Position numbers and translations under genes: made by a program. A DNA stretch of 42,295 bases. It comes from a virus. Of the stretch, positions 1 to 42,295 are shown one piece after another. The notes beneath the pieces are model-generated. The model ran no database searches and was not told the DNA's origin. It worked only from the letters and a program-made list of their open reading frames with translations. Location of the stretch: positions 1 through 42,295 of the IMG/VR virus record IMGVR_UViG_3300032214_000550; one strand, written 5' to 3'. How positions within the stretch are numbered: the first letter of the stretch is position 1; every line of letters starts with the position of its first letter.

Positions 1-928
1 AAGCCTTCATCGCACGGAAAACACGATAGGTGCTGGTGGTCGCCTCGCGCGCCGGGCTGTTGCGGGTTTGCGACAAGTAGCTGAAACCAGAGCCGTCCTC
101 GAACTGGCCGATCTCTGCCCCTGCCATTGCTTGCATGATCTTGGCGCGGCAGGTCTTCTCGACCTCTTCCCACTCCTTGATCATGTTCTTGGCAACCTCC
201 ATCTGGGACGCAGATTCTTTCAGCTCCTCGGGCAGCTTGACACTGACCCCAGTGTCTCGTTGCATGCCTTCTAGAAGCTCTAGGCCCTTGCTGGCATCAG
301 CTTGCGGTGCAATGCCACGCAAGATGTTGTTGTTCCAGAAGTCTTCGAGCTTGGCCCATGCCCACTCTTCCCACTGCTTGTTGCGTGCCAGCTTGAATGT
401 CTTGATCCCGGGCGGGATCAGGGCCGACACGATGCATCCCTTGGTGGTGTCGAACATGGATGCATAGAGCATCGCCTGTGTCATCGGGCCGGTGGGGCAG
501 TCTGCCTGTTCCCAGGGCTCGTGATACACAGGTGCCTTGGTCTCGATGATCATGGTCTCCATCTGGTCAAAGCCCAGCGCGTCCGGTGTTCCAACAATGA
601 AGCTGTGCTTCGCATGCTGGTACATTGACTTGTTGGGACTAATGATCAGCTCGGGCATGCGCTTGCGAATCATCTCCAGGTGCAGGGGCTCTGTGATCGT
701 GCCCCATTCCAGGATCTCTTCGTTGCCTACCTTCTTGTCGGCAGTTTGTTTGCCAAGCAGCTCATCTGTGATGCGCACATACTCGGTGAACGGACTGCCG
801 TACACGCCCTGCTTGCCCGGGTACAGGATCGAGGACGCGGTGCTGATGTTGATCTTCCCGCGCCGTGCCTCGTGCCACTCTGGTGATCCGTGCAGGATCT
901 CGGTTCTGATGGCATCGTGGGTTCTCAC
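1..928 (-). CDS. YqaJ-type viral recombinase exonuclease, 3' end cut by window
   Basis: This gene encodes an alkaline-exonuclease-like enzyme of the YqaJ/lambda-exo family, which resects double-stranded DNA ends to feed single-strand annealing. Reading from a GTG at 926-928, residues 15-30 hold the family's SPEWHEARRG...TAS start. Residues 68-80 match the VGNEE...WGTITEP block. The PD-(D/E)xK core is visible as GTPDA (D116) and ETK (E129, K131), followed by a Gln-rich helix region near 150. The GTG overlaps the TGA of the Rad52-like gene as GTGA (925-928), so translation is probably coupled and the two form one recombination operon. About 309 codons are present and no stop is reached, so the C-terminus lies outside the window. 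The family call is from motifs only. Confidence 0.85.
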   Translation of the reverse strand, partial: MRTHDAIRTEILHGSPEWHEARRGKINISTASSILYPGKQGVYGSPFTEYVRITDELLGKQTADKKVGNEEILEWGTITEPLHLEMIRKRMPELIISPNKSMYQHAKHSFIVGTPDALGFDQMETMIIETKAPVYHEPWEQADCPTGPMTQAMLYASMFDTTKGCIVSALIPPGIKTFKLARNKQWEEWAWAKLEDFWNNNILRGIAPQADASKGLELLEGMQRDTGVSVKLPEELKESASQMEVAKNMIKEWEEVEKTCRAKIMQAMAGAEIGQFEDGSGFSYLSQTRNSPAREATTSTYRVFRAMKA

Positions 929-1758
929 GCGACCACCCCTGTGGCATGGGCAGCGATCAGGATTTGCTGCTCGGTCGGGGTCGGCTGCTTGCCCTCGCCA
1001 GTGCTCTTGCGGATGCTGTTGATCATCCACTTCAAGTACCCAGCGCCCTCGGGCATGCCAGTGATTTGGCCAAGGTTCTGGTTGCGGTACTTGCCGAACG
1101 GAAGGACCGTTTGCATGGCCACATGCTCGTCATACGGGATGCTGAGAGTGATCCCGTACAGGCTCTCCATCTGGGGCAATGTCTTGGGCTCGTCCAACAT
1201 CCCAGACGAGTCGGGGCCTGTGCCCCATTCATCAGGGTTGACCTCGCGCTGGACCGGGGCCGGGGCGCGATACGCCGGGGCCGCAGGGCCTGCATAGGTC
1301 TGGCGCTCTTGAGACGCAGGCTGTGCAGAACGCTCGCTCTTGGACCACAGCTCAAGGGCCACACCAAAGCGCATGGCTGCGTTGCGTAGTGCATCGCCGA
1401 TCAGCTGCTTCTCTGCATCGAACGCGCCTGCATCAACACTGCCATAGCCCATGCGCGTGACACCGCACACGGTCAATCGGATCCATAAGCCAACCGGCTT
1501 GCCGTCCTTGCTGCGCTCGAACTCGGGAACGCCCTCGTGCCAGCGGCACGGTTGCCAGTTCCACTCGGGGTCGATGTCGAGCAGGCGCTCGGTGATGTCG
1601 GCATGGCCAACATAGCTCAGCATGGCACCGCCCTTGGGCTTGTGGCTGATCTTCTCGGGCGGGAACGGGGCACGAAGCGCGTTCAGCGCGGCGATCCGCT
1701 CGGCACGAAGCTGTTGTTCTGTCTGGCTGTACATCTTGTCTGTCTGGTCAATGCTCAT
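925..1758 (-). CDS. Rad52-like single-strand annealing protein with C-terminal DUF3820-like domain
   Basis: The 277-residue product resembles phage Rad52/22-type annealing proteins. Residues about 30-130 contain LSYVGHADITERLLDIDP, a GLWIRLTVCG strand, then GYGSVD and IGDALRNAAMRFGVALELWSK, the usual signature of this group. A Pro/Ala/Gln-rich linker follows. The last 70 residues contain LPFGKYRNQNLGQI and GYLKWMI, which fit the small DUF3820 fold often attached to exonuclease-related proteins. I chose the ATG at 1758, with AGGGA 12-16 nt upstream; an in-frame TTG at 1794 would add 12 residues and overlap the divergent promoter. The gene is followed by the exonuclease with a 4-nt overlap, the usual exonuclease-annealase pairing. 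The fusion is inferred from motifs. Confidence 0.8.
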   Translation of the reverse strand: MSIDQTDKMYSQTEQQLRAERIAALNALRAPFPPEKISHKPKGGAMLSYVGHADITERLLDIDPEWNWQPCRWHEGVPEFERSKDGKPVGLWIRLTVCGVTRMGYGSVDAGAFDAEKQLIGDALRNAAMRFGVALELWSKSERSAQPASQERQTYAGPAAPAYRAPAPVQREVNPDEWGTGPDSSGMLDEPKTLPQMESLYGITLSIPYDEHVAMQTVLPFGKYRNQNLGQITGMPEGAGYLKWMINSIRKSTGEGKQPTPTEQQILIAAHATGVVA

Positions 1759-1759
1759 T

Positions 1760-1788
1760 TTGCTAACATGTCCCTGTCTTGTTATAAG
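1760..1788 (+). promoter_or_regulatory. sigma70-type promoter for the zinc-finger gene
   Basis: TTGCTA (1760-1765), a 17-bp spacer and TATAAG (1783-1788) preceded by TGT, making an extended -10. Transcription would start near 1795 and read into the gene at 1827. It overlaps the start of the divergent recombination gene, so the two directions may compete for polymerase. The call rests on sequence match only. Confidence 0.5.
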
Positions 1789-1826
1789 AACCAACGCCCA
1801 CTGCGGTGCGATGGGAGGACGAAGCT

Positions 1827-2342
1827 ATGACAGCAGCGCGACTAGATCAAGAGCTTTCCACAGAACTTCTTATGTACCTAGTGGTTTGCTCTATCCCGGG
1901 GTGCGGTAACAAAAGTTACAGGTACCGTGTTGCTAGGTGGTACTACAAGCCACTGTGCTCGCACCACTACAACCGGCTCATGCGCAACGGGCACCCGGTG
2001 TTCGGGGCCAAGGAGCACGACTACACCTACCATGCTGATTCAAGTGCCATGGACCACTGGAAGAAGCTCAGCTCATGGACACGCAAGCATGGCTACAGGT
2101 TTCAGGCCCGTAGTTGCACAGGCTTGGCCAAGCAATGCAGGTCCCGTTGGGTGTGTGTCCCCTACTCTGCAACAGGTCCTAGATCAGGATCATCCAAGCA
2201 GCTGTACACAACCCGTGTTTTGGACAGTTGGATTCATCGAGGCTGGGTTACAATGGATCAGCCAAGGCCTGGGGTCCGTCTTTTTGTCGTGAGCCAATCG
2301 GTCTTCAGGGGCAAGAAGCTAGCTGGTGGCAAGGACAAATGA
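1827..2342 (+). CDS. small zinc-finger protein of unknown role
   Basis: The 171-residue product has an N-terminal zinc-binding cluster of the kind common in small phage DNA-associated proteins and in front of some HNH endonucleases: C21 and C26 (CSIPGC), then C44 and H47 (CSHHYNR), followed by a basic stretch. I see no complete HNH motif after it. The C-terminal half is Trp-, Arg- and Lys-rich and unrecognised. The ATG at 1827 is chosen because GGGAGG (1813-1818) lies 8 nt upstream; an earlier ATG at 1811 would start inside that Shine-Dalgarno sequence. The stop overlaps a short downstream ATG as ATGA. DNA or RNA binding is inferred from the cluster; no catalytic function is claimed. Confidence 0.7.
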   Translation: MTAARLDQELSTELLMYLVVCSIPGCGNKSYRYRVARWYYKPLCSHHYNRLMRNGHPVFGAKEHDYTYHADSSAMDHWKKLSSWTRKHGYRFQARSCTGLAKQCRSRWVCVPYSATGPRSGSSKQLYTTRVLDSWIHRGWVTMDQPRPGVRLFVVSQSVFRGKKLAGGKDK

Positions 2343-2398
2343 TCATCAAGTATCAAATCACACAGGCCCGAATTCAGGCTGCTCAGATCTCAGGCTGA
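2339..2398 (+). CDS. possible 19-residue leader peptide
   Basis: An ATG overlapping the stop of the zinc-finger gene (ATGA, 2339-2342) opens a 19-codon frame ending at TGA 2396-2398, five bases before the start codons of the next gene. AAGGA lies only 3 nt upstream, which is tight. It may be a coupling peptide that carries ribosomes from the upstream gene to the next, or chance. No homology can be judged at this length. Confidence 0.25.
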   Translation: MIIKYQITQARIQAAQISG

Positions 2399-2403
2399 GT
2401 GTG

Positions 2404-2853
2404 ATGCTTGTGTGGTCTGTTCTTGTTGACGACACATGGGTGTGGGAGTCTGAGTTGAGCAATGTAATCCGTGGAGAGTTCGTAGAGGGCCAGAACTTCA
2501 AGATCATGGCCCGGGTCTCGTGGCTGACCAACTCGCTGATTGTGCCTGCTGATGTGGGCTCATGCAGCCTTGCTGTGTTTGATCTCAGCTCGTCCGACCC
2601 CACGGCTGCGATTTATACCTCGAATATCTCAACTCCCATCATTGCCCTGACCTCTACCTCTGGCTGGACAGTGGACGGGACAGGCTACAACTTCTCGTAT
2701 GTGGTTGTGGACGGAACCATCTTTCCGAACAGCTCGGCTGTTGGTGGCCACCGCTATCGCTTTGAATTTGCCGTTCCTGCAAGCTCAGGGACCAATGGCA
2801 CGGCCTACATCATTGCCGAGATGACCTGCCTGGCAAGCCGCAACTTGTCATAG
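2404..2853 (+). CDS. beta-rich protein of unknown function
   Basis: I do not recognise this 149-residue protein. It is rich in Ser, Thr, Val and aromatic residues in alternating patterns that suggest a beta-sandwich, with an FKIMARVSW strand, a VDGTGYNFSYVVVDGTIF segment and a C-terminal YRFEFAVPAS strand. That is the look of a virion decoration or Ig-like accessory domain, but it sits among early genes. The start is uncertain: ATG 2404 is preferred with AGG nine bases upstream. A GTG at 2401 is in frame, and a GTG at 2326 would add 26 residues overlapping the previous gene. The final 6 nt overlap the end of a convergent minus-strand gene. Confidence 0.55.
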   Translation: MLVWSVLVDDTWVWESELSNVIRGEFVEGQNFKIMARVSWLTNSLIVPADVGSCSLAVFDLSSSDPTAAIYTSNISTPIIALTSTSGWTVDGTGYNFSYVVVDGTIFPNSSAVGGHRYRFEFAVPASSGTNGTAYIIAEMTCLASRNLS

Positions 2854-3129
2854 TTGACTGTCTTCATCCAATGACCCAGGTGGACAAGGAATCTCTGTAA
2901 GCATGTGCAGCTTTCTCCACAATGGATCGTGGTACGGGTGCAGGACACAGCTAACCCGACACAAGACGAATGGCCCGTCTTGGCGATACTCCATGGCGAA
3001 CCCTTGGCAAACAGACTCGGGGTGGCTCAGCTTTTTCTTGCGAATGTAGGTAAAGAACCTAGGGCTCGTCTGTGTCTTCTGTTGGCTGCTCTGGCAGCTG
3101 CTCTGTTTGTTCTGATTCTGCTCGGCCAT
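2848..3129 (-). CDS. small unknown protein, second gene of a minus-strand pair
   Basis: A 93-residue frame begins at an ATG (3127-3129) inside the 3' end of the upstream minus-strand gene and overlaps it by 71 nt in another frame. The first 25 residues are Gln/Ser-rich. The rest looks like an ordinary folded domain, with RFFTYIRKKK, VLCRVSC and LHPYHDPLWRKLHML segments and four cysteines. Codon use in the non-overlapping part resembles neighbouring genes. There is no good Shine-Dalgarno sequence, so translation may depend on the upstream gene. I do not recognise the family, and a start inside the Gln-rich part is possible. Confidence 0.45.
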   Translation of the reverse strand: MAEQNQNKQSSCQSSQQKTQTSPRFFTYIRKKKLSHPESVCQGFAMEYRQDGPFVLCRVSCVLHPYHDPLWRKLHMLTEIPCPPGSLDEDSQL

Positions 3130-3598
3130 ATCCCGGACCTGTTTCCAGCTTGTCGATGCCCATGATCTGAGACTCGCGCGTCTTCCTAGATCCAAGTGGT
3201 GGTGCATCTTCTGGTGGAACACCGAGCTTGATGTAGTAGCTCAGCTCGTATTGCAGTCTCTCTAGCCTGTCCAGTGCCCCGTTCCAATCGTTTTCGTTGG
3301 AGCCTGATGCAAGGTCCCTGCGGCACGCTGCAACAGCACGGGCCATGACCATCCTGATCATCGCAGCGTCTTCGACATCGTCCCTTGCCTCATTGTAGGC
3401 AATGCGCCGTGCGTGCTCCATCTCGCTCAGGTACGAGCTGTCTAGTGCTGCTTGAACGCCCTTGTAATACGCTGCCCGGACCAGTGGATGGATCTTCGAT
3501 CCCGGGCCAATGCTTGTATCTACCCAGCGTTGAAATCTAATAGCAACTCTAAGAGAGAAGGCGTACTGCGATCTGCTTCTCTTCCTGTTGCTAGGCAT
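3059..3598 (-). CDS. unknown helical protein with acidic tail
   Basis: A 179-residue protein I cannot assign. It begins with a basic segment (MPSNRKRSRS), continues with mostly helical sequence rich in Ala, Arg and Glu (residues about 40-135), and ends in a Glu/Gln/Pro-rich, probably disordered tail. No enzyme motif is visible. It lacks a clear Shine-Dalgarno sequence. Three CAGTTGACTG sites lie 47-90 bp upstream of its start, in the place expected for an operator, so it is the most likely target of whatever binds them. It is transcribed away from the repeat-rich intergenic region and opposite to the MoxR operon. Confidence 0.6.
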   Translation of the reverse strand: MPSNRKRSRSQYAFSLRVAIRFQRWVDTSIGPGSKIHPLVRAAYYKGVQAALDSSYLSEMEHARRIAYNEARDDVEDAAMIRMVMARAVAACRRDLASGSNENDWNGALDRLERLQYELSYYIKLGVPPEDAPPLGSRKTRESQIMGIDKLETGPGYGRAESEQTEQLPEQPTEDTDEP

Positions 3599-3644
3599 GT
3601 GCTTAGGCTGATTACTACCATAAGGAAAAGTCTTTTGCCATGGC

Positions 3645-3693
3645 CAGTTGACTGCCTTCAGTTGACTGTTTGTAGCTCAGTTGACTGTTTTCA
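3645..3693 (+). repeat. three operator-like CAGTTGACTG repeats
   Basis: CAGTTGACTG occurs at 3645-3654, 3659-3668 and 3678-3687. Two copies extend into similar CTTCA or TTTTCA tails. A fourth copy, TAGTTGACTGTCTTCA, lies at 2851-2866 at the far end of the two minus-strand genes. The core is nearly its own reverse complement, as expected for a dimeric repressor site. Confidence 0.6.
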
Positions 3694-3760
3694 GGCGGCT
3701 CGAGGGTCGAGGCCGCGCTGGCGCGCGCACACACGCGCACGCGCGCACGCACACGAGGGC

Positions 3761-3980
3761 GTGCGTAGGAAAAAGTCCTACGAACAAGTGCGTAGGAAAG
3801 ATTCCTAGGACGAATTCCTACGAACAAGTGCGTAGAGCCAAAGTCTCGGTAGGCGTAGGAAAAAGTCGTACACCGAGTAGGCAAAGTTCCTACGAACAAG
3901 TGCGAACAGCCTTTGTCTTGGTCGGTGTAGGAAAAGATCTATCACCGGCCTAGGCCGCAGCCCTACGAACAGCGTAGGCC
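3761..3980. repeat. palindromic CGTAGG/CCTACG repeat array, left copy
   Basis: Repeated units pair CGTAGGA with TCCTACG around short spacers. CGTAGGA and TCCTACG frame five bases at 3764-3782. CGTAGGAA and TTCCTACG frame longer spacers further on. The phrase CCTACGAACAAGTGCG recurs. A third related core, GCGTAGGAAAAAGTCGTA, starts at 3853. Spacing is irregular, so this is not CRISPR. The first unit, GTGCGTAGGAAAAAGTCCTA (3761-3780), is repeated exactly at 8580-8599. Confidence 0.8.
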
Positions 3981-4135
3981 AAACTCCTTCGGCGGCTGAA
4001 ACGCAATAGGAGCGCGTTTGCGCGCACTTGGGGGGTGACAGGTACCCTAGGACCTAAAAACATTTTGCGCGCTTCGTGTATGAAGCGCACCGAACAAATG
4101 CAGAACCCAAAAGAACCGAAAAGCGCGCGGAGCCA

Positions 4136-4163
4136 TTGACGCTCGGGGCGCTCGCGGTATAAT
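4136..4163 (+). promoter_or_regulatory. near-consensus sigma70 promoter for the MoxR-VWA operon
   Basis: TTGACG (4136-4141), a 16-bp spacer and a perfect TATAAT (4158-4163). Transcription would start near 4170 and give a leader of about 60 nt containing tandem GACA units before the ATG at 4231. This is the strongest promoter match in the window and suggests early, host-polymerase-driven expression. Confidence 0.75.
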
Positions 4164-4230
4164 CAGAGAATGCGCGCGGCGTGCACTTCGCACTCCGGCG
4201 CTGGACAGACAGACAGGACAGGACAGACAT

Positions 4231-5268
4231 ATGGCAACCTCGACTACAGCGTCCGGCATGGGCGCGCTCGACTCTTACTTCCGCACCTTGGCAACCGAGC
4301 AGGCCGAGCAGGTCATGCGCGCATCCAAGGGCGGCACCGCAGACCGCGCGAGCGTGCGCGCCGAGGTCGATGCGCTGGCCGCTGAGATGAAGGCGGCATT
4401 GCTGAGCGGTGCGGCTCTCGGTCATGCGCGCCCGACTCCGGTCTTGGTCTCTGGCTCGTTCGTGATGACCAGCAGCGCCAAGGCTCTCCAGCAGCGGCTT
4501 GGCGTTGCAGGGAAGGCCGGCAAGCTCGCGGTGCTCATGAGCGGGCCGTCCGGCTCGGGCAAGACCTATGTGGCCGAGCAGGTGCTCGCGGCTGCGGGCC
4601 GCACGGTATACAGCGCTGAGATCTCGGACAGCACCACGCTCTCGGACTTGCTCGTGCGCCCGACAGTGACAGGCCCCAGCGCGCTGGGTTGGTCGGAGGG
4701 TCCGGCACTGCGCGCAGCGCGTGAGGGCGCGGCGCTCATCCTCGACGAGTTCGATCTTGCCTCCCCTCGTCTCATGGGCGGGCTTCACTCGTTGCTCGAC
4801 ACGGGGCGTGTGCGCCTGCTCTCGGGCGAGGTCGTGCAGGCGGCGCGTGGCTTTGTGTGCATCCTGACCTGCAACGGCCTGCGCGCGAGCAAGGGCCGCT
4901 ACTCGACGCACCAGATCAGCACGGCGCTGTCCAATCGCTGCATCTTCTTGGCCTGCGACTACCTGAGCGCCGAAGACGAGATCGCGATCCTGTCCAAGTA
5001 CGGGACCGATGCACAGGCGCGCATTGTGCGCGGCGATCTGGAGGCACTGCGCGTGATGTTCGAGGGCGGCACGCTCCAGCACGCCCCGAGCCCGCGCATG
5101 GGCGCGGCAGTGGTCGCGGCACTGGCCGCCGGCATGAACCGCGCAGAGGCGTGGGCGCTGGCGCTCTTGGACGGTCTCGACAAGGCCGCAGCGGCAGAGG
5201 CTGCGCGCGCACTGGCACGCGCCGAGGAACTGCGCCGTGCCGGCGGTGCTCAGGAGGTGACGCTGTGA
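4231..5268 (+). CDS. MoxR/CobS-type AAA ATPase
   Basis: The 345-residue protein is a MoxR-class AAA+ ATPase, a chaperone-like motor that normally works with a VWA protein. Visible elements are Walker A GPSGSGKT (105-112), Walker B LILDEFD (169-175), a sensor-1-like ILTCNG (211-216) and an arginine-finger candidate R236 in ALSNRC. Residues 1-95 form a helical, Ala-rich N-terminal part, and the C-terminal 60 residues are helical. Phage copies are often labelled CobS, but no cobalt-insertion partner is visible and that label should not be taken literally. The ATG at 4231 follows a GACA-rich leader with only a weak Shine-Dalgarno match. The stop overlaps the GTG of the VWA gene as GTGA, a strong sign that the two products act together. 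Confidence 0.85.
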   Translation: MATSTTASGMGALDSYFRTLATEQAEQVMRASKGGTADRASVRAEVDALAAEMKAALLSGAALGHARPTPVLVSGSFVMTSSAKALQQRLGVAGKAGKLAVLMSGPSGSGKTYVAEQVLAAAGRTVYSAEISDSTTLSDLLVRPTVTGPSALGWSEGPALRAAREGAALILDEFDLASPRLMGGLHSLLDTGRVRLLSGEVVQAARGFVCILTCNGLRASKGRYSTHQISTALSNRCIFLACDYLSAEDEIAILSKYGTDAQARIVRGDLEALRVMFEGGTLQHAPSPRMGAAVVAALAAGMNRAEAWALALLDGLDKAAAAEAARALARAEELRRAGGAQEVTL

Positions 5269-6668
5269 GCTGGTTCTATGATCTAGAGCCCGAGGTGGGC
5301 AGCATCGCGCGCATTCACCAGCGTCTGCTGGAGGTCATGGCACCGCGCGCCGTGGACCGACTCATTCGTGAGTCGGGGAAGGCCTACACCGCTCCGGTCT
5401 TGGCAGAGCGTAATCGTGCAGCGCGCGCGGCGCGCGGTGAGGTCTTGACCCGCCCGCTCTGGGACGGCAAGGACCTCGACGCGCGCGGTGTTCGGCGTGT
5501 TCGCGAGAGGGTCGCGAACCAGCGCACGGTGCTGCTGCAAGAGGCCGCGCGCAACGGCGGCTCTAGGGCGCACGAACTGGTTGGGGACTTGACAGTCGGT
5601 GACTTGGCCGATCTGGCGGTGTATCACTGGGCCGATGCACACTTCCGCGCAAGGGCAAAGGCGAGCGGGCAGCGCGTCAATTCCAAGAAGCTCAGCGAGT
5701 ACGGCACGCGCGCGGTGCTGGCTGTGTCGAGCGGTCTGGGCAAGGCTGCGATCTTCGAGGCCTTGGCGAGCTTTTACCATGGTCGACAATCGGAGAGCGG
5801 CGAGGGCGGCGTAGAGGTCGTGGAGAACGACATCGAGAAGGATCGCGACCGGCGCGGTGAGCCCGAGGGGCGCGGCAAGTCGGGCGAGAAGGTCAACCCC
5901 GACTCCTCAGCAGGTCGCGGCACCGGCGAGATCTGGAACTACACCCGTTGCCCCAAGGGCACCGAGGCGCGCGCGGTCCGGTCGCGCGGCAAGGTGAGCC
6001 TAGAGCAGCTGGCCCAAGAGCTGGCCGATGCACTCCGCCCGCGCATCGTGCCGGACGACACCGGCGAGAGCCTGCGCGCACCGGCAGATGTTGCAGCATG
6101 GGCCTGTGGCATCGAGCCTACACCGTTCGGCGAGAGTGTCGCAGCACTGGCCAGTCCGGTGGAGTTGATGGTGTTTGTGGATGCATCGAGCAGCACCAGC
6201 GCCAACGCTGCGCACGATGCACAGCACAAGGTTGCGACCGAGATTGTGAAGGCCTGCCGCGCGGCGGGGCATCTCGTCGCGGTCGCGCCGTGGGGTAACT
6301 GGAGCGGCAGTCTGGAATCGCGTGAGGCGCTGGGCTGGAGCGAGCCCTTGCCCGAGGTGGGCATCGGCTGGTATCCGAATTGTGGCACGGACCCGAATGA
6401 CGCCATGGAGGCGGTGCGACAGCTGCGCGCAACCAGCCCGAGCGCAGGCCGTGCGCGCGGTGTCGCGCTGATCCTGACAGACGGCGATATGTCGCTGCCG
6501 GAAGAGTACCCGCGCGGTGTCACTTGTGCGCTGTGGGCACTGGGGTCCAGCGCGCAGATTCCGGCCGGCTGGCAAGGCCCGTCGATGATGTCGCGGAACC
6601 TCGACACGGTCGGTGTGGATCTGGCAGCCAGCGACCTGGTGCGGTTCCTCAGTGGTCTAGGCGGTTAG
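5265..6668 (+). CDS. VWA-domain (CobT-like) partner of the MoxR ATPase
   Basis: The 467-residue product has a C-terminal von Willebrand A domain (about 298-467) with a complete metal-ion-dependent adhesion site: DASSS (306-310), the threonine of GTDPNDA (about 375) and TDGD (405-408). Residues 1-175 are helical and basic. A charged, Glu/Arg/Gly-rich linker covers about 175-225, as in CobT-like proteins. It starts at a GTG inside the preceding stop, and AGGAGGTGA (5252-5260) supplies a very strong Shine-Dalgarno sequence seven bases after its GGAGG core. MoxR ATPases and VWA proteins are known to form remodelling complexes, so a joint role on a target protein or complex is inferred. The substrate is unknown. 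Confidence 0.8.
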   Translation: MSWFYDLEPEVGSIARIHQRLLEVMAPRAVDRLIRESGKAYTAPVLAERNRAARAARGEVLTRPLWDGKDLDARGVRRVRERVANQRTVLLQEAARNGGSRAHELVGDLTVGDLADLAVYHWADAHFRARAKASGQRVNSKKLSEYGTRAVLAVSSGLGKAAIFEALASFYHGRQSESGEGGVEVVENDIEKDRDRRGEPEGRGKSGEKVNPDSSAGRGTGEIWNYTRCPKGTEARAVRSRGKVSLEQLAQELADALRPRIVPDDTGESLRAPADVAAWACGIEPTPFGESVAALASPVELMVFVDASSSTSANAAHDAQHKVATEIVKACRAAGHLVAVAPWGNWSGSLESREALGWSEPLPEVGIGWYPNCGTDPNDAMEAVRQLRATSPSAGRARGVALILTDGDMSLPEEYPRGVTCALWALGSSAQIPAGWQGPSMMSRNLDTVGVDLAASDLVRFLSGLGG

Positions 6669-6769
6669 GCCGAGAGCGGCGCGCGGTGCAGGTGGTGCCG
6701 TGCGCGTCCGACAATCCAGCCCTGTACTCGGACGGGGCAACACTGACAAGTAAACCAGACGGACAGATC

Positions 6770-7342
6770 ATGCAGTTCGACAAGAACAACCCACCCGCTG
6801 CTGTGCGGGAGCTCTCTCTACATGCCAAGGACCTTGGCCAAACCATCGAGCGTATTGCACGGCGTGCGCTCCGGCGCGCGGTCCAGCACGGCGACCACAC
6901 CGAGGCCGAGATTGACGAGGCCGATGCCGCAGAGCTGACCACCGCACTCAATCGGTGCCCGAGCTGGGCGGTGACTGAATGCAGGGTGCAGCAGCCCGAG
7001 CTGGCCAACATCCAGCCGGACGAGATCCTGAACTATGCCAAGGTGTGCAGTGCCACAAGCACGGCTTACACGGCGGGGATCATCGCGGGCGCGTGGATCA
7101 TGCTCGAAGCCGAAGAGCGGGCCGGCAAGGAGAGCAAGCACCAGCTGGCGCAGTTGATGCAATCCATCCTCGTGGGCTCAGCGTTCGAGATGGCGGGGCG
7201 CGCGCTGCGCGTGCGCGCATTGTCCGAGGATGCTGCAACAGAGGCGGCGATGGAGGCTGCGCAGCGCGCGGTGGAGCAGTCCAAGGACGAGCTTTGGGTG
7301 TACGAGGCGATGCAAGAGCAAGAGAAGGGCGGTGCACAATGA
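6770..7342 (+). CDS. unknown helical protein in the MoxR-VWA operon
   Basis: This 190-residue protein is not recognised. It is almost entirely helical and Ala/Glu-rich, with an early RIARRALRRA basic helix (about 26-40), a TAGIIAGAWIMLEA segment near the middle and a C-terminal QRAVEQSKDELWVYEAMQEQ helix. The ATG at 6770 is the first plausible start; reading further upstream gives Arg/Gly-rich sequence overlapping the VWA gene in another frame. A 101-bp gap precedes it, with a GTCCGA/TCGGAC inverted repeat (6706-6733). Its stop overlaps the next ATG as ATGA, so it belongs to the same transcript. Base use is as GC-rich as the ATPase genes. Confidence 0.65.
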   Translation: MQFDKNNPPAAVRELSLHAKDLGQTIERIARRALRRAVQHGDHTEAEIDEADAAELTTALNRCPSWAVTECRVQQPELANIQPDEILNYAKVCSATSTAYTAGIIAGAWIMLEAEERAGKESKHQLAQLMQSILVGSAFEMAGRALRVRALSEDAATEAAMEAAQRAVEQSKDELWVYEAMQEQEKGGAQ

Positions 7343-7578
7343 CCAGCAAGCCGGACAAGCTGGACGATGGTGTGCAGCGCACGCGCGTGCTCATGGCCCG
7401 CAGCGCGGGCGATGTGGCGCTGCTGATCGGGTGCGCGATGCCCGAGACGCTGCGCACCGTGGCGGGGATCAGCATCTCCCACAATCCCGAGAGCAAGGGG
7501 GCTGTCAACCGCTGGGCATCGGCGCTCTTGTCGCGAGAGATTCGCGGCGATGTTGTGGTCCTGATGGTGGAGGCCTGA
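7339..7578 (+). CDS. small unknown protein in the MoxR-VWA operon
   Basis: A 79-residue protein starts at an ATG overlapping the previous stop (ATGA, 7339-7342). It begins with a charged segment, then has a moderately hydrophobic helix (VALLIGCAMPETL), an NRWASALLSR segment and a C-terminal beta strand (GDVVVLMVEA). No family is recognised. Its position and tight coupling to its neighbours are the main evidence that it is real, along with codon use matching the operon. The following gene begins 3 nt after its stop. Confidence 0.6.
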   Translation: MTSKPDKLDDGVQRTRVLMARSAGDVALLIGCAMPETLRTVAGISISHNPESKGAVNRWASALLSREIRGDVVVLMVEA

Positions 7579-7581
7579 GCT

Positions 7582-8133
7582 ATGGAAGAGATGAACGAAC
7601 CCGACTTTGTCATTCCGAATGACAAAGCGATCAAGCGCAAGCGCGGTGGGCGCGGGCCGTCCGCGTTCCCCAAGGTCCAGCCTGTGCCCATCGGCGACAT
7701 TGTGCGCGCCATTCACAAGCAAAGCCCGCAGTGGATGGATCCCAAGACGGTGCAGTGGTTCGGGACCAAGCTCCCGAGCCAAGGCTACAGGGGTGCGGGG
7801 GATCTCGCATTCTTTGCCACTGGCGAGCGGCTGGAGCGGGGCAGGCCTGTGACCTCGTTTGGCATTGTGCGGTGCGTGGACCTGATCACCGGCCAGATGA
7901 TTACGGTCGAAGAAGTCGAGTGGGCCGTGTCCATTGCCAATGCGATCATGGCGCTGGTCCCGACCAATGGCCGGACCTCACGGGCACGGGCCATGGCAGA
8001 GGCACGGGCCAAGGCCTATGCCCGTGCCTCCCACCTGTTGGCAGGTGTGCGGATGTCGGGCGGTGTGGGCCTCGACGCTCTCACGAAGGCCCGTGAGGTT
8101 CACCGCAGAATGGGGATGGGGGTCGACGAGTGA
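7582..8133 (+). CDS. unknown basic protein in the MoxR-VWA operon
   Basis: The 183-residue product starts at ATG 7582 with GGAGG (7568-7572) nine bases upstream. After a basic N-terminus (KAIKRKRGGRG) comes a mixed alpha/beta domain with AIHKQSPQWMDPKTVQWFGTKL, GDLAFFATGERL and SFGIVRCVDLITGQMITVEEVEWAVSIANAI segments. The C-terminal third is a long Ala/Arg-rich helix. I do not recognise it and see no catalytic signature. Its TGA is overlapped by the GTG of the membrane peptide gene, so it is part of the same operon. Confidence 0.65.
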   Translation: MEEMNEPDFVIPNDKAIKRKRGGRGPSAFPKVQPVPIGDIVRAIHKQSPQWMDPKTVQWFGTKLPSQGYRGAGDLAFFATGERLERGRPVTSFGIVRCVDLITGQMITVEEVEWAVSIANAIMALVPTNGRTSRARAMAEARAKAYARASHLLAGVRMSGGVGLDALTKAREVHRRMGMGVDE

Positions 8134-8252
8134 GCCGCCGGCAACCCGACGAGCGCTCTGCCGGCGAGGTGCTGGCCGAGCTGTTGAGCGTGTGCGCGAT
8201 GTCAGCGGGCATCGTGCTGGGCCTGTGGGTCCTGTGGGTGATGACGCGCTAG
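8130..8252 (+). CDS. 40-residue single-pass membrane peptide ending the MoxR-VWA operon
   Basis: A GTG overlapping the previous stop (GTGA, 8130-8133) opens a 40-codon frame ending in TAG 8250-8252. The N-terminal 13 residues are charged. Residues about 14-38 form a hydrophobic helix, CAMSAGIVLGLWVLWVM, ending with Thr-Arg, so one transmembrane pass is predicted. Four-base overlaps with stops are the rule in this operon, which supports translation. Function is unknown; it could anchor an operon product at the membrane or be a small inhibitor. The palindrome CCCGTATACGGG (8256-8267) follows directly. Confidence 0.5.
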   Translation: MSRRQPDERSAGEVLAELLSVCAMSAGIVLGLWVLWVMTR

Positions 8253-8549
8253 GAGCCCGTATACGGGGACTTGATGGGGCAGCATGGGCCTTTGTGCCTG
8301 TGCTGCCCTGCTTCATTTATAGGGCCTGCCGGAGCGGTTGGTGTGGATCGTGCTAGGCGGTGTGCCGTGGGATCACCGGCGGGCGGTGAGCGGTGAAGGC
8401 TGGGAGTCGAGGGGATGGGTGGGGATGGTGTGGTGCTGTTGGACGGATTCGCACGAGCCCGAGGCGCAGCCTGTGCCCGATCCCCGACTTCGTCTACCCT
8501 GTCCCGCCCTGCTTGCCCTCCGATGGCCTACGATCCTATGCAGCCTCGA

Positions 8550-8640
8550 CTAGGCACGATGCCTACGGCGTTCGCACTAGTGCGTAGGAAAAAGTCCTAG
8601 TCCGGCGTAGGACGGAGGCGTACACCCCCACGCGCGCGCG
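8550..8640. repeat. palindromic CGTAGG repeats, right copy, with CG tract
   Basis: This stretch contains TAGGC/GCCTA arms around five bases (8551-8565), the palindrome CGCACTAGTGCG (8573-8584), the exact 20-mer GTGCGTAGGAAAAAGTCCTA (8580-8599) shared with 3761-3780, and GTCCTA/TAGGAC arms around eight bases. A run of CG dinucleotides (8631-8640) follows, mirroring the alternating tract outside the left array. Confidence 0.75.
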
Positions 8641-8717
8641 GGTCCCATGCTCGGGGGGCCTCGATATTTTAGCTCCAACATATATACAAACTAGCCCTAA
8701 CCCCCTACACACCCCTC

Positions 8718-8745
8718 TTGATAGGGTCCCCTTTTCTGCTAGGAT
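8718..8745 (+). promoter_or_regulatory. candidate promoter for the late operon
   Basis: TTGATA (8718-8723), a 16-bp spacer and TAGGAT (8740-8745). The start of transcription would fall only a few bases before ATG 8756. AGGAT could instead act as the ribosome binding site, so the call is tentative. Confidence 0.4.
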
Positions 8746-8755
8746 CCATACACAT

Positions 8756-9355
8756 ATGGCCAAGAGGTCTCGCACATCTTCTAGTCTGAAAGACCTTGCC
8801 AAGAATCACCTAGACAAGATTGAGATCGGTGCTGTTGATAAGCAGCTTGTCCCGGTCCCTAAAAAGCCGCCGCCGGTGATTCGCCGTCAGTTAGAAAAGC
8901 CGAGCAGCGTGCCTGTTGACTTTAAGTTGTCGACCCTCAGGGCGCTGATGGTAGATAGCCTTGAGGCTAACAATGGCTTAAACGCAAAGGCTGTTGTAGA
9001 GACACTGGTACAGAAGGCTATCGAGGGTGATAGCTACTGTATGCGCCTGTTGCTAGAACGTGTGGATGGTCTGGTGACTAAGAATGTGAATGTGACGGGC
9101 AGTGTGGCAGTTGGTCAGCAAGTGACCTTGGTTGACATGAGGCATGTAAATGTCTCTCTGCCATTACCAATTGAAAGCCTCTCCCCTCTCTCTGCACTCT
9201 CTCCCCACTCGAAAGAGACTTCTTTTGAGGGGGGAGTACTCTATTCTCAGAGAGATCTCTTAGAGAGTAGTACTCCAGAATCCCCACCCCCTACCCCCTC
9301 CCCTTATCATACAGAGGTTTCGGAGCCTGTCAATGACAACCCAACAGAAAGTTGA
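8756..9355 (+). CDS. terS: terminase small subunit (putative)
   Basis: The 199-residue protein directly precedes the large terminase, overlapping it by 23 nt, which is the usual place for the DNA-recognition subunit. Residues about 55-110 hold LRALMVDSLEANNGLNAKAVVETLVQKAIEGDSYCMRLLLERVDG, cited here in part as AIEGDSYCMRLLLERVDG, a pattern common in small terminase or terminase-associated phage proteins. The N-terminus is basic and Ser/Lys-rich. The C-terminal 60 residues are Ser/Pro-rich and probably disordered, encoded by a pyrimidine-rich, palindrome-bearing stretch. ATG 8756 follows AGGAT by ten bases. The assignment rests mainly on position and the central motif. Confidence 0.65.
   Translation: MAKRSRTSSSLKDLAKNHLDKIEIGAVDKQLVPVPKKPPPVIRRQLEKPSSVPVDFKLSTLRALMVDSLEANNGLNAKAVVETLVQKAIEGDSYCMRLLLERVDGLVTKNVNVTGSVAVGQQVTLVDMRHVNVSLPLPIESLSPLSALSPHSKETSFEGGVLYSQRDLLESSTPESPPPTPSPYHTEVSEPVNDNPTES
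9233..9276. repeat. nested palindromes near the 3' end of the small terminase gene
   Basis: GGAGTACT (9233-9240) and AGTACTCC (9269-9276) are perfect inverted arms around a segment whose centre is the palindrome AGAGATCTCT (9251-9260). The flanks are strongly purine- or pyrimidine-biased (CTCTCCCC on one side, CCCCACCCCC on the other). The place and symmetry fit a packaging-recognition site or an mRNA hairpin controlling the large terminase. Confidence 0.55.
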
Positions 9356-10787
9356 GGTTCGTGGTGCACCTTCCCAGCTGTGGGACATGTGCCAGAACCC
9401 AGGGGTTGAGAAGGTGAAGGAACTGGTCATTGCTGGTCCTGGTGGTACTGGCAAGAGCCGGGGCATTGGCCACTTCTTGTGGTGGTTCTTGAACAACTAC
9501 CCCATGTCCCGGGTGCTGGTCGTGCGCAAGACCAGGGTGTCGTTGTCAGAGGCGTTCTTGAAGACCTGGGAACAGGATGTGGTTCCACCTGGCCACGAGA
9601 TCCTGAACGGGCCACAAAGGGCGCATCGGCAATCCTGGAAACTGGAGAACGGCTCGGAGATGGCCACCGGTGGGCTGGATAATCCGACCAGGCTGTACTC
9701 CACAGACTGGGACATCATCTATGTCCAAGAGTGCACAGAGCTGACAGAGGACGAGTGGGAGCGGCTGCGGCGTGGTCTTCGTAACTGGAAGTCGCCGACC
9801 CAGTTCCTGATGGGTGACTGCAACCCAGAGAGCGAGAGACACTGGCTATATCGCCGGTTCTTGGACGGCAGAACAACGCGCCTGGACAGCAAGCACGCTG
9901 ACAATCCCAAGTGGTTCTCTGCGACCAAGAACGAGTGGACCCCCGAGGGAGTGGCCTATATCCAGAACCTGGCCAGGCTAACAGGTGTGCGCAAGCGCAG
10001 GCTGTTGTTCGGCGAGTGGGTCTCGTCCGAGGGCGCTGTGTGGGAAGAGTGGGACGATTCCAGAAACCTGGTAGACCGTCCTGTTGGCAACTCGATGATG
10101 ATCATGGACCGGCTCGACATCCGCTGGACCTTTGCCAGCATGGACTGGGGCTACACAGCAGCTGGCGTGCTCCAGATCTGGGGAGTAGATGGAGAACGGT
10201 GTATGTACCTGTTGAAAGAGTACTACATGGCTGGCCAGCAGCTGGAATGGTGGGGCGAGAAGGTGGTCAAGTCCTGGATCGACTACAAGCTCCAGGCCAT
10301 TGTCGCTGACCCGTCTAGACCAGATGCGATCAAGCTGGTGAACGACAAGCTCAATGACTCAGGGGCACCGCGACTGGTCCGGGCAGCGAACAATCGCCGA
10401 ACAACCATTGGCGGTGACCTGGGCGGACTAGACCTGGTGCGCGAGAAGATCCGGCCCGATCCCAAGACCGGCAAGGCCTCGTTGTTCATTGTCAGAGATG
10501 CTCTCGACACCCGGGATCCCAACTTGCACGAGAAGGGATTGCCATGCTCAACCGTAGAAGAGATTCCCGGGTATGTGTATGCACAAGGCGAGCACGGAAG
10601 ACTAGACACAGAAAAGACTGATCCAATGTGCTCGGATCACGGCTGCGATGCGTTACGATATGCCGTAACCTTCTTGCACAAGCGCGACATGACACCCGAG
10701 ACTGATGAAAAGCGCGGTGCATCTGTCACATGGGGACAGGTGCTTGGTCATGATGAGGTTTGGGAGAAGTCCAAGGACAGTCACTGA
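9333..10787 (+). CDS. terL: terminase large subunit
   Basis: The 484-residue packaging motor has both expected domains. The ATPase holds Walker A GPGGTGKS (35-42), an adenine-region VVRKTR, Walker B DIIYVQECTEL with catalytic E133, and the coupling motif GDCNP (161-165). The RNase-H-like nuclease has D271 in MDWGYT, D326 in IVADPSRP and a final acidic SDHGCDALRYA near 455. The ATG overlaps the small subunit gene, with GGAG (9322-9325) seven bases upstream. Length is normal for the family. It threads DNA into the prohead through the portal encoded immediately downstream. Confidence 0.95.
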   Translation: MTTQQKVEVRGAPSQLWDMCQNPGVEKVKELVIAGPGGTGKSRGIGHFLWWFLNNYPMSRVLVVRKTRVSLSEAFLKTWEQDVVPPGHEILNGPQRAHRQSWKLENGSEMATGGLDNPTRLYSTDWDIIYVQECTELTEDEWERLRRGLRNWKSPTQFLMGDCNPESERHWLYRRFLDGRTTRLDSKHADNPKWFSATKNEWTPEGVAYIQNLARLTGVRKRRLLFGEWVSSEGAVWEEWDDSRNLVDRPVGNSMMIMDRLDIRWTFASMDWGYTAAGVLQIWGVDGERCMYLLKEYYMAGQQLEWWGEKVVKSWIDYKLQAIVADPSRPDAIKLVNDKLNDSGAPRLVRAANNRRTTIGGDLGGLDLVREKIRPDPKTGKASLFIVRDALDTRDPNLHEKGLPCSTVEEIPGYVYAQGEHGRLDTEKTDPMCSDHGCDALRYAVTFLHKRDMTPETDEKRGASVTWGQVLGHDEVWEKSKDSH

Positions 10788-10789
10788 TT

Positions 10790-12661
10790 ATGCTGAACAC
10801 AGATCCCCAGAACCTTTACTCAGAAATCCAAGCGGCAGAGAAGTTCCGGGACGAGCACATGTCCAGCTATGAGCGGCGACGCAGCCGCTATGTTGGCCCA
10901 AGCTACATCGGAGAAGAGATCCAGAGCTACGAGCCCGAGAACCACGAGTTCGAGTACATCTCGCTCTTGCTCCCCAAGACTGTGTTTGACAACCCCCGGG
11001 TGCGTGTACAGGCGTTCCGCCCTGGCCCGATCCAGGACATTGCCATGGGTATCCAAGCGGGCATGAACCGCTGGATTCGTGACACCCGCCTTCGCCGCAC
11101 ACTTGTCCGTATTGGCCTAGACAACTTCATGGCATGGGGCATTGCCGTGATCCACATGGAGCCTGACAAGGACCGGCTCCCGCCCCCGTGGTCGAATGTG
11201 GCACTGCCCTATCGCCCTGTTGTAGAGCGCATTTCTCCCAAGCGCGTGTTCTGGGACCCGACCGCACTGGACTTTGCAGAGTGCCGTTTTATTGGTCACT
11301 TGTGGGCACGGGACAAAGAAGACCTGCTCAAGATGGCTAAGGAGTATCCAGAAGACGGCTGGAACACAGAAGGCATCGAGTCGTGCAGCGAAGACGGTGG
11401 CATCGACAAGCTTGATCGCGACACCAAGTACGGCACACCCACGCGCAAGGAGATTGTCTGCTACGAGGTGTATGTGCCCGGCTACCAGATCGAGGGCGAG
11501 CCTGGCCAAGAAGAAGGGTTCAATGGGGCGATCTTCACCCTTGCTGTTGCAGGCTCGGGCATGGACAAGAAGGGGGTCTCGATCAGAAAGCCACGGATGT
11601 ACTACGGGCCTCCTGAGGGTCCCTACACCCTATTTGGAACATACCCTGTCCCTGACACGACTGTTCCGCTCTCGCCGACAGTAGCAATCCAAGCACAGGT
11701 CGAGACCCTCAACACCCATGCAAAGGCCGTCATGAAGGCGGCTGCACAGCGCAAGCGCATTGCCTTTGTCTCGCGCGCAGAGCCTGATCTCCAGAAGAAG
11801 GTCAAGCGCGCAGAGGACGGCGATGTTGTGCCGATCAACACCGAAGAGCTGAACAACAACCTGAAAGAGGTCGAGCTTGGTGGTGTCACGAACTCGGCCA
11901 TTCAGGCACTACAGATCGAGCGCGAGCGCCGGGACCGCATCTCTGGCATGTCGGACGCAATGCGCGGCAATGTTGCCGGTGCCGGAACTGCAACAGAGAA
12001 CGCCATCGCAGCCGAGAGCGCAACGGCCCGTATGGCGTTCATCAAACAACAGTTCACCGACTCGGTGTCTGATGTGTTGCGCAAGGTCGCGTGGTACATG
12101 TACCACGATGACCGGATCGTCTTCCCGATTGGCGATGAGATGGCATCGCAACTGGGAGTAGAGCCCGGCACCTTGTACATGGAGAAGGGCGAGCCCTGGT
12201 ACCAAGGCGGCGTTCCCGAGGATATGACCGGGTACTCGTTCAAGGACCTGGACCTGGACATTGAGCCGTACTCCATGGAGCGGGTGTCTGAGCAACAACA
12301 ACAGGCCCGCATGATGCAACTGGTCCAGATCGTGACCCAGATCATTCCCCAGGCCATCTCGGCCCCGGTGGATCTGCAAGCATTGTTGAATGTCATTGGC
12401 AACATGACCAACACACCCGACATCGCCAAGGTGGTTGACATCAATGCTGCCAAGATGATGCAACAGCAGATGCTCCAAGGTGCTGTTACCAAGCAGTCCG
12501 AGCAGCCTGCAAAGACAGCTTCTGATGTGGGCCAGAAGAAGTCTCCTGGACTTGTGCAGCCCGGTGGCTCGCCGCCCAACTCCTCTGTAACCCCCATGGC
12601 TAGTATGTCCGGTGGCAATGTGCCACAACAGATGGGCATGCAGCCTATGCCCCTACCCTGA
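10790..12661 (+). CDS. portal protein
   Basis: The 623-residue product follows the large terminase by 2 nt and has the look of a podovirus-type portal. It has an N-terminal helical region with YERRRSRYVG, then LLLPKTVFDNPRV, MNRWIRDTRLRRTLVRIGLDNFMAWG and RISPKRVFWDP segments. After that come a long central helical stem (about 300-420), RDRISGMSDAMRGN, and a Gln-rich C-terminal helix. The last 70 residues are Pro/Gly/Met-rich and probably disordered. The ATG at 10790 has AAGGACAG about ten bases upstream. The ring formed by this protein is the DNA entry and exit channel. Its stop overlaps the next ATG as TGATG. Confidence 0.85.
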   Translation: MLNTDPQNLYSEIQAAEKFRDEHMSSYERRRSRYVGPSYIGEEIQSYEPENHEFEYISLLLPKTVFDNPRVRVQAFRPGPIQDIAMGIQAGMNRWIRDTRLRRTLVRIGLDNFMAWGIAVIHMEPDKDRLPPPWSNVALPYRPVVERISPKRVFWDPTALDFAECRFIGHLWARDKEDLLKMAKEYPEDGWNTEGIESCSEDGGIDKLDRDTKYGTPTRKEIVCYEVYVPGYQIEGEPGQEEGFNGAIFTLAVAGSGMDKKGVSIRKPRMYYGPPEGPYTLFGTYPVPDTTVPLSPTVAIQAQVETLNTHAKAVMKAAAQRKRIAFVSRAEPDLQKKVKRAEDGDVVPINTEELNNNLKEVELGGVTNSAIQALQIERERRDRISGMSDAMRGNVAGAGTATENAIAAESATARMAFIKQQFTDSVSDVLRKVAWYMYHDDRIVFPIGDEMASQLGVEPGTLYMEKGEPWYQGGVPEDMTGYSFKDLDLDIEPYSMERVSEQQQQARMMQLVQIVTQIIPQAISAPVDLQALLNVIGNMTNTPDIAKVVDINAAKMMQQQMLQGAVTKQSEQPAKTASDVGQKKSPGLVQPGGSPPNSSVTPMASMSGGNVPQQMGMQPMPLP

Positions 12662-12966
12662 TGATCTACCTATTCGAGAAGGATGATGGCTCGATTGTCG
12701 AGATCGAGTATCCCATTGGCAAGGCCCCCAAGATCGGGACAAGCATCCGTCGCAAGGGCCAAAAGCTGACACGTATCTGTGTTGCACCACAGGCAAAAGT
12801 TGCGCCGAACGCCAAGTTCGTGTCGCACTCGTTACCCCGCTGGTGGCCACATGCCAAGGATCACGAGCCTGGCACTGGCAAGCCCCGGTTTGAAAGCATT
12901 CACCAGGTCCGAAACGCTGAGGCGCGAAGCAAGGACACTGAAAAAGACCAAGTTGTTTACGAGTGA
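12661..12966 (+). CDS. small conserved-looking phage protein, unknown function
   Basis: The 101-residue protein is translationally coupled to the portal (TGATG). Residues 1-40 (IYLFEKDDGSIVEIEYPIG, then KAPKIGTSIRRKGQKLTR) resemble the beta-hairpin frame of FmdB-like phage proteins but lack the zinc-ligating cysteines usually seen there. The middle contains HSLPRWWPHAKDH and the end GKPRFESIHQVRNAEARSK, a tail shape I have seen in small phage proteins between portal and scaffold genes. No enzymatic motif is present. A virion-assembly role is inferred from position only. Confidence 0.65.
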   Translation: MIYLFEKDDGSIVEIEYPIGKAPKIGTSIRRKGQKLTRICVAPQAKVAPNAKFVSHSLPRWWPHAKDHEPGTGKPRFESIHQVRNAEARSKDTEKDQVVYE

Positions 12967-12990
12967 GATGGTATAAGAAAGCAATAACAA

Positions 12991-14031
12991 ATGTCCGAAG
13001 AGCAAGAGACGCAGCCGGAACTGTCAGAACAAACAATCTCTTCTGTTGAAACCGAGCAAGACACAGGCTCGTCAGAAGGTGAGTACACCCAACAGGAAAA
13101 GGACTTCCTTGACAAGGCTTTTCCTGTAGAGGAATCAGAAGAAACACCGTCCGACAAGGACAGCACCAAGACTGCCAAGCAACAGGAGCCGCAAAGCGAG
13201 CGACCCAAGGGCTTTGACAAGGCAGTAAAGGCGCTGAAACTTGACGGATGGGAGGATGGCGACATTGAGGAAATGAGCCCAGAGCGAGTGATCGCGCTTG
13301 GCAAGAAGTCTCAAGAGCGCCATTCAGCGGTCGGCAAGAAATTGCAAGAGGCCGCGCAGTCCAAGGTCTCGGATGAAACCGAGACTGCGGAGCTGGACGA
13401 AGACGAAGACGAAGACGAAGAAGATACCGAGACAGCGGATCTTGAGACCCGCGATAAGGAGCCCGGTTCAGCGGAACCGACCGGCCAACCAACATCGCTT
13501 TTGTCCAAGATTGACTACAAAGCACTAGCGAAGCCGGTATCGGACGCGATTGGTCTTGGTGATGAGGTCCAGGAAGCCTTGGCAAAGGCGTTTGAGAGTG
13601 CCTTGAAACCGATCCAGGAGCAGGCCGCGCTGATTGAACAACAGCGAAATGCCATGGTCCAGGAGCGCGGAGAGGAGCTTGGACAAGCAGCCAGGGAGAA
13701 GCTCTCGGAGAAATTCCCGGGGCTTCAAGACGAGGACAAGTTCAACAAGGTTGTTGAGCGCATGCATGTCCTGGCAAAGAGCAATCCTGACTACAACAGC
13801 ATGGAGCAGTTGATGCTCGATGCTGCAAAGCTGGAACTGTTTGACGACACGAATGCGACCAACACCAAGAGAACTGCCCAGGTCAAGCGTGCACAAGGAC
13901 AGCCGACCACTGTCTCTCGCAAAGTACCCACAGAGGCCATGAGCTTGGATGATAAAGAGGACGCAGTTCTCGACACGCTCATGTCAGGTAAGGGCCGCGA
14001 TGCGGCACGCAAAGCGTATTTTGGTCGCTAA
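12991..14031 (+). CDS. scaffolding protein (putative)
   Basis: The 346-residue product lies between portal and major capsid genes and has scaffold composition. It is very acidic, mostly helical, without cysteine-rich or catalytic motifs, and has an extended Glu/Asp run encoded by GACGAA microrepeats (13396-13431). Residues about 195-235 form an ALAKAFESALKPIQEQAALIEQQ helix suited to coiled-coil pairing. The C-terminus is basic (GRDAARKAYFGR), as needed to contact capsid subunits. It would assemble the prohead and then leave. No Shine-Dalgarno sequence is obvious; the A-rich leader has a TATAAG 13 nt before the start. Confidence 0.75.
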   Translation: MSEEQETQPELSEQTISSVETEQDTGSSEGEYTQQEKDFLDKAFPVEESEETPSDKDSTKTAKQQEPQSERPKGFDKAVKALKLDGWEDGDIEEMSPERVIALGKKSQERHSAVGKKLQEAAQSKVSDETETAELDEDEDEDEEDTETADLETRDKEPGSAEPTGQPTSLLSKIDYKALAKPVSDAIGLGDEVQEALAKAFESALKPIQEQAALIEQQRNAMVQERGEELGQAAREKLSEKFPGLQDEDKFNKVVERMHVLAKSNPDYNSMEQLMLDAAKLELFDDTNATNTKRTAQVKRAQGQPTTVSRKVPTEAMSLDDKEDAVLDTLMSGKGRDAARKAYFGR

Positions 14032-14055
14032 CAAACAAAGACAAAGGACTGAGTA

Positions 14056-15228
14056 ATGGGTTCCGCACTCAATACGTTCACAGACTTTGTTGCATCAACG
14101 GGTCCGTCGTACCTTACGTCGGCTGACTCGCTGATCAACGAAGTACAGAAGAACAGCTACATCATGCGCCGCTTCCTCAAGGGAGCGGACAAGACCTTCG
14201 TGCTGCAAGGCGGCTCGAAGATCAAGGACGCGCTGATTCTCGACGAATCCAGCACGTTCCAGCAGTACCAGCCGAACGACACGTTCACCTGGCAAAACCC
14301 GCAGGTTCTCACCACCTACGAGCTGAACTGGCGATTCTCGGTCGACCACATGGCGTGGACCGATCAAGAGATCGAGCTGAACAGCGGTGGCATGAGCAAC
14401 GACGCATTGCGCGGCATCTACAAGCGCCTCAAGCGCCAAAAAGAGCAGCGCATGTGGACCAGCATGATCAACGGGTACGAGAACCTGTTGTGGCGCGTTC
14501 CGAACAAGGCAGAGATGGAAGATGCGGGTGGTCTCTATCCGCAATCCCTGCCCGTGTTCTTGAACGAGTACAGCAACGGCCTGTACACAAACGGTGGCTA
14601 CAGCTCGACCATCCAGGGCATTGATGCCTCGGCAACGAGCAAGGCTCGTTGGCGTCCGCAACAGGTGACCTACGACTCGTCTACCTTCAACACCGCAACC
14701 AACGTCATTCAGGCGTTTGATGAGATGTTCTTGAAGGTCAAGTTTGAGGCGCCGCCGACCAAGCAAGAGTACTTTGAGTCGCCTAAACTGAACTCGCAGT
14801 TCATTGCCTGCTCGCGCAAGGGCATGAACCATTACCAGGCTCTGTTGCGTGCATCGCAAGACCGTTTCACCGGTATTGCCTCGTACCAGGACCCGGCCTA
14901 CCTGACCCCCTCGTACGGCGGTATTGATCTCCAGTATGTCGCAGCCTTGGACAGCTTGGCTGTGTACGGCACTGGTGCTCAAAACGAAATTGACGCCGCT
15001 GGCGGGGCCGGTGCTGGCAAGAAGGGTGGTCGCTACTACTGGATGAACGGTCAGTACATCTGCCCGGTCTTCCACTCGTCGCGCTACATGGTCCAGAAGG
15101 AACCGATGACGCACCCCAACCAGCCGTTTACCACCGTTGTGGTTGTTGACAGCTGGTGGAACCTTGTTTGCCGCTCGCGCCAGCGTCTCGGCATTGTCTA
15201 CCCCACCACTAACATCACTGGCTTCTGA
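14056..15228 (+). CDS. major capsid protein
   Basis: The 390-residue protein follows the scaffold by 24 nt, with AAAGGA upstream of ATG 14056. It has features common in podovirus-type HK97-fold capsids: an N-terminal helix, a LINEVQKNSYIMRRFLKG segment, TYELNWRFSVDHMAWTDQEI, a GIYKRLKRQKEQRMWTSMING spine-like helix, and ASQDRFTGIASYQDPAYL with a C-terminal QRLGIVYPTTNITGF. Codons are regular and strongly biased, as expected for the most abundant virion protein. A long open frame on the opposite strand is a by-product of that bias. No N-terminal cleavage motif is obvious. Confidence 0.88.
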   Translation: MGSALNTFTDFVASTGPSYLTSADSLINEVQKNSYIMRRFLKGADKTFVLQGGSKIKDALILDESSTFQQYQPNDTFTWQNPQVLTTYELNWRFSVDHMAWTDQEIELNSGGMSNDALRGIYKRLKRQKEQRMWTSMINGYENLLWRVPNKAEMEDAGGLYPQSLPVFLNEYSNGLYTNGGYSSTIQGIDASATSKARWRPQQVTYDSSTFNTATNVIQAFDEMFLKVKFEAPPTKQEYFESPKLNSQFIACSRKGMNHYQALLRASQDRFTGIASYQDPAYLTPSYGGIDLQYVAALDSLAVYGTGAQNEIDAAGGAGAGKKGGRYYWMNGQYICPVFHSSRYMVQKEPMTHPNQPFTTVVVVDSWWNLVCRSRQRLGIVYPTTNITGF

Positions 15229-15248
15229 TAAAAAAGGAGACCTACTAA

Positions 15249-15758
15249 ATGTACGCATACAACCCGAAATCAGTTCTTGGCCCGATCAGCGCAGTTGCAC
15301 CGGGCCAGAACATCATCGACAATGTTGACATTGTGGTGAAGGCCGGTGCGGCTTTCACCCTTGGCGATGTTGTCAGCATTGCCACCATCCTTACGGTTGG
15401 TGACAGTGGCGCATCCCTTACCGGCTACTCGGCAGAGAGCGGCAGCGCAGCGGCTGCGGCGGCTGTAGATGCTGACGTTCGTACCCGCAAGTTCTTGGGC
15501 GTTGCCCTGGAAACCGTTGCCCAAGATGCGACCATGCGTGTTCGTATTAAGGGCGTGGTCGCGGCCAAGCTGGCTAGCAACTCGGCTGCTATGTCCGTTC
15601 TTACGGTCACGGGCTCAAAGGAACTGGGAAACCCTGCTGTCCACGGAACGCCCACGAAAAACCTGGTTGCCTTGGGCTACTCCCTCGAAACCGGCACCGG
15701 TGTCAAGAAAATCATCTTTGATGGTATTCAAGGCATGGGCCCGATCAGCATCGCCTGA
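15249..15758 (+). CDS. capsid decoration or stabilisation protein (putative)
   Basis: The 169-residue protein follows the major capsid gene, with AGGAG upstream of the ATG. It is Ala/Gly/Val-rich and beta-stranded: GQNIIDNVDIVVKAGAAF, GDVVSIATILTVGD, RVRIKGVVAAKL, then GTPTKNLVALGYSLETGTG and a terminal GPISIA. This is the usual composition of small capsid-coating proteins encoded next to the capsid gene. The family is not certain. A strong terminator lies 26 nt downstream of its stop, so it ends the head-gene transcript or is followed by strong attenuation. Confidence 0.6.
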   Translation: MYAYNPKSVLGPISAVAPGQNIIDNVDIVVKAGAAFTLGDVVSIATILTVGDSGASLTGYSAESGSAAAAAAVDADVRTRKFLGVALETVAQDATMRVRIKGVVAAKLASNSAAMSVLTVTGSKELGNPAVHGTPTKNLVALGYSLETGTGVKKIIFDGIQGMGPISIA

Positions 15759-15764
15759 TACAAT
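15756..15764 (+). promoter_or_regulatory. extended -10-like element at a gene end
   Basis: TGATACAAT overlaps the stop of the capsid-associated gene and continues into CTAGACC. Nearly the same words, TGCTACAAT followed by CTGACC, recur just before ATG 15846. No good -35 is visible. Promoter activity is uncertain. Confidence 0.3.
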
Positions 15765-15783
15765 CTAGACCTGTTGTTGGGAT

Positions 15784-15829
15784 GCTGCCCATCCTCTGTC
15801 GCGCACAGGGGGTGGGCAGCACTTATTTT
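15784..15829 (+). terminator. intrinsic terminator after the head genes
   Basis: GCTGCCCATCC (15784-15794) pairs with GGGTGGGCAGC (15810-15820) through eleven positions with one G-U, around a 15-nt loop. ACTTATTTT follows. This is the expected shape of a Rho-independent terminator or attenuator between the head genes and the tail genes. Confidence 0.75.
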
Positions 15830-15830
15830 G

Positions 15831-15839
15831 TGCTACAAT
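15831..15839 (+). promoter_or_regulatory. extended -10 promoter before the connector gene
   Basis: TGCTACAAT fits an extended -10 (TGn plus TACAAT). It ends six bases before ATG 15846, and no Shine-Dalgarno sequence is present, so any transcript would be leaderless. A -35 hexamer is lacking because the terminator stem occupies that place. Confidence 0.45.
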
Positions 15840-15845
15840 CTGACC

Positions 15846-16838
15846 ATGGTTCTAACAGTACAATCGTGCCTGGACCAGATCGAGCACAGTCTCGGTGGTG
15901 CACTGTCTACACAGCTTGATCCAATTGGGATCATCAACGAAGCTGGCCAATATTTGGTTGACATGCACGACTGGATTTGGCTTGACCGTCCGCCCGTGTC
16001 GCTGGACTTCAGAGCCGAGATCAACATTCTCAGCACAGCAGGAACTGTGCAGTGGCACGATGGCACGCACCTACTGACACTTACAGGTGCGTTCACAAAC
16101 TACAACTGGCTAGACGGTGACTCGATTGTCATCTCTGCTGGATCTGGCGTGCCCTACGGTCGATTCCCTGTGATCTCAAAGCACAGCAACAACTCAATCC
16201 ATATTGGATGGACCTATGCCCCGGGCGGCGGCACGGTCAACTTAACTGGGTTCGTGGGTGTGCTTAAGACCGACAGCATTGCATTGCCATCGGACATTGG
16301 GAACATCATCGACATCCAGCCCACACAGGGCCTAACCAACAGCTTCAACCTGACCGATGTCGGGTTCATCAACCAGCTTCGAACCAACGAAGTGGCTGTG
16401 GGCAACTTCCGCTACTGGGGCGCAATCACCCGTGGCAAGAACTTCTCGCACACAAACCAGGCCAGTGTCGGCCAGGGCGCGTGGCGATTGGAGATCTACC
16501 CGACCCCAACCGCGACAGAGTACAACGCACTGACCATGTACTACCGTGCTGGCTGGCGTCCTGTGACTGACGACATCGACACGATCAACATCCCCCAGTA
16601 CTGCGAGAGCCTGATGCGCATGATCGTGCGCGCATTTGCTCGTGGTTACGAGGAAGACGATGTTGCCAGCATGCACGCCCGACTGATGGAGATCCAGCAG
16701 TCTCCGATGTTCATGAACGCACGCAGGCGAGATGGCGACATGCAGCCCACGCTTGGCCAGATGTCTGGCGGTGCTGTTGCCCAGTACGAAAAACAAGAGC
16801 GTCAATACCTGAAGTCTTCTGTCCTAGGGCCAAGCTGA
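15846..16838 (+). CDS. head-to-tail connector/adaptor-like protein (putative)
   Basis: The 330-residue protein opens the tail-gene block. Its first 45 residues (SCLDQIEHSLGGAL, then INEAGQYLVDMHDWIWLDRP) match the helical start of podovirus adaptor proteins that dock under the portal. The middle is beta-rich (GRFPVISKHSNNSIHIGW), and residues about 175-330 contain TDVGFINQLR, WRLEIYPTPTATEYNALTMYYRAGWRP and a helical ESLMRMIVRAFARGY segment typical of such connectors. ATG 15846 is preferred; upstream in-frame codons run through the terminator. The stop overlaps the next ATG as TGATG. Assignment is by motif pattern and position. Confidence 0.6.
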   Translation: MVLTVQSCLDQIEHSLGGALSTQLDPIGIINEAGQYLVDMHDWIWLDRPPVSLDFRAEINILSTAGTVQWHDGTHLLTLTGAFTNYNWLDGDSIVISAGSGVPYGRFPVISKHSNNSIHIGWTYAPGGGTVNLTGFVGVLKTDSIALPSDIGNIIDIQPTQGLTNSFNLTDVGFINQLRTNEVAVGNFRYWGAITRGKNFSHTNQASVGQGAWRLEIYPTPTATEYNALTMYYRAGWRPVTDDIDTINIPQYCESLMRMIVRAFARGYEEDDVASMHARLMEIQQSPMFMNARRRDGDMQPTLGQMSGGAVAQYEKQERQYLKSSVLGPS

Positions 16839-17545
16839 TGTATTTCTCAACAGGTGCGTACCAAGAGCAAGGGTCCAGCAATGCAATGCTGTGCTCGTTT
16901 GACGACGGCGTCACAACGCTCAACAATCTAAACGAAGACTTCTATGTCAATGGTCGCGGCGGTGTCACGCGCCAGATGTCTGACATTTCTGTCAGCGCCG
17001 GAGCGATCACATATTCATGGAACAACACGGCCAAGACTGTCACAGCAAGCTCTGGCACGCCGTTCTCCGCTCTGAACGGAACCGCTGTTCAGATCTACGA
17101 CTCGCAAGCAGCAGCGACTCGTGGCAGCGATGTGGCCCAGGTCACCTATATCGACGCCAATGGTGTTTCTCAGTCCTTCACCACAACCATCACCAGCGCA
17201 ACTAGCACGGTTCTGACCATGCATCCCAGTGTCGATCTGGGTGCCAACCGAACGGTCACCAGTGTGCAGGTGTTTGGCAGCGTAACGACCGCTTCGTCGC
17301 TTGTGTGTGTCAATGCCATCACCCTGTGCGGGATCAGCAACGACATCAGCGTGTTGATCAAGGGCTTCAGCGGAAGCACTTTCATGGATGTCGGCTTTGC
17401 CGCGACCCAGGAGCCGCAGACCATCAACTTTGGACCAGCTGGAATTCTGCTGAAATCAGGCATGCGCATTGGCTTCAGCGACAAGAGCGGGGCCATTACC
17501 ACTCACGACATGACCGTCTGCGTTTCGTACAAGGTGATCGCATGA
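16838..17545 (+). CDS. virion structural protein, paralogue of the next gene
   Basis: A 235-residue, beta-rich and Ser/Thr-rich protein coupled to the connector gene. Its start (TGAYQEQGSS) and its end (TINFGPAGILLKSGMRIG) resemble those of the following 122-residue protein (IATYGEQGSS and TVDFGPVGLRVTQGVYVQ), so the two seem related by duplication. The extra central part (about 45-140) contains repeated Thr/Ser strands. No enzyme motif is visible. Position between connector and nozzle suggests a tail-hub or head-tail stabilising role, but this is inference. It ends with an ATGA overlap. Confidence 0.55.
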   Translation: MYFSTGAYQEQGSSNAMLCSFDDGVTTLNNLNEDFYVNGRGGVTRQMSDISVSAGAITYSWNNTAKTVTASSGTPFSALNGTAVQIYDSQAAATRGSDVAQVTYIDANGVSQSFTTTITSATSTVLTMHPSVDLGANRTVTSVQVFGSVTTASSLVCVNAITLCGISNDISVLIKGFSGSTFMDVGFAATQEPQTINFGPAGILLKSGMRIGFSDKSGAITTHDMTVCVSYKVIA

Positions 17546-17910
17546 GCATCGCAACATATGGAGAGCAAGGCTCTTCGTTTATGAATGTCAGTGCCAGCAC
17601 CCCTGGCAACCACTATCCGTCAGACGACATTGGCGGATCTACTAATACGGCGGCAAGCTCTACACTGGCCAGCGCAAAGTTGGTAGTTGTTCAGGCATTG
17701 ATTTTCCGGACGAGCGCGACTACACAAGCTGTCAGCATCAGAGCCCATGACGGCACGTTGATCGCGCAGAACATCACACCAGGGCCTGCAAGCTCTGGTG
17801 CTCGAACTGTGGACTTTGGGCCTGTTGGGCTTCGCGTCACACAAGGCGTGTATGTCCAGGCCGGTGCCACCAACCCTGCGCTCACTCTTGTGTACAAGAA
17901 GCTGCTATGA
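17542..17910 (+). CDS. short paralogue of the preceding structural protein
   Basis: This 122-residue protein starts at an ATG inside the previous stop (ATGA). It shares the EQGSS start and FGPxG end with its larger neighbour but lacks the neighbour's central part. It is beta-rich with no charged enzyme motif (LIFRTSATTQAVSIRAHDG, LTLVYKKLL). Its stop overlaps the next ATG (17907-17910). A compact jelly-roll or Ig-like virion domain is a reasonable guess, not a demonstrated assignment. Confidence 0.55.
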   Translation: MSIATYGEQGSSFMNVSASTPGNHYPSDDIGGSTNTAASSTLASAKLVVVQALIFRTSATTQAVSIRAHDGTLIAQNITPGPASSGARTVDFGPVGLRVTQGVYVQAGATNPALTLVYKKLL

Positions 17911-20900
17911 GCAAAGACATTCGCGTTCAGTTTCCAGTTGGCGGAATCCACGAAGGCGGCGCGTTCACCGACCAGCCTCCGTCAACCACATCTGATGCGC
18001 TGAATGTCACTGGCCAAGACCCTGTCTCTGGTCGCACGCGCGGCGCGCAGCGCGCTGGCATGTCCAAGTACAACCCCAACCCGGTTGGGAACAACAAGGT
18101 TGCCCTGATCCAGGGCATGACCTACGACGCATCTCCTGCCAGCATCACTGCGTACGCAAGCGGGTCAGAGAGCACATCCTGGACCAAGACACTGCCCAAC
18201 AAGTCCAGTGTCTGGTGTATGTCCACCGACCTGGCCAACAATGTGTATGTCGTCGATTCTGGCGCAACCATTGTCAAGTACAACCCCACCGGCTACCAGC
18301 TCTACACCCACAAGGTGCCGGTCAAGGACGAAGGCCACGAGATCCGGGCTATTGTCGTAGACCAGGCCAACATCATCTATGTGGCGGTCAGCGCAGGTGG
18401 GCAACAGAGCACGGCCCACATCTTCGCGTTCGAGGAGATCGAGGGCACCACAGGTCAGTACCTGGACAAGATCTGGGAGTACAAGACCGAGCGGTATGTG
18501 TCCAAGCTCGTGTACGCCTCTGGGAAGCTGTATGCGGCGCTCAACGACACATCCATGTCTGAGTCCGTGATTCTTGTCCTATCGAACGTAGGCACCGCCG
18601 TGCCGCTTCTGGAGCGCGAGATCCGGGCGACATACCCGCTCAACGACATCGCTATCTCGCCCAAAGACGGTGGGCTAGTCTCCACAAGCCCTATCAGCAC
18701 GGCGCGTGGCGGCGACAGGTTGATCAACATTACATTCAAGTCTCCTCGCTCTGTGGACTGGGACCCGTCCAAGCTAGAAGGCTTTGATCGCCGCATCTGG
18801 TCATGGCTTGATGCAACCGACATCGACGGCGATGGCACGAACAACGAGGCCTACCGCGATGGCGAGGAGATCCAGCTTTGGACCGACAAGAGCGGCAATG
18901 GCCGCGACTTGTTCATCGAGCCTTCTGCTGGATACTTTGGGCCGTTGCTGTCCAAGCAAGGGTTCAACGGACTGGACTGCCTGTCGTTCTCTGGCGTTGA
19001 CCAGTCTGGCAACGCAACACTCAAGCAATACCTGCGCAGCGAGGTGAATACCCAGGTAAGCGTAAACGACCCCGCCGTTGCGGCTAACAACCCAGAAAAC
19101 CTGGCATTAATTCCCACACACCTTGGCGCTAGCTACGCAATGTTTATTGTGTTCGAGGCGTTGGACGATGACACTCGACCTCAACATGTGTTTTCGCATA
19201 GATTTGCTGGGTACACATACGACAACGCAATTTTAAGCTCATACACTGGAATTACAAGCATTTCGGCGCATCACGCAGCGGTTGGAAATGGGTCAATCGC
19301 AATTGCCCCAACAAGCGCCAGCGCAACATCTGGATATTCTCCTGGTGCATGTACTTTACTTGGGTTTGGCCAATACAATGTCAGTGGCGGAGAAAGGCAA
19401 TTAGCCGGAACCCAAGCTACATATTCTTATGACAAAATGCAGCTACAGGTTGGGCCAGCAAATGGGAAAAAGGCATCCCACTCCGGTGTATCAAAAACAA
19501 ATAGGTTTATTGCCACATACATTCACAGGGGAATGATCGGAGGAATTGTACGCGAGGAGCCGCTAGAGACAGGTGAGGCGGCGGCAAAAGTTGCTGGTTT
19601 CAACAAAACAGACGCATCTCATTTTCGCGTAAACGGAAAACTTTGCCAGACTTTCAAAAGTCTTCACTTGTATAGCGGGGAAAAGTCTTTAATTGGGGCA
19701 CTTGCAGGCACAATTGATGTAACTAATAGTGCAGCTACATCTTCGTTCAAGGGTCGCATCTGCGAGATCATTGTCCTAAAAGAGTGGTACTACCGGCCAG
19801 ACGAGACAGCGGCCCCGATCCGGCTAAATGTGTGCAGCTCTCGCCCGCCCGCCTACACAACATCCGACCACGGCGAGTACGGTCCCAATGACTACACCCA
19901 AGAGGGCGGAGACAACGCATACACCAACGCGGGGCTCACAGCCGAAAACCGACTGTCGTCCAAAATCTACGAGACAGAGCTGATCGAGGGCTACCTGGCG
20001 CACAAGTGGGGCATTGCAGATGAGCTGCCCAATGAGCTTGTTGGGTACATCGCGATCAAGGGAAACGCGACGATCACCAACGGCACCACCCTAGACATTC
20101 CTACAGCCGGTGGCGGAACCAAGCAGTATACATTCAAGACCAGCTCCGCCACATCAGGAGCGGACTGGATCTTTGTTCCATCCGCGGGGTCTCCAAGCGC
20201 AACGCAGCTAAGGGCGCAAGCGTTCGAGATCTACAGAACCATCAACGGCAACAACGCGACATTTGCAAACTTGCCGTCTGATCACTTTTATGCAATGCCT
20301 CCGACCTTTAGCGCCTTAGACTCGGCGACGCTGGCTGATCGGTATGCCATTATTGAGATCAGGGTTAGAAGCTCCATGGCGCAGGCTTCTTCCGTGGCTG
20401 GGTTCAACGCTCAGTTTGCTACATCGCTACCTGGGACTATTTCGTTCTTTGGGTATTCGGTTTCTTACACCAATGCCACGCCCCACAGCAGGCTTGTGCC
20501 ACGCACAAAGATTAACCCAAGCGACACGCTCGGCTTGGGCATCAACTACAGCGTGCATCCGTTTGCAGAGCACCGTAGACAGATCCACCTAAACTCCAGC
20601 GACCCGGCATCGTGGCTTATTCGTGCATACTACGTGACTAGAACGCTTGGTGGCCCGCCCCGTTCTGACGGCAAGCGCAAGTACCAGCCGTTGCAGATGT
20701 ACTCGTCTGGCAGTCAGAACTTGGTTAAGTACGACAAGGACTCTGGCAAGCTCAAGTGGTCGCTATACAACGGGTCGCCAGAAGGTTTGTTCAGCGGCAA
20801 CGACTACGCCGGATATGGCGGCATTGGTTTCTCTGTGGCCATCAACTCGGATGGCTTGGTGTACAGCAGCGGCCAGCGCAGCACACAGCAGACATACCCG

Positions 20901-22985
20901 TCCTACACCGAGCACACGCGCCAGGGACGGAGCTACCCAAGCAGCATCTACGATGTGCGGGCAACCAATGACCTAGGCGCCTCAACCACTCTTGCTTGGC
21001 AAAAGCAAGTCACAGCCACCACTGGGCTAGACGACATCCCTGGCTGGGCTCGTTCGACTGTAGACGAGAAGAAAAACATGGTCCTGCCCGTGCTTGACCA
21101 AGAGTCAACACTTGCGTCTGTGATCGTGTACGAGCCGACAGCTGGCACGGAATTGCATCGCCACACGCTGAACACAGCATCTGACCAGTACCAGGTTGGC
21201 CTGTCTACCGCTGCATCGGCTGGCACGCTGACGCTGCCAACCACATTCACGAACCCTCGTAGCGAGTACATCTACCTGGGCACACGGTGCGACAACACAT
21301 CCATTGTCACATTTACTGGACAACCGACAGCTGGCCAAACAATCATTCTGTCTGACGGGTCCGACATCCGCACCTACACATTCCGAGCGTCGGCATCCCT
21401 CGCCAACGAAGTGACAATTGGCGGAAGCCTTGCCGACACCATTGCCAACCTTCGCGGCGCGACCAATGGCACAGCGGGGGCATACGGAGCTGGTACTGCT
21501 ATTAACTCATCTGTTGTTGTTCGACACAGCACAGCCACGCAACTGTACTTGGGGTCTCGCGTCCCTGAGCCCAGCGGCGGAACCGGCGTGTTCACATTTG
21601 CCACAACTACAACAGCCACAATGGAGGCAGTGCAGTTCAGGGATGCGTGCCTACGCCGCGTCAACCTGATCAATGCTGTGCCGACTGGCACTGTGGCCAG
21701 CTTCCGGGCCAGCAAGAATGTGGCTGTAGACGGTGACGGCAAGGTATACACCTTCGCCAACACTGGGTCTCCAGCCCTCTCTGGTGGTGTGTCGTTCACA
21801 TCAGCCACTGCCCAGTACTACGACAGCGCGGTTCTGTACCAGAAGCTGTACATCACCAACGGCTTTGAGGTGTTGGTATATGATCCGGTAACCAACACAA
21901 CATCCAAGCTGGAGAGCAAGCAGGGCGGATCACCTACAGAGAGGTGGTCGCTTGTCACATCTTGGCGCGGTCGCTTGGTGCTTGGACGCGGCCTGACATC
22001 TCCGCACAACTGGATCATGTCGGCCATTGGCGACCCCACCAACTGGGACTTGTTCCCTCCGGTGGTCAACCCTAGCCAAGCGGTCAGCGGAACCATTAGC
22101 CGCGCAGGCCTTGTGCCCGATGTGGTCAACGCGCTAATCCCGTACAACGACGACCTCATGCTGTTTGGCGGCGACCACAGCATCTACCGTTTGACAGGCG
22201 ATCCCATGTCTGGTGGCCAGATGGACCTGGTCACGGATGTGACAGGCATCGCCTTTGGCCGTGCATGGGATAAGGACCCGCAAGGCATCCTGTACTTCAT
22301 GTCGTCACGGGGCGCTTTGTACGCCTGGCCCCCGGGTGGCCGCATTATCGAGCTGAGCCTCGGCAAGTTCGAGCAGCGTTTGTCCCAGATCAACTTCGCC
22401 AAGTCGTACACCCAGCTTGTGTGGAACGACATGGACCGAACTCTGCACATCTTTACGCTGCCGTTCGGAAAGAACCTGACAGGGGTCACGGCTCGCCACT
22501 TCCGCTACGAGCGCGACAGCAAGGCGTTCTGGGAAGACACCTACGGCCCGGCTGTGTCGTCTGTAGCGGTGATCGACGGAGACAACTCGGAAGACCGCAG
22601 ACTGTTGATCGGCTCTACCGACAATGTGATTCGGCAATGGGACAATGCAGCCACAAGCGACGACGGCTTGGCCATCGACAGCTATGTGACCTTTGGTCCG
22701 TTTGGAAGCCAAGACACAGAGCTACGATTGTCTATGCTTCGGGCTGTGCTTGCTGACAACCAAAGCGGAGCACATGTACAGCTGTTTGCCAGCGACACGC
22801 CTGACGTGCTGGGCGATCCTGTGTGGGCCGGGAAGCTGAACTCTGGCCGTAACCCGAACATGTTTACTCGCGTGCGCGGATCGTACTTCTGGATCCGCTT
22901 GCGCAACGCATCTGTTGGTGAGCGCTGGGCGTTCGAGAGCATGACAGTTCGCATCACCAATGCTGGTAGACGGAGGGTGCGGTGA
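17907..22985 (+). CDS. large nozzle-like tail protein with inserted LamG-like and repeat domains
   Basis: The 1692-residue protein has a framework reminiscent of podovirus tail nozzle proteins. Residues 1-280 have beta-propeller-like strands (NNVYVVDSGATIVKYNPTG). The last 450 residues hold SWRGRLVLGRG, HNWIMSAIGDPTNWDLFP, DDLMLFGGDHSIYRLTG and YTQLVWNDMDRTLHIF. Into this are set a concanavalin/LamG-like domain starting near 297 (WLDATDIDGDG, LWTDKSGNGRDLF) and closing near 690 with EGYLAHKWGIADELP. Two related small beta domains sit near 713-800 and 1132-1230 (YTFKTSSATSGADW; YTFRASASLANEV). DNA for about 375-610 is visibly poorer in GC. The inserted domains probably bind surface glycans. 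Confidence 0.7.
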   Translation: MSKDIRVQFPVGGIHEGGAFTDQPPSTTSDALNVTGQDPVSGRTRGAQRAGMSKYNPNPVGNNKVALIQGMTYDASPASITAYASGSESTSWTKTLPNKSSVWCMSTDLANNVYVVDSGATIVKYNPTGYQLYTHKVPVKDEGHEIRAIVVDQANIIYVAVSAGGQQSTAHIFAFEEIEGTTGQYLDKIWEYKTERYVSKLVYASGKLYAALNDTSMSESVILVLSNVGTAVPLLEREIRATYPLNDIAISPKDGGLVSTSPISTARGGDRLINITFKSPRSVDWDPSKLEGFDRRIWSWLDATDIDGDGTNNEAYRDGEEIQLWTDKSGNGRDLFIEPSAGYFGPLLSKQGFNGLDCLSFSGVDQSGNATLKQYLRSEVNTQVSVNDPAVAANNPENLALIPTHLGASYAMFIVFEALDDDTRPQHVFSHRFAGYTYDNAILSSYTGITSISAHHAAVGNGSIAIAPTSASATSGYSPGACTLLGFGQYNVSGGERQLAGTQATYSYDKMQLQVGPANGKKASHSGVSKTNRFIATYIHRGMIGGIVREEPLETGEAAAKVAGFNKTDASHFRVNGKLCQTFKSLHLYSGEKSLIGALAGTIDVTNSAATSSFKGRICEIIVLKEWYYRPDETAAPIRLNVCSSRPPAYTTSDHGEYGPNDYTQEGGDNAYTNAGLTAENRLSSKIYETELIEGYLAHKWGIADELPNELVGYIAIKGNATITNGTTLDIPTAGGGTKQYTFKTSSATSGADWIFVPSAGSPSATQLRAQAFEIYRTINGNNATFANLPSDHFYAMPPTFSALDSATLADRYAIIEIRVRSSMAQASSVAGFNAQFATSLPGTISFFGYSVSYTNATPHSRLVPRTKINPSDTLGLGINYSVHPFAEHRRQIHLNSSDPASWLIRAYYVTRTLGGPPRSDGKRKYQPLQMYSSGSQNLVKYDKDSGKLKWSLYNGSPEGLFSGNDYAGYGGIGFSVAINSDGLVYSSGQRSTQQTYPSYTEHTRQGRSYPSSIYDVRATNDLGASTTLAWQKQVTATTGLDDIPGWARSTVDEKKNMVLPVLDQESTLASVIVYEPTAGTELHRHTLNTASDQYQVGLSTAASAGTLTLPTTFTNPRSEYIYLGTRCDNTSIVTFTGQPTAGQTIILSDGSDIRTYTFRASASLANEVTIGGSLADTIANLRGATNGTAGAYGAGTAINSSVVVRHSTATQLYLGSRVPEPSGGTGVFTFATTTTATMEAVQFRDACLRRVNLINAVPTGTVASFRASKNVAVDGDGKVYTFANTGSPALSGGVSFTSATAQYYDSAVLYQKLYITNGFEVLVYDPVTNTTSKLESKQGGSPTERWSLVTSWRGRLVLGRGLTSPHNWIMSAIGDPTNWDLFPPVVNPSQAVSGTISRAGLVPDVVNALIPYNDDLMLFGGDHSIYRLTGDPMSGGQMDLVTDVTGIAFGRAWDKDPQGILYFMSSRGALYAWPPGGRIIELSLGKFEQRLSQINFAKSYTQLVWNDMDRTLHIFTLPFGKNLTGVTARHFRYERDSKAFWEDTYGPAVSSVAVIDGDNSEDRRLLIGSTDNVIRQWDNAATSDDGLAIDSYVTFGPFGSQDTELRLSMLRAVLADNQSGAHVQLFASDTPDVLGDPVWAGKLNSGRNPNMFTRVRGSYFWIRLRNASVGERWAFESMTVRITNAGRRRVR

Positions 22986-23935
22986 CGGTCAATCCCAGTG
23001 GTCGTCGCGGCCAGGCATCTAGATCTGTATCGCTTGGCGCGTCTGATCCTCGTGCTCGCCGTGCCCCGCAAGAGGCGCTTACTGACCTAGACCTGGAGTC
23101 GCCCTTAAAGATCAACCGCAGCGGCCAGATCAGCCTAGACCTGTCTGGTGCGCTGACTGTCAACCCAGACGGCTCCATCGGCATCAATGTCAGCAATGGC
23201 ATCACCGTTGCCCCCGGCTCTCCACTGTCAATCCAGCTTGACATCGACGACGACAGCCTTGTGATTGGCCCCAACAAGAAGGTTCGCGCCCGCCCGCGCA
23301 TGAGCCAGATTGTTGTGGACAGGCGCGATGTGCGCGAGGTCACTGGCCGCAACCTAGCCGAGGTCATTGATCAAGAGACAGAGCTTCTCAAGCGCAAGGG
23401 CGCTGCTGATGGCTACTGCGAGCTGGATTCATCATCTAAGGTCCCGGTTGCTAGGGTGCCGTTTGATCTAATCCCGCTGTCTATCAAACTTTCTTCAATC
23501 AATGACCCAACCTATAACCATATTATTCTTAGGTTTGATGATTCGGGGACAAGCGCTGCCGTTAACTACCTTGGTGTAGTAAACTCTGACGCGGGCTTGC
23601 CTGTTATTTTTAAGTCTGACGGAGCAGATGCCGACGTCGGCATTGAGATTACAACCAAGGGCCTTGGGGTCTTGACAGTCAACGGCAGCGCAGTGGAGTT
23701 TGCTGCCAACAAAAACATTGCTGGTGGATATGCTGGGCTAGACGGGTCTTCCAAGGTTTCGCCAGCCCAGCTTCCCCTGTTCACTAGCATTGCAGACGGC
23801 GCTGTATCTGCGAGCGGCGGCGGTACAACCAACTTCCTTCGCGCAGACGGATCATGGGCTGCGCCCGGCGGTGGTGGCGGCGGTGGACTCAGCCAAGCCA
23901 ACGCGCTAGCCATCGCATCGTTTGGGAGCTTCTGA
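22982..23935 (+). CDS. tail fibre protein
   Basis: A 317-residue fibre starting at a GTG inside the previous stop (GTGA). The N-terminus (1-60) is basic and could attach to the tail. Residues 50-95 have repeated beta strands (SGALTVNPDGSIGINVSNG). Two copies of a fibre repeat are seen: GAADGYCELDSSSKVPVARVP (from about 140, quoted in part) and IAGGYAGLDGSSKVSPAQLP (about 245). The end has FLRADGSWAAP and a glycine run, a common fibre terminus. DNA between about 23460 and 23720, encoding the segment between repeats, has a lower GC content and different codon choice, as if exchanged. A receptor-binding or fibre-shaft role follows from these patterns. Confidence 0.75.
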   Translation: MTVNPSGRRGQASRSVSLGASDPRARRAPQEALTDLDLESPLKINRSGQISLDLSGALTVNPDGSIGINVSNGITVAPGSPLSIQLDIDDDSLVIGPNKKVRARPRMSQIVVDRRDVREVTGRNLAEVIDQETELLKRKGAADGYCELDSSSKVPVARVPFDLIPLSIKLSSINDPTYNHIILRFDDSGTSAAVNYLGVVNSDAGLPVIFKSDGADADVGIEITTKGLGVLTVNGSAVEFAANKNIAGGYAGLDGSSKVSPAQLPLFTSIADGAVSASGGGTTNFLRADGSWAAPGGGGGGGLSQANALAIASFGSF

Positions 23936-25122
23936 TGGCAATCACACTCGACGCAACGACCAAGTCTATCGACCTCACGACTAGCTCTACTGCTGACATC
24001 GACTATGCAGTGTCGTGGGTAGACGCGACGACTACGGTGTTCACGCCGGGCGATGGGCACGGCACGATCAACACGGCGACAACTACTGTTATCGTAGCTG
24101 CCCCTGCGGCTAGCACGCAGCGTGGCGTGAAGTCGATCTCAGTGTTCAACCGTCATGCGACTACGACCAACACCGTGACCGTGAAGAAGGATGTAAGCGG
24201 CACGGAGTACATCCTGTTTAAGGCTGTGCTCATGGCTGGCGAGTCGCTGCAATGGAATGACGGCAGCGAGTGGTGCGTGTACGACGCAACGGGCGACAAG
24301 AAGGTGAACAGCCCTGTCAACACGGGCATTACTGGTCGTGTGATCCCGATCAACAAGGTCGGTACTGCGACCGAGGGCACGGCGTACTGGTACTCGTTCA
24401 GCAAGGACGCTGGCTTCACAGGCGCGTGGTCACCCGGCACGCCGGGCCTCAACGGTCGAGCAACAGACGGCATGACTGCTGCGGACAACGGTGCGCTGCC
24501 CTTGTGGACGCCTACGGGGTCGCTCTACATCACAGAGACGGCGGCGACCACGACCACGCTCTGCACGATCATGCTGGCCGATGTCGTGTGGACTAACTCG
24601 GGCATCGTGGTGACGACTACCACGGCTCAGGCGATTACCAGCCCGACCTTCCCTGCGCGTGACCTGAACGGCAGCACGGACGGCGAGGGCTATGTCATCG
24701 GATTGTGCACCACCACGGCTAATACGAACGCTGCTGCAATCAGCAACGCTACGGTCAGCTACACGAACTCGGCTGGCACGGCGGGTCGCACGGCAACGCT
24801 GCTGGCTGTGGCTGGTGACCAGATCCCGCCGACCCCCGTGATCGGAACCGTGGTGTGGTTCCGGTTGGCTGCTGGCGACAAGGGCGTGCGCTCGATCCAG
24901 TCCATCACGCTAGGCACTTCGCTGGTAGCTGGAGCTGTGTCGTTGTGCGTAGCCCGACCGCTGACTGTATTGTCCTGCACGCAGGTCAATGTTGCTACGC
25001 CCCGTAACTACAGCGATCCCGGCATCCGCATCTACACGGGGTCGGTGATCATCCCCTTCATCAAGAACACCAGCTCCTCGGCGGTCACGCTGACGGGCCA
25101 TGTCGTCGTGACGGAGCGCTGA
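23935..25122 (+). CDS. tail fibre-associated adhesin (putative)
   Basis: The 395-residue protein is Thr/Ala-rich and mostly beta. Residues about 20-125 (YAVSWVDATTTVFTPGDG, TTTVIVAAPAASTQRGVKSI, VTVKKDVSGTEYILF, LMAGESLQWNDGSEW) match a domain widespread in phage fibre and baseplate-periphery proteins. The rest (about 140-395) is a distinct beta-rich part with an aromatic AYWYSFSKDAGFTGAW start, and looks like a receptor-binding or tip domain. The ATG overlaps the fibre stop (TGATG). Codons favour ACG and ACT for Thr more than in neighbours, which hints at separate acquisition. No catalytic residues are obvious. Confidence 0.6.
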   Translation: MAITLDATTKSIDLTTSSTADIDYAVSWVDATTTVFTPGDGHGTINTATTTVIVAAPAASTQRGVKSISVFNRHATTTNTVTVKKDVSGTEYILFKAVLMAGESLQWNDGSEWCVYDATGDKKVNSPVNTGITGRVIPINKVGTATEGTAYWYSFSKDAGFTGAWSPGTPGLNGRATDGMTAADNGALPLWTPTGSLYITETAATTTTLCTIMLADVVWTNSGIVVTTTTAQAITSPTFPARDLNGSTDGEGYVIGLCTTTANTNAAAISNATVSYTNSAGTAGRTATLLAVAGDQIPPTPVIGTVVWFRLAAGDKGVRSIQSITLGTSLVAGAVSLCVARPLTVLSCTQVNVATPRNYSDPGIRIYTGSVIIPFIKNTSSSAVTLTGHVVVTER

Positions 25123-25124
25123 TC

Positions 25125-25505
25125 ATGCCGACCTACGACTTCGGTGACGGTGCTGGCCCTGTTGCTGCACACCAACACGCCAACGGCGGTGGCTGGGTTG
25201 CTGACACGGCAGTCGTGGATGATGCCGTGCGGATCGACGCTAGCGCCAAGGTCTACGGCAACGCATGGGTGGTGGACGACGCCTGGGTCTACGAGAACTC
25301 CGTTGTCCGAGGCGACGCATGGGTAGGGCACGAGTCGCAAGTGTTCGGCAACTCAACCGTAGAAGGCACAGCCAGGGTAGATGGCGAGTCGCGCGTGTAC
25401 GACAGCGCCATTGTCCGTGGGGCTAGCGAACTGTATGGCTGCACCTTTATTGGTGGAAGCCAGATCGTAGAAGACGAAATCCTGCACGACGAGAAAAGAA
25501 GCTAA
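25125..25505 (+). CDS. hexapeptide-like left-handed beta-helix protein
   Basis: The 126-residue protein begins with a HANGGGWVADTAVV motif often seen at the start of phage hexapeptide-repeat proteins. Residues about 24-110 then carry short repeats with small hydrophobic residues every six positions (AKVYGNAWVVDDAWVYENS, VVRGDAWVGHESQVFGNS, TVEGTARVDGESRVYDS). This fits a left-handed beta-helix, a stiff rod or trimer-forming fold. It follows the adhesin by 2 nt and is probably a fibre accessory or virion component; an enzyme role is unlikely because no active-site insert is seen. Confidence 0.7.
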   Translation: MPTYDFGDGAGPVAAHQHANGGGWVADTAVVDDAVRIDASAKVYGNAWVVDDAWVYENSVVRGDAWVGHESQVFGNSTVEGTARVDGESRVYDSAIVRGASELYGCTFIGGSQIVEDEILHDEKRS

Positions 25506-25519
25506 GGTAATATACAAAC

Positions 25520-26101
25520 ATGCTTGGAGGAGGCGGATCATCACTGTGGTCTAAGGGTGAAAAGAGACAGGCTCTTGGCTATCAAGCCTTTGCTCAAAAG
25601 CGAGCGGAGCTGTTAAACAAACAAGCTGGCACAGCCATGGACAAGGGCTTCTCAGATGCCCTTGCACAAAGCCAGCGAGGAGCAGAGCGGGCCCGGGCCA
25701 GTGTCTTGCAAATGGGCCAGGCTGGGCAAGGAGCTGCACAGGCAAGCGCCATGGGGCGAGGCCTGAGCGGCACCACGGTGCAGGACAACTTGGCGCGGAT
25801 GAGTCGCAGCGACACGGCCAATCAGCTTTCGGGGCTAGAAGCTGCTCTTGCCGAACGGTATGGCGCTATCTCTGCGGGCCGTGGACAGGCCAAGGCTGCT
25901 AGCCTAGGGCAGCTTGCGGCCATGTACCCGCAGTTTGCCCAGATGCGCACAGCTACGCTGCAAGCCCCGACCAAGCAGAAGAGCAATGTGTTTGGCCAGG
26001 TTGTTGGTGCTCTTGGTGGCAAGTTCCTGGGTGCCTTGACCGGTGGCCTTGGCGAAGGCATTGCCGGTGGCCTGACAGATGATATGTTCCAGGGAAAGTA
26101 G
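25520..26101 (+). CDS. internal virion protein, zero-frame product of a likely frameshift gene
   Basis: The zero-frame product has 193 residues. Its first 35 residues are mixed; the middle is a long Ala/Gln/Arg-rich helix (about 45-140); the end is a Gly/Ala-rich amphipathic part (VVGALGGKFLGALTGGLGEG) that could insert in a membrane. This layout and its place before two large proteins resemble the small internal core proteins that podoviruses eject with DNA. TAATAT ends six bases before the ATG, and AAGG is 12 bases upstream. The last codons form the slippery heptamer G GGA AAG immediately before TAG, so a longer form is likely made by -1 frameshifting. Function is inferred. Confidence 0.65.
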   Translation: MLGGGGSSLWSKGEKRQALGYQAFAQKRAELLNKQAGTAMDKGFSDALAQSQRGAERARASVLQMGQAGQGAAQASAMGRGLSGTTVQDNLARMSRSDTANQLSGLEAALAERYGAISAGRGQAKAASLGQLAAMYPQFAQMRTATLQAPTKQKSNVFGQVVGALGGKFLGALTGGLGEGIAGGLTDDMFQGK

Positions 26102-26184
26102 TTAGCTCCGGCGGTGGATCATCTGCCGGGGCTTCCTACCAACACCTGAATCCGTACGAGCAAAACGCTGGCACATTCGCGTAA
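26092..26184 (+). other. programmed -1 frameshift signal and 28-codon extension
   Basis: GGGAAAG (26092-26098) is read as G GGA AAG in the zero frame, the canonical X XXY YYZ slip site and the same heptamer used for the phage lambda G/GT frameshift. After five bases comes a nine-pair stem, AGCTCCGGC (26104-26112) with GCCGGGGCT (26125-26133), one G-U pair and a 12-nt loop. Slipping back one base bypasses the TAG and adds 28 residues, Ser/Gly-rich then PYEQNAGTFA, ending at TAA 26182-26184 just before the next Shine-Dalgarno sequence. The extended protein would have 221 residues. It also explains why this 92-nt gap is left in an otherwise packed operon. Confidence 0.75.
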
Positions 26185-26193
26185 GGACTGACA

Positions 26194-28746
26194 ATGCCTG
26201 TTAAGTACGACAACTCTTCCAATGGCAACGGCGGTGGTGATGCGTTCCTGGCTGGATTCCTTGGCGGAGTCATGGAGTCAGGGGAGAATGTTTGGAGCAA
26301 TCTTCAGCGCAAGAGAAAAGAAGATCGCGATTACCAGCTACAGGTAGACAAGTTCGAGGAGGACAAGAAGTACGCCAAGACCGCAGAAGAGCGGGCAGTG
26401 GCGCAAGATGAGTACAACAAGTGGGTCCGCGAGCAGGCAAAGGCAAAGACTGCTGCCGACGAAGCTCGCAACAAAACCATTCAGGGCCGCGAAGACATTG
26501 AGTGGGGGCAATCTCAGAAAGACCGCGCGCGTGTAGAGGACTTGCAGGCCAAACAAGATGCGGCTATCGAGGCCGGGCAAGAGGCCGAAAGCTACGGGGC
26601 TGGCTTGCCGGTACAACGCCCCCAGCTGATGCAGCAGTACGACGAGGGCGTTCAGCGGGCAGAAGCAGACGCCGAAATGTCAGGCTTTGCTTTGGACGCT
26701 GCTGCTGCGTCTCCCCTGTCCAATGCCTTTGGATGGGCCAACCAAGAAATGGCCGACGAGCTGAAGACTCGAGTTGCCCGAGTCTACAGCAACGAAGCGG
26801 CTGATCGCTTTTCCACGGTGCTGGCTGGCGTACGCCAAGATGCCGCTATTAAGGTCCAAAACATTGCCAAGCAGAATCCCGCTGCTGCGGCAAGCCTAGC
26901 TGCGGCTGTAGAGACAGAGTTCGTCAAGATCCAGGACGAGATGGAGAAGCGGGTCGCAAAAAAGGAAGTAGATGGATTTGACAAGCAGCCGTGGGCCAAC
27001 ACCGAGTTTGGCCAGTCCATCCTAGGTGAAGTTGCTAATGCACGGGCGACAGGCCAGGACCCACGAGAGATTGTTAAACTGGTTAACACCAAGCGCCAAG
27101 AGCGCGCTGCCCAGCTTAGCAATCTACAAAGAATCAATACCGTTAGAGCGGCTGTTGAGCGCGGGATTCAATTCTATACCAACCAGTCGGGCTTGAGCGG
27201 AGCATATGCAGCAGATCGAATTGCAGCTGACAACAAAGGCGCCAGGTTGCAAGCCTTAATGATTGATCTCGAAACAGCAAGCTTTGATGACCTAGGAAGA
27301 ATCGTCAAGGAATACAAGGAGATCACCGGAAGCACTGGACTTCCTGGCTTTGACGAGCAGGCCAAGTTCGTCAAAGACATGGCCGGACTTTCCACGAAAA
27401 CGGAGACACCGGACCCGACCACGCCAGGAGCGGTTATCACCACAGAGACACCCGTGTTCTCTAGTGAAGAGGTTCGCGCTGCCGCCCTCGGAGTTCAGGC
27501 TAGAAACATGGGGATCCCCAATCCTGATCCTGGAAGCAACGACCCTGTCTACAACACCCGCCCCGCCCAAGAGTCGCTTGGCATTCCTGCTATGCCGAAC
27601 GAGTCTGGTGCGCTTGGTCGCGCGGTTGGAGCCCTTAGCCTTGACGACCGCAGAAAGTGGTCTGATGCTGGTCGCCCGATTACTTGGGATGGCAAGCCTG
27701 CCCTTCCCAGGCCTGATGGCAAGGTTTACACCGCTGGGTACCAGGTTGTCAGAGACCAGAATTTAAACAACGGAAGGTGGACTCTTATCCCGACCGTCTG
27801 GGACGGAAGGCCTGTTGACCCCAAAGAAGCAACCAAGCGGGCAATTAAGCATCTCAAGGACAACCCAGAAGCGACATTCGAAAACCCTGGACTTGATGGG
27901 GATAAATACAACCCGCAACTAGCGCTCAAGGATTTGCTTGATCGCCAGCAGTTTGAGGAACAAAAAGAACGCTCGCAGGGCGCGAGAGAGATGGTTGAAG
28001 GCCGTGGCCGAAAAGTAGAACGGTCTAAGCCCACCGCTGGAGGAGCTAACGCCCCTTCTGCGCCTAAGTCCAATCCAGCCCAGGCTGCTCCCCAGGCGCA
28101 GGCCAAGCCGCAGGCGCAAGCCGCTCCTCAGCCTCCCCGCACAACTGGATCTGCAAGAGCCGACCTGGTCGAAGCTACTCTTCGCAACCAACCTACAGAT
28201 GGAAGATCTGTTGAGGGCGCAGGCAAGTACTCGTTTACTGCTGGGGTAGAGGGTTACCTTGGGTCGTTTAGCAATCAAACAGGCCCTATCGCAGCCCAGA
28301 TTGCCGCATTAGAGAAACAACTTTCGGCAACACCCAAGACTGATGCTGAAGCGGAACAACAGGCAAGCTACCGCAGGCAGCTGGAAAAACTCAAGTCCGC
28401 CCTAGCCCAGGGGACGGCTTACAAAACCACGGACGCTGGCAAGAACCTGTTTAAGTCTGCTCAGTCTGCCGAGGCCATGATTAACGAGCTAATGAAGGCA
28501 GCTTCTGCTAGCGGCGGATTTTACGAAAAGGCTATTCGCGAGCTCAAAGGCCTTCCCGCTCAGCCATCGACACCGGAAGAGGTCGCTGCCTGGAGAAAGT
28601 ATTTACAAGCTAATTTTGGCGACGATTTGGGCACGCCCCGGGCCCCTGGAGATGTCGGCTTGCGGGCTCGGCGAATTGCAGCTGAAGCAGATCGTGCCCT
28701 TGGCGAATTGTACGAAGGCTTGAACGCAGGCGTTGGAGGTTCATGA
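26194..28746 (+). CDS. large internal virion protein (putative)
   Basis: The 850-residue protein starts at ATG 26194 with AAGGA six bases upstream. It has a Gly-rich N-terminus (NGGGDAFLAGFLGGVME), a strongly charged coiled-coil region (about 35-125), further helical sequence to about 430, and a small recognisable module near 520-590 (GRWTLIPTVWDGRPVDPKEA...AIKHLKDNP), a pattern seen in several phage internal proteins. A Pro/Ala/Gln-rich linker follows (about 605-650), then helical C-terminal sequence. I see no lysozyme or transglycosylase signature. Its stop overlaps the giant gene's ATG (ATGA). Composition and position support an ejected core protein. Confidence 0.6.
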   Translation: MPVKYDNSSNGNGGGDAFLAGFLGGVMESGENVWSNLQRKRKEDRDYQLQVDKFEEDKKYAKTAEERAVAQDEYNKWVREQAKAKTAADEARNKTIQGREDIEWGQSQKDRARVEDLQAKQDAAIEAGQEAESYGAGLPVQRPQLMQQYDEGVQRAEADAEMSGFALDAAAASPLSNAFGWANQEMADELKTRVARVYSNEAADRFSTVLAGVRQDAAIKVQNIAKQNPAAAASLAAAVETEFVKIQDEMEKRVAKKEVDGFDKQPWANTEFGQSILGEVANARATGQDPREIVKLVNTKRQERAAQLSNLQRINTVRAAVERGIQFYTNQSGLSGAYAADRIAADNKGARLQALMIDLETASFDDLGRIVKEYKEITGSTGLPGFDEQAKFVKDMAGLSTKTETPDPTTPGAVITTETPVFSSEEVRAAALGVQARNMGIPNPDPGSNDPVYNTRPAQESLGIPAMPNESGALGRAVGALSLDDRRKWSDAGRPITWDGKPALPRPDGKVYTAGYQVVRDQNLNNGRWTLIPTVWDGRPVDPKEATKRAIKHLKDNPEATFENPGLDGDKYNPQLALKDLLDRQQFEEQKERSQGAREMVEGRGRKVERSKPTAGGANAPSAPKSNPAQAAPQAQAKPQAQAAPQPPRTTGSARADLVEATLRNQPTDGRSVEGAGKYSFTAGVEGYLGSFSNQTGPIAAQIAALEKQLSATPKTDAEAEQQASYRRQLEKLKSALAQGTAYKTTDAGKNLFKSAQSAEAMINELMKAASASGGFYEKAIRELKGLPAQPSTPEEVAAWRKYLQANFGDDLGTPRAPGDVGLRARRIAAEADRALGELYEGLNAGVGGS

Positions 28747-31700
28747 CGATGGCAATGCAGGACCCGAATAATCAGTCGTGGTGGTCGCAGTACAAAACAC
28801 TTGACGACGCGTATGCGGCTGGGCCGGATGTGTACAAGAATGTGCTCGACACCTACAAGGCGCTCAGCCGCGCCGATGTTGACGACGAGCTAATTCGTGG
28901 AACTGCAAGCCGCCTTGGGTACGCCCCCGTTGCCAAGAACGAGGGCGGGCAACTTGAAGACCTAAGCGACATGATCAAGTCGCGATCTTCTGCGACTGGC
29001 ATGGAGCTGACCCAGGACTATGCCGCCACCTTAGCGCGTGGGTTTGCTGGAGTGCCAGGAGACATTGCCGGTCTTCTTGGGTCTATGGCCAGGCCGCTTG
29101 GATACGAGGGCGCGACCGAGTGGGGCGTTGCCTGGCAAGAGGGCGTTAACAGCTTTATCCCGACCTCGAACGAGTACCGCGACACACTGGCTAAAGATGC
29201 CGGGTACGCGACCTCGACCACATTGCAATCGGCTTTTGGCGGCGCTGGCATTGCTAAGACGGCATTTACCGCCGCTCCAAAGCTCGGTGCCATTGGCCGC
29301 ATGGGCATGGCAGGCAGGCAGTTGGCGGCTGCCGAAAAGATGTCTGCGGCCACACAAGCGCTGTCTACAGCTAGAAGCGCAGCGGCCCCCGTATTGTCCG
29401 ATATCGCCAAGGCGCAGGAGGTCTTGTCGCAGGCTCAATCAGCCTATCGTAGCGCCCGCGCTGCTAACATTGCCCGTGCCAGCACATACACTGGCATGGC
29501 CATCGAGGCTGGATCTACGGGCAAAGATGCTTTCCAAAAGGGAGCAGATCCATACACTCAATTGTTTGCAGCAGCCCTGGGAGCGGCTGCTGGATCCACT
29601 GAGTTCATTGCAGGTGAACGGCTGATTCGCAAGATTGTTGATCCTGGCAACCTTGGCAAGTATCGCGATGTTGCCAAGGGCATTGGCCAGCAGATTGGCG
29701 GCGAGATCCTTGAAGAAGAGATCGCGGCGGTTCCGTCCGCGCTGGCCCAGTACCTGACAGAAGATCAAGGGCGCTCCTACATGGACCTTCTGAAGCAAAA
29801 CATGCTTCAGTCCGCCCAGGTAACGCCATTGGCCGTGCTTCCGTTCTCTGCTGTGTACGGTGTTCGTGCGAGCCAGATGGTTCGTCGCAACAAGCAGTTC
29901 GTCAGAGAGGTCGAGAATGTCACCAAGAATGCTGGTGCGTTCGTTGACCCGAACGTGCCCCTTGGCCTGAAGCTAGATGTTGTAGAAAAGCGGCTCCCTG
30001 AGATCGCTGCCGCTAACGACCTAGAGACACTGGCAGAGGTGGTTGGCCTGTCCAAGATGATGGGCGCGCCAGTGCACCTGTCGTCTGCCGCAACAGAGCG
30101 TGTCAAGACAATCGCAGAGCGCCTTGCTGCCCGGGGATTGCGGGTTGTCTTTGTCCAGCCCACTGTGGACAAGGACGGCAATTTCGACACAACCGACATT
30201 GCTGGCATTGACCCGTCGTTTGCCCCTCGCCCCGACATGGCCCCTGGGGATGTGGCTGGATACTACGACCCGGCGTCCGCGACTGTGTACATCAACACTG
30301 CCCAGCCTGAGGCAGTTCAGATCATGCAAGGCCTGGTGCACGAGACAGTGCACGACCTAGGCGAGACACACCCTGGCGGCATTGCTGGTGTGGCGAACAT
30401 GCTTGACCAGGTGTTCCCTGGCACATTCCGGAACTACATGGGCGCTGTTGCGAACATGTATGCAAAGGACTGGGCCAAGCTGACACCAGAGCAACAGCAG
30501 CACGCTCTCAACAGCGAGGGTGTTGCAACCTTTGTGTCTCAGGGCCTGGCAGGGTTCATGGGCATGGCAATGACCAATCGCGAGATGCTGTCGCGCATTG
30601 GCTACCAAGACCCGGGCATCATGTTCGACCTTGCGCAATCGGTCTTGTCTGTGTTGCGCATCCAGCCTCAGTCGTTCACCCAACGCGAGCAAGCAATCCT
30701 GTCTAGCCGACTGGCCAGCCTTGCCCGTGTTGTTGCGCCCACTGTTTCGTTCGAGGGCGACAAGGGCGCTGATGTCGATGGCATCATGGGCGCGCGCGTA
30801 GCCTCAGAGCTTTACCGCCTGCTGAACGAGCACCTGGATCTCACAGGTCGGACCGTGGATGTTGCTGTCAACATGCCCGAGGGCGGAGACCTACAGACAG
30901 AGCTTCAGTCTGTGATGGGCATGAAGCCTGAAGAGGCCGCGCGTGTTGCATCGGACGTTGCCCGGCGCGAGAAGATTGTCAACATCCTGAAAGAGCGCAG
31001 GGGCCTGGGGAAGCCTGTGCCGAAGGAGACCGAGACAAAGGCAGAGGAGGTCCCGCCGCCCTCCACCAGTTCTACCACCGGTGCACCTCCCGAAGAGGAG
31101 GCGAAGCCCACTGACCCGACAGCTGTAAATGCTGCGGAGAATGTCAAGCTAGCCCAGCGGCTAGAGCCGTTCATCGAGTCGCTGAAAGAAGAGCAGCGCC
31201 AGAACCAAGCATCTGGCACCACAGACCAGCAGCTAGATGATCTGATCGCCTTGTCCGAAGACTTGCTTAGCACAGTCACCCAGGACGAGACCGCTGACCA
31301 GGCTGGGTTCGAGCAAGACTTCCAAGAGCTGCAAGGCATGCGCCCTGCTCGTGCTGCTGCCCCTACAGCCCCTGCAACAGGCACAGCGCCCGAGACTGGG
31401 TCAACAGAGCCGACATGGAAACGCCGCCAACGCGAGCGCGCTGCACGGCGCAATGCCGCCAACCGGGCTAAGAACGAGGCCCGTCGTGCACAGGCAGCGC
31501 CTGTCGAGGCTGTTGAGCCTGAGGCCCCTGTGGAGGCCGCAGAGCCTACCGCACCGGTAGAGGCGACAACCAAGCCTTCTGAGCCCACAAAGCCTGGCAA
31601 AGAGCAGCAGGGCACGCTCCCTGGTTTCTTTAGCGCACGCATCACAGCAGAGGCCCTGGAGAAGGCAGTTGCCGAGGGCTCGATCAAGGTTGGCACCAAG

Positions 31701-34700
31701 AAGCTGACAGTGTGGAGCCAGTGGCAACAGTTTGCCCAACGGTTCAATGACACCCTCCAGAAGCTGAACTACGCAGAGTTCCGTGCTGTTGGTGAGTGGA
31801 ACAAGCTGCCCGAGGCGCGCAAGAAGGCGATCATCAAGCGCAACCTGAAGGCGATCAAGGCTGCTGCTGACCAGGCTGCTCAAGACATCCTGCCCTGGAT
31901 CAAGAACAACCGGGCATTGCAAGGCTACTACGCAGACGACCTCAAGTTGGTCAACATGCTGTGGCAGCAGATCTATGGCGACAAGTTCACCCAAGACCAC
32001 CTAGACCTGTTCCAGGTTGTGTCTGCAATTCTGTCTCCGTCTACCAAGCTGCGCGGCAACATCGACGAGGCCTCGCGTGTGTTGACAAACTACATGTCAA
32101 CCGGCGACTTCGGTGTCGAGACCGATCCGTACGCCTTTGTGAACGAGAAGGGAACCGAGACCCTCAAGTTCCGCTTCTCTGTGGCCCGCTCGGCAGTGTC
32201 CATCTCTGGCACGACAGCGTCTAGCAAGGCACGCTCGCTCACGATCTTGCGCGACATGATCGAGGATGCTGGTGGTCTAGAGAAACTAAAGGCCCACCTG
32301 CTTGAGCCTGTGAGCCTCAAGGAGTACGCGGATCTTCGTTTCCGCCACGGATTCAAGGGCCTGGGATCGCTTGCGTCTATTCGCCAGGTTGTTGGCGCGG
32401 CCACTGGCCAGAAGATTGGCACAGGCAAGAACGACACCATGATGTACCCCCGGGCCATGATGTTTGGCCCCAAGGTGGGAGCGTACTTGCTGAACTCCTT
32501 GGGCGACAGCCGCTACCAAACGGTAGACATCTGGGAGTCTCGGTTCATTCGCTCGTACTTCGACAAGATCATGTTCATTCGCGATGAGCAGACCAAGGAG
32601 CGCAAGCGTTTGCGCGAGCTGCCCACCGGCCCTGAGTACAAGCTGATGAACATGTTCGCCGCTGAGATGAAGCGGTCACTGGAGGAGCTTAGCGGAGAGA
32701 AGTTCACTGCATCGTCGATGCAGGCTCTGCGCTGGTTCTACATGCTTGAGCTGGCCCGCCGGGCTGGCAACACCAAGGCAACCACAGACGGAACTGTAAG
32801 CGGGTACCTAGATGCAGCTCTCAGCAAATATTATGGACCTGATTACCGCAGTAGCGGACGAGGCCTTCCTCAAGAGTCTCAAGTATCAGCAACAGAGACA
32901 GAGGCTGAGCGTATTGCAGGCCAAGAAAGGATTGCCGCAGAGCAAGCTGTTGAAGAACAGGACCCAGAGCTCAGCTACGAAGCTCCCAGCGAGCGGCAGG
33001 TTGACGGTGTCAACTCAACCCAGGGGTTCTACTCCCGGCGAGTCGCGGTCGTATCCCCAATCGGGTTCTTCGACAATCTAGACAAGGCCATCAGTTCTGC
33101 GCCGGACTCGTTCGAGACCGAGTCAACGCCCGACCGTGAGGTTCCTGGGCGCGTGGTTGACATTGGCGGTGGCAAGACCAAGGAGATCCCTGGTCGCACG
33201 ATCAAGGGGTCCAAGACCACAGCCTGGAGCAAGCTCATTGCCCACCTGTCCAAGACACCCGGTGCGCTTAAGCAGGCTGTCGAGGTTGGGATGGTCAGGG
33301 ATGTTAATGGGCAGTACGAGACAGGCCCCGGGCTGCGCATGTACTTTGAGTCGCAGAAGCTAGATCCGAACCTCGGGCGTGCTCAAGAAATTGACATGAC
33401 CGACATCGACTCGTTCTGGAACACAACTTTGCTTGGTGTCCAGGGCGGAGCCAAGGCTGTTACGGCCCAGTCTCTCGGGCGGGCAACAACCGAAGTTATT
33501 AGGCCAGATCCGGCAGAGGTTGCTGCGCTCCAGAAGGAAGCGGATGATGCAAAGCAAGAATCCAAGTCGGCGTACAGAGAGTCTCGATTGGACAGCTTTG
33601 GTGGCGTTGCAAGGCAGAACGAGTTTGAAATGTCGTTCCCGCCTGGCCTGCGCGCAGACATGCTTTCAACAATTGAAAGCGTGGCAAAGATCTTAAATGA
33701 TCTAGGCGCTCAGGACGCAAGAGGCTTAGAGAGATTTATTGACCCAAGAGAGCTTAAGCTGCAAAGCATTGTCAGCGACGCAGTGTTGCTGTACGAGCGT
33801 CTTGACCAAGACAGCTCCAGCGGCAAGCTAGAGGATTTCTTTGTCAAGGCATTTAGAAAGGGATACACCAAGGACAAAACAGGGTCTGTTGCTAGGTTTA
33901 TGGACCAGTACAATGGCCTAAACCCTGGGTCTAAGCAGGCTATGCGCTCTCTTTTGTTTAGAGCAGCATTGTCTCCGCGGCCAGACATCTACTTGAGCTT
34001 TGTAAAAAACTCGGCTGAAGCCATTGACGGGGTTGTTGATGCTCTCAAGGCCTTGAACGAAGCGCAGCTGGCTTTGTTTGGCAGAGGTCTTGCAATTTAT
34101 GGAGAGACTGCCGACCAAGGTGGGTTACAAGCATTTGTTGAAGCCCTGCCAGATGGCACCAATCAAGTAGTCTTTAGTGGAAAAAATCCAAACCAGCAAT
34201 CACAGAAATCTGTGGATTTGGATTTCCAGCAGACAAAAGAACAGATGAATGCTTGGGCGACCAATCCGCAGGTCGCAGGAGTTCTTTACAAGCCTTACAC
34301 CCTAACAGGTGAAAGCGCAAAGGGCGAGCTTGGCGGCAGTCCCAATCAAAGTCCTTCCCTGCATGCATACAGAATGATCCAAGCTATGTATGCAGCAGGC
34401 TTTTACCAATCCTTCTCCGACAGAGTTTTCCTGGTCGGAAATGCAACGGGGCCTGGTGTTTACACTGGCGGCAATTTTTCGCTCCACGGCATTGGCGATG
34501 CCATGGTCGAGAACAGCTTGGTTAAAAGCAGGTTTGCGTTTGCTGAGCAGTCTGAAAGACCAGGTGTTTACGACTTCCGAGACATGGCTAGTGCGTATAC
34601 AATTGGGTCTGTCCAGGGAACCGGGATTGGTTTTGCGCTTGATCCCGGCCAAGGCCTGCGGCTTAAAACGTCCTATAGCAAACACACCGTCCTTGACACC

Positions 34701-37700
34701 ATTGTAGATGCATTTGCGCTTGGCGAGGTGCCTACATATATGGCTGGCAGGGCATTTGAAAAAGGATTGAATAGCGATCTGTACGAAAAGTTAGCTAAAT
34801 TCCAGCTCGAAGCGGACAAGCTAAAGGCATCTAATGATGCGCCCAGCCAGGCGTTGGGTCAGGCGCTTGACAACTTAGTTTCCAGGCTCTCATATGTGCA
34901 CGCCCAGGGCTCGTTTGCTGGCACAGATGCAGGCATGGCGCTTTTGGCAAGATTTGCGGCGTACCAAAAAGACTACGCATCTGTTACCGAAAAAGCCGCT
35001 GACAAATACAACAACGCGATTGACAAGATCAAGGCTTTAAAGAAAACAAATGATGTTAGCTACTCTGAGTACTCGATGACTGGAGAAGTTCTTGATTATC
35101 AAGAAGTACACCTTACGCTGTCGCAGCAAAATTCTACTAAGAAATGGTTTGATGGTCATCCAAAGTTTCATTATGCCAAAAACCCTGTTGTGCGCCTAAG
35201 GTTCACAGTCCGTCGTGTATACGATGGGGCCGCGACATCCCACGCCGATGCTGGCCGTGTACTGTTTATCGAAGAAATTCAAAGCCCCCAGTCCATCCCT
35301 GACGAATACAGCGGGCTGAAAAACAGGGCCGAATCACTTGCCTTCCGATATGCGCTCAACTACGCCGCTGCCCAAGGGTACGACTATGTATCAATCACTC
35401 GACCAGAAGACCAGGCCACTAGGTACTGGGGTGAAAGTTCTGTAATCAGAACTGAGCCCGACGACTACGTCCTGTACCAATTCGAAAACGACAACGGAGT
35501 CAGAACCAACAAGATCACGTTTTTTGACGGGGCTGGAAATGTTCTTCGGACATCGGTATGGGACCAAAATCAAGACAGCTCTGAGGCTATTGCATCGCTA
35601 GATCCAAGAATCGCTAAGATCCTGCGAGAGCAGATCAAGGCCAACAAGAACTCGGTCATCGACAGCACCAAATCTGCGTACGAGCTAGAGGCGTACGATA
35701 TCAACGCAGACGGCAAGCACTCGTCCCTTATGGACGGTGCTATCCACAAGACGGCCCTGTCAAGCAATCTCTACAACCGCTATGTTGGCGCACTCGACCG
35801 AATGACACGCGAGATGTCGGGCACTACCGACAAGGTCAAAACTGAGCGCAAATTTATCAATGTCGAGGGACTGTCTTCTCAATGGAAGCCCAGCTCTCGC
35901 GTTGGCCAGCTCGGCATCCAGACTGGCACATCTCGCCTGGTGGACGTTTCCAAGGCTCCGGCCCAGCAACTGGCTATGCCTCGACAGGCTGCGCCGGTTG
36001 AGACTGACCAAACGCCGTATGTGCCTTATGAGATGATCGACATCTCTGGGATCGGCGACAAGATCACCAAGACAGGATTCGGCTTCTACGGGCGCCGCCT
36101 TGATCTGGCGAACGAGATGTTTGTAGACGACATCAATCTCTTGCGCCGCATGGAGGACCAGATCGCGGCCAATGCCCGCACCTATCAGGATGCAGTTGCT
36201 GAGGCTGACGAGATCGAGCGCAGGACCGGTGTGCGCCCTGCGGTCACCACGCCAGTTGCGTTCTACAACCCGAGAACCATGAACTTCGGGCAGATGAGCG
36301 ACCTCTACAAGGGCCGCATCGGCTACTACAACCGCCTTGCAATGGAACAGCGCCAACGCATCTACGATGCACTTGGCACTGGTGTTCCGCTGAGCGCGGC
36401 TGATCGCAGCGCATCCCAGACCGTCTCGGCAGAAGAGTACTTGTACGCCACCCATGCCCAAGAGGCGAACCTGTACCTGTGGCTTGAGCGCAGCGAGATG
36501 ATGTTCAATGAGACCGCTGCTGGGCAACGGGCACGGACAGATGTGGTCAATGCCGAGAATGCGTACAACACGCTTCTTGGCACGCCCGGCGCTAGCCCGG
36601 CTGCTATTGCAGCAGCACAGAACAACCTGTCTGCCATGATTGCTGTGCGCGAGAGCCTGCTCACCGCCTATCGCGGAACGCTGGCTGCTTCCAGTCCTGA
36701 GCTGTTGTCGATGTCTGGCATGACAGACGCCGACGCACGCCGCATCCTGAACGCTGCTGTTTCTGAGCCCTACTATGCACAGCTTCGCGACATCCGCGAT
36801 GCCGTGACACAGATCCAGGATCTCAAGCTCCAGATCATGCAAGTGGGCGGGCTTATTTCAAACCAGACTGCACAAGACTGGGCATCCCGTTACAAGAACT
36901 ACATCCCGCTCAAGACCACCATCCGCGAGCCTGATGGTGCATACGGTGCTGGCACTGGGTTCAGCATCGGAGGGGCCGAGACCCGTCGCCGTCGTGGTCG
37001 TATGTCTGTGGCCGACGACATCCTTGGTCACACACTGGTGGACTTCTCGCACGCCAACTCCCGTGCGATGCGCAACACCGCAGCACAGACAATGCTGCGC
37101 CTGATTGCTGCCAACCCCAACAACCCGACCTTCACCTTCTATGGCCCGGGAGATGCCAACCGTAGACGCATCCCGACCCGCGATGACAATCGAGTGATCT
37201 CTGCCAAGTTCAATGGCGAAGAGCACTACGCTGTCATCAACGATGCCAAGCTCGTAGAGCAGTTCAAGAAGATGGGCCACATCGACCTGGGCAATGCTGC
37301 CGCAGGCGTGGTCATGGCAACGCGAGTGTTCTCGCAGATGCAGACGGCCTGGAACCCGTCATTCATCTTGCCCAACTTCGCCCGTGACTTCATGCTGGCC
37401 ACTGGCCTGATGTACACCGACAACGGTGTGCGCAGTGCCGCGCGCTTGGTGAGGAACATTGTGCCCGCGATCCGCACTGTTCTTGCAGCCGAGCTGGGCA
37501 GGACCAGGGCTGGCCAAACCCGACTTGGTGGTGGCCTGGTGTCGAGACTCGGCAGCGGTCGATTCGCAGCCGAGCTGGCCGAGATGGAGCAGCTAGGTAC
37601 GTTCGTTGCCTATACCGACTACCAGAGCGTGGAAGAGTACATGGCCGCGATGCGCACACTCTCCGAGGCTATGCGCTATTCGGTCGGCAGGCGCGCGATC

Positions 37701-39014
37701 CAGGCCGGGGAGTCGTATGTGCGCCCTGTGCTTGAGCTGGTAACAGCATCTAATGCCATTGCCGAGCGGGCCACTCGTCTTGCTGCCTATGTCGAGTACC
37801 GTCAACAAGGACTGAGCCGTGTCCAAGCTGCGGCAGGTGCCAAGAACCTGACAGTCAACTTTGATCGCAAGGGAACAGCAGGCACTGCTCTCAATGGACT
37901 GTATGCGTTCTACAACCCCAACGTCCAAGGCACAGCCAACCTGTTGCGCAGGCTTGGCCCCAATGCTCGTCCCGAGCAGCGCCGCCGCCTGATGTCGCTG
38001 ATCGGTATCTTGGCCGCATATGGGTTCTCCCAAGGCCTGATCAACCGTGCGATTGCTGGTGACGACGACGAGGGCGAAAACGCCTACCGTGGCAAGATGC
38101 AGGAGGCTGACGAGAAATCCCGCAACACTGTCATGGTCCTGATCCCGGACGGCGATGGCGAATCCATCGACATCCCGTTGCCCTGGGGCCTCAATGTGGC
38201 CTTCTATGCTGGCAGCATTATGGAGCGTTTCATGGCCGACGACATCACAGCCATGGAGGCCATCAATAACCTGGCCGGTGCGTTCGTTGGCAGCTTCTCG
38301 CCAATCCAAGGATCAACCCTTGCACAGGCTGCTGTTCCCACTGTGGCCAAGCCGTTCGCAGAGATCGAGCTGAACATGAAGTGGAACGGGCAGAATGTTA
38401 TGCCCCCTGTTGATCCGTACGACAGGACTCCCATGCCCGACAGCCACCGGCACTTTGCCACTGTCGGGGCTATTCCCAAGTGGGTTTCCTACACGCTCAA
38501 CGAGGTCACTGGTGGCACCGAGCGTACGCCCGGTGCGATTGATATCTCGCCGGAAACGATTGAGCACATGGCCGAGTTCATGACCGGCGGCGTTGGCCGC
38601 TTCTGGACATCTGCCTTGGGTTGGTCGTGGTTCAACCGCGAGCCCGAGAAGCGCACCTTCAAGGACCTGCCCCTGGGCATCGGTGCTGTTGGTGGCCGCT
38701 TCTATACCCAGCCTGACAAGGAGCGCCGCACCCAGTCTGAGTACTTCGACAACATGAAGAAGATGGCGTTGTTGAAAGAGGACTACCAAGACACGCGCAC
38801 CAGGCAAGATGCTCTAAAGGACCCGACGATTAGGCTCATTGGTGCCGCCAAAGACTTCGAGTCTATTGTTCGCAAGCTCCGCCAAGCAGAAAAGGCTCAG
38901 CTCGCTGCTGGCAACGATGAGAGGGCCAAGGCCATGGCAAAACTTCGGGTTGAAAAGATGCAGAAGTTCAACCAACTGTACAATGCGACCATCAAGAAGG
39001 CAGAGTCTAAGTAG
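28743..39014 (+). CDS. giant polyvalent virion protein with metzincin-type zinc site
   Basis: One uninterrupted frame encodes 3423 residues. It resembles the large polyvalent proteins of phages and conjugative elements, thought to enter the host with the DNA. Parts seen: an Ala-rich helical start (1-350). A zincin motif HETVHDLGETH (H533, E534, H537, H543), the extended HExxHxxGxxH form. A Pro/Glu/Ala linker (about 870-956). A domain with VGAYLLNSLGDSRYQTVDIW near 1259. A module with WSKLIAHLSKTPGALKQAVE (about 1500). A domain with QEVHLTL and RVLFIEEIQS (about 2120-2190). An LPD38-like C-terminal region with ILPNFARDFMLATG (about 2872) and NLTVNFDRKGTAG (about 3035). DNA at about 33560-35130 is poorer in GC. 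No RNA polymerase motifs are seen. Confidence 0.75.
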   Translation: MTMAMQDPNNQSWWSQYKTLDDAYAAGPDVYKNVLDTYKALSRADVDDELIRGTASRLGYAPVAKNEGGQLEDLSDMIKSRSSATGMELTQDYAATLARGFAGVPGDIAGLLGSMARPLGYEGATEWGVAWQEGVNSFIPTSNEYRDTLAKDAGYATSTTLQSAFGGAGIAKTAFTAAPKLGAIGRMGMAGRQLAAAEKMSAATQALSTARSAAAPVLSDIAKAQEVLSQAQSAYRSARAANIARASTYTGMAIEAGSTGKDAFQKGADPYTQLFAAALGAAAGSTEFIAGERLIRKIVDPGNLGKYRDVAKGIGQQIGGEILEEEIAAVPSALAQYLTEDQGRSYMDLLKQNMLQSAQVTPLAVLPFSAVYGVRASQMVRRNKQFVREVENVTKNAGAFVDPNVPLGLKLDVVEKRLPEIAAANDLETLAEVVGLSKMMGAPVHLSSAATERVKTIAERLAARGLRVVFVQPTVDKDGNFDTTDIAGIDPSFAPRPDMAPGDVAGYYDPASATVYINTAQPEAVQIMQGLVHETVHDLGETHPGGIAGVANMLDQVFPGTFRNYMGAVANMYAKDWAKLTPEQQQHALNSEGVATFVSQGLAGFMGMAMTNREMLSRIGYQDPGIMFDLAQSVLSVLRIQPQSFTQREQAILSSRLASLARVVAPTVSFEGDKGADVDGIMGARVASELYRLLNEHLDLTGRTVDVAVNMPEGGDLQTELQSVMGMKPEEAARVASDVARREKIVNILKERRGLGKPVPKETETKAEEVPPPSTSSTTGAPPEEEAKPTDPTAVNAAENVKLAQRLEPFIESLKEEQRQNQASGTTDQQLDDLIALSEDLLSTVTQDETADQAGFEQDFQELQGMRPARAAAPTAPATGTAPETGSTEPTWKRRQRERAARRNAANRAKNEARRAQAAPVEAVEPEAPVEAAEPTAPVEATTKPSEPTKPGKEQQGTLPGFFSARITAEALEKAVAEGSIKVGTKKLTVWSQWQQFAQRFNDTLQKLNYAEFRAVGEWNKLPEARKKAIIKRNLKAIKAAADQAAQDILPWIKNNRALQGYYADDLKLVNMLWQQIYGDKFTQDHLDLFQVVSAILSPSTKLRGNIDEASRVLTNYMSTGDFGVETDPYAFVNEKGTETLKFRFSVARSAVSISGTTASSKARSLTILRDMIEDAGGLEKLKAHLLEPVSLKEYADLRFRHGFKGLGSLASIRQVVGAATGQKIGTGKNDTMMYPRAMMFGPKVGAYLLNSLGDSRYQTVDIWESRFIRSYFDKIMFIRDEQTKERKRLRELPTGPEYKLMNMFAAEMKRSLEELSGEKFTASSMQALRWFYMLELARRAGNTKATTDGTVSGYLDAALSKYYGPDYRSSGRGLPQESQVSATETEAERIAGQERIAAEQAVEEQDPELSYEAPSERQVDGVNSTQGFYSRRVAVVSPIGFFDNLDKAISSAPDSFETESTPDREVPGRVVDIGGGKTKEIPGRTIKGSKTTAWSKLIAHLSKTPGALKQAVEVGMVRDVNGQYETGPGLRMYFESQKLDPNLGRAQEIDMTDIDSFWNTTLLGVQGGAKAVTAQSLGRATTEVIRPDPAEVAALQKEADDAKQESKSAYRESRLDSFGGVARQNEFEMSFPPGLRADMLSTIESVAKILNDLGAQDARGLERFIDPRELKLQSIVSDAVLLYERLDQDSSSGKLEDFFVKAFRKGYTKDKTGSVARFMDQYNGLNPGSKQAMRSLLFRAALSPRPDIYLSFVKNSAEAIDGVVDALKALNEAQLALFGRGLAIYGETADQGGLQAFVEALPDGTNQVVFSGKNPNQQSQKSVDLDFQQTKEQMNAWATNPQVAGVLYKPYTLTGESAKGELGGSPNQSPSLHAYRMIQAMYAAGFYQSFSDRVFLVGNATGPGVYTGGNFSLHGIGDAMVENSLVKSRFAFAEQSERPGVYDFRDMASAYTIGSVQGTGIGFALDPGQGLRLKTSYSKHTVLDTIVDAFALGEVPTYMAGRAFEKGLNSDLYEKLAKFQLEADKLKASNDAPSQALGQALDNLVSRLSYVHAQGSFAGTDAGMALLARFAAYQKDYASVTEKAADKYNNAIDKIKALKKTNDVSYSEYSMTGEVLDYQEVHLTLSQQNSTKKWFDGHPKFHYAKNPVVRLRFTVRRVYDGAATSHADAGRVLFIEEIQSPQSIPDEYSGLKNRAESLAFRYALNYAAAQGYDYVSITRPEDQATRYWGESSVIRTEPDDYVLYQFENDNGVRTNKITFFDGAGNVLRTSVWDQNQDSSEAIASLDPRIAKILREQIKANKNSVIDSTKSAYELEAYDINADGKHSSLMDGAIHKTALSSNLYNRYVGALDRMTREMSGTTDKVKTERKFINVEGLSSQWKPSSRVGQLGIQTGTSRLVDVSKAPAQQLAMPRQAAPVETDQTPYVPYEMIDISGIGDKITKTGFGFYGRRLDLANEMFVDDINLLRRMEDQIAANARTYQDAVAEADEIERRTGVRPAVTTPVAFYNPRTMNFGQMSDLYKGRIGYYNRLAMEQRQRIYDALGTGVPLSAADRSASQTVSAEEYLYATHAQEANLYLWLERSEMMFNETAAGQRARTDVVNAENAYNTLLGTPGASPAAIAAAQNNLSAMIAVRESLLTAYRGTLAASSPELLSMSGMTDADARRILNAAVSEPYYAQLRDIRDAVTQIQDLKLQIMQVGGLISNQTAQDWASRYKNYIPLKTTIREPDGAYGAGTGFSIGGAETRRRRGRMSVADDILGHTLVDFSHANSRAMRNTAAQTMLRLIAANPNNPTFTFYGPGDANRRRIPTRDDNRVISAKFNGEEHYAVINDAKLVEQFKKMGHIDLGNAAAGVVMATRVFSQMQTAWNPSFILPNFARDFMLATGLMYTDNGVRSAARLVRNIVPAIRTVLAAELGRTRAGQTRLGGGLVSRLGSGRFAAELAEMEQLGTFVAYTDYQSVEEYMAAMRTLSEAMRYSVGRRAIQAGESYVRPVLELVTASNAIAERATRLAAYVEYRQQGLSRVQAAAGAKNLTVNFDRKGTAGTALNGLYAFYNPNVQGTANLLRRLGPNARPEQRRRLMSLIGILAAYGFSQGLINRAIAGDDDEGENAYRGKMQEADEKSRNTVMVLIPDGDGESIDIPLPWGLNVAFYAGSIMERFMADDITAMEAINNLAGAFVGSFSPIQGSTLAQAAVPTVAKPFAEIELNMKWNGQNVMPPVDPYDRTPMPDSHRHFATVGAIPKWVSYTLNEVTGGTERTPGAIDISPETIEHMAEFMTGGVGRFWTSALGWSWFNREPEKRTFKDLPLGIGAVGGRFYTQPDKERRTQSEYFDNMKKMALLKEDYQDTRTRQDALKDPTIRLIGAAKDFESIVRKLRQAEKAQLAAGNDERAKAMAKLRVEKMQKFNQLYNATIKKAESK

Positions 39015-39020
39015 GTGGTC

Positions 39021-39266
39021 ATGGCAGAGCACAAGCCCGTGGTGGTGGACAGGAGCACACTGGTGCCTATTGGCGTGGCCGGTGGGGTGCTGACCACCTT
39101 TCTTGCAGGAACCTTCTGGCTTCAAGGTCGTCTCTCTGAGATCGACCGCAAGCTAGAGCGGATTGATGCCCGTGTTCAGACAACATGGGATCGGACAAGC
39201 ATGGAGAACTGGGCACTTCGCCTTGCTCGTCAAAACCCCAATGTAGATGTGCCGGAGGTACGATAG
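39021..39266 (+). CDS. small membrane protein with coiled coil, holin- or spanin-like position
   Basis: An 81-residue protein with one predicted transmembrane helix (about 14-35, VPIGVAGGVLTTFLAGTFWL), followed by a short heptad-like helix (LSEIDRKLERIDARV) and a polar C-terminus. AGGTGG precedes ATG 39021; an in-frame GTG at 39015 overlaps that site and is less likely. The adjacent gene is also a small hydrophobic protein, so the pair may act in lysis or in membrane passage of DNA. No endolysin is visible in the window, and there is no lipobox for a spanin. Confidence 0.55.
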   Translation: MAEHKPVVVDRSTLVPIGVAGGVLTTFLAGTFWLQGRLSEIDRKLERIDARVQTTWDRTSMENWALRLARQNPNVDVPEVR

Positions 39267-39485
39267 ATGGTTGCAATCCAAGCTGTGCTTACGAAGATCA
39301 TTGGCTCCTCGACCTGGTGGGTCAGCCTGCTGCTGCCCGTGCTCAAGGTCCTGTTGGAGAAGTTTGGCATCATCATCCCGTGGGAAGTGGTGATGGCAGG
39401 CCAGGGCGCTTACGGTGTCAAGGAGGCTGCGACCAAGCTCCAGCCCATGATCGCGGCCAAGGTCGCTGCCGCGCCCAAGGAGTGA
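39267..39485 (+). CDS. small hydrophobic protein, holin candidate
   Basis: The 72-residue product starts directly after the previous stop, with GGAGGT (39253-39258) eight bases upstream. Residues about 15-30 (STWWVSLLLPVLKVLL) and 33-50 (FGIIIPWEVVMAGQGAYG) are hydrophobic and could form one or two membrane helices. The C-terminus is Lys/Ala-rich. Size, hydrophobicity and end-of-late-operon position suit a holin, but holins have no diagnostic motif, so this stays tentative. Confidence 0.5.
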   Translation: MVAIQAVLTKIIGSSTWWVSLLLPVLKVLLEKFGIIIPWEVVMAGQGAYGVKEAATKLQPMIAAKVAAAPKE

Positions 39486-39491
39486 TCTTCC

Positions 39492-39740
39492 ATGGTTGAC
39501 AAGTCCTCAATGCCGTGCAACAAGCCCCGTCGAGGCGAGGCTGGCTCTTCCAAGAAGAGCGTGGTCAAGGCCTGCAAGGGCGGCAAAGAGAAGATCGTGC
39601 GCTTTGGCGACATCAACTTGTCAATCAAGAAGAACCAGGCCGACCGCAAGAAGTCGTACTGTGCTCGCAGTGGCGGCATCAAAGGCACTGGAGACATCTT
39701 CTCGGCCAACTACTGGTCGAGAAGGGCATGGGACTGTTAG
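39492..39740 (+). CDS. small basic DUF6321-like phage protein
   Basis: The 82-residue protein has the pattern of small basic phage proteins found near late genes: SSMPCNKPRR, then KKSVVKACKGGKEKIVRFGD, NQADRKKSYCARSGGIKG and a C-terminal SANYWSRRAW. This resembles the DUF6321 group as I remember it. Four cysteines and many Lys/Arg residues suggest nucleic-acid binding, possibly virion-associated, but the role is not known. AAGGAGTGAT (39477-39486) gives a strong Shine-Dalgarno sequence for ATG 39492. Confidence 0.65.
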   Translation: MVDKSSMPCNKPRRGEAGSSKKSVVKACKGGKEKIVRFGDINLSIKKNQADRKKSYCARSGGIKGTGDIFSANYWSRRAWDC

Positions 39741-39756
39741 GAAGGAGGTGATTACA

Positions 39757-39804
39757 ATGAAGAAGTGCGGCACGAAGAAGGGCGGCAAGAAGATGCCCCG
39801 CTGA
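39757..39804 (+). CDS. 15-residue basic microprotein with a perfect Shine-Dalgarno
   Basis: ATG 39757 opens a 15-codon frame ending in TGA 39802-39804, with the product MKKCGTKKGGKKMPR. It is preceded by AAGGAGGTGAT (39742-39752), an almost full-length match to the anti-Shine-Dalgarno sequence and the best one in the window, ending four bases before the ATG. Lys/Gly-rich with one cysteine, it resembles the tail of the preceding basic protein in composition. A terminator follows 18 nt later. Such tiny basic peptides are common in phages but their function is unknown. Confidence 0.55.
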   Translation: MKKCGTKKGGKKMPR

Positions 39805-39821
39805 TCTAGCCGATCAGAACC

Positions 39822-39863
39822 AAGACAGCGCCAGGGATGAGCCTCCTTGGCGCTTGTCTTTTA
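39822..39863. terminator. bidirectional intrinsic terminator ending the late operon
   Basis: AAGACAGCGCCAGG pairs with CCTTGGCGCTTGTCTT with two bulged bases, followed by TT on the plus strand and flanked by A-rich sequence on the left arm. It lies between convergent genes and overlaps the stop codon of the minus-strand nuclease gene. Confidence 0.7.
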
Positions 39864-40226
39864 CCGCTGGACCCACTCCAGGGTGCTCTTGTCATAACGC
39901 ATCCACACGGCCTTGACCTCCCAGCGATTGGACTTGTTCTTGGCCCAGCCGTGCACCAGGATCAGGCCACCAGCAGCTGACCACATCGCAGCCTCTTCTG
40001 ATTCCTTGATCTTGTTGATCCGTGCGGCCATGTTCGACTTACTGGTTGTCTGGACCCCAAGGATGTTGGTGGTCTCGCTGTCCAGCGACTTGACAGCCAC
40101 GATGTCGATCACGCCAAACAGGTCTTGGCGCACACGGGCATGGGGGTTCCACCTCTCAACCACCTGGGCTGTGTAGCCGGTGTCTCTGAGCAGCTTGAGA
40201 CTTCTCTGTGTCGGGCTTGTTGCCAT
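39861..40226 (-). CDS. PD-(D/E)xK-like nuclease (putative)
   Basis: The 121-residue protein has the layout of small phage nucleases of the PD-(D/E)xK superfamily. It has a helix, then RQDLFGVIDIVAVK with D35 and D41, then the strand ILGVQTTS with Q59 where a Glu is more usual, SNMAARINKI, and a late GLILVHGWAKN strand. The second acidic position and the lysine of the classic motif are replaced, which is seen in related phage proteins I recall, but it leaves catalysis uncertain. A Holliday-junction-resolvase-type or VRR-like role in recombination is possible. A GC-rich hairpin overlaps its 5' leader, which may limit expression. Confidence 0.55.
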   Translation of the reverse strand: MATSPTQRSLKLLRDTGYTAQVVERWNPHARVRQDLFGVIDIVAVKSLDSETTNILGVQTTSKSNMAARINKIKESEEAAMWSAAGGLILVHGWAKNKSNRWEVKAVWMRYDKSTLEWVQR

Positions 40227-40235
40227 AAAACAGCA

Positions 40236-40257
40236 GGGGCCGGGTTTCCCCGGCCCC
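40236..40257 (-). terminator. GC-rich terminator or attenuator between two minus-strand genes
   Basis: GGGGCCGGG (40236-40244) and CCCGGCCCC (40249-40257) form a perfect nine-pair stem with a four-base loop. Reading leftward it is followed by TGCTGTTTT and then the ATG of the nuclease gene. It would stop much of the transcription coming from the upstream gene. Confidence 0.65.
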
Positions 40258-40265
40258 CTCCCTTG

Positions 40266-40526
40266 TCAGGCCTTGTTGCCTTGGGTGAAGGGCTGTAGCA
40301 GACCCTTGCAGTCGCCAATCGCGCTGCGAAGATTGTCGCTGGTCCCGGTCATGGCCGAGACAACTTCCAAATCGCTCAAGACCTTGCACACACGGCGGGC
40401 AGCGCGATTGCTTTCGCGGTTGTCCAGTTTTGCAAGACGCTCGGCCAATTCCTTGCGACGCTCTTCGGCAGTACGGCGACGGCGGGTCTTCACGACAGCG
40501 CCTTCGCTGGTAGTAGTGTTACTCAT
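40266..40526 (-). CDS. small basic coiled-coil protein of unknown function
   Basis: The 86-residue protein has an N-terminal basic helix (VKTRRRRTAEERRKELAERL, then AKLDNRESNRAARRV), likely a coiled coil, followed by a second, less charged helix (KVLSDLEVVSAMTG, NLRSAIGDCKGLLQP). No family is recognised; a DNA-binding or accessory regulatory role would fit the charge. There is no Shine-Dalgarno sequence. Instead a promoter-like TTGATA-17-TAGTAT ends six bases before the ATG, so its mRNA may begin at the start codon itself. Confidence 0.55.
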   Translation of the reverse strand: MSNTTTSEGAVVKTRRRRTAEERRKELAERLAKLDNRESNRAARRVCKVLSDLEVVSAMTGTSDNLRSAIGDCKGLLQPFTQGNKA

Positions 40527-40532
40527 GCAAGC

Positions 40533-40561
40533 ATACTACAGATGGTGTTTAGCCATATCAA
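40533..40561 (-). promoter_or_regulatory. promoter giving a leaderless mRNA for the small basic protein
   Basis: On the minus strand, TTGATA (40556-40561), 17 bp and TAGTAT (40533-40538). The -10 ends six bases before the ATG (40526), which puts the expected transcription start at or next to the start codon. Confidence 0.5.
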
Positions 40562-40573
40562 TATCCATCTACC

Positions 40574-40696
40574 AAAAGAGAGGCCCGGTCTTGTGAACCG
40601 GGCCTCAGACAGACAGACAGGGGCGTCGGGGACTTGGCAACAGTGAGGTGTGCGCCCCTGCCTTGACCATGTCGATACTCGACACGGTCGGACAGT
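40574..40696 (-). ncRNA. candidate structured small RNA or leader with terminator
   Basis: A promoter (TTGACC-17-TATCAT) would start RNA near 40696. The RNA would form a hairpin at 40687-40667 (arms closing TGTCGA/TCGACA with a GTA loop), a second stem CAGGGGCG/CGCCCCTG (40660-40618), and a third perfect nine-pair stem GAGGCCCGG/CCGGGCCTC (40606-40580) followed by TCTTTT. The total of about 123 nt contains no good open frame. The ending is a textbook intrinsic terminator, so a small RNA, or an attenuated leader for the genes to its left, is likely. Confidence 0.55.
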
Positions 40697-40702
40697 GGTT
40701 GG

Positions 40703-40731
40703 ATGATAGCACCGCGCTAGTGCTAGGTCAA
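40703..40731 (-). promoter_or_regulatory. sigma70-type promoter for the structured RNA
   Basis: On the minus strand, TTGACC (40726-40731), a 17-bp spacer and TATCAT (40703-40708). It lies back to back with the helicase promoter, only four bases apart, so the two may be controlled together. Confidence 0.6.
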
Positions 40732-40734
40732 TAC

Positions 40735-40763
40735 TTGTATTGGCAAATCTGGATTGCTATAAG
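40735..40763 (+). promoter_or_regulatory. promoter giving a leaderless mRNA for the helicase
   Basis: TTGTAT (40735-40740), a 17-bp spacer and TATAAG (40758-40763), ending six bases before ATG 40770. No Shine-Dalgarno sequence lies in between, so the transcript probably begins at or beside the start codon. Confidence 0.5.
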
Positions 40764-40769
40764 TCCATC

Positions 40770-42191
40770 ATGGCAACAACAAAGCAGTCGGGAGATCCGG
40801 CTAGTGAGCGTGACTTTTTAGCAATCCTATGTGCCAGTCCGCATAAGATCGCAGAGGCATCTGAGCTTGTACACCCAAGCCAGCTGACAGGCGAGAGGGC
40901 AAGGCTCTTCTACGAGGCCTTACTTGCCATCTCTTCCAAGAACGGGATCGTGGATGTGTCGTCTGTGTGCTCAGAGATCGAGCGCGGCAAGGGGCTCAGC
41001 TCCATTGGCGGTCGGAGTGTGGTGGCCGAGATCTTTGGCCGCTATGCGAACGAGGCCTACTTTGTCTCTATCTGTGCCCGGATCCGTACCCATGCCAGCA
41101 TCCGTGAGCTGAACGAGCTTGCTGCCGGGACAGTGTCTGAGCTGTCCAAGATGCTGCCCGAAGAGTCGGCTGTCATGGACATGGTGGACAGCCTACAGGG
41201 CAAGCTCAGCGACATCGTCTCCAAGGGCACACAAGACGATGTGGGCGAGTCGTGGATTGAGGCCCGGACCATGGCAGCAGGGCTCGCCCAGCCTCAAACA
41301 GTGGGATCTGGCGGGGTCATGACAGGCTTCTCGGATGTAGACGATGTGCTCCGTGGGTTGCGCAACGGACAGCTGATCCTGTTGGCAGCGCGGTCCCGTG
41401 TGGGCAAGACCAGCATGGCCTGCGACATCATCCGGAATGTCGCTGCACAGGGACAGACAGTGGTGTTCTTCTCTCTTGAGATGACACGCAAAGAGATCTG
41501 GGAGCGGATGATCTGTGGTTCGGCCAATGTGTCGTTGCATGCTCTCAAGAACCGCGCTCCCACATCAGAAGAGTCCGACAAGCTGACAGCAGCTGGCGAG
41601 GAGCTGGCCTCCAAGCTGATCATTGTGAAGGACTCGCCCTCTGTCACGCCCATGTCCATGCGTGGCTTTGCCCGCAAGATCCAACACAAGCACGGGCTAG
41701 GCTTGGTGGTGGTTGACTATCTTCAGTGCATCGGCAGTGGCAAGGACAAGCAGAACCGCTACGAGCTTGTGTCTGAGGTCTCGCGCCAGATGAAGGTCCT
41801 GGCACGGACCCTCAATGTCCCTGTGATTGCACTGTGCCAGCTCAACAGACAGGCCGAAGAGGACGCGCCCAAGTTGTCGCAGCTTCGCGAGTCTGGGTCA
41901 TTGGAACAGGATGCCGATGTGGTCATGCTGCTCAACCGTCCCAGCATCTTTGATCCTGATGCGGACCCCACCTTGGCCACGCTTGACATTGCCAAGCACC
42001 GCAATGGCCCGTGCCAGATGCTGCGACTGCACTTCGACGCAGAGTCTGTGAGCTTCAAGAACCGCGCACCACAGGTGGAGGACTTCTCTAAGCCTCAAGA
42101 GGATTCTCCTGTTGCCCCTCCCAAGAAGAAGCGCGGGCGCAAGCCTAAGCCGGGCGGCAACTGGTGGGGCGGCAACTCGTCCTACGACTAA
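40770..42191 (+). CDS. dnaB: replicative DNA helicase, DnaB family
   Basis: The 473-residue protein is a DnaB-type hexameric helicase that unwinds the replication fork. A short N-terminal helical domain (about 11-150) precedes the RecA-like core. The core has Walker A ARSRVGKTS (207-215), SLEM (235-238), Walker B LVVVDYLQ (312-319), the ALCQLNRQAE motif (354-363) and LRESGSLEQDADVV (372-385) with the arginine-finger region. The C-terminal 50 residues are basic and Gly/Trp-rich (KKKRGRKPKPGG), probably disordered. ATG 40770 is preferred over a TTG at 40740, because the -10 element lies between them. A twelve-pair hairpin follows the stop. Confidence 0.9.
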   Translation: MATTKQSGDPASERDFLAILCASPHKIAEASELVHPSQLTGERARLFYEALLAISSKNGIVDVSSVCSEIERGKGLSSIGGRSVVAEIFGRYANEAYFVSICARIRTHASIRELNELAAGTVSELSKMLPEESAVMDMVDSLQGKLSDIVSKGTQDDVGESWIEARTMAAGLAQPQTVGSGGVMTGFSDVDDVLRGLRNGQLILLAARSRVGKTSMACDIIRNVAAQGQTVVFFSLEMTRKEIWERMICGSANVSLHALKNRAPTSEESDKLTAAGEELASKLIIVKDSPSVTPMSMRGFARKIQHKHGLGLVVVDYLQCIGSGKDKQNRYELVSEVSRQMKVLARTLNVPVIALCQLNRQAEEDAPKLSQLRESGSLEQDADVVMLLNRPSIFDPDADPTLATLDIAKHRNGPCQMLRLHFDAESVSFKNRAPQVEDFSKPQEDSPVAPPKKKRGRKPKPGGNWWGGNSSYD

Positions 42192-42200
42192 CAAAACAAG

Positions 42201-42233
42201 GAGGGCCAGCTGGATATAAGACAGCTGGCCCTC
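42201..42233. terminator. perfect hairpin after the helicase gene
   Basis: GAGGGCCAGCTG (42201-42212) and CAGCTGGCCCTC (42222-42233) form twelve perfect pairs with a nine-base loop. The T-rich tail (CTTGTTTTGTTA) is on the minus strand, so it would end leftward transcription best. On the plus strand no T run follows, and it may act as an mRNA stabiliser instead. Confidence 0.5.
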
Positions 42234-42295
42234 TGCAATAGCGGTCCCGGTTAGCTAATCCGTTTCCGTTTCCCTAGGTGGTATAGGAACTATAG
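42234..42295. other. non-coding end of window
   Basis: These 62 bases hold no gene. They contain a tandem CCGTTTCCGTTTCC and the perfect inverted repeat TATAGGAACTATA (42282-42294), perhaps an operator for the next gene beyond the edge. Confidence 0.4.

Follow-up and report, generated by a model that had tools for sequence, protein, structure and literature searches.

Arrays of a shared 17-bp dyad site lie upstream of a MoxR-VWA operon and of the terminase genes in an uncultured phage

The DNA before the terminase genes of an uncultured phage raises the question why an exact 20-bp repeat stands on both sides of an operon for a MoxR-class ATPase, a VWA protein and small companions. A preliminary description had offered two answers, a cassette between the repeats that had been acquired as a unit or two copies of one control element bounding an operon. 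The window analysed here, that is the whole stretch of 42,295 bp, is virus record IMGVR_UViG_3300032214_000550 (positions 1-42,295). It carries genes for a terminase, an SU10-like portal, DnaB, a YqaJ/RecE-like exonuclease and a single-strand annealing protein; a gene for a DNA polymerase was not recognised. In contig L018, a homologue of the DnaB gene from the right end of the window is joined to homologues of the left-end genes, the gap at the junction being about 640 bp where about 680 bp would be expected from the window (from coordinates). Since L018 joins the two ends, the window appears to be a genome that is almost complete and circularly permuted. Isolate phages are distant, with TerL identities of at most 34% (top match Streptomyces phage Dagobah, 34%), and the DNA from 3.7 to 9.3 kb had no match among them. 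The useful relatives are therefore all uncultured contigs, which are few and mostly truncated.

The 20-mer proved to be exact at both positions and in the same orientation, as had been described (Table 1). Near copies start at 3788 (two mismatches) and 3851 (three mismatches), while no further copy was present in the rest of the 42,295 bp or in 100 shuffles, and an IMG/VR search with 18 of its bases returned a single unrelated AT-rich contig (L015). The 20-mer represents one variant of a 17-bp site, GTAGG-N7-CCTAC, which accounts for the reported clusters of related palindromes. With at least nine of ten arm positions matching, the whole window contains eleven such sites, all within 3.0-8.6 kb and all non-coding except the one at 3046, which touches the stop codon of up1. 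The strict form STAGG-N7-CCTAS was observed eight times where 0.06 were expected; spacer lengths other than 7 gave 0-2 matches, and arms permuted without a change in composition gave at most five. The first array includes a 72-bp tandem duplication (3806-3877 and 3878-3949). In all eleven sites the spacer is A-rich on the same strand. The arms vary unpaired (GTAGG..CCTAG, CTAGG..CCTAC, GTAGG..CGTAC) and some copies do not fold as single strands, which favours a site in duplex DNA over a hairpin; a role as RNA or DNA hairpins was rejected because not every copy folds, and an Rfam search gave no matches. A giant ORF, together with the palindromes, prompted us to consider an N4-type virion RNA polymerase that uses hairpin promoters; this was also rejected. 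The product of this ORF (28743-39014, 3423 aa) carries an LPD38 domain close to its C-terminal end (residues 3126-3292) without other Pfam matches, and it resembles large PHROG families of unknown function, that is, large phage proteins and not an RNA polymerase.

Six rightward, closely packed genes occupy 4231-8252, with overlapping start and stop codons at MoxR/VWA, g190/g79 and g183/g40, in agreement with a single operon. Its base use differs from that of the neighbouring genes, as had been noted from the density of GCGC: GC content is 67% over 4 kb versus 53-59% in all non-overlapping 4-kb windows, and GCGC occurs 11-38 times per kb in the operon genes versus 0-16 times in others. Codon usage, which had been proposed as a second check, was a weaker mark of the operon; several short genes elsewhere in the window deviate as strongly. 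The first array lies between the divergent up1 gene and the promoter-like site of the operon, about 146-371 bp upstream of the latter. The second array is situated past the terminator-like hairpin of the operon and about 95-168 bp upstream of the promoter-like site of terS. Because of this placement we read the repeats as upstream regions of two consecutive transcription units and not as the two ends of one element. Leftward intrinsic terminators predicted inside the arrays were judged to be a by-product of site geometry.

Table 1. Coordinates of features in and around the MoxR-VWA operon of the window.
Feature	Position	Strand	Remarks
GTAGG-N7-CCTAG, single site at 3' end of up1	3046..3062	+	arm match
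up1	3059..3598	-	divergent from operon; kept beside operon in L005 and L007
Second repeat family, three exact CAGTTGACTG copies, upstream of up1	3645..3687
Alternating purine/pyrimidine CG/CA tract, 35 nt, Z-DNA-prone	3721..3755		longest in window
20-mer, exact copy 1	3761..3780	+	exact match
First array, seven dyad sites	3765..3990	+	3765, 3792, 3805, 3855, 3877, 3950, 3974
GGCGTAGG-N8-GTAC element before MoxR	3852..3871	+
Sigma70-like promoter TTGACG-16-TATAAT	4136..4163	+	11/12 matches; consensus match only
MoxR/NorQ-class AAA+ ATPase, 345 aa	4231..5268	+	AAA_5, E=1.1e-19
VWA protein, 467 aa	5265..6668	+	MIDAS D306-x-S-x-S / T375 / D406
Companion g190	6770..7342	+	44% identical in L004
Companion g79	7339..7578	+	homologues in L004, L005
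Companion g183	7582..8133	+	weak DUF7447 match, E=1.1e-4, below Pfam cut-off
40-aa peptide (g40)	8130..8252	+	one hydrophobic stretch
Terminator-like hairpin after operon	8275..8310	+	15 pairs; consensus match only
Second array, three dyad sites and one GGCGTAGG-N8-GTAC	8550..8623	+	dyads 8550, 8584, 8607; element 8604
20-mer, exact copy 2	8580..8599	+	exact match
Conserved block GGGTCCC...CGGGGGGCC...TTTAGCTCCAAC upstream of terS	8640..8690	+
Promoter-like TTGATA-16-TAGGAT, extended -10, before terS	8718..8745	+	consensus match; kept in L004
terS-position gene, small terminase candidate	8756..9355	+	named by position only
Terminase large subunit	9333..10787	+	family match

An alternating CG tract had been reported on the outer side of each cluster. 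The left-hand tract stands out, the runner-up alternation in the window measuring only 15 nt; the right-hand one is weak, with 12 nt at 8629-8640 in a window that has 13 runs of at least 12 nt. Prominent alternating, Z-DNA-prone tracts are also found in non-coding DNA directly upstream of MoxR in L005 (4171-4186) and L008 (2588-2611). The CAGTTGACTG family has a near copy at 2851-2860 of the window and appears in L007 as a 19-nt repeat in three copies (3841-3859, 4241-4259 and 4302-4320) around the up1 homologue, partly within coding sequence.

The operon occupies the same slot, before the terminase, in L004, L005/L018, L007 and L008, the TerL identities of these operon-carrying relatives being 75-93%. 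Dyad sites are shared in part: L004 has two at the homologous place before terS, L005 has one before MoxR, and none was found in L007 or L008. In the more distant L109-L111 (TerL 36%), the homologue of gene o2326 lies directly against or overlaps terS, and in the 43,426-bp record of L111 neither MoxR nor VWA was detectable, which is firm insofar as this record is complete. L016 and L017 (TerL about 50% identical) showed no operon before terS, in L017 within 2.9 kb of sequence. L017 carries a phrog_1221 gene (1056-2111) upstream of terS, at the place of the MoxR operon in the group of the window. Judged from presence and absence across these relatives, the slot is variable over a long time scale, being empty, filled by another gene or filled by the operon in either orientation. 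Older gain of the operon in an ancestor of the group and loss elsewhere are both possible on these gene orders.

These comparisons bear on the proposal of a cassette that is delimited by the repeats and was transferred whole when they recombined, which we regard as improbable. The operon is a GC island, it is absent from L109-L111, and DNA identity to L004 rises abruptly to 82% from 8569 onwards, right at the second array. However, the diverged block does not begin at the first array (3761). Identity is about 78-80% up to 5228 and falls to 41-70% over 5228-8568, the minimum lying where the VWA gene begins, so that the left edge lies inside the 3' end of the MoxR gene, at the MoxR/VWA junction. 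Relatives whose operon occupies this slot have no such paired repeats. Operon GC exceeds that of the flanks in L004, L007 and L008 and less so in L005; as a property common to relatives, it is old and does not mark a recent arrival. The sites form arrays that precede two units instead of single flanks, and at the o2326-terS junction of the empty relatives, where a clean gap with one repeat left had been envisaged, no left-over dyad site was seen. Of the two alternatives offered initially, two copies of one control element hence fits best.

The operon is inverted at the same place in both L007 and L008, and the palindromic sites could in principle be substrates for flipping that gives this orientation. 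We consider this highly improbable, as the arrays are in direct and not in inverted orientation, the inverted forms are devoid of sites and no recombinase was recognised among the scanned genes. L007 and L008 group together in the MoxR tree (100/100) and the portal tree supports the same split (89/100). Orientation thus follows a single MoxR split, and one old event suffices.

The reading that we prefer, and to which we give an even chance, is that one DNA-binding protein recognises a shared control site before the operon and before terS. Binding of this protein to both arrays would coordinate the timing of the operon with that of the packaging and structural genes. This is consistent with the presence of sites in both upstream regions and with the hairpin that parts the operon from the second array. 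It also agrees with the distribution of GGCGTAGG-N8-GTAC, which stands before MoxR and terS in the window and occurs twice before terS in L016/L017, and which was absent from the other unrelated loci searched. Several findings speak against it: L007 and L008 are without sites, the dyad sites lie clear of the promoter-like sites, whereas those of a simple repressor would be expected to overlap them, and the same spacer direction in eleven of eleven copies, which may not be independent, is unexpected for a symmetric dimer site. Furthermore, no regulator was found. The only candidates, up1 and o1806, match no DNA-binding family. The 178-aa product of o1806 (1806-2342) has a conserved Cys/His motif, CSxPGC...PLCxxHYNR, and is possibly a zinc- and DNA-binding protein and as such a candidate regulator of the arrays; its predicted structure was discarded (pLDDT 45).

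Alternatively, the sites could be packaging or replication elements, bound by terminase for cutting of ends near terS or, as direct repeats in a replication origin, by an initiator; the array at 3.76 kb would then be a second such locus. We judge this to be the main rival, though rather unlikely. It would explain the uniform orientation of the A-rich spacers and the persistence of a related element before terS in L016/L017, where no operon was seen. A non-coding block that is first GC-rich and then AT-rich adjoins the second array and is conserved before terS in L004, L005, L007, L008 and L010; it is possibly a cos or pac site or a late promoter. The Dagobah record starts with an annotated (terminal) repeat of 1,187 bp whose end lies immediately ahead of the terminase genes, and the genome of the window has DnaB and recombination genes without a recognised DNA polymerase. 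Most sites, however, lie 4.7 kb from terS and before another operon, the first array has no pronounced AT-rich stretch, and the contigs of L004, L005/L018, L016 and L017 cross the block unbroken.

The identification of a MoxR-VWA pair was borne out. The ATPase matches AAA_5 with 71 bits against a cut-off of 22, and the segments GPSGSGKT, LILDEFD, TCNG and SPR (Walker A, Walker B, sensor) are conserved in its alignment. Its PDB profile matches comprise midasin, NorQ (1.6e-21), CobS (1.1e-16) and CbbQ. It also matches phrog_249, the cyanophage 'CobS' family (4e-33), and cyanophage CobS proteins are 32-35% identical to it; a closest relationship to CobS was rejected, since NorQ scores higher (79.8 versus 63.9 bits). 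No confirmed relative was found in bacterial and archaeal genomes. In the VWA protein the MIDAS residues D306, S308, S310, T375 and D406 are invariant in five relatives. The protein has no Pfam match, its top PDB profile match is NorD (0.0019), and a model with a pLDDT of only 56 retrieved the VWA domains of midasin and NorD as top Foldseek matches. Neither the VWA protein (INPHARED, tblastn) nor g183 matched isolate phages. No function could be assigned to any of the four companions. The membrane peptide that had been noticed corresponds to the 40-aa ORF, and the operons of L004 and L005 likewise end in a hydrophobic peptide. A known anti-phage defence system was rejected, the PADLOC families giving weak partial matches only (best E=0.0011).

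The ATPases of the window and L004 share 87% identity in the last 199 residues, which are those available, as compared with 43% for the VWA protein, 44-54% for the companions and 96% for the portal protein. This pattern fits VWA protein and companions that were replaced or change very fast under a conserved motor, and it points to them as the part that sets the target. NorQ/NorD, in which a hexameric ATPase strains its VWA partner while the MIDAS holds the target (PMC13036017, PMC9976466), provides the basis for a working model. By similarity of sequence and fold, the phage machine should work in the same way: a ring of the ATPase would hold the VWA protein and strain it using ATP, and the MIDAS site of the latter would grip a target protein. 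Taken as a whole, the locus is an accessory operon of six genes, and its variable slot has early genes on one side and the terminase on the other in a phage of about 42 kb. Conceivably, though in our estimate unlikely, it encodes a phage-specific machine with a conserved motor and a quickly exchanged VWA adaptor and companions, the last of them a small membrane peptide; such a machine would remodel complexes of the host or of rival phages (e.g. in counter-defence or the takeover of membrane enzymes) and be switched on with packaging via the shared arrays. Viral MoxR-VWA pairs are common, and the shared arrays provide a concrete handle on the timing of such an operon relative to packaging.

Comparison with known systems places the phage pair close to NorQ/NorD (CbbQ/CbbO), with which it shares adjacent AAA+ and VWA genes and an intact MIDAS and which is among the best matches. 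It differs by its four unrelated companions and by the N-terminal part of the VWA protein, which is not recognisably that of NorD; a target enzyme of NorQD or CbbQO (nitric oxide reductase, Rubisco) was not recognised among the scanned phage genes. The CobS/CobT pairs (cobST) of tailed viruses (PMC8651126) likewise combine AAA+ and VWA genes in a tailed phage; here, in contrast, the ATPase is nearer to NorQ and the VWA protein is without an isolate-phage match. Viral CobST has been proposed to use the CobN of the host (PMC8651126), and no CobN-like gene was present among the large annotated ORFs. In Escherichia phage N4, gp24 and gp25 are adjacent genes in the same kind of position; gp24 aligns with the MoxR profile over 128 columns (probability 66), whereas gp25 against the VWA profile was not significant (probability 0.7). 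Bacillus phage 0305phi8-36, likened here by description, has genes for two MoxR-chaperone subunits, the second identified by linkage (PMC2147016), and differs in being a 218-kb phage. The arrays resemble the stoperators of Cluster A mycobacteriophages (PMC9283540) in that many short non-coding copies of one site share one orientation. Stoperators, however, are asymmetric 13-bp sites that are distributed genome-wide and have a known repressor, in contrast to 17-bp dyads in one region. A stoperator system was rejected, as all sites lie in 3.0-8.6 kb and no repressor family was matched. MoxR-VWA or cobST pairs in tailed viruses have thus been described before (PMC8651126, PMC2147016); new here are the companion set, the shared arrays and a slot next to the terminase whose content varies and can be inverted.

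Follow-up and report, generated by a model that had tools for sequence, protein, structure and literature searches.

A T7 gp14-like ejection-protein gene of a marine phage lineage ends in a probable programmed −1 frameshift site

Frameshifting by −1 at the heptamer G GGA AAG, a sequence that is highly shift-prone in E. coli (PMC5009743), is described for tail-chaperone and capsid genes of phages. In the lambda gene pair G/GT, which makes a tail chaperone and is followed by the tape measure gene, the site reads GCG GGA AAG (heptamer at lambda 10109–10115). In phiEco32-like podophages (Kuravirus, Privateer), a −1 slip at GGGAAAG gives a longer minor capsid protein, and the corresponding bands and peptides have been detected in virions (PMC7881722, PMC9965538). 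T7 gene 10A/10B is another podovirus structural gene in which, as cited in PMC5009743 and PMC7881722, a −1 slip produces a C-terminally extended minor form. The T7 protein relevant to the present locus is gp14 (internal virion protein B), which has about 196 aa and opens the gp14–gp15–gp16 run.

The locus considered here lies in a 42-kb virus record from IMG/VR, the whole of which was analysed and is referred to as the window. Its heptamer and phase are identical to those of lambda G/GT, as the initial annotation had stated. In contrast to lambda, where the zero frame runs some codons past the slip, the zero frame of the window meets a stop immediately, and gp15- and gp16-like genes come next. 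Membership of the lambda G/GT-type tail chaperones, which precede a tape measure gene in long-tailed phages, was considered and rejected, since the downstream genes encode proteins of 850 and 3423 aa in the gp15 and gp16 positions, the latter carrying LPD38 and having kin among giant proteins of podovirus type. The phiEco32-like phages are likewise short-tailed, and their GGGAAAG also lies towards the 3′ end of a gene for a virion protein, but there it is the major capsid gene that is extended (from 353 to 892 aa in YF01), whereas here a gp14-like protein would gain a tail of 28–35 aa. T7 gene 10 resembles the predicted arrangement in yielding a major form and a C-terminally extended minor one by −1 slippage. 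It differs in being a capsid gene, in having G_GU in the X_XX position, and in relying on a distant CCCC sequence more than 200 nt downstream rather than on a close hairpin (PMC5009743). T7 gene 14 itself ends in GGG AGG TAA, without a slippery heptamer, and its next gene follows 6 nt on. Slippage at this heptamer outside tail chaperones, and slippage in virion genes of podoviruses, are thus already known. The open-access literature yielded no frameshifting in internal virion or ejection proteins, and, within that literature, what would be new is the use of the site in an ejection-protein gene.

The gene in question occupies positions 25520–26101 of the plus strand and encodes, in frame 0, a protein of 193 aa. 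It ends in ...TTC CAG GGA AAG TAG, with the stop codon at 26099–26101. The heptamer (26092–26098, plus strand) belongs to the X XXY YYZ class and is in the correct phase for a −1 slip; it supplies the last two sense codons, GGA for the P site and AAG for the A site, with TAG next. Among the 10,115 codons of the window's late module, an in-phase G GGA AAG occurs once, at the end of this gene. The 92-nt gap that follows is the largest of the late module, in which the other gaps are of 24 nt or less. The reading of the open reading frames thus agrees with the initial annotation, both in placing the heptamer in the right phase directly before TAG and in pointing to an otherwise unexplained gap.

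A distinct, collinear marine phage contig of 35.4 kb, IMGVR_UViG_3300017766_001853 (IMG/VR 3300017766_001853; hereafter G002), was the single close relative available. Most of the head, tail and small late genes that it shares with the window are 60–90% identical, several others 35–58%, and its homolog of the 193-aa protein is 77% identical. This homolog ends in GCG GGA AAG TAG, with GGGAAAGTAG at the matching place and the heptamer unchanged, and G002 likewise has an in-phase G GGA AAG only once in 8,343 codons, at the end of this gene. Comparison with related phages had been proposed as a check, and G002 retains the heptamer, the TAG, the spacer, a hairpin, and a gene-like −1 frame that lacks a start codon. 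An independent phage that keeps all parts of the signal backs the frameshift reading.

In the window, the −1 frame (26098–26184, plus strand) comprises 28 codons and a TAA at 26182–26184, and translates to VVSSGGGSSAGASYQHLNPYEQNAGTFA*. The predicted trans-frame product has 221 aa and a calculated mass of 22.4 kDa, compared with 19.7 kDa for the 193-aa form. These lengths and coordinates match the 28-residue extension, ending at a TAA before the next gene, that had been proposed at the outset. Nine nucleotides separate the TAA from the next ATG (26194). In G002 the open −1 frame spans 35 codons, and 10 nt lie between its stop and the next gene. No ATG, GTG or TTG was found between the preceding stop and the end of the −1 frame in either phage, which rules out either frame as a separate gene with a conventional start codon. 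The chance that both −1 frames would be free of stops is about 0.13. To score codon usage, codon frequencies were taken from the large genes of the phage concerned. By this measure both extensions resemble genuine genes, ranking at the 24th and 27th percentile of coding segments. They score below only 64–76% of in-frame segments and above 98.7–100% of the off-frame segments that lack stops; base shuffles kept free of stops match their scores with p = 0.006 and 0.0003. No amino-acid similarity between the two extensions (28 and 35 aa) was detectable, with p about 0.2 in global alignment. Both are rich in Gly, Ser and Ala at first and polar thereafter, and for this reason the C-terminal tail is probably flexible. 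A further reading, in which the extension would bring the protein up to the family's full length, was dropped, as alignment shows that the 0-frame product already carries a C-terminal tail of the usual length.

A 5-nt spacer (TAG + TT, 26099–26103, plus strand) separates the slip site from a putative stimulatory hairpin at 26104–26133 of the same strand, which folding predicts to have arms at 26104–26114 and 26123–26133 and a loop at 26115–26122. Its minimum free energy is −23.5 kcal/mol (z −4.86), and none of 200 shuffles folded equally well. Stems with 9 bp or more, seven or more of them GC, that begin 4–8 nt in were found in 10 of 3000 random 48-mers from the window. The initial annotation had described a GC-rich stem of nine pairs five bases on; the spacing is as described, but 11 contiguous pairs are predicted. 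In G002 the spacer has the same length (TAG + CC) and is followed by a 9-bp hairpin (L107 5043–5075), so in both phages the arrangement lies within the 5–9 nt spacing expected of −1 sites. The outer nine pairs are AGCUCCGGC/GCCGGGGCU in the window and GCCUCCGGU/GCCGGAGGC in the relative. Pair changes were counted by hand from both sequences, because MAFFT introduces gaps into the 3′ arm. Among the nine aligned pairs, two are changed on both sides (A-U/G-C and G-C/C-G) and two more on one side only, with pairing kept throughout. These compensatory changes hint at selection on the structure, in a comparison of two sequences, a number that does not lend itself to a statistical test of covariation.

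The 193-aa protein is called gp14-like here for its position, its size and a probable fold rather than for proven homology. The run of 193-, 850- and 3423-aa genes resembles the T7 order gp14–gp15–gp16. At 193 aa the first product falls within the range reported for gp14-like proteins (181–240 aa; PMC8954989), and its size and its place at the head of the run therefore agree with gp14, whereas the gp16 sizes given in the same source fall far short of 3423 aa. At the sequence level, the Pfam family PF24072 (T7_gp14, cut-off 27 bits) had no match to the window protein and matched the G002 protein below the cut-off (17.7 bits, E 0.0036); hhalign of the family profile against T7 gp14 gave no significant match. 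The AlphaFold2 model, of moderate confidence (mean pLDDT 62.5), consists of two long helices forming a helical hairpin and a C-terminal helix. Foldseek superposed it on T7 gp14 chains 8e4g_a (TM 0.82 by target, rmsd 2.5) and 7ey7_A (TM 0.68), in both cases with a non-significant E-value of about 5, and other helical proteins ranked above these chains by E-value. Many BFVD matches are named internal virion protein, with weak E-values. The label of internal virion protein given earlier is thus reasonable on gene order, sizes and superposition, although membership at the sequence level is weak.

Further relatives were reached only through the terminase, the 126-aa gene, and the C-terminal part of a 1692-aa protein. 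The conserved C-terminal part of the last led to distant homologs in seven further lineages, at 17–27% identity. Their gp14-like genes end in frame-0 C-terminal tails of variable length, and in none of the seven lineages does the heptamer stand at the gene end, so the signal is particular to the lineage formed by the window and G002. Conservation of the site and its structure is accordingly confined to the one close relative and absent from the distant homologs, and it does not extend to the amino acids of the extension. Nine other terminase relatives (L002, L004–L011) gave no match, four of them being fragments without the gene. Among isolated phages, tblastn with the 193-aa, 850-aa and L124 proteins found no homologs, nor did blastn, and direct scans of viral contigs with the 193- and 850-aa proteins had no matches. 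The DNA pattern of heptamer, TAG and CTCCGG occurs in nine contigs, of which G002 was the one compared. No further relative carrying the signal was found in IMG/VR or GTDB genomes, and its known carriers number two.

On this evidence, the 3′ end of the gp14-like gene very probably carries a working programmed −1 frameshift site. By analogy with the established X XXY YYZ mechanism, ribosomes decoding ...GGA AAG would be held by the hairpin 5 nt downstream, pausing while the P site holds GGA, the A site holds AAG, and TAG comes next. The two tRNAs would then re-pair simultaneously one base back, from GGA to GGG and from AAG to AAA, so that TAG would be bypassed and 28 further codons read up to the TAA at 26182. 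Most ribosomes would stop at TAG and release the 193-aa form, while a minority would make the 221-aa form with its C-terminal tail. Slippage on AAG depends on the lysine tRNA of the host; a tRNA scan of the window found none. We infer that slippage would occur at a useful rate, that both forms would enter the virion core and be ejected, and that the minor form would adjust the assembly of the core or pore. Any specific role for the tail is proposed with much less confidence than the frameshift site itself.

What the slip achieves could also be a matter of translation. It may be that slippage brings a set fraction of ribosomes close to the gp15-like start and so sets the ratio of gp14-like to gp15-like protein, the amino acids of the extension being irrelevant. 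Such frameshift-dependent translational coupling is possible but rather doubtful. It is consistent with the short distance (9 nt in the window and 10 nt in G002) between the extension stop and the next ATG, and with the distant homologs, in every one of which the gp14-like gene itself ends 3–25 nt before the next ATG. The differences in sequence and length between the two extension peptides, and the weak Shine-Dalgarno-like stretch of the next gene in G002, also favour it. The 850-aa gene of the window, however, comes with its own good Shine-Dalgarno-like sequence, TAAGGA. The gene-like codon usage of the extensions speaks against coupling as well, though any translated codons would be selected in this way. 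Coupling and a tailed isoform may operate together, and a minor tailed form and the delivery of ribosomes to a stop 9–10 nt before the gp15-like start are possible as compatible consequences. On balance, there is a modest leaning towards a marine short-tailed lineage with two forms of the gp14-like outer-membrane pore (ejectosome) protein, in which a fixed minority of the core and pore subunits is tailed or slippage meters translation of the next ejection protein.

Explanations that dispense with slippage have to account for the same features in both phages. The −1 frame might be the decaying remnant of an ancestral tail that was cut off by the TAG or by an indel, next to a coincidental heptamer; the variable frame-0 tails of the distant homologs and the lack of amino-acid conservation in the extension would fit. 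Yet this is very unlikely, given that the −1 frame is open and gene-like in both phages at 77% protein identity, and that the exact heptamer and a re-pairing hairpin recur at equal spacing. The hairpin might instead have nothing to do with slippage and act within an intergenic gap as a transcription terminator or an RNA-processing element, as could be expected of a GC-rich hairpin right after a stop codon. A scan of the region for intrinsic terminators, however, found no T-run and no terminator-like site, and an Rfam scan had no match. The gap also looks like coding sequence in the −1 frame, and in each phage exactly 5 nt separate the hairpin from the heptamer. This reading is very unlikely indeed, though RNase processing at the hairpin may occur. 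An error of sequencing or assembly at GGGAAAG could have broken a real single frame, since short runs of G and A are prone to indel errors and both sequences are metagenome assemblies. The identical arrangement, including TAG and hairpin, in two separate assemblies of clearly different phages makes such an error extremely improbable.

If the frameshift reading is true, the gene of an ejection protein would for the first time be shown to use programmed frameshifting. How many gp14 subunits T7 employs is unsettled, with 8–20 copies in the core as against a hexameric pore (PMC8954989), and two deliberate protein lengths would help to tell which gp14 subunits do what. To the tail chaperones, major tail proteins and capsids that have minor isoforms made by frameshifting, the finding would add the ejectosome. 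It would also mean that C-terminal tails of this kind are overlooked by gene callers in metagenomic phages.

Several observations concern the neighbouring genes. The 850-aa gene (26194–28746, plus strand), in the gp15-like position, begins 9 nt past the extension stop, and its product has no family match. The giant gene in the gp16-like position (28743–39014, plus strand) encodes the 3423-aa protein, which has relatives among the giant proteins of phages of Vibrio, Burkholderia and others. Compared with the relative, this protein is 37% identical at the N-terminus and 33–45% near the C-terminus, where LPD38 lies, and its middle is without a match. Possible in-phase slip sites lie far from the ends of both genes: A AAA AAG at 26958–26964 in the 850-aa gene, and A AAA AAC at 34004–34010 in the giant gene. 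Upstream, a two-gene cassette (23935–25505) encodes proteins of about 395 aa (MAITLDATTK...) and 126 aa (M(T/P)TYDFGD...). Across phages L013–L024 these are conserved at 65–93% and 76–80%, respectively, while the flanking genes have diverged much further or are unrelated, a pattern suggestive of a mobile module for adsorption or tail decoration. The ATG listed for 23854–25122 is probably too early, as homologs start at the codon matching 23935 (MAITLDATTK). Elsewhere in the window, 4231–5268 encodes an ATPase-like protein that matches phrog_249 (porphyrin biosynthesis) and is possibly a CobS-type AAA+ protein.
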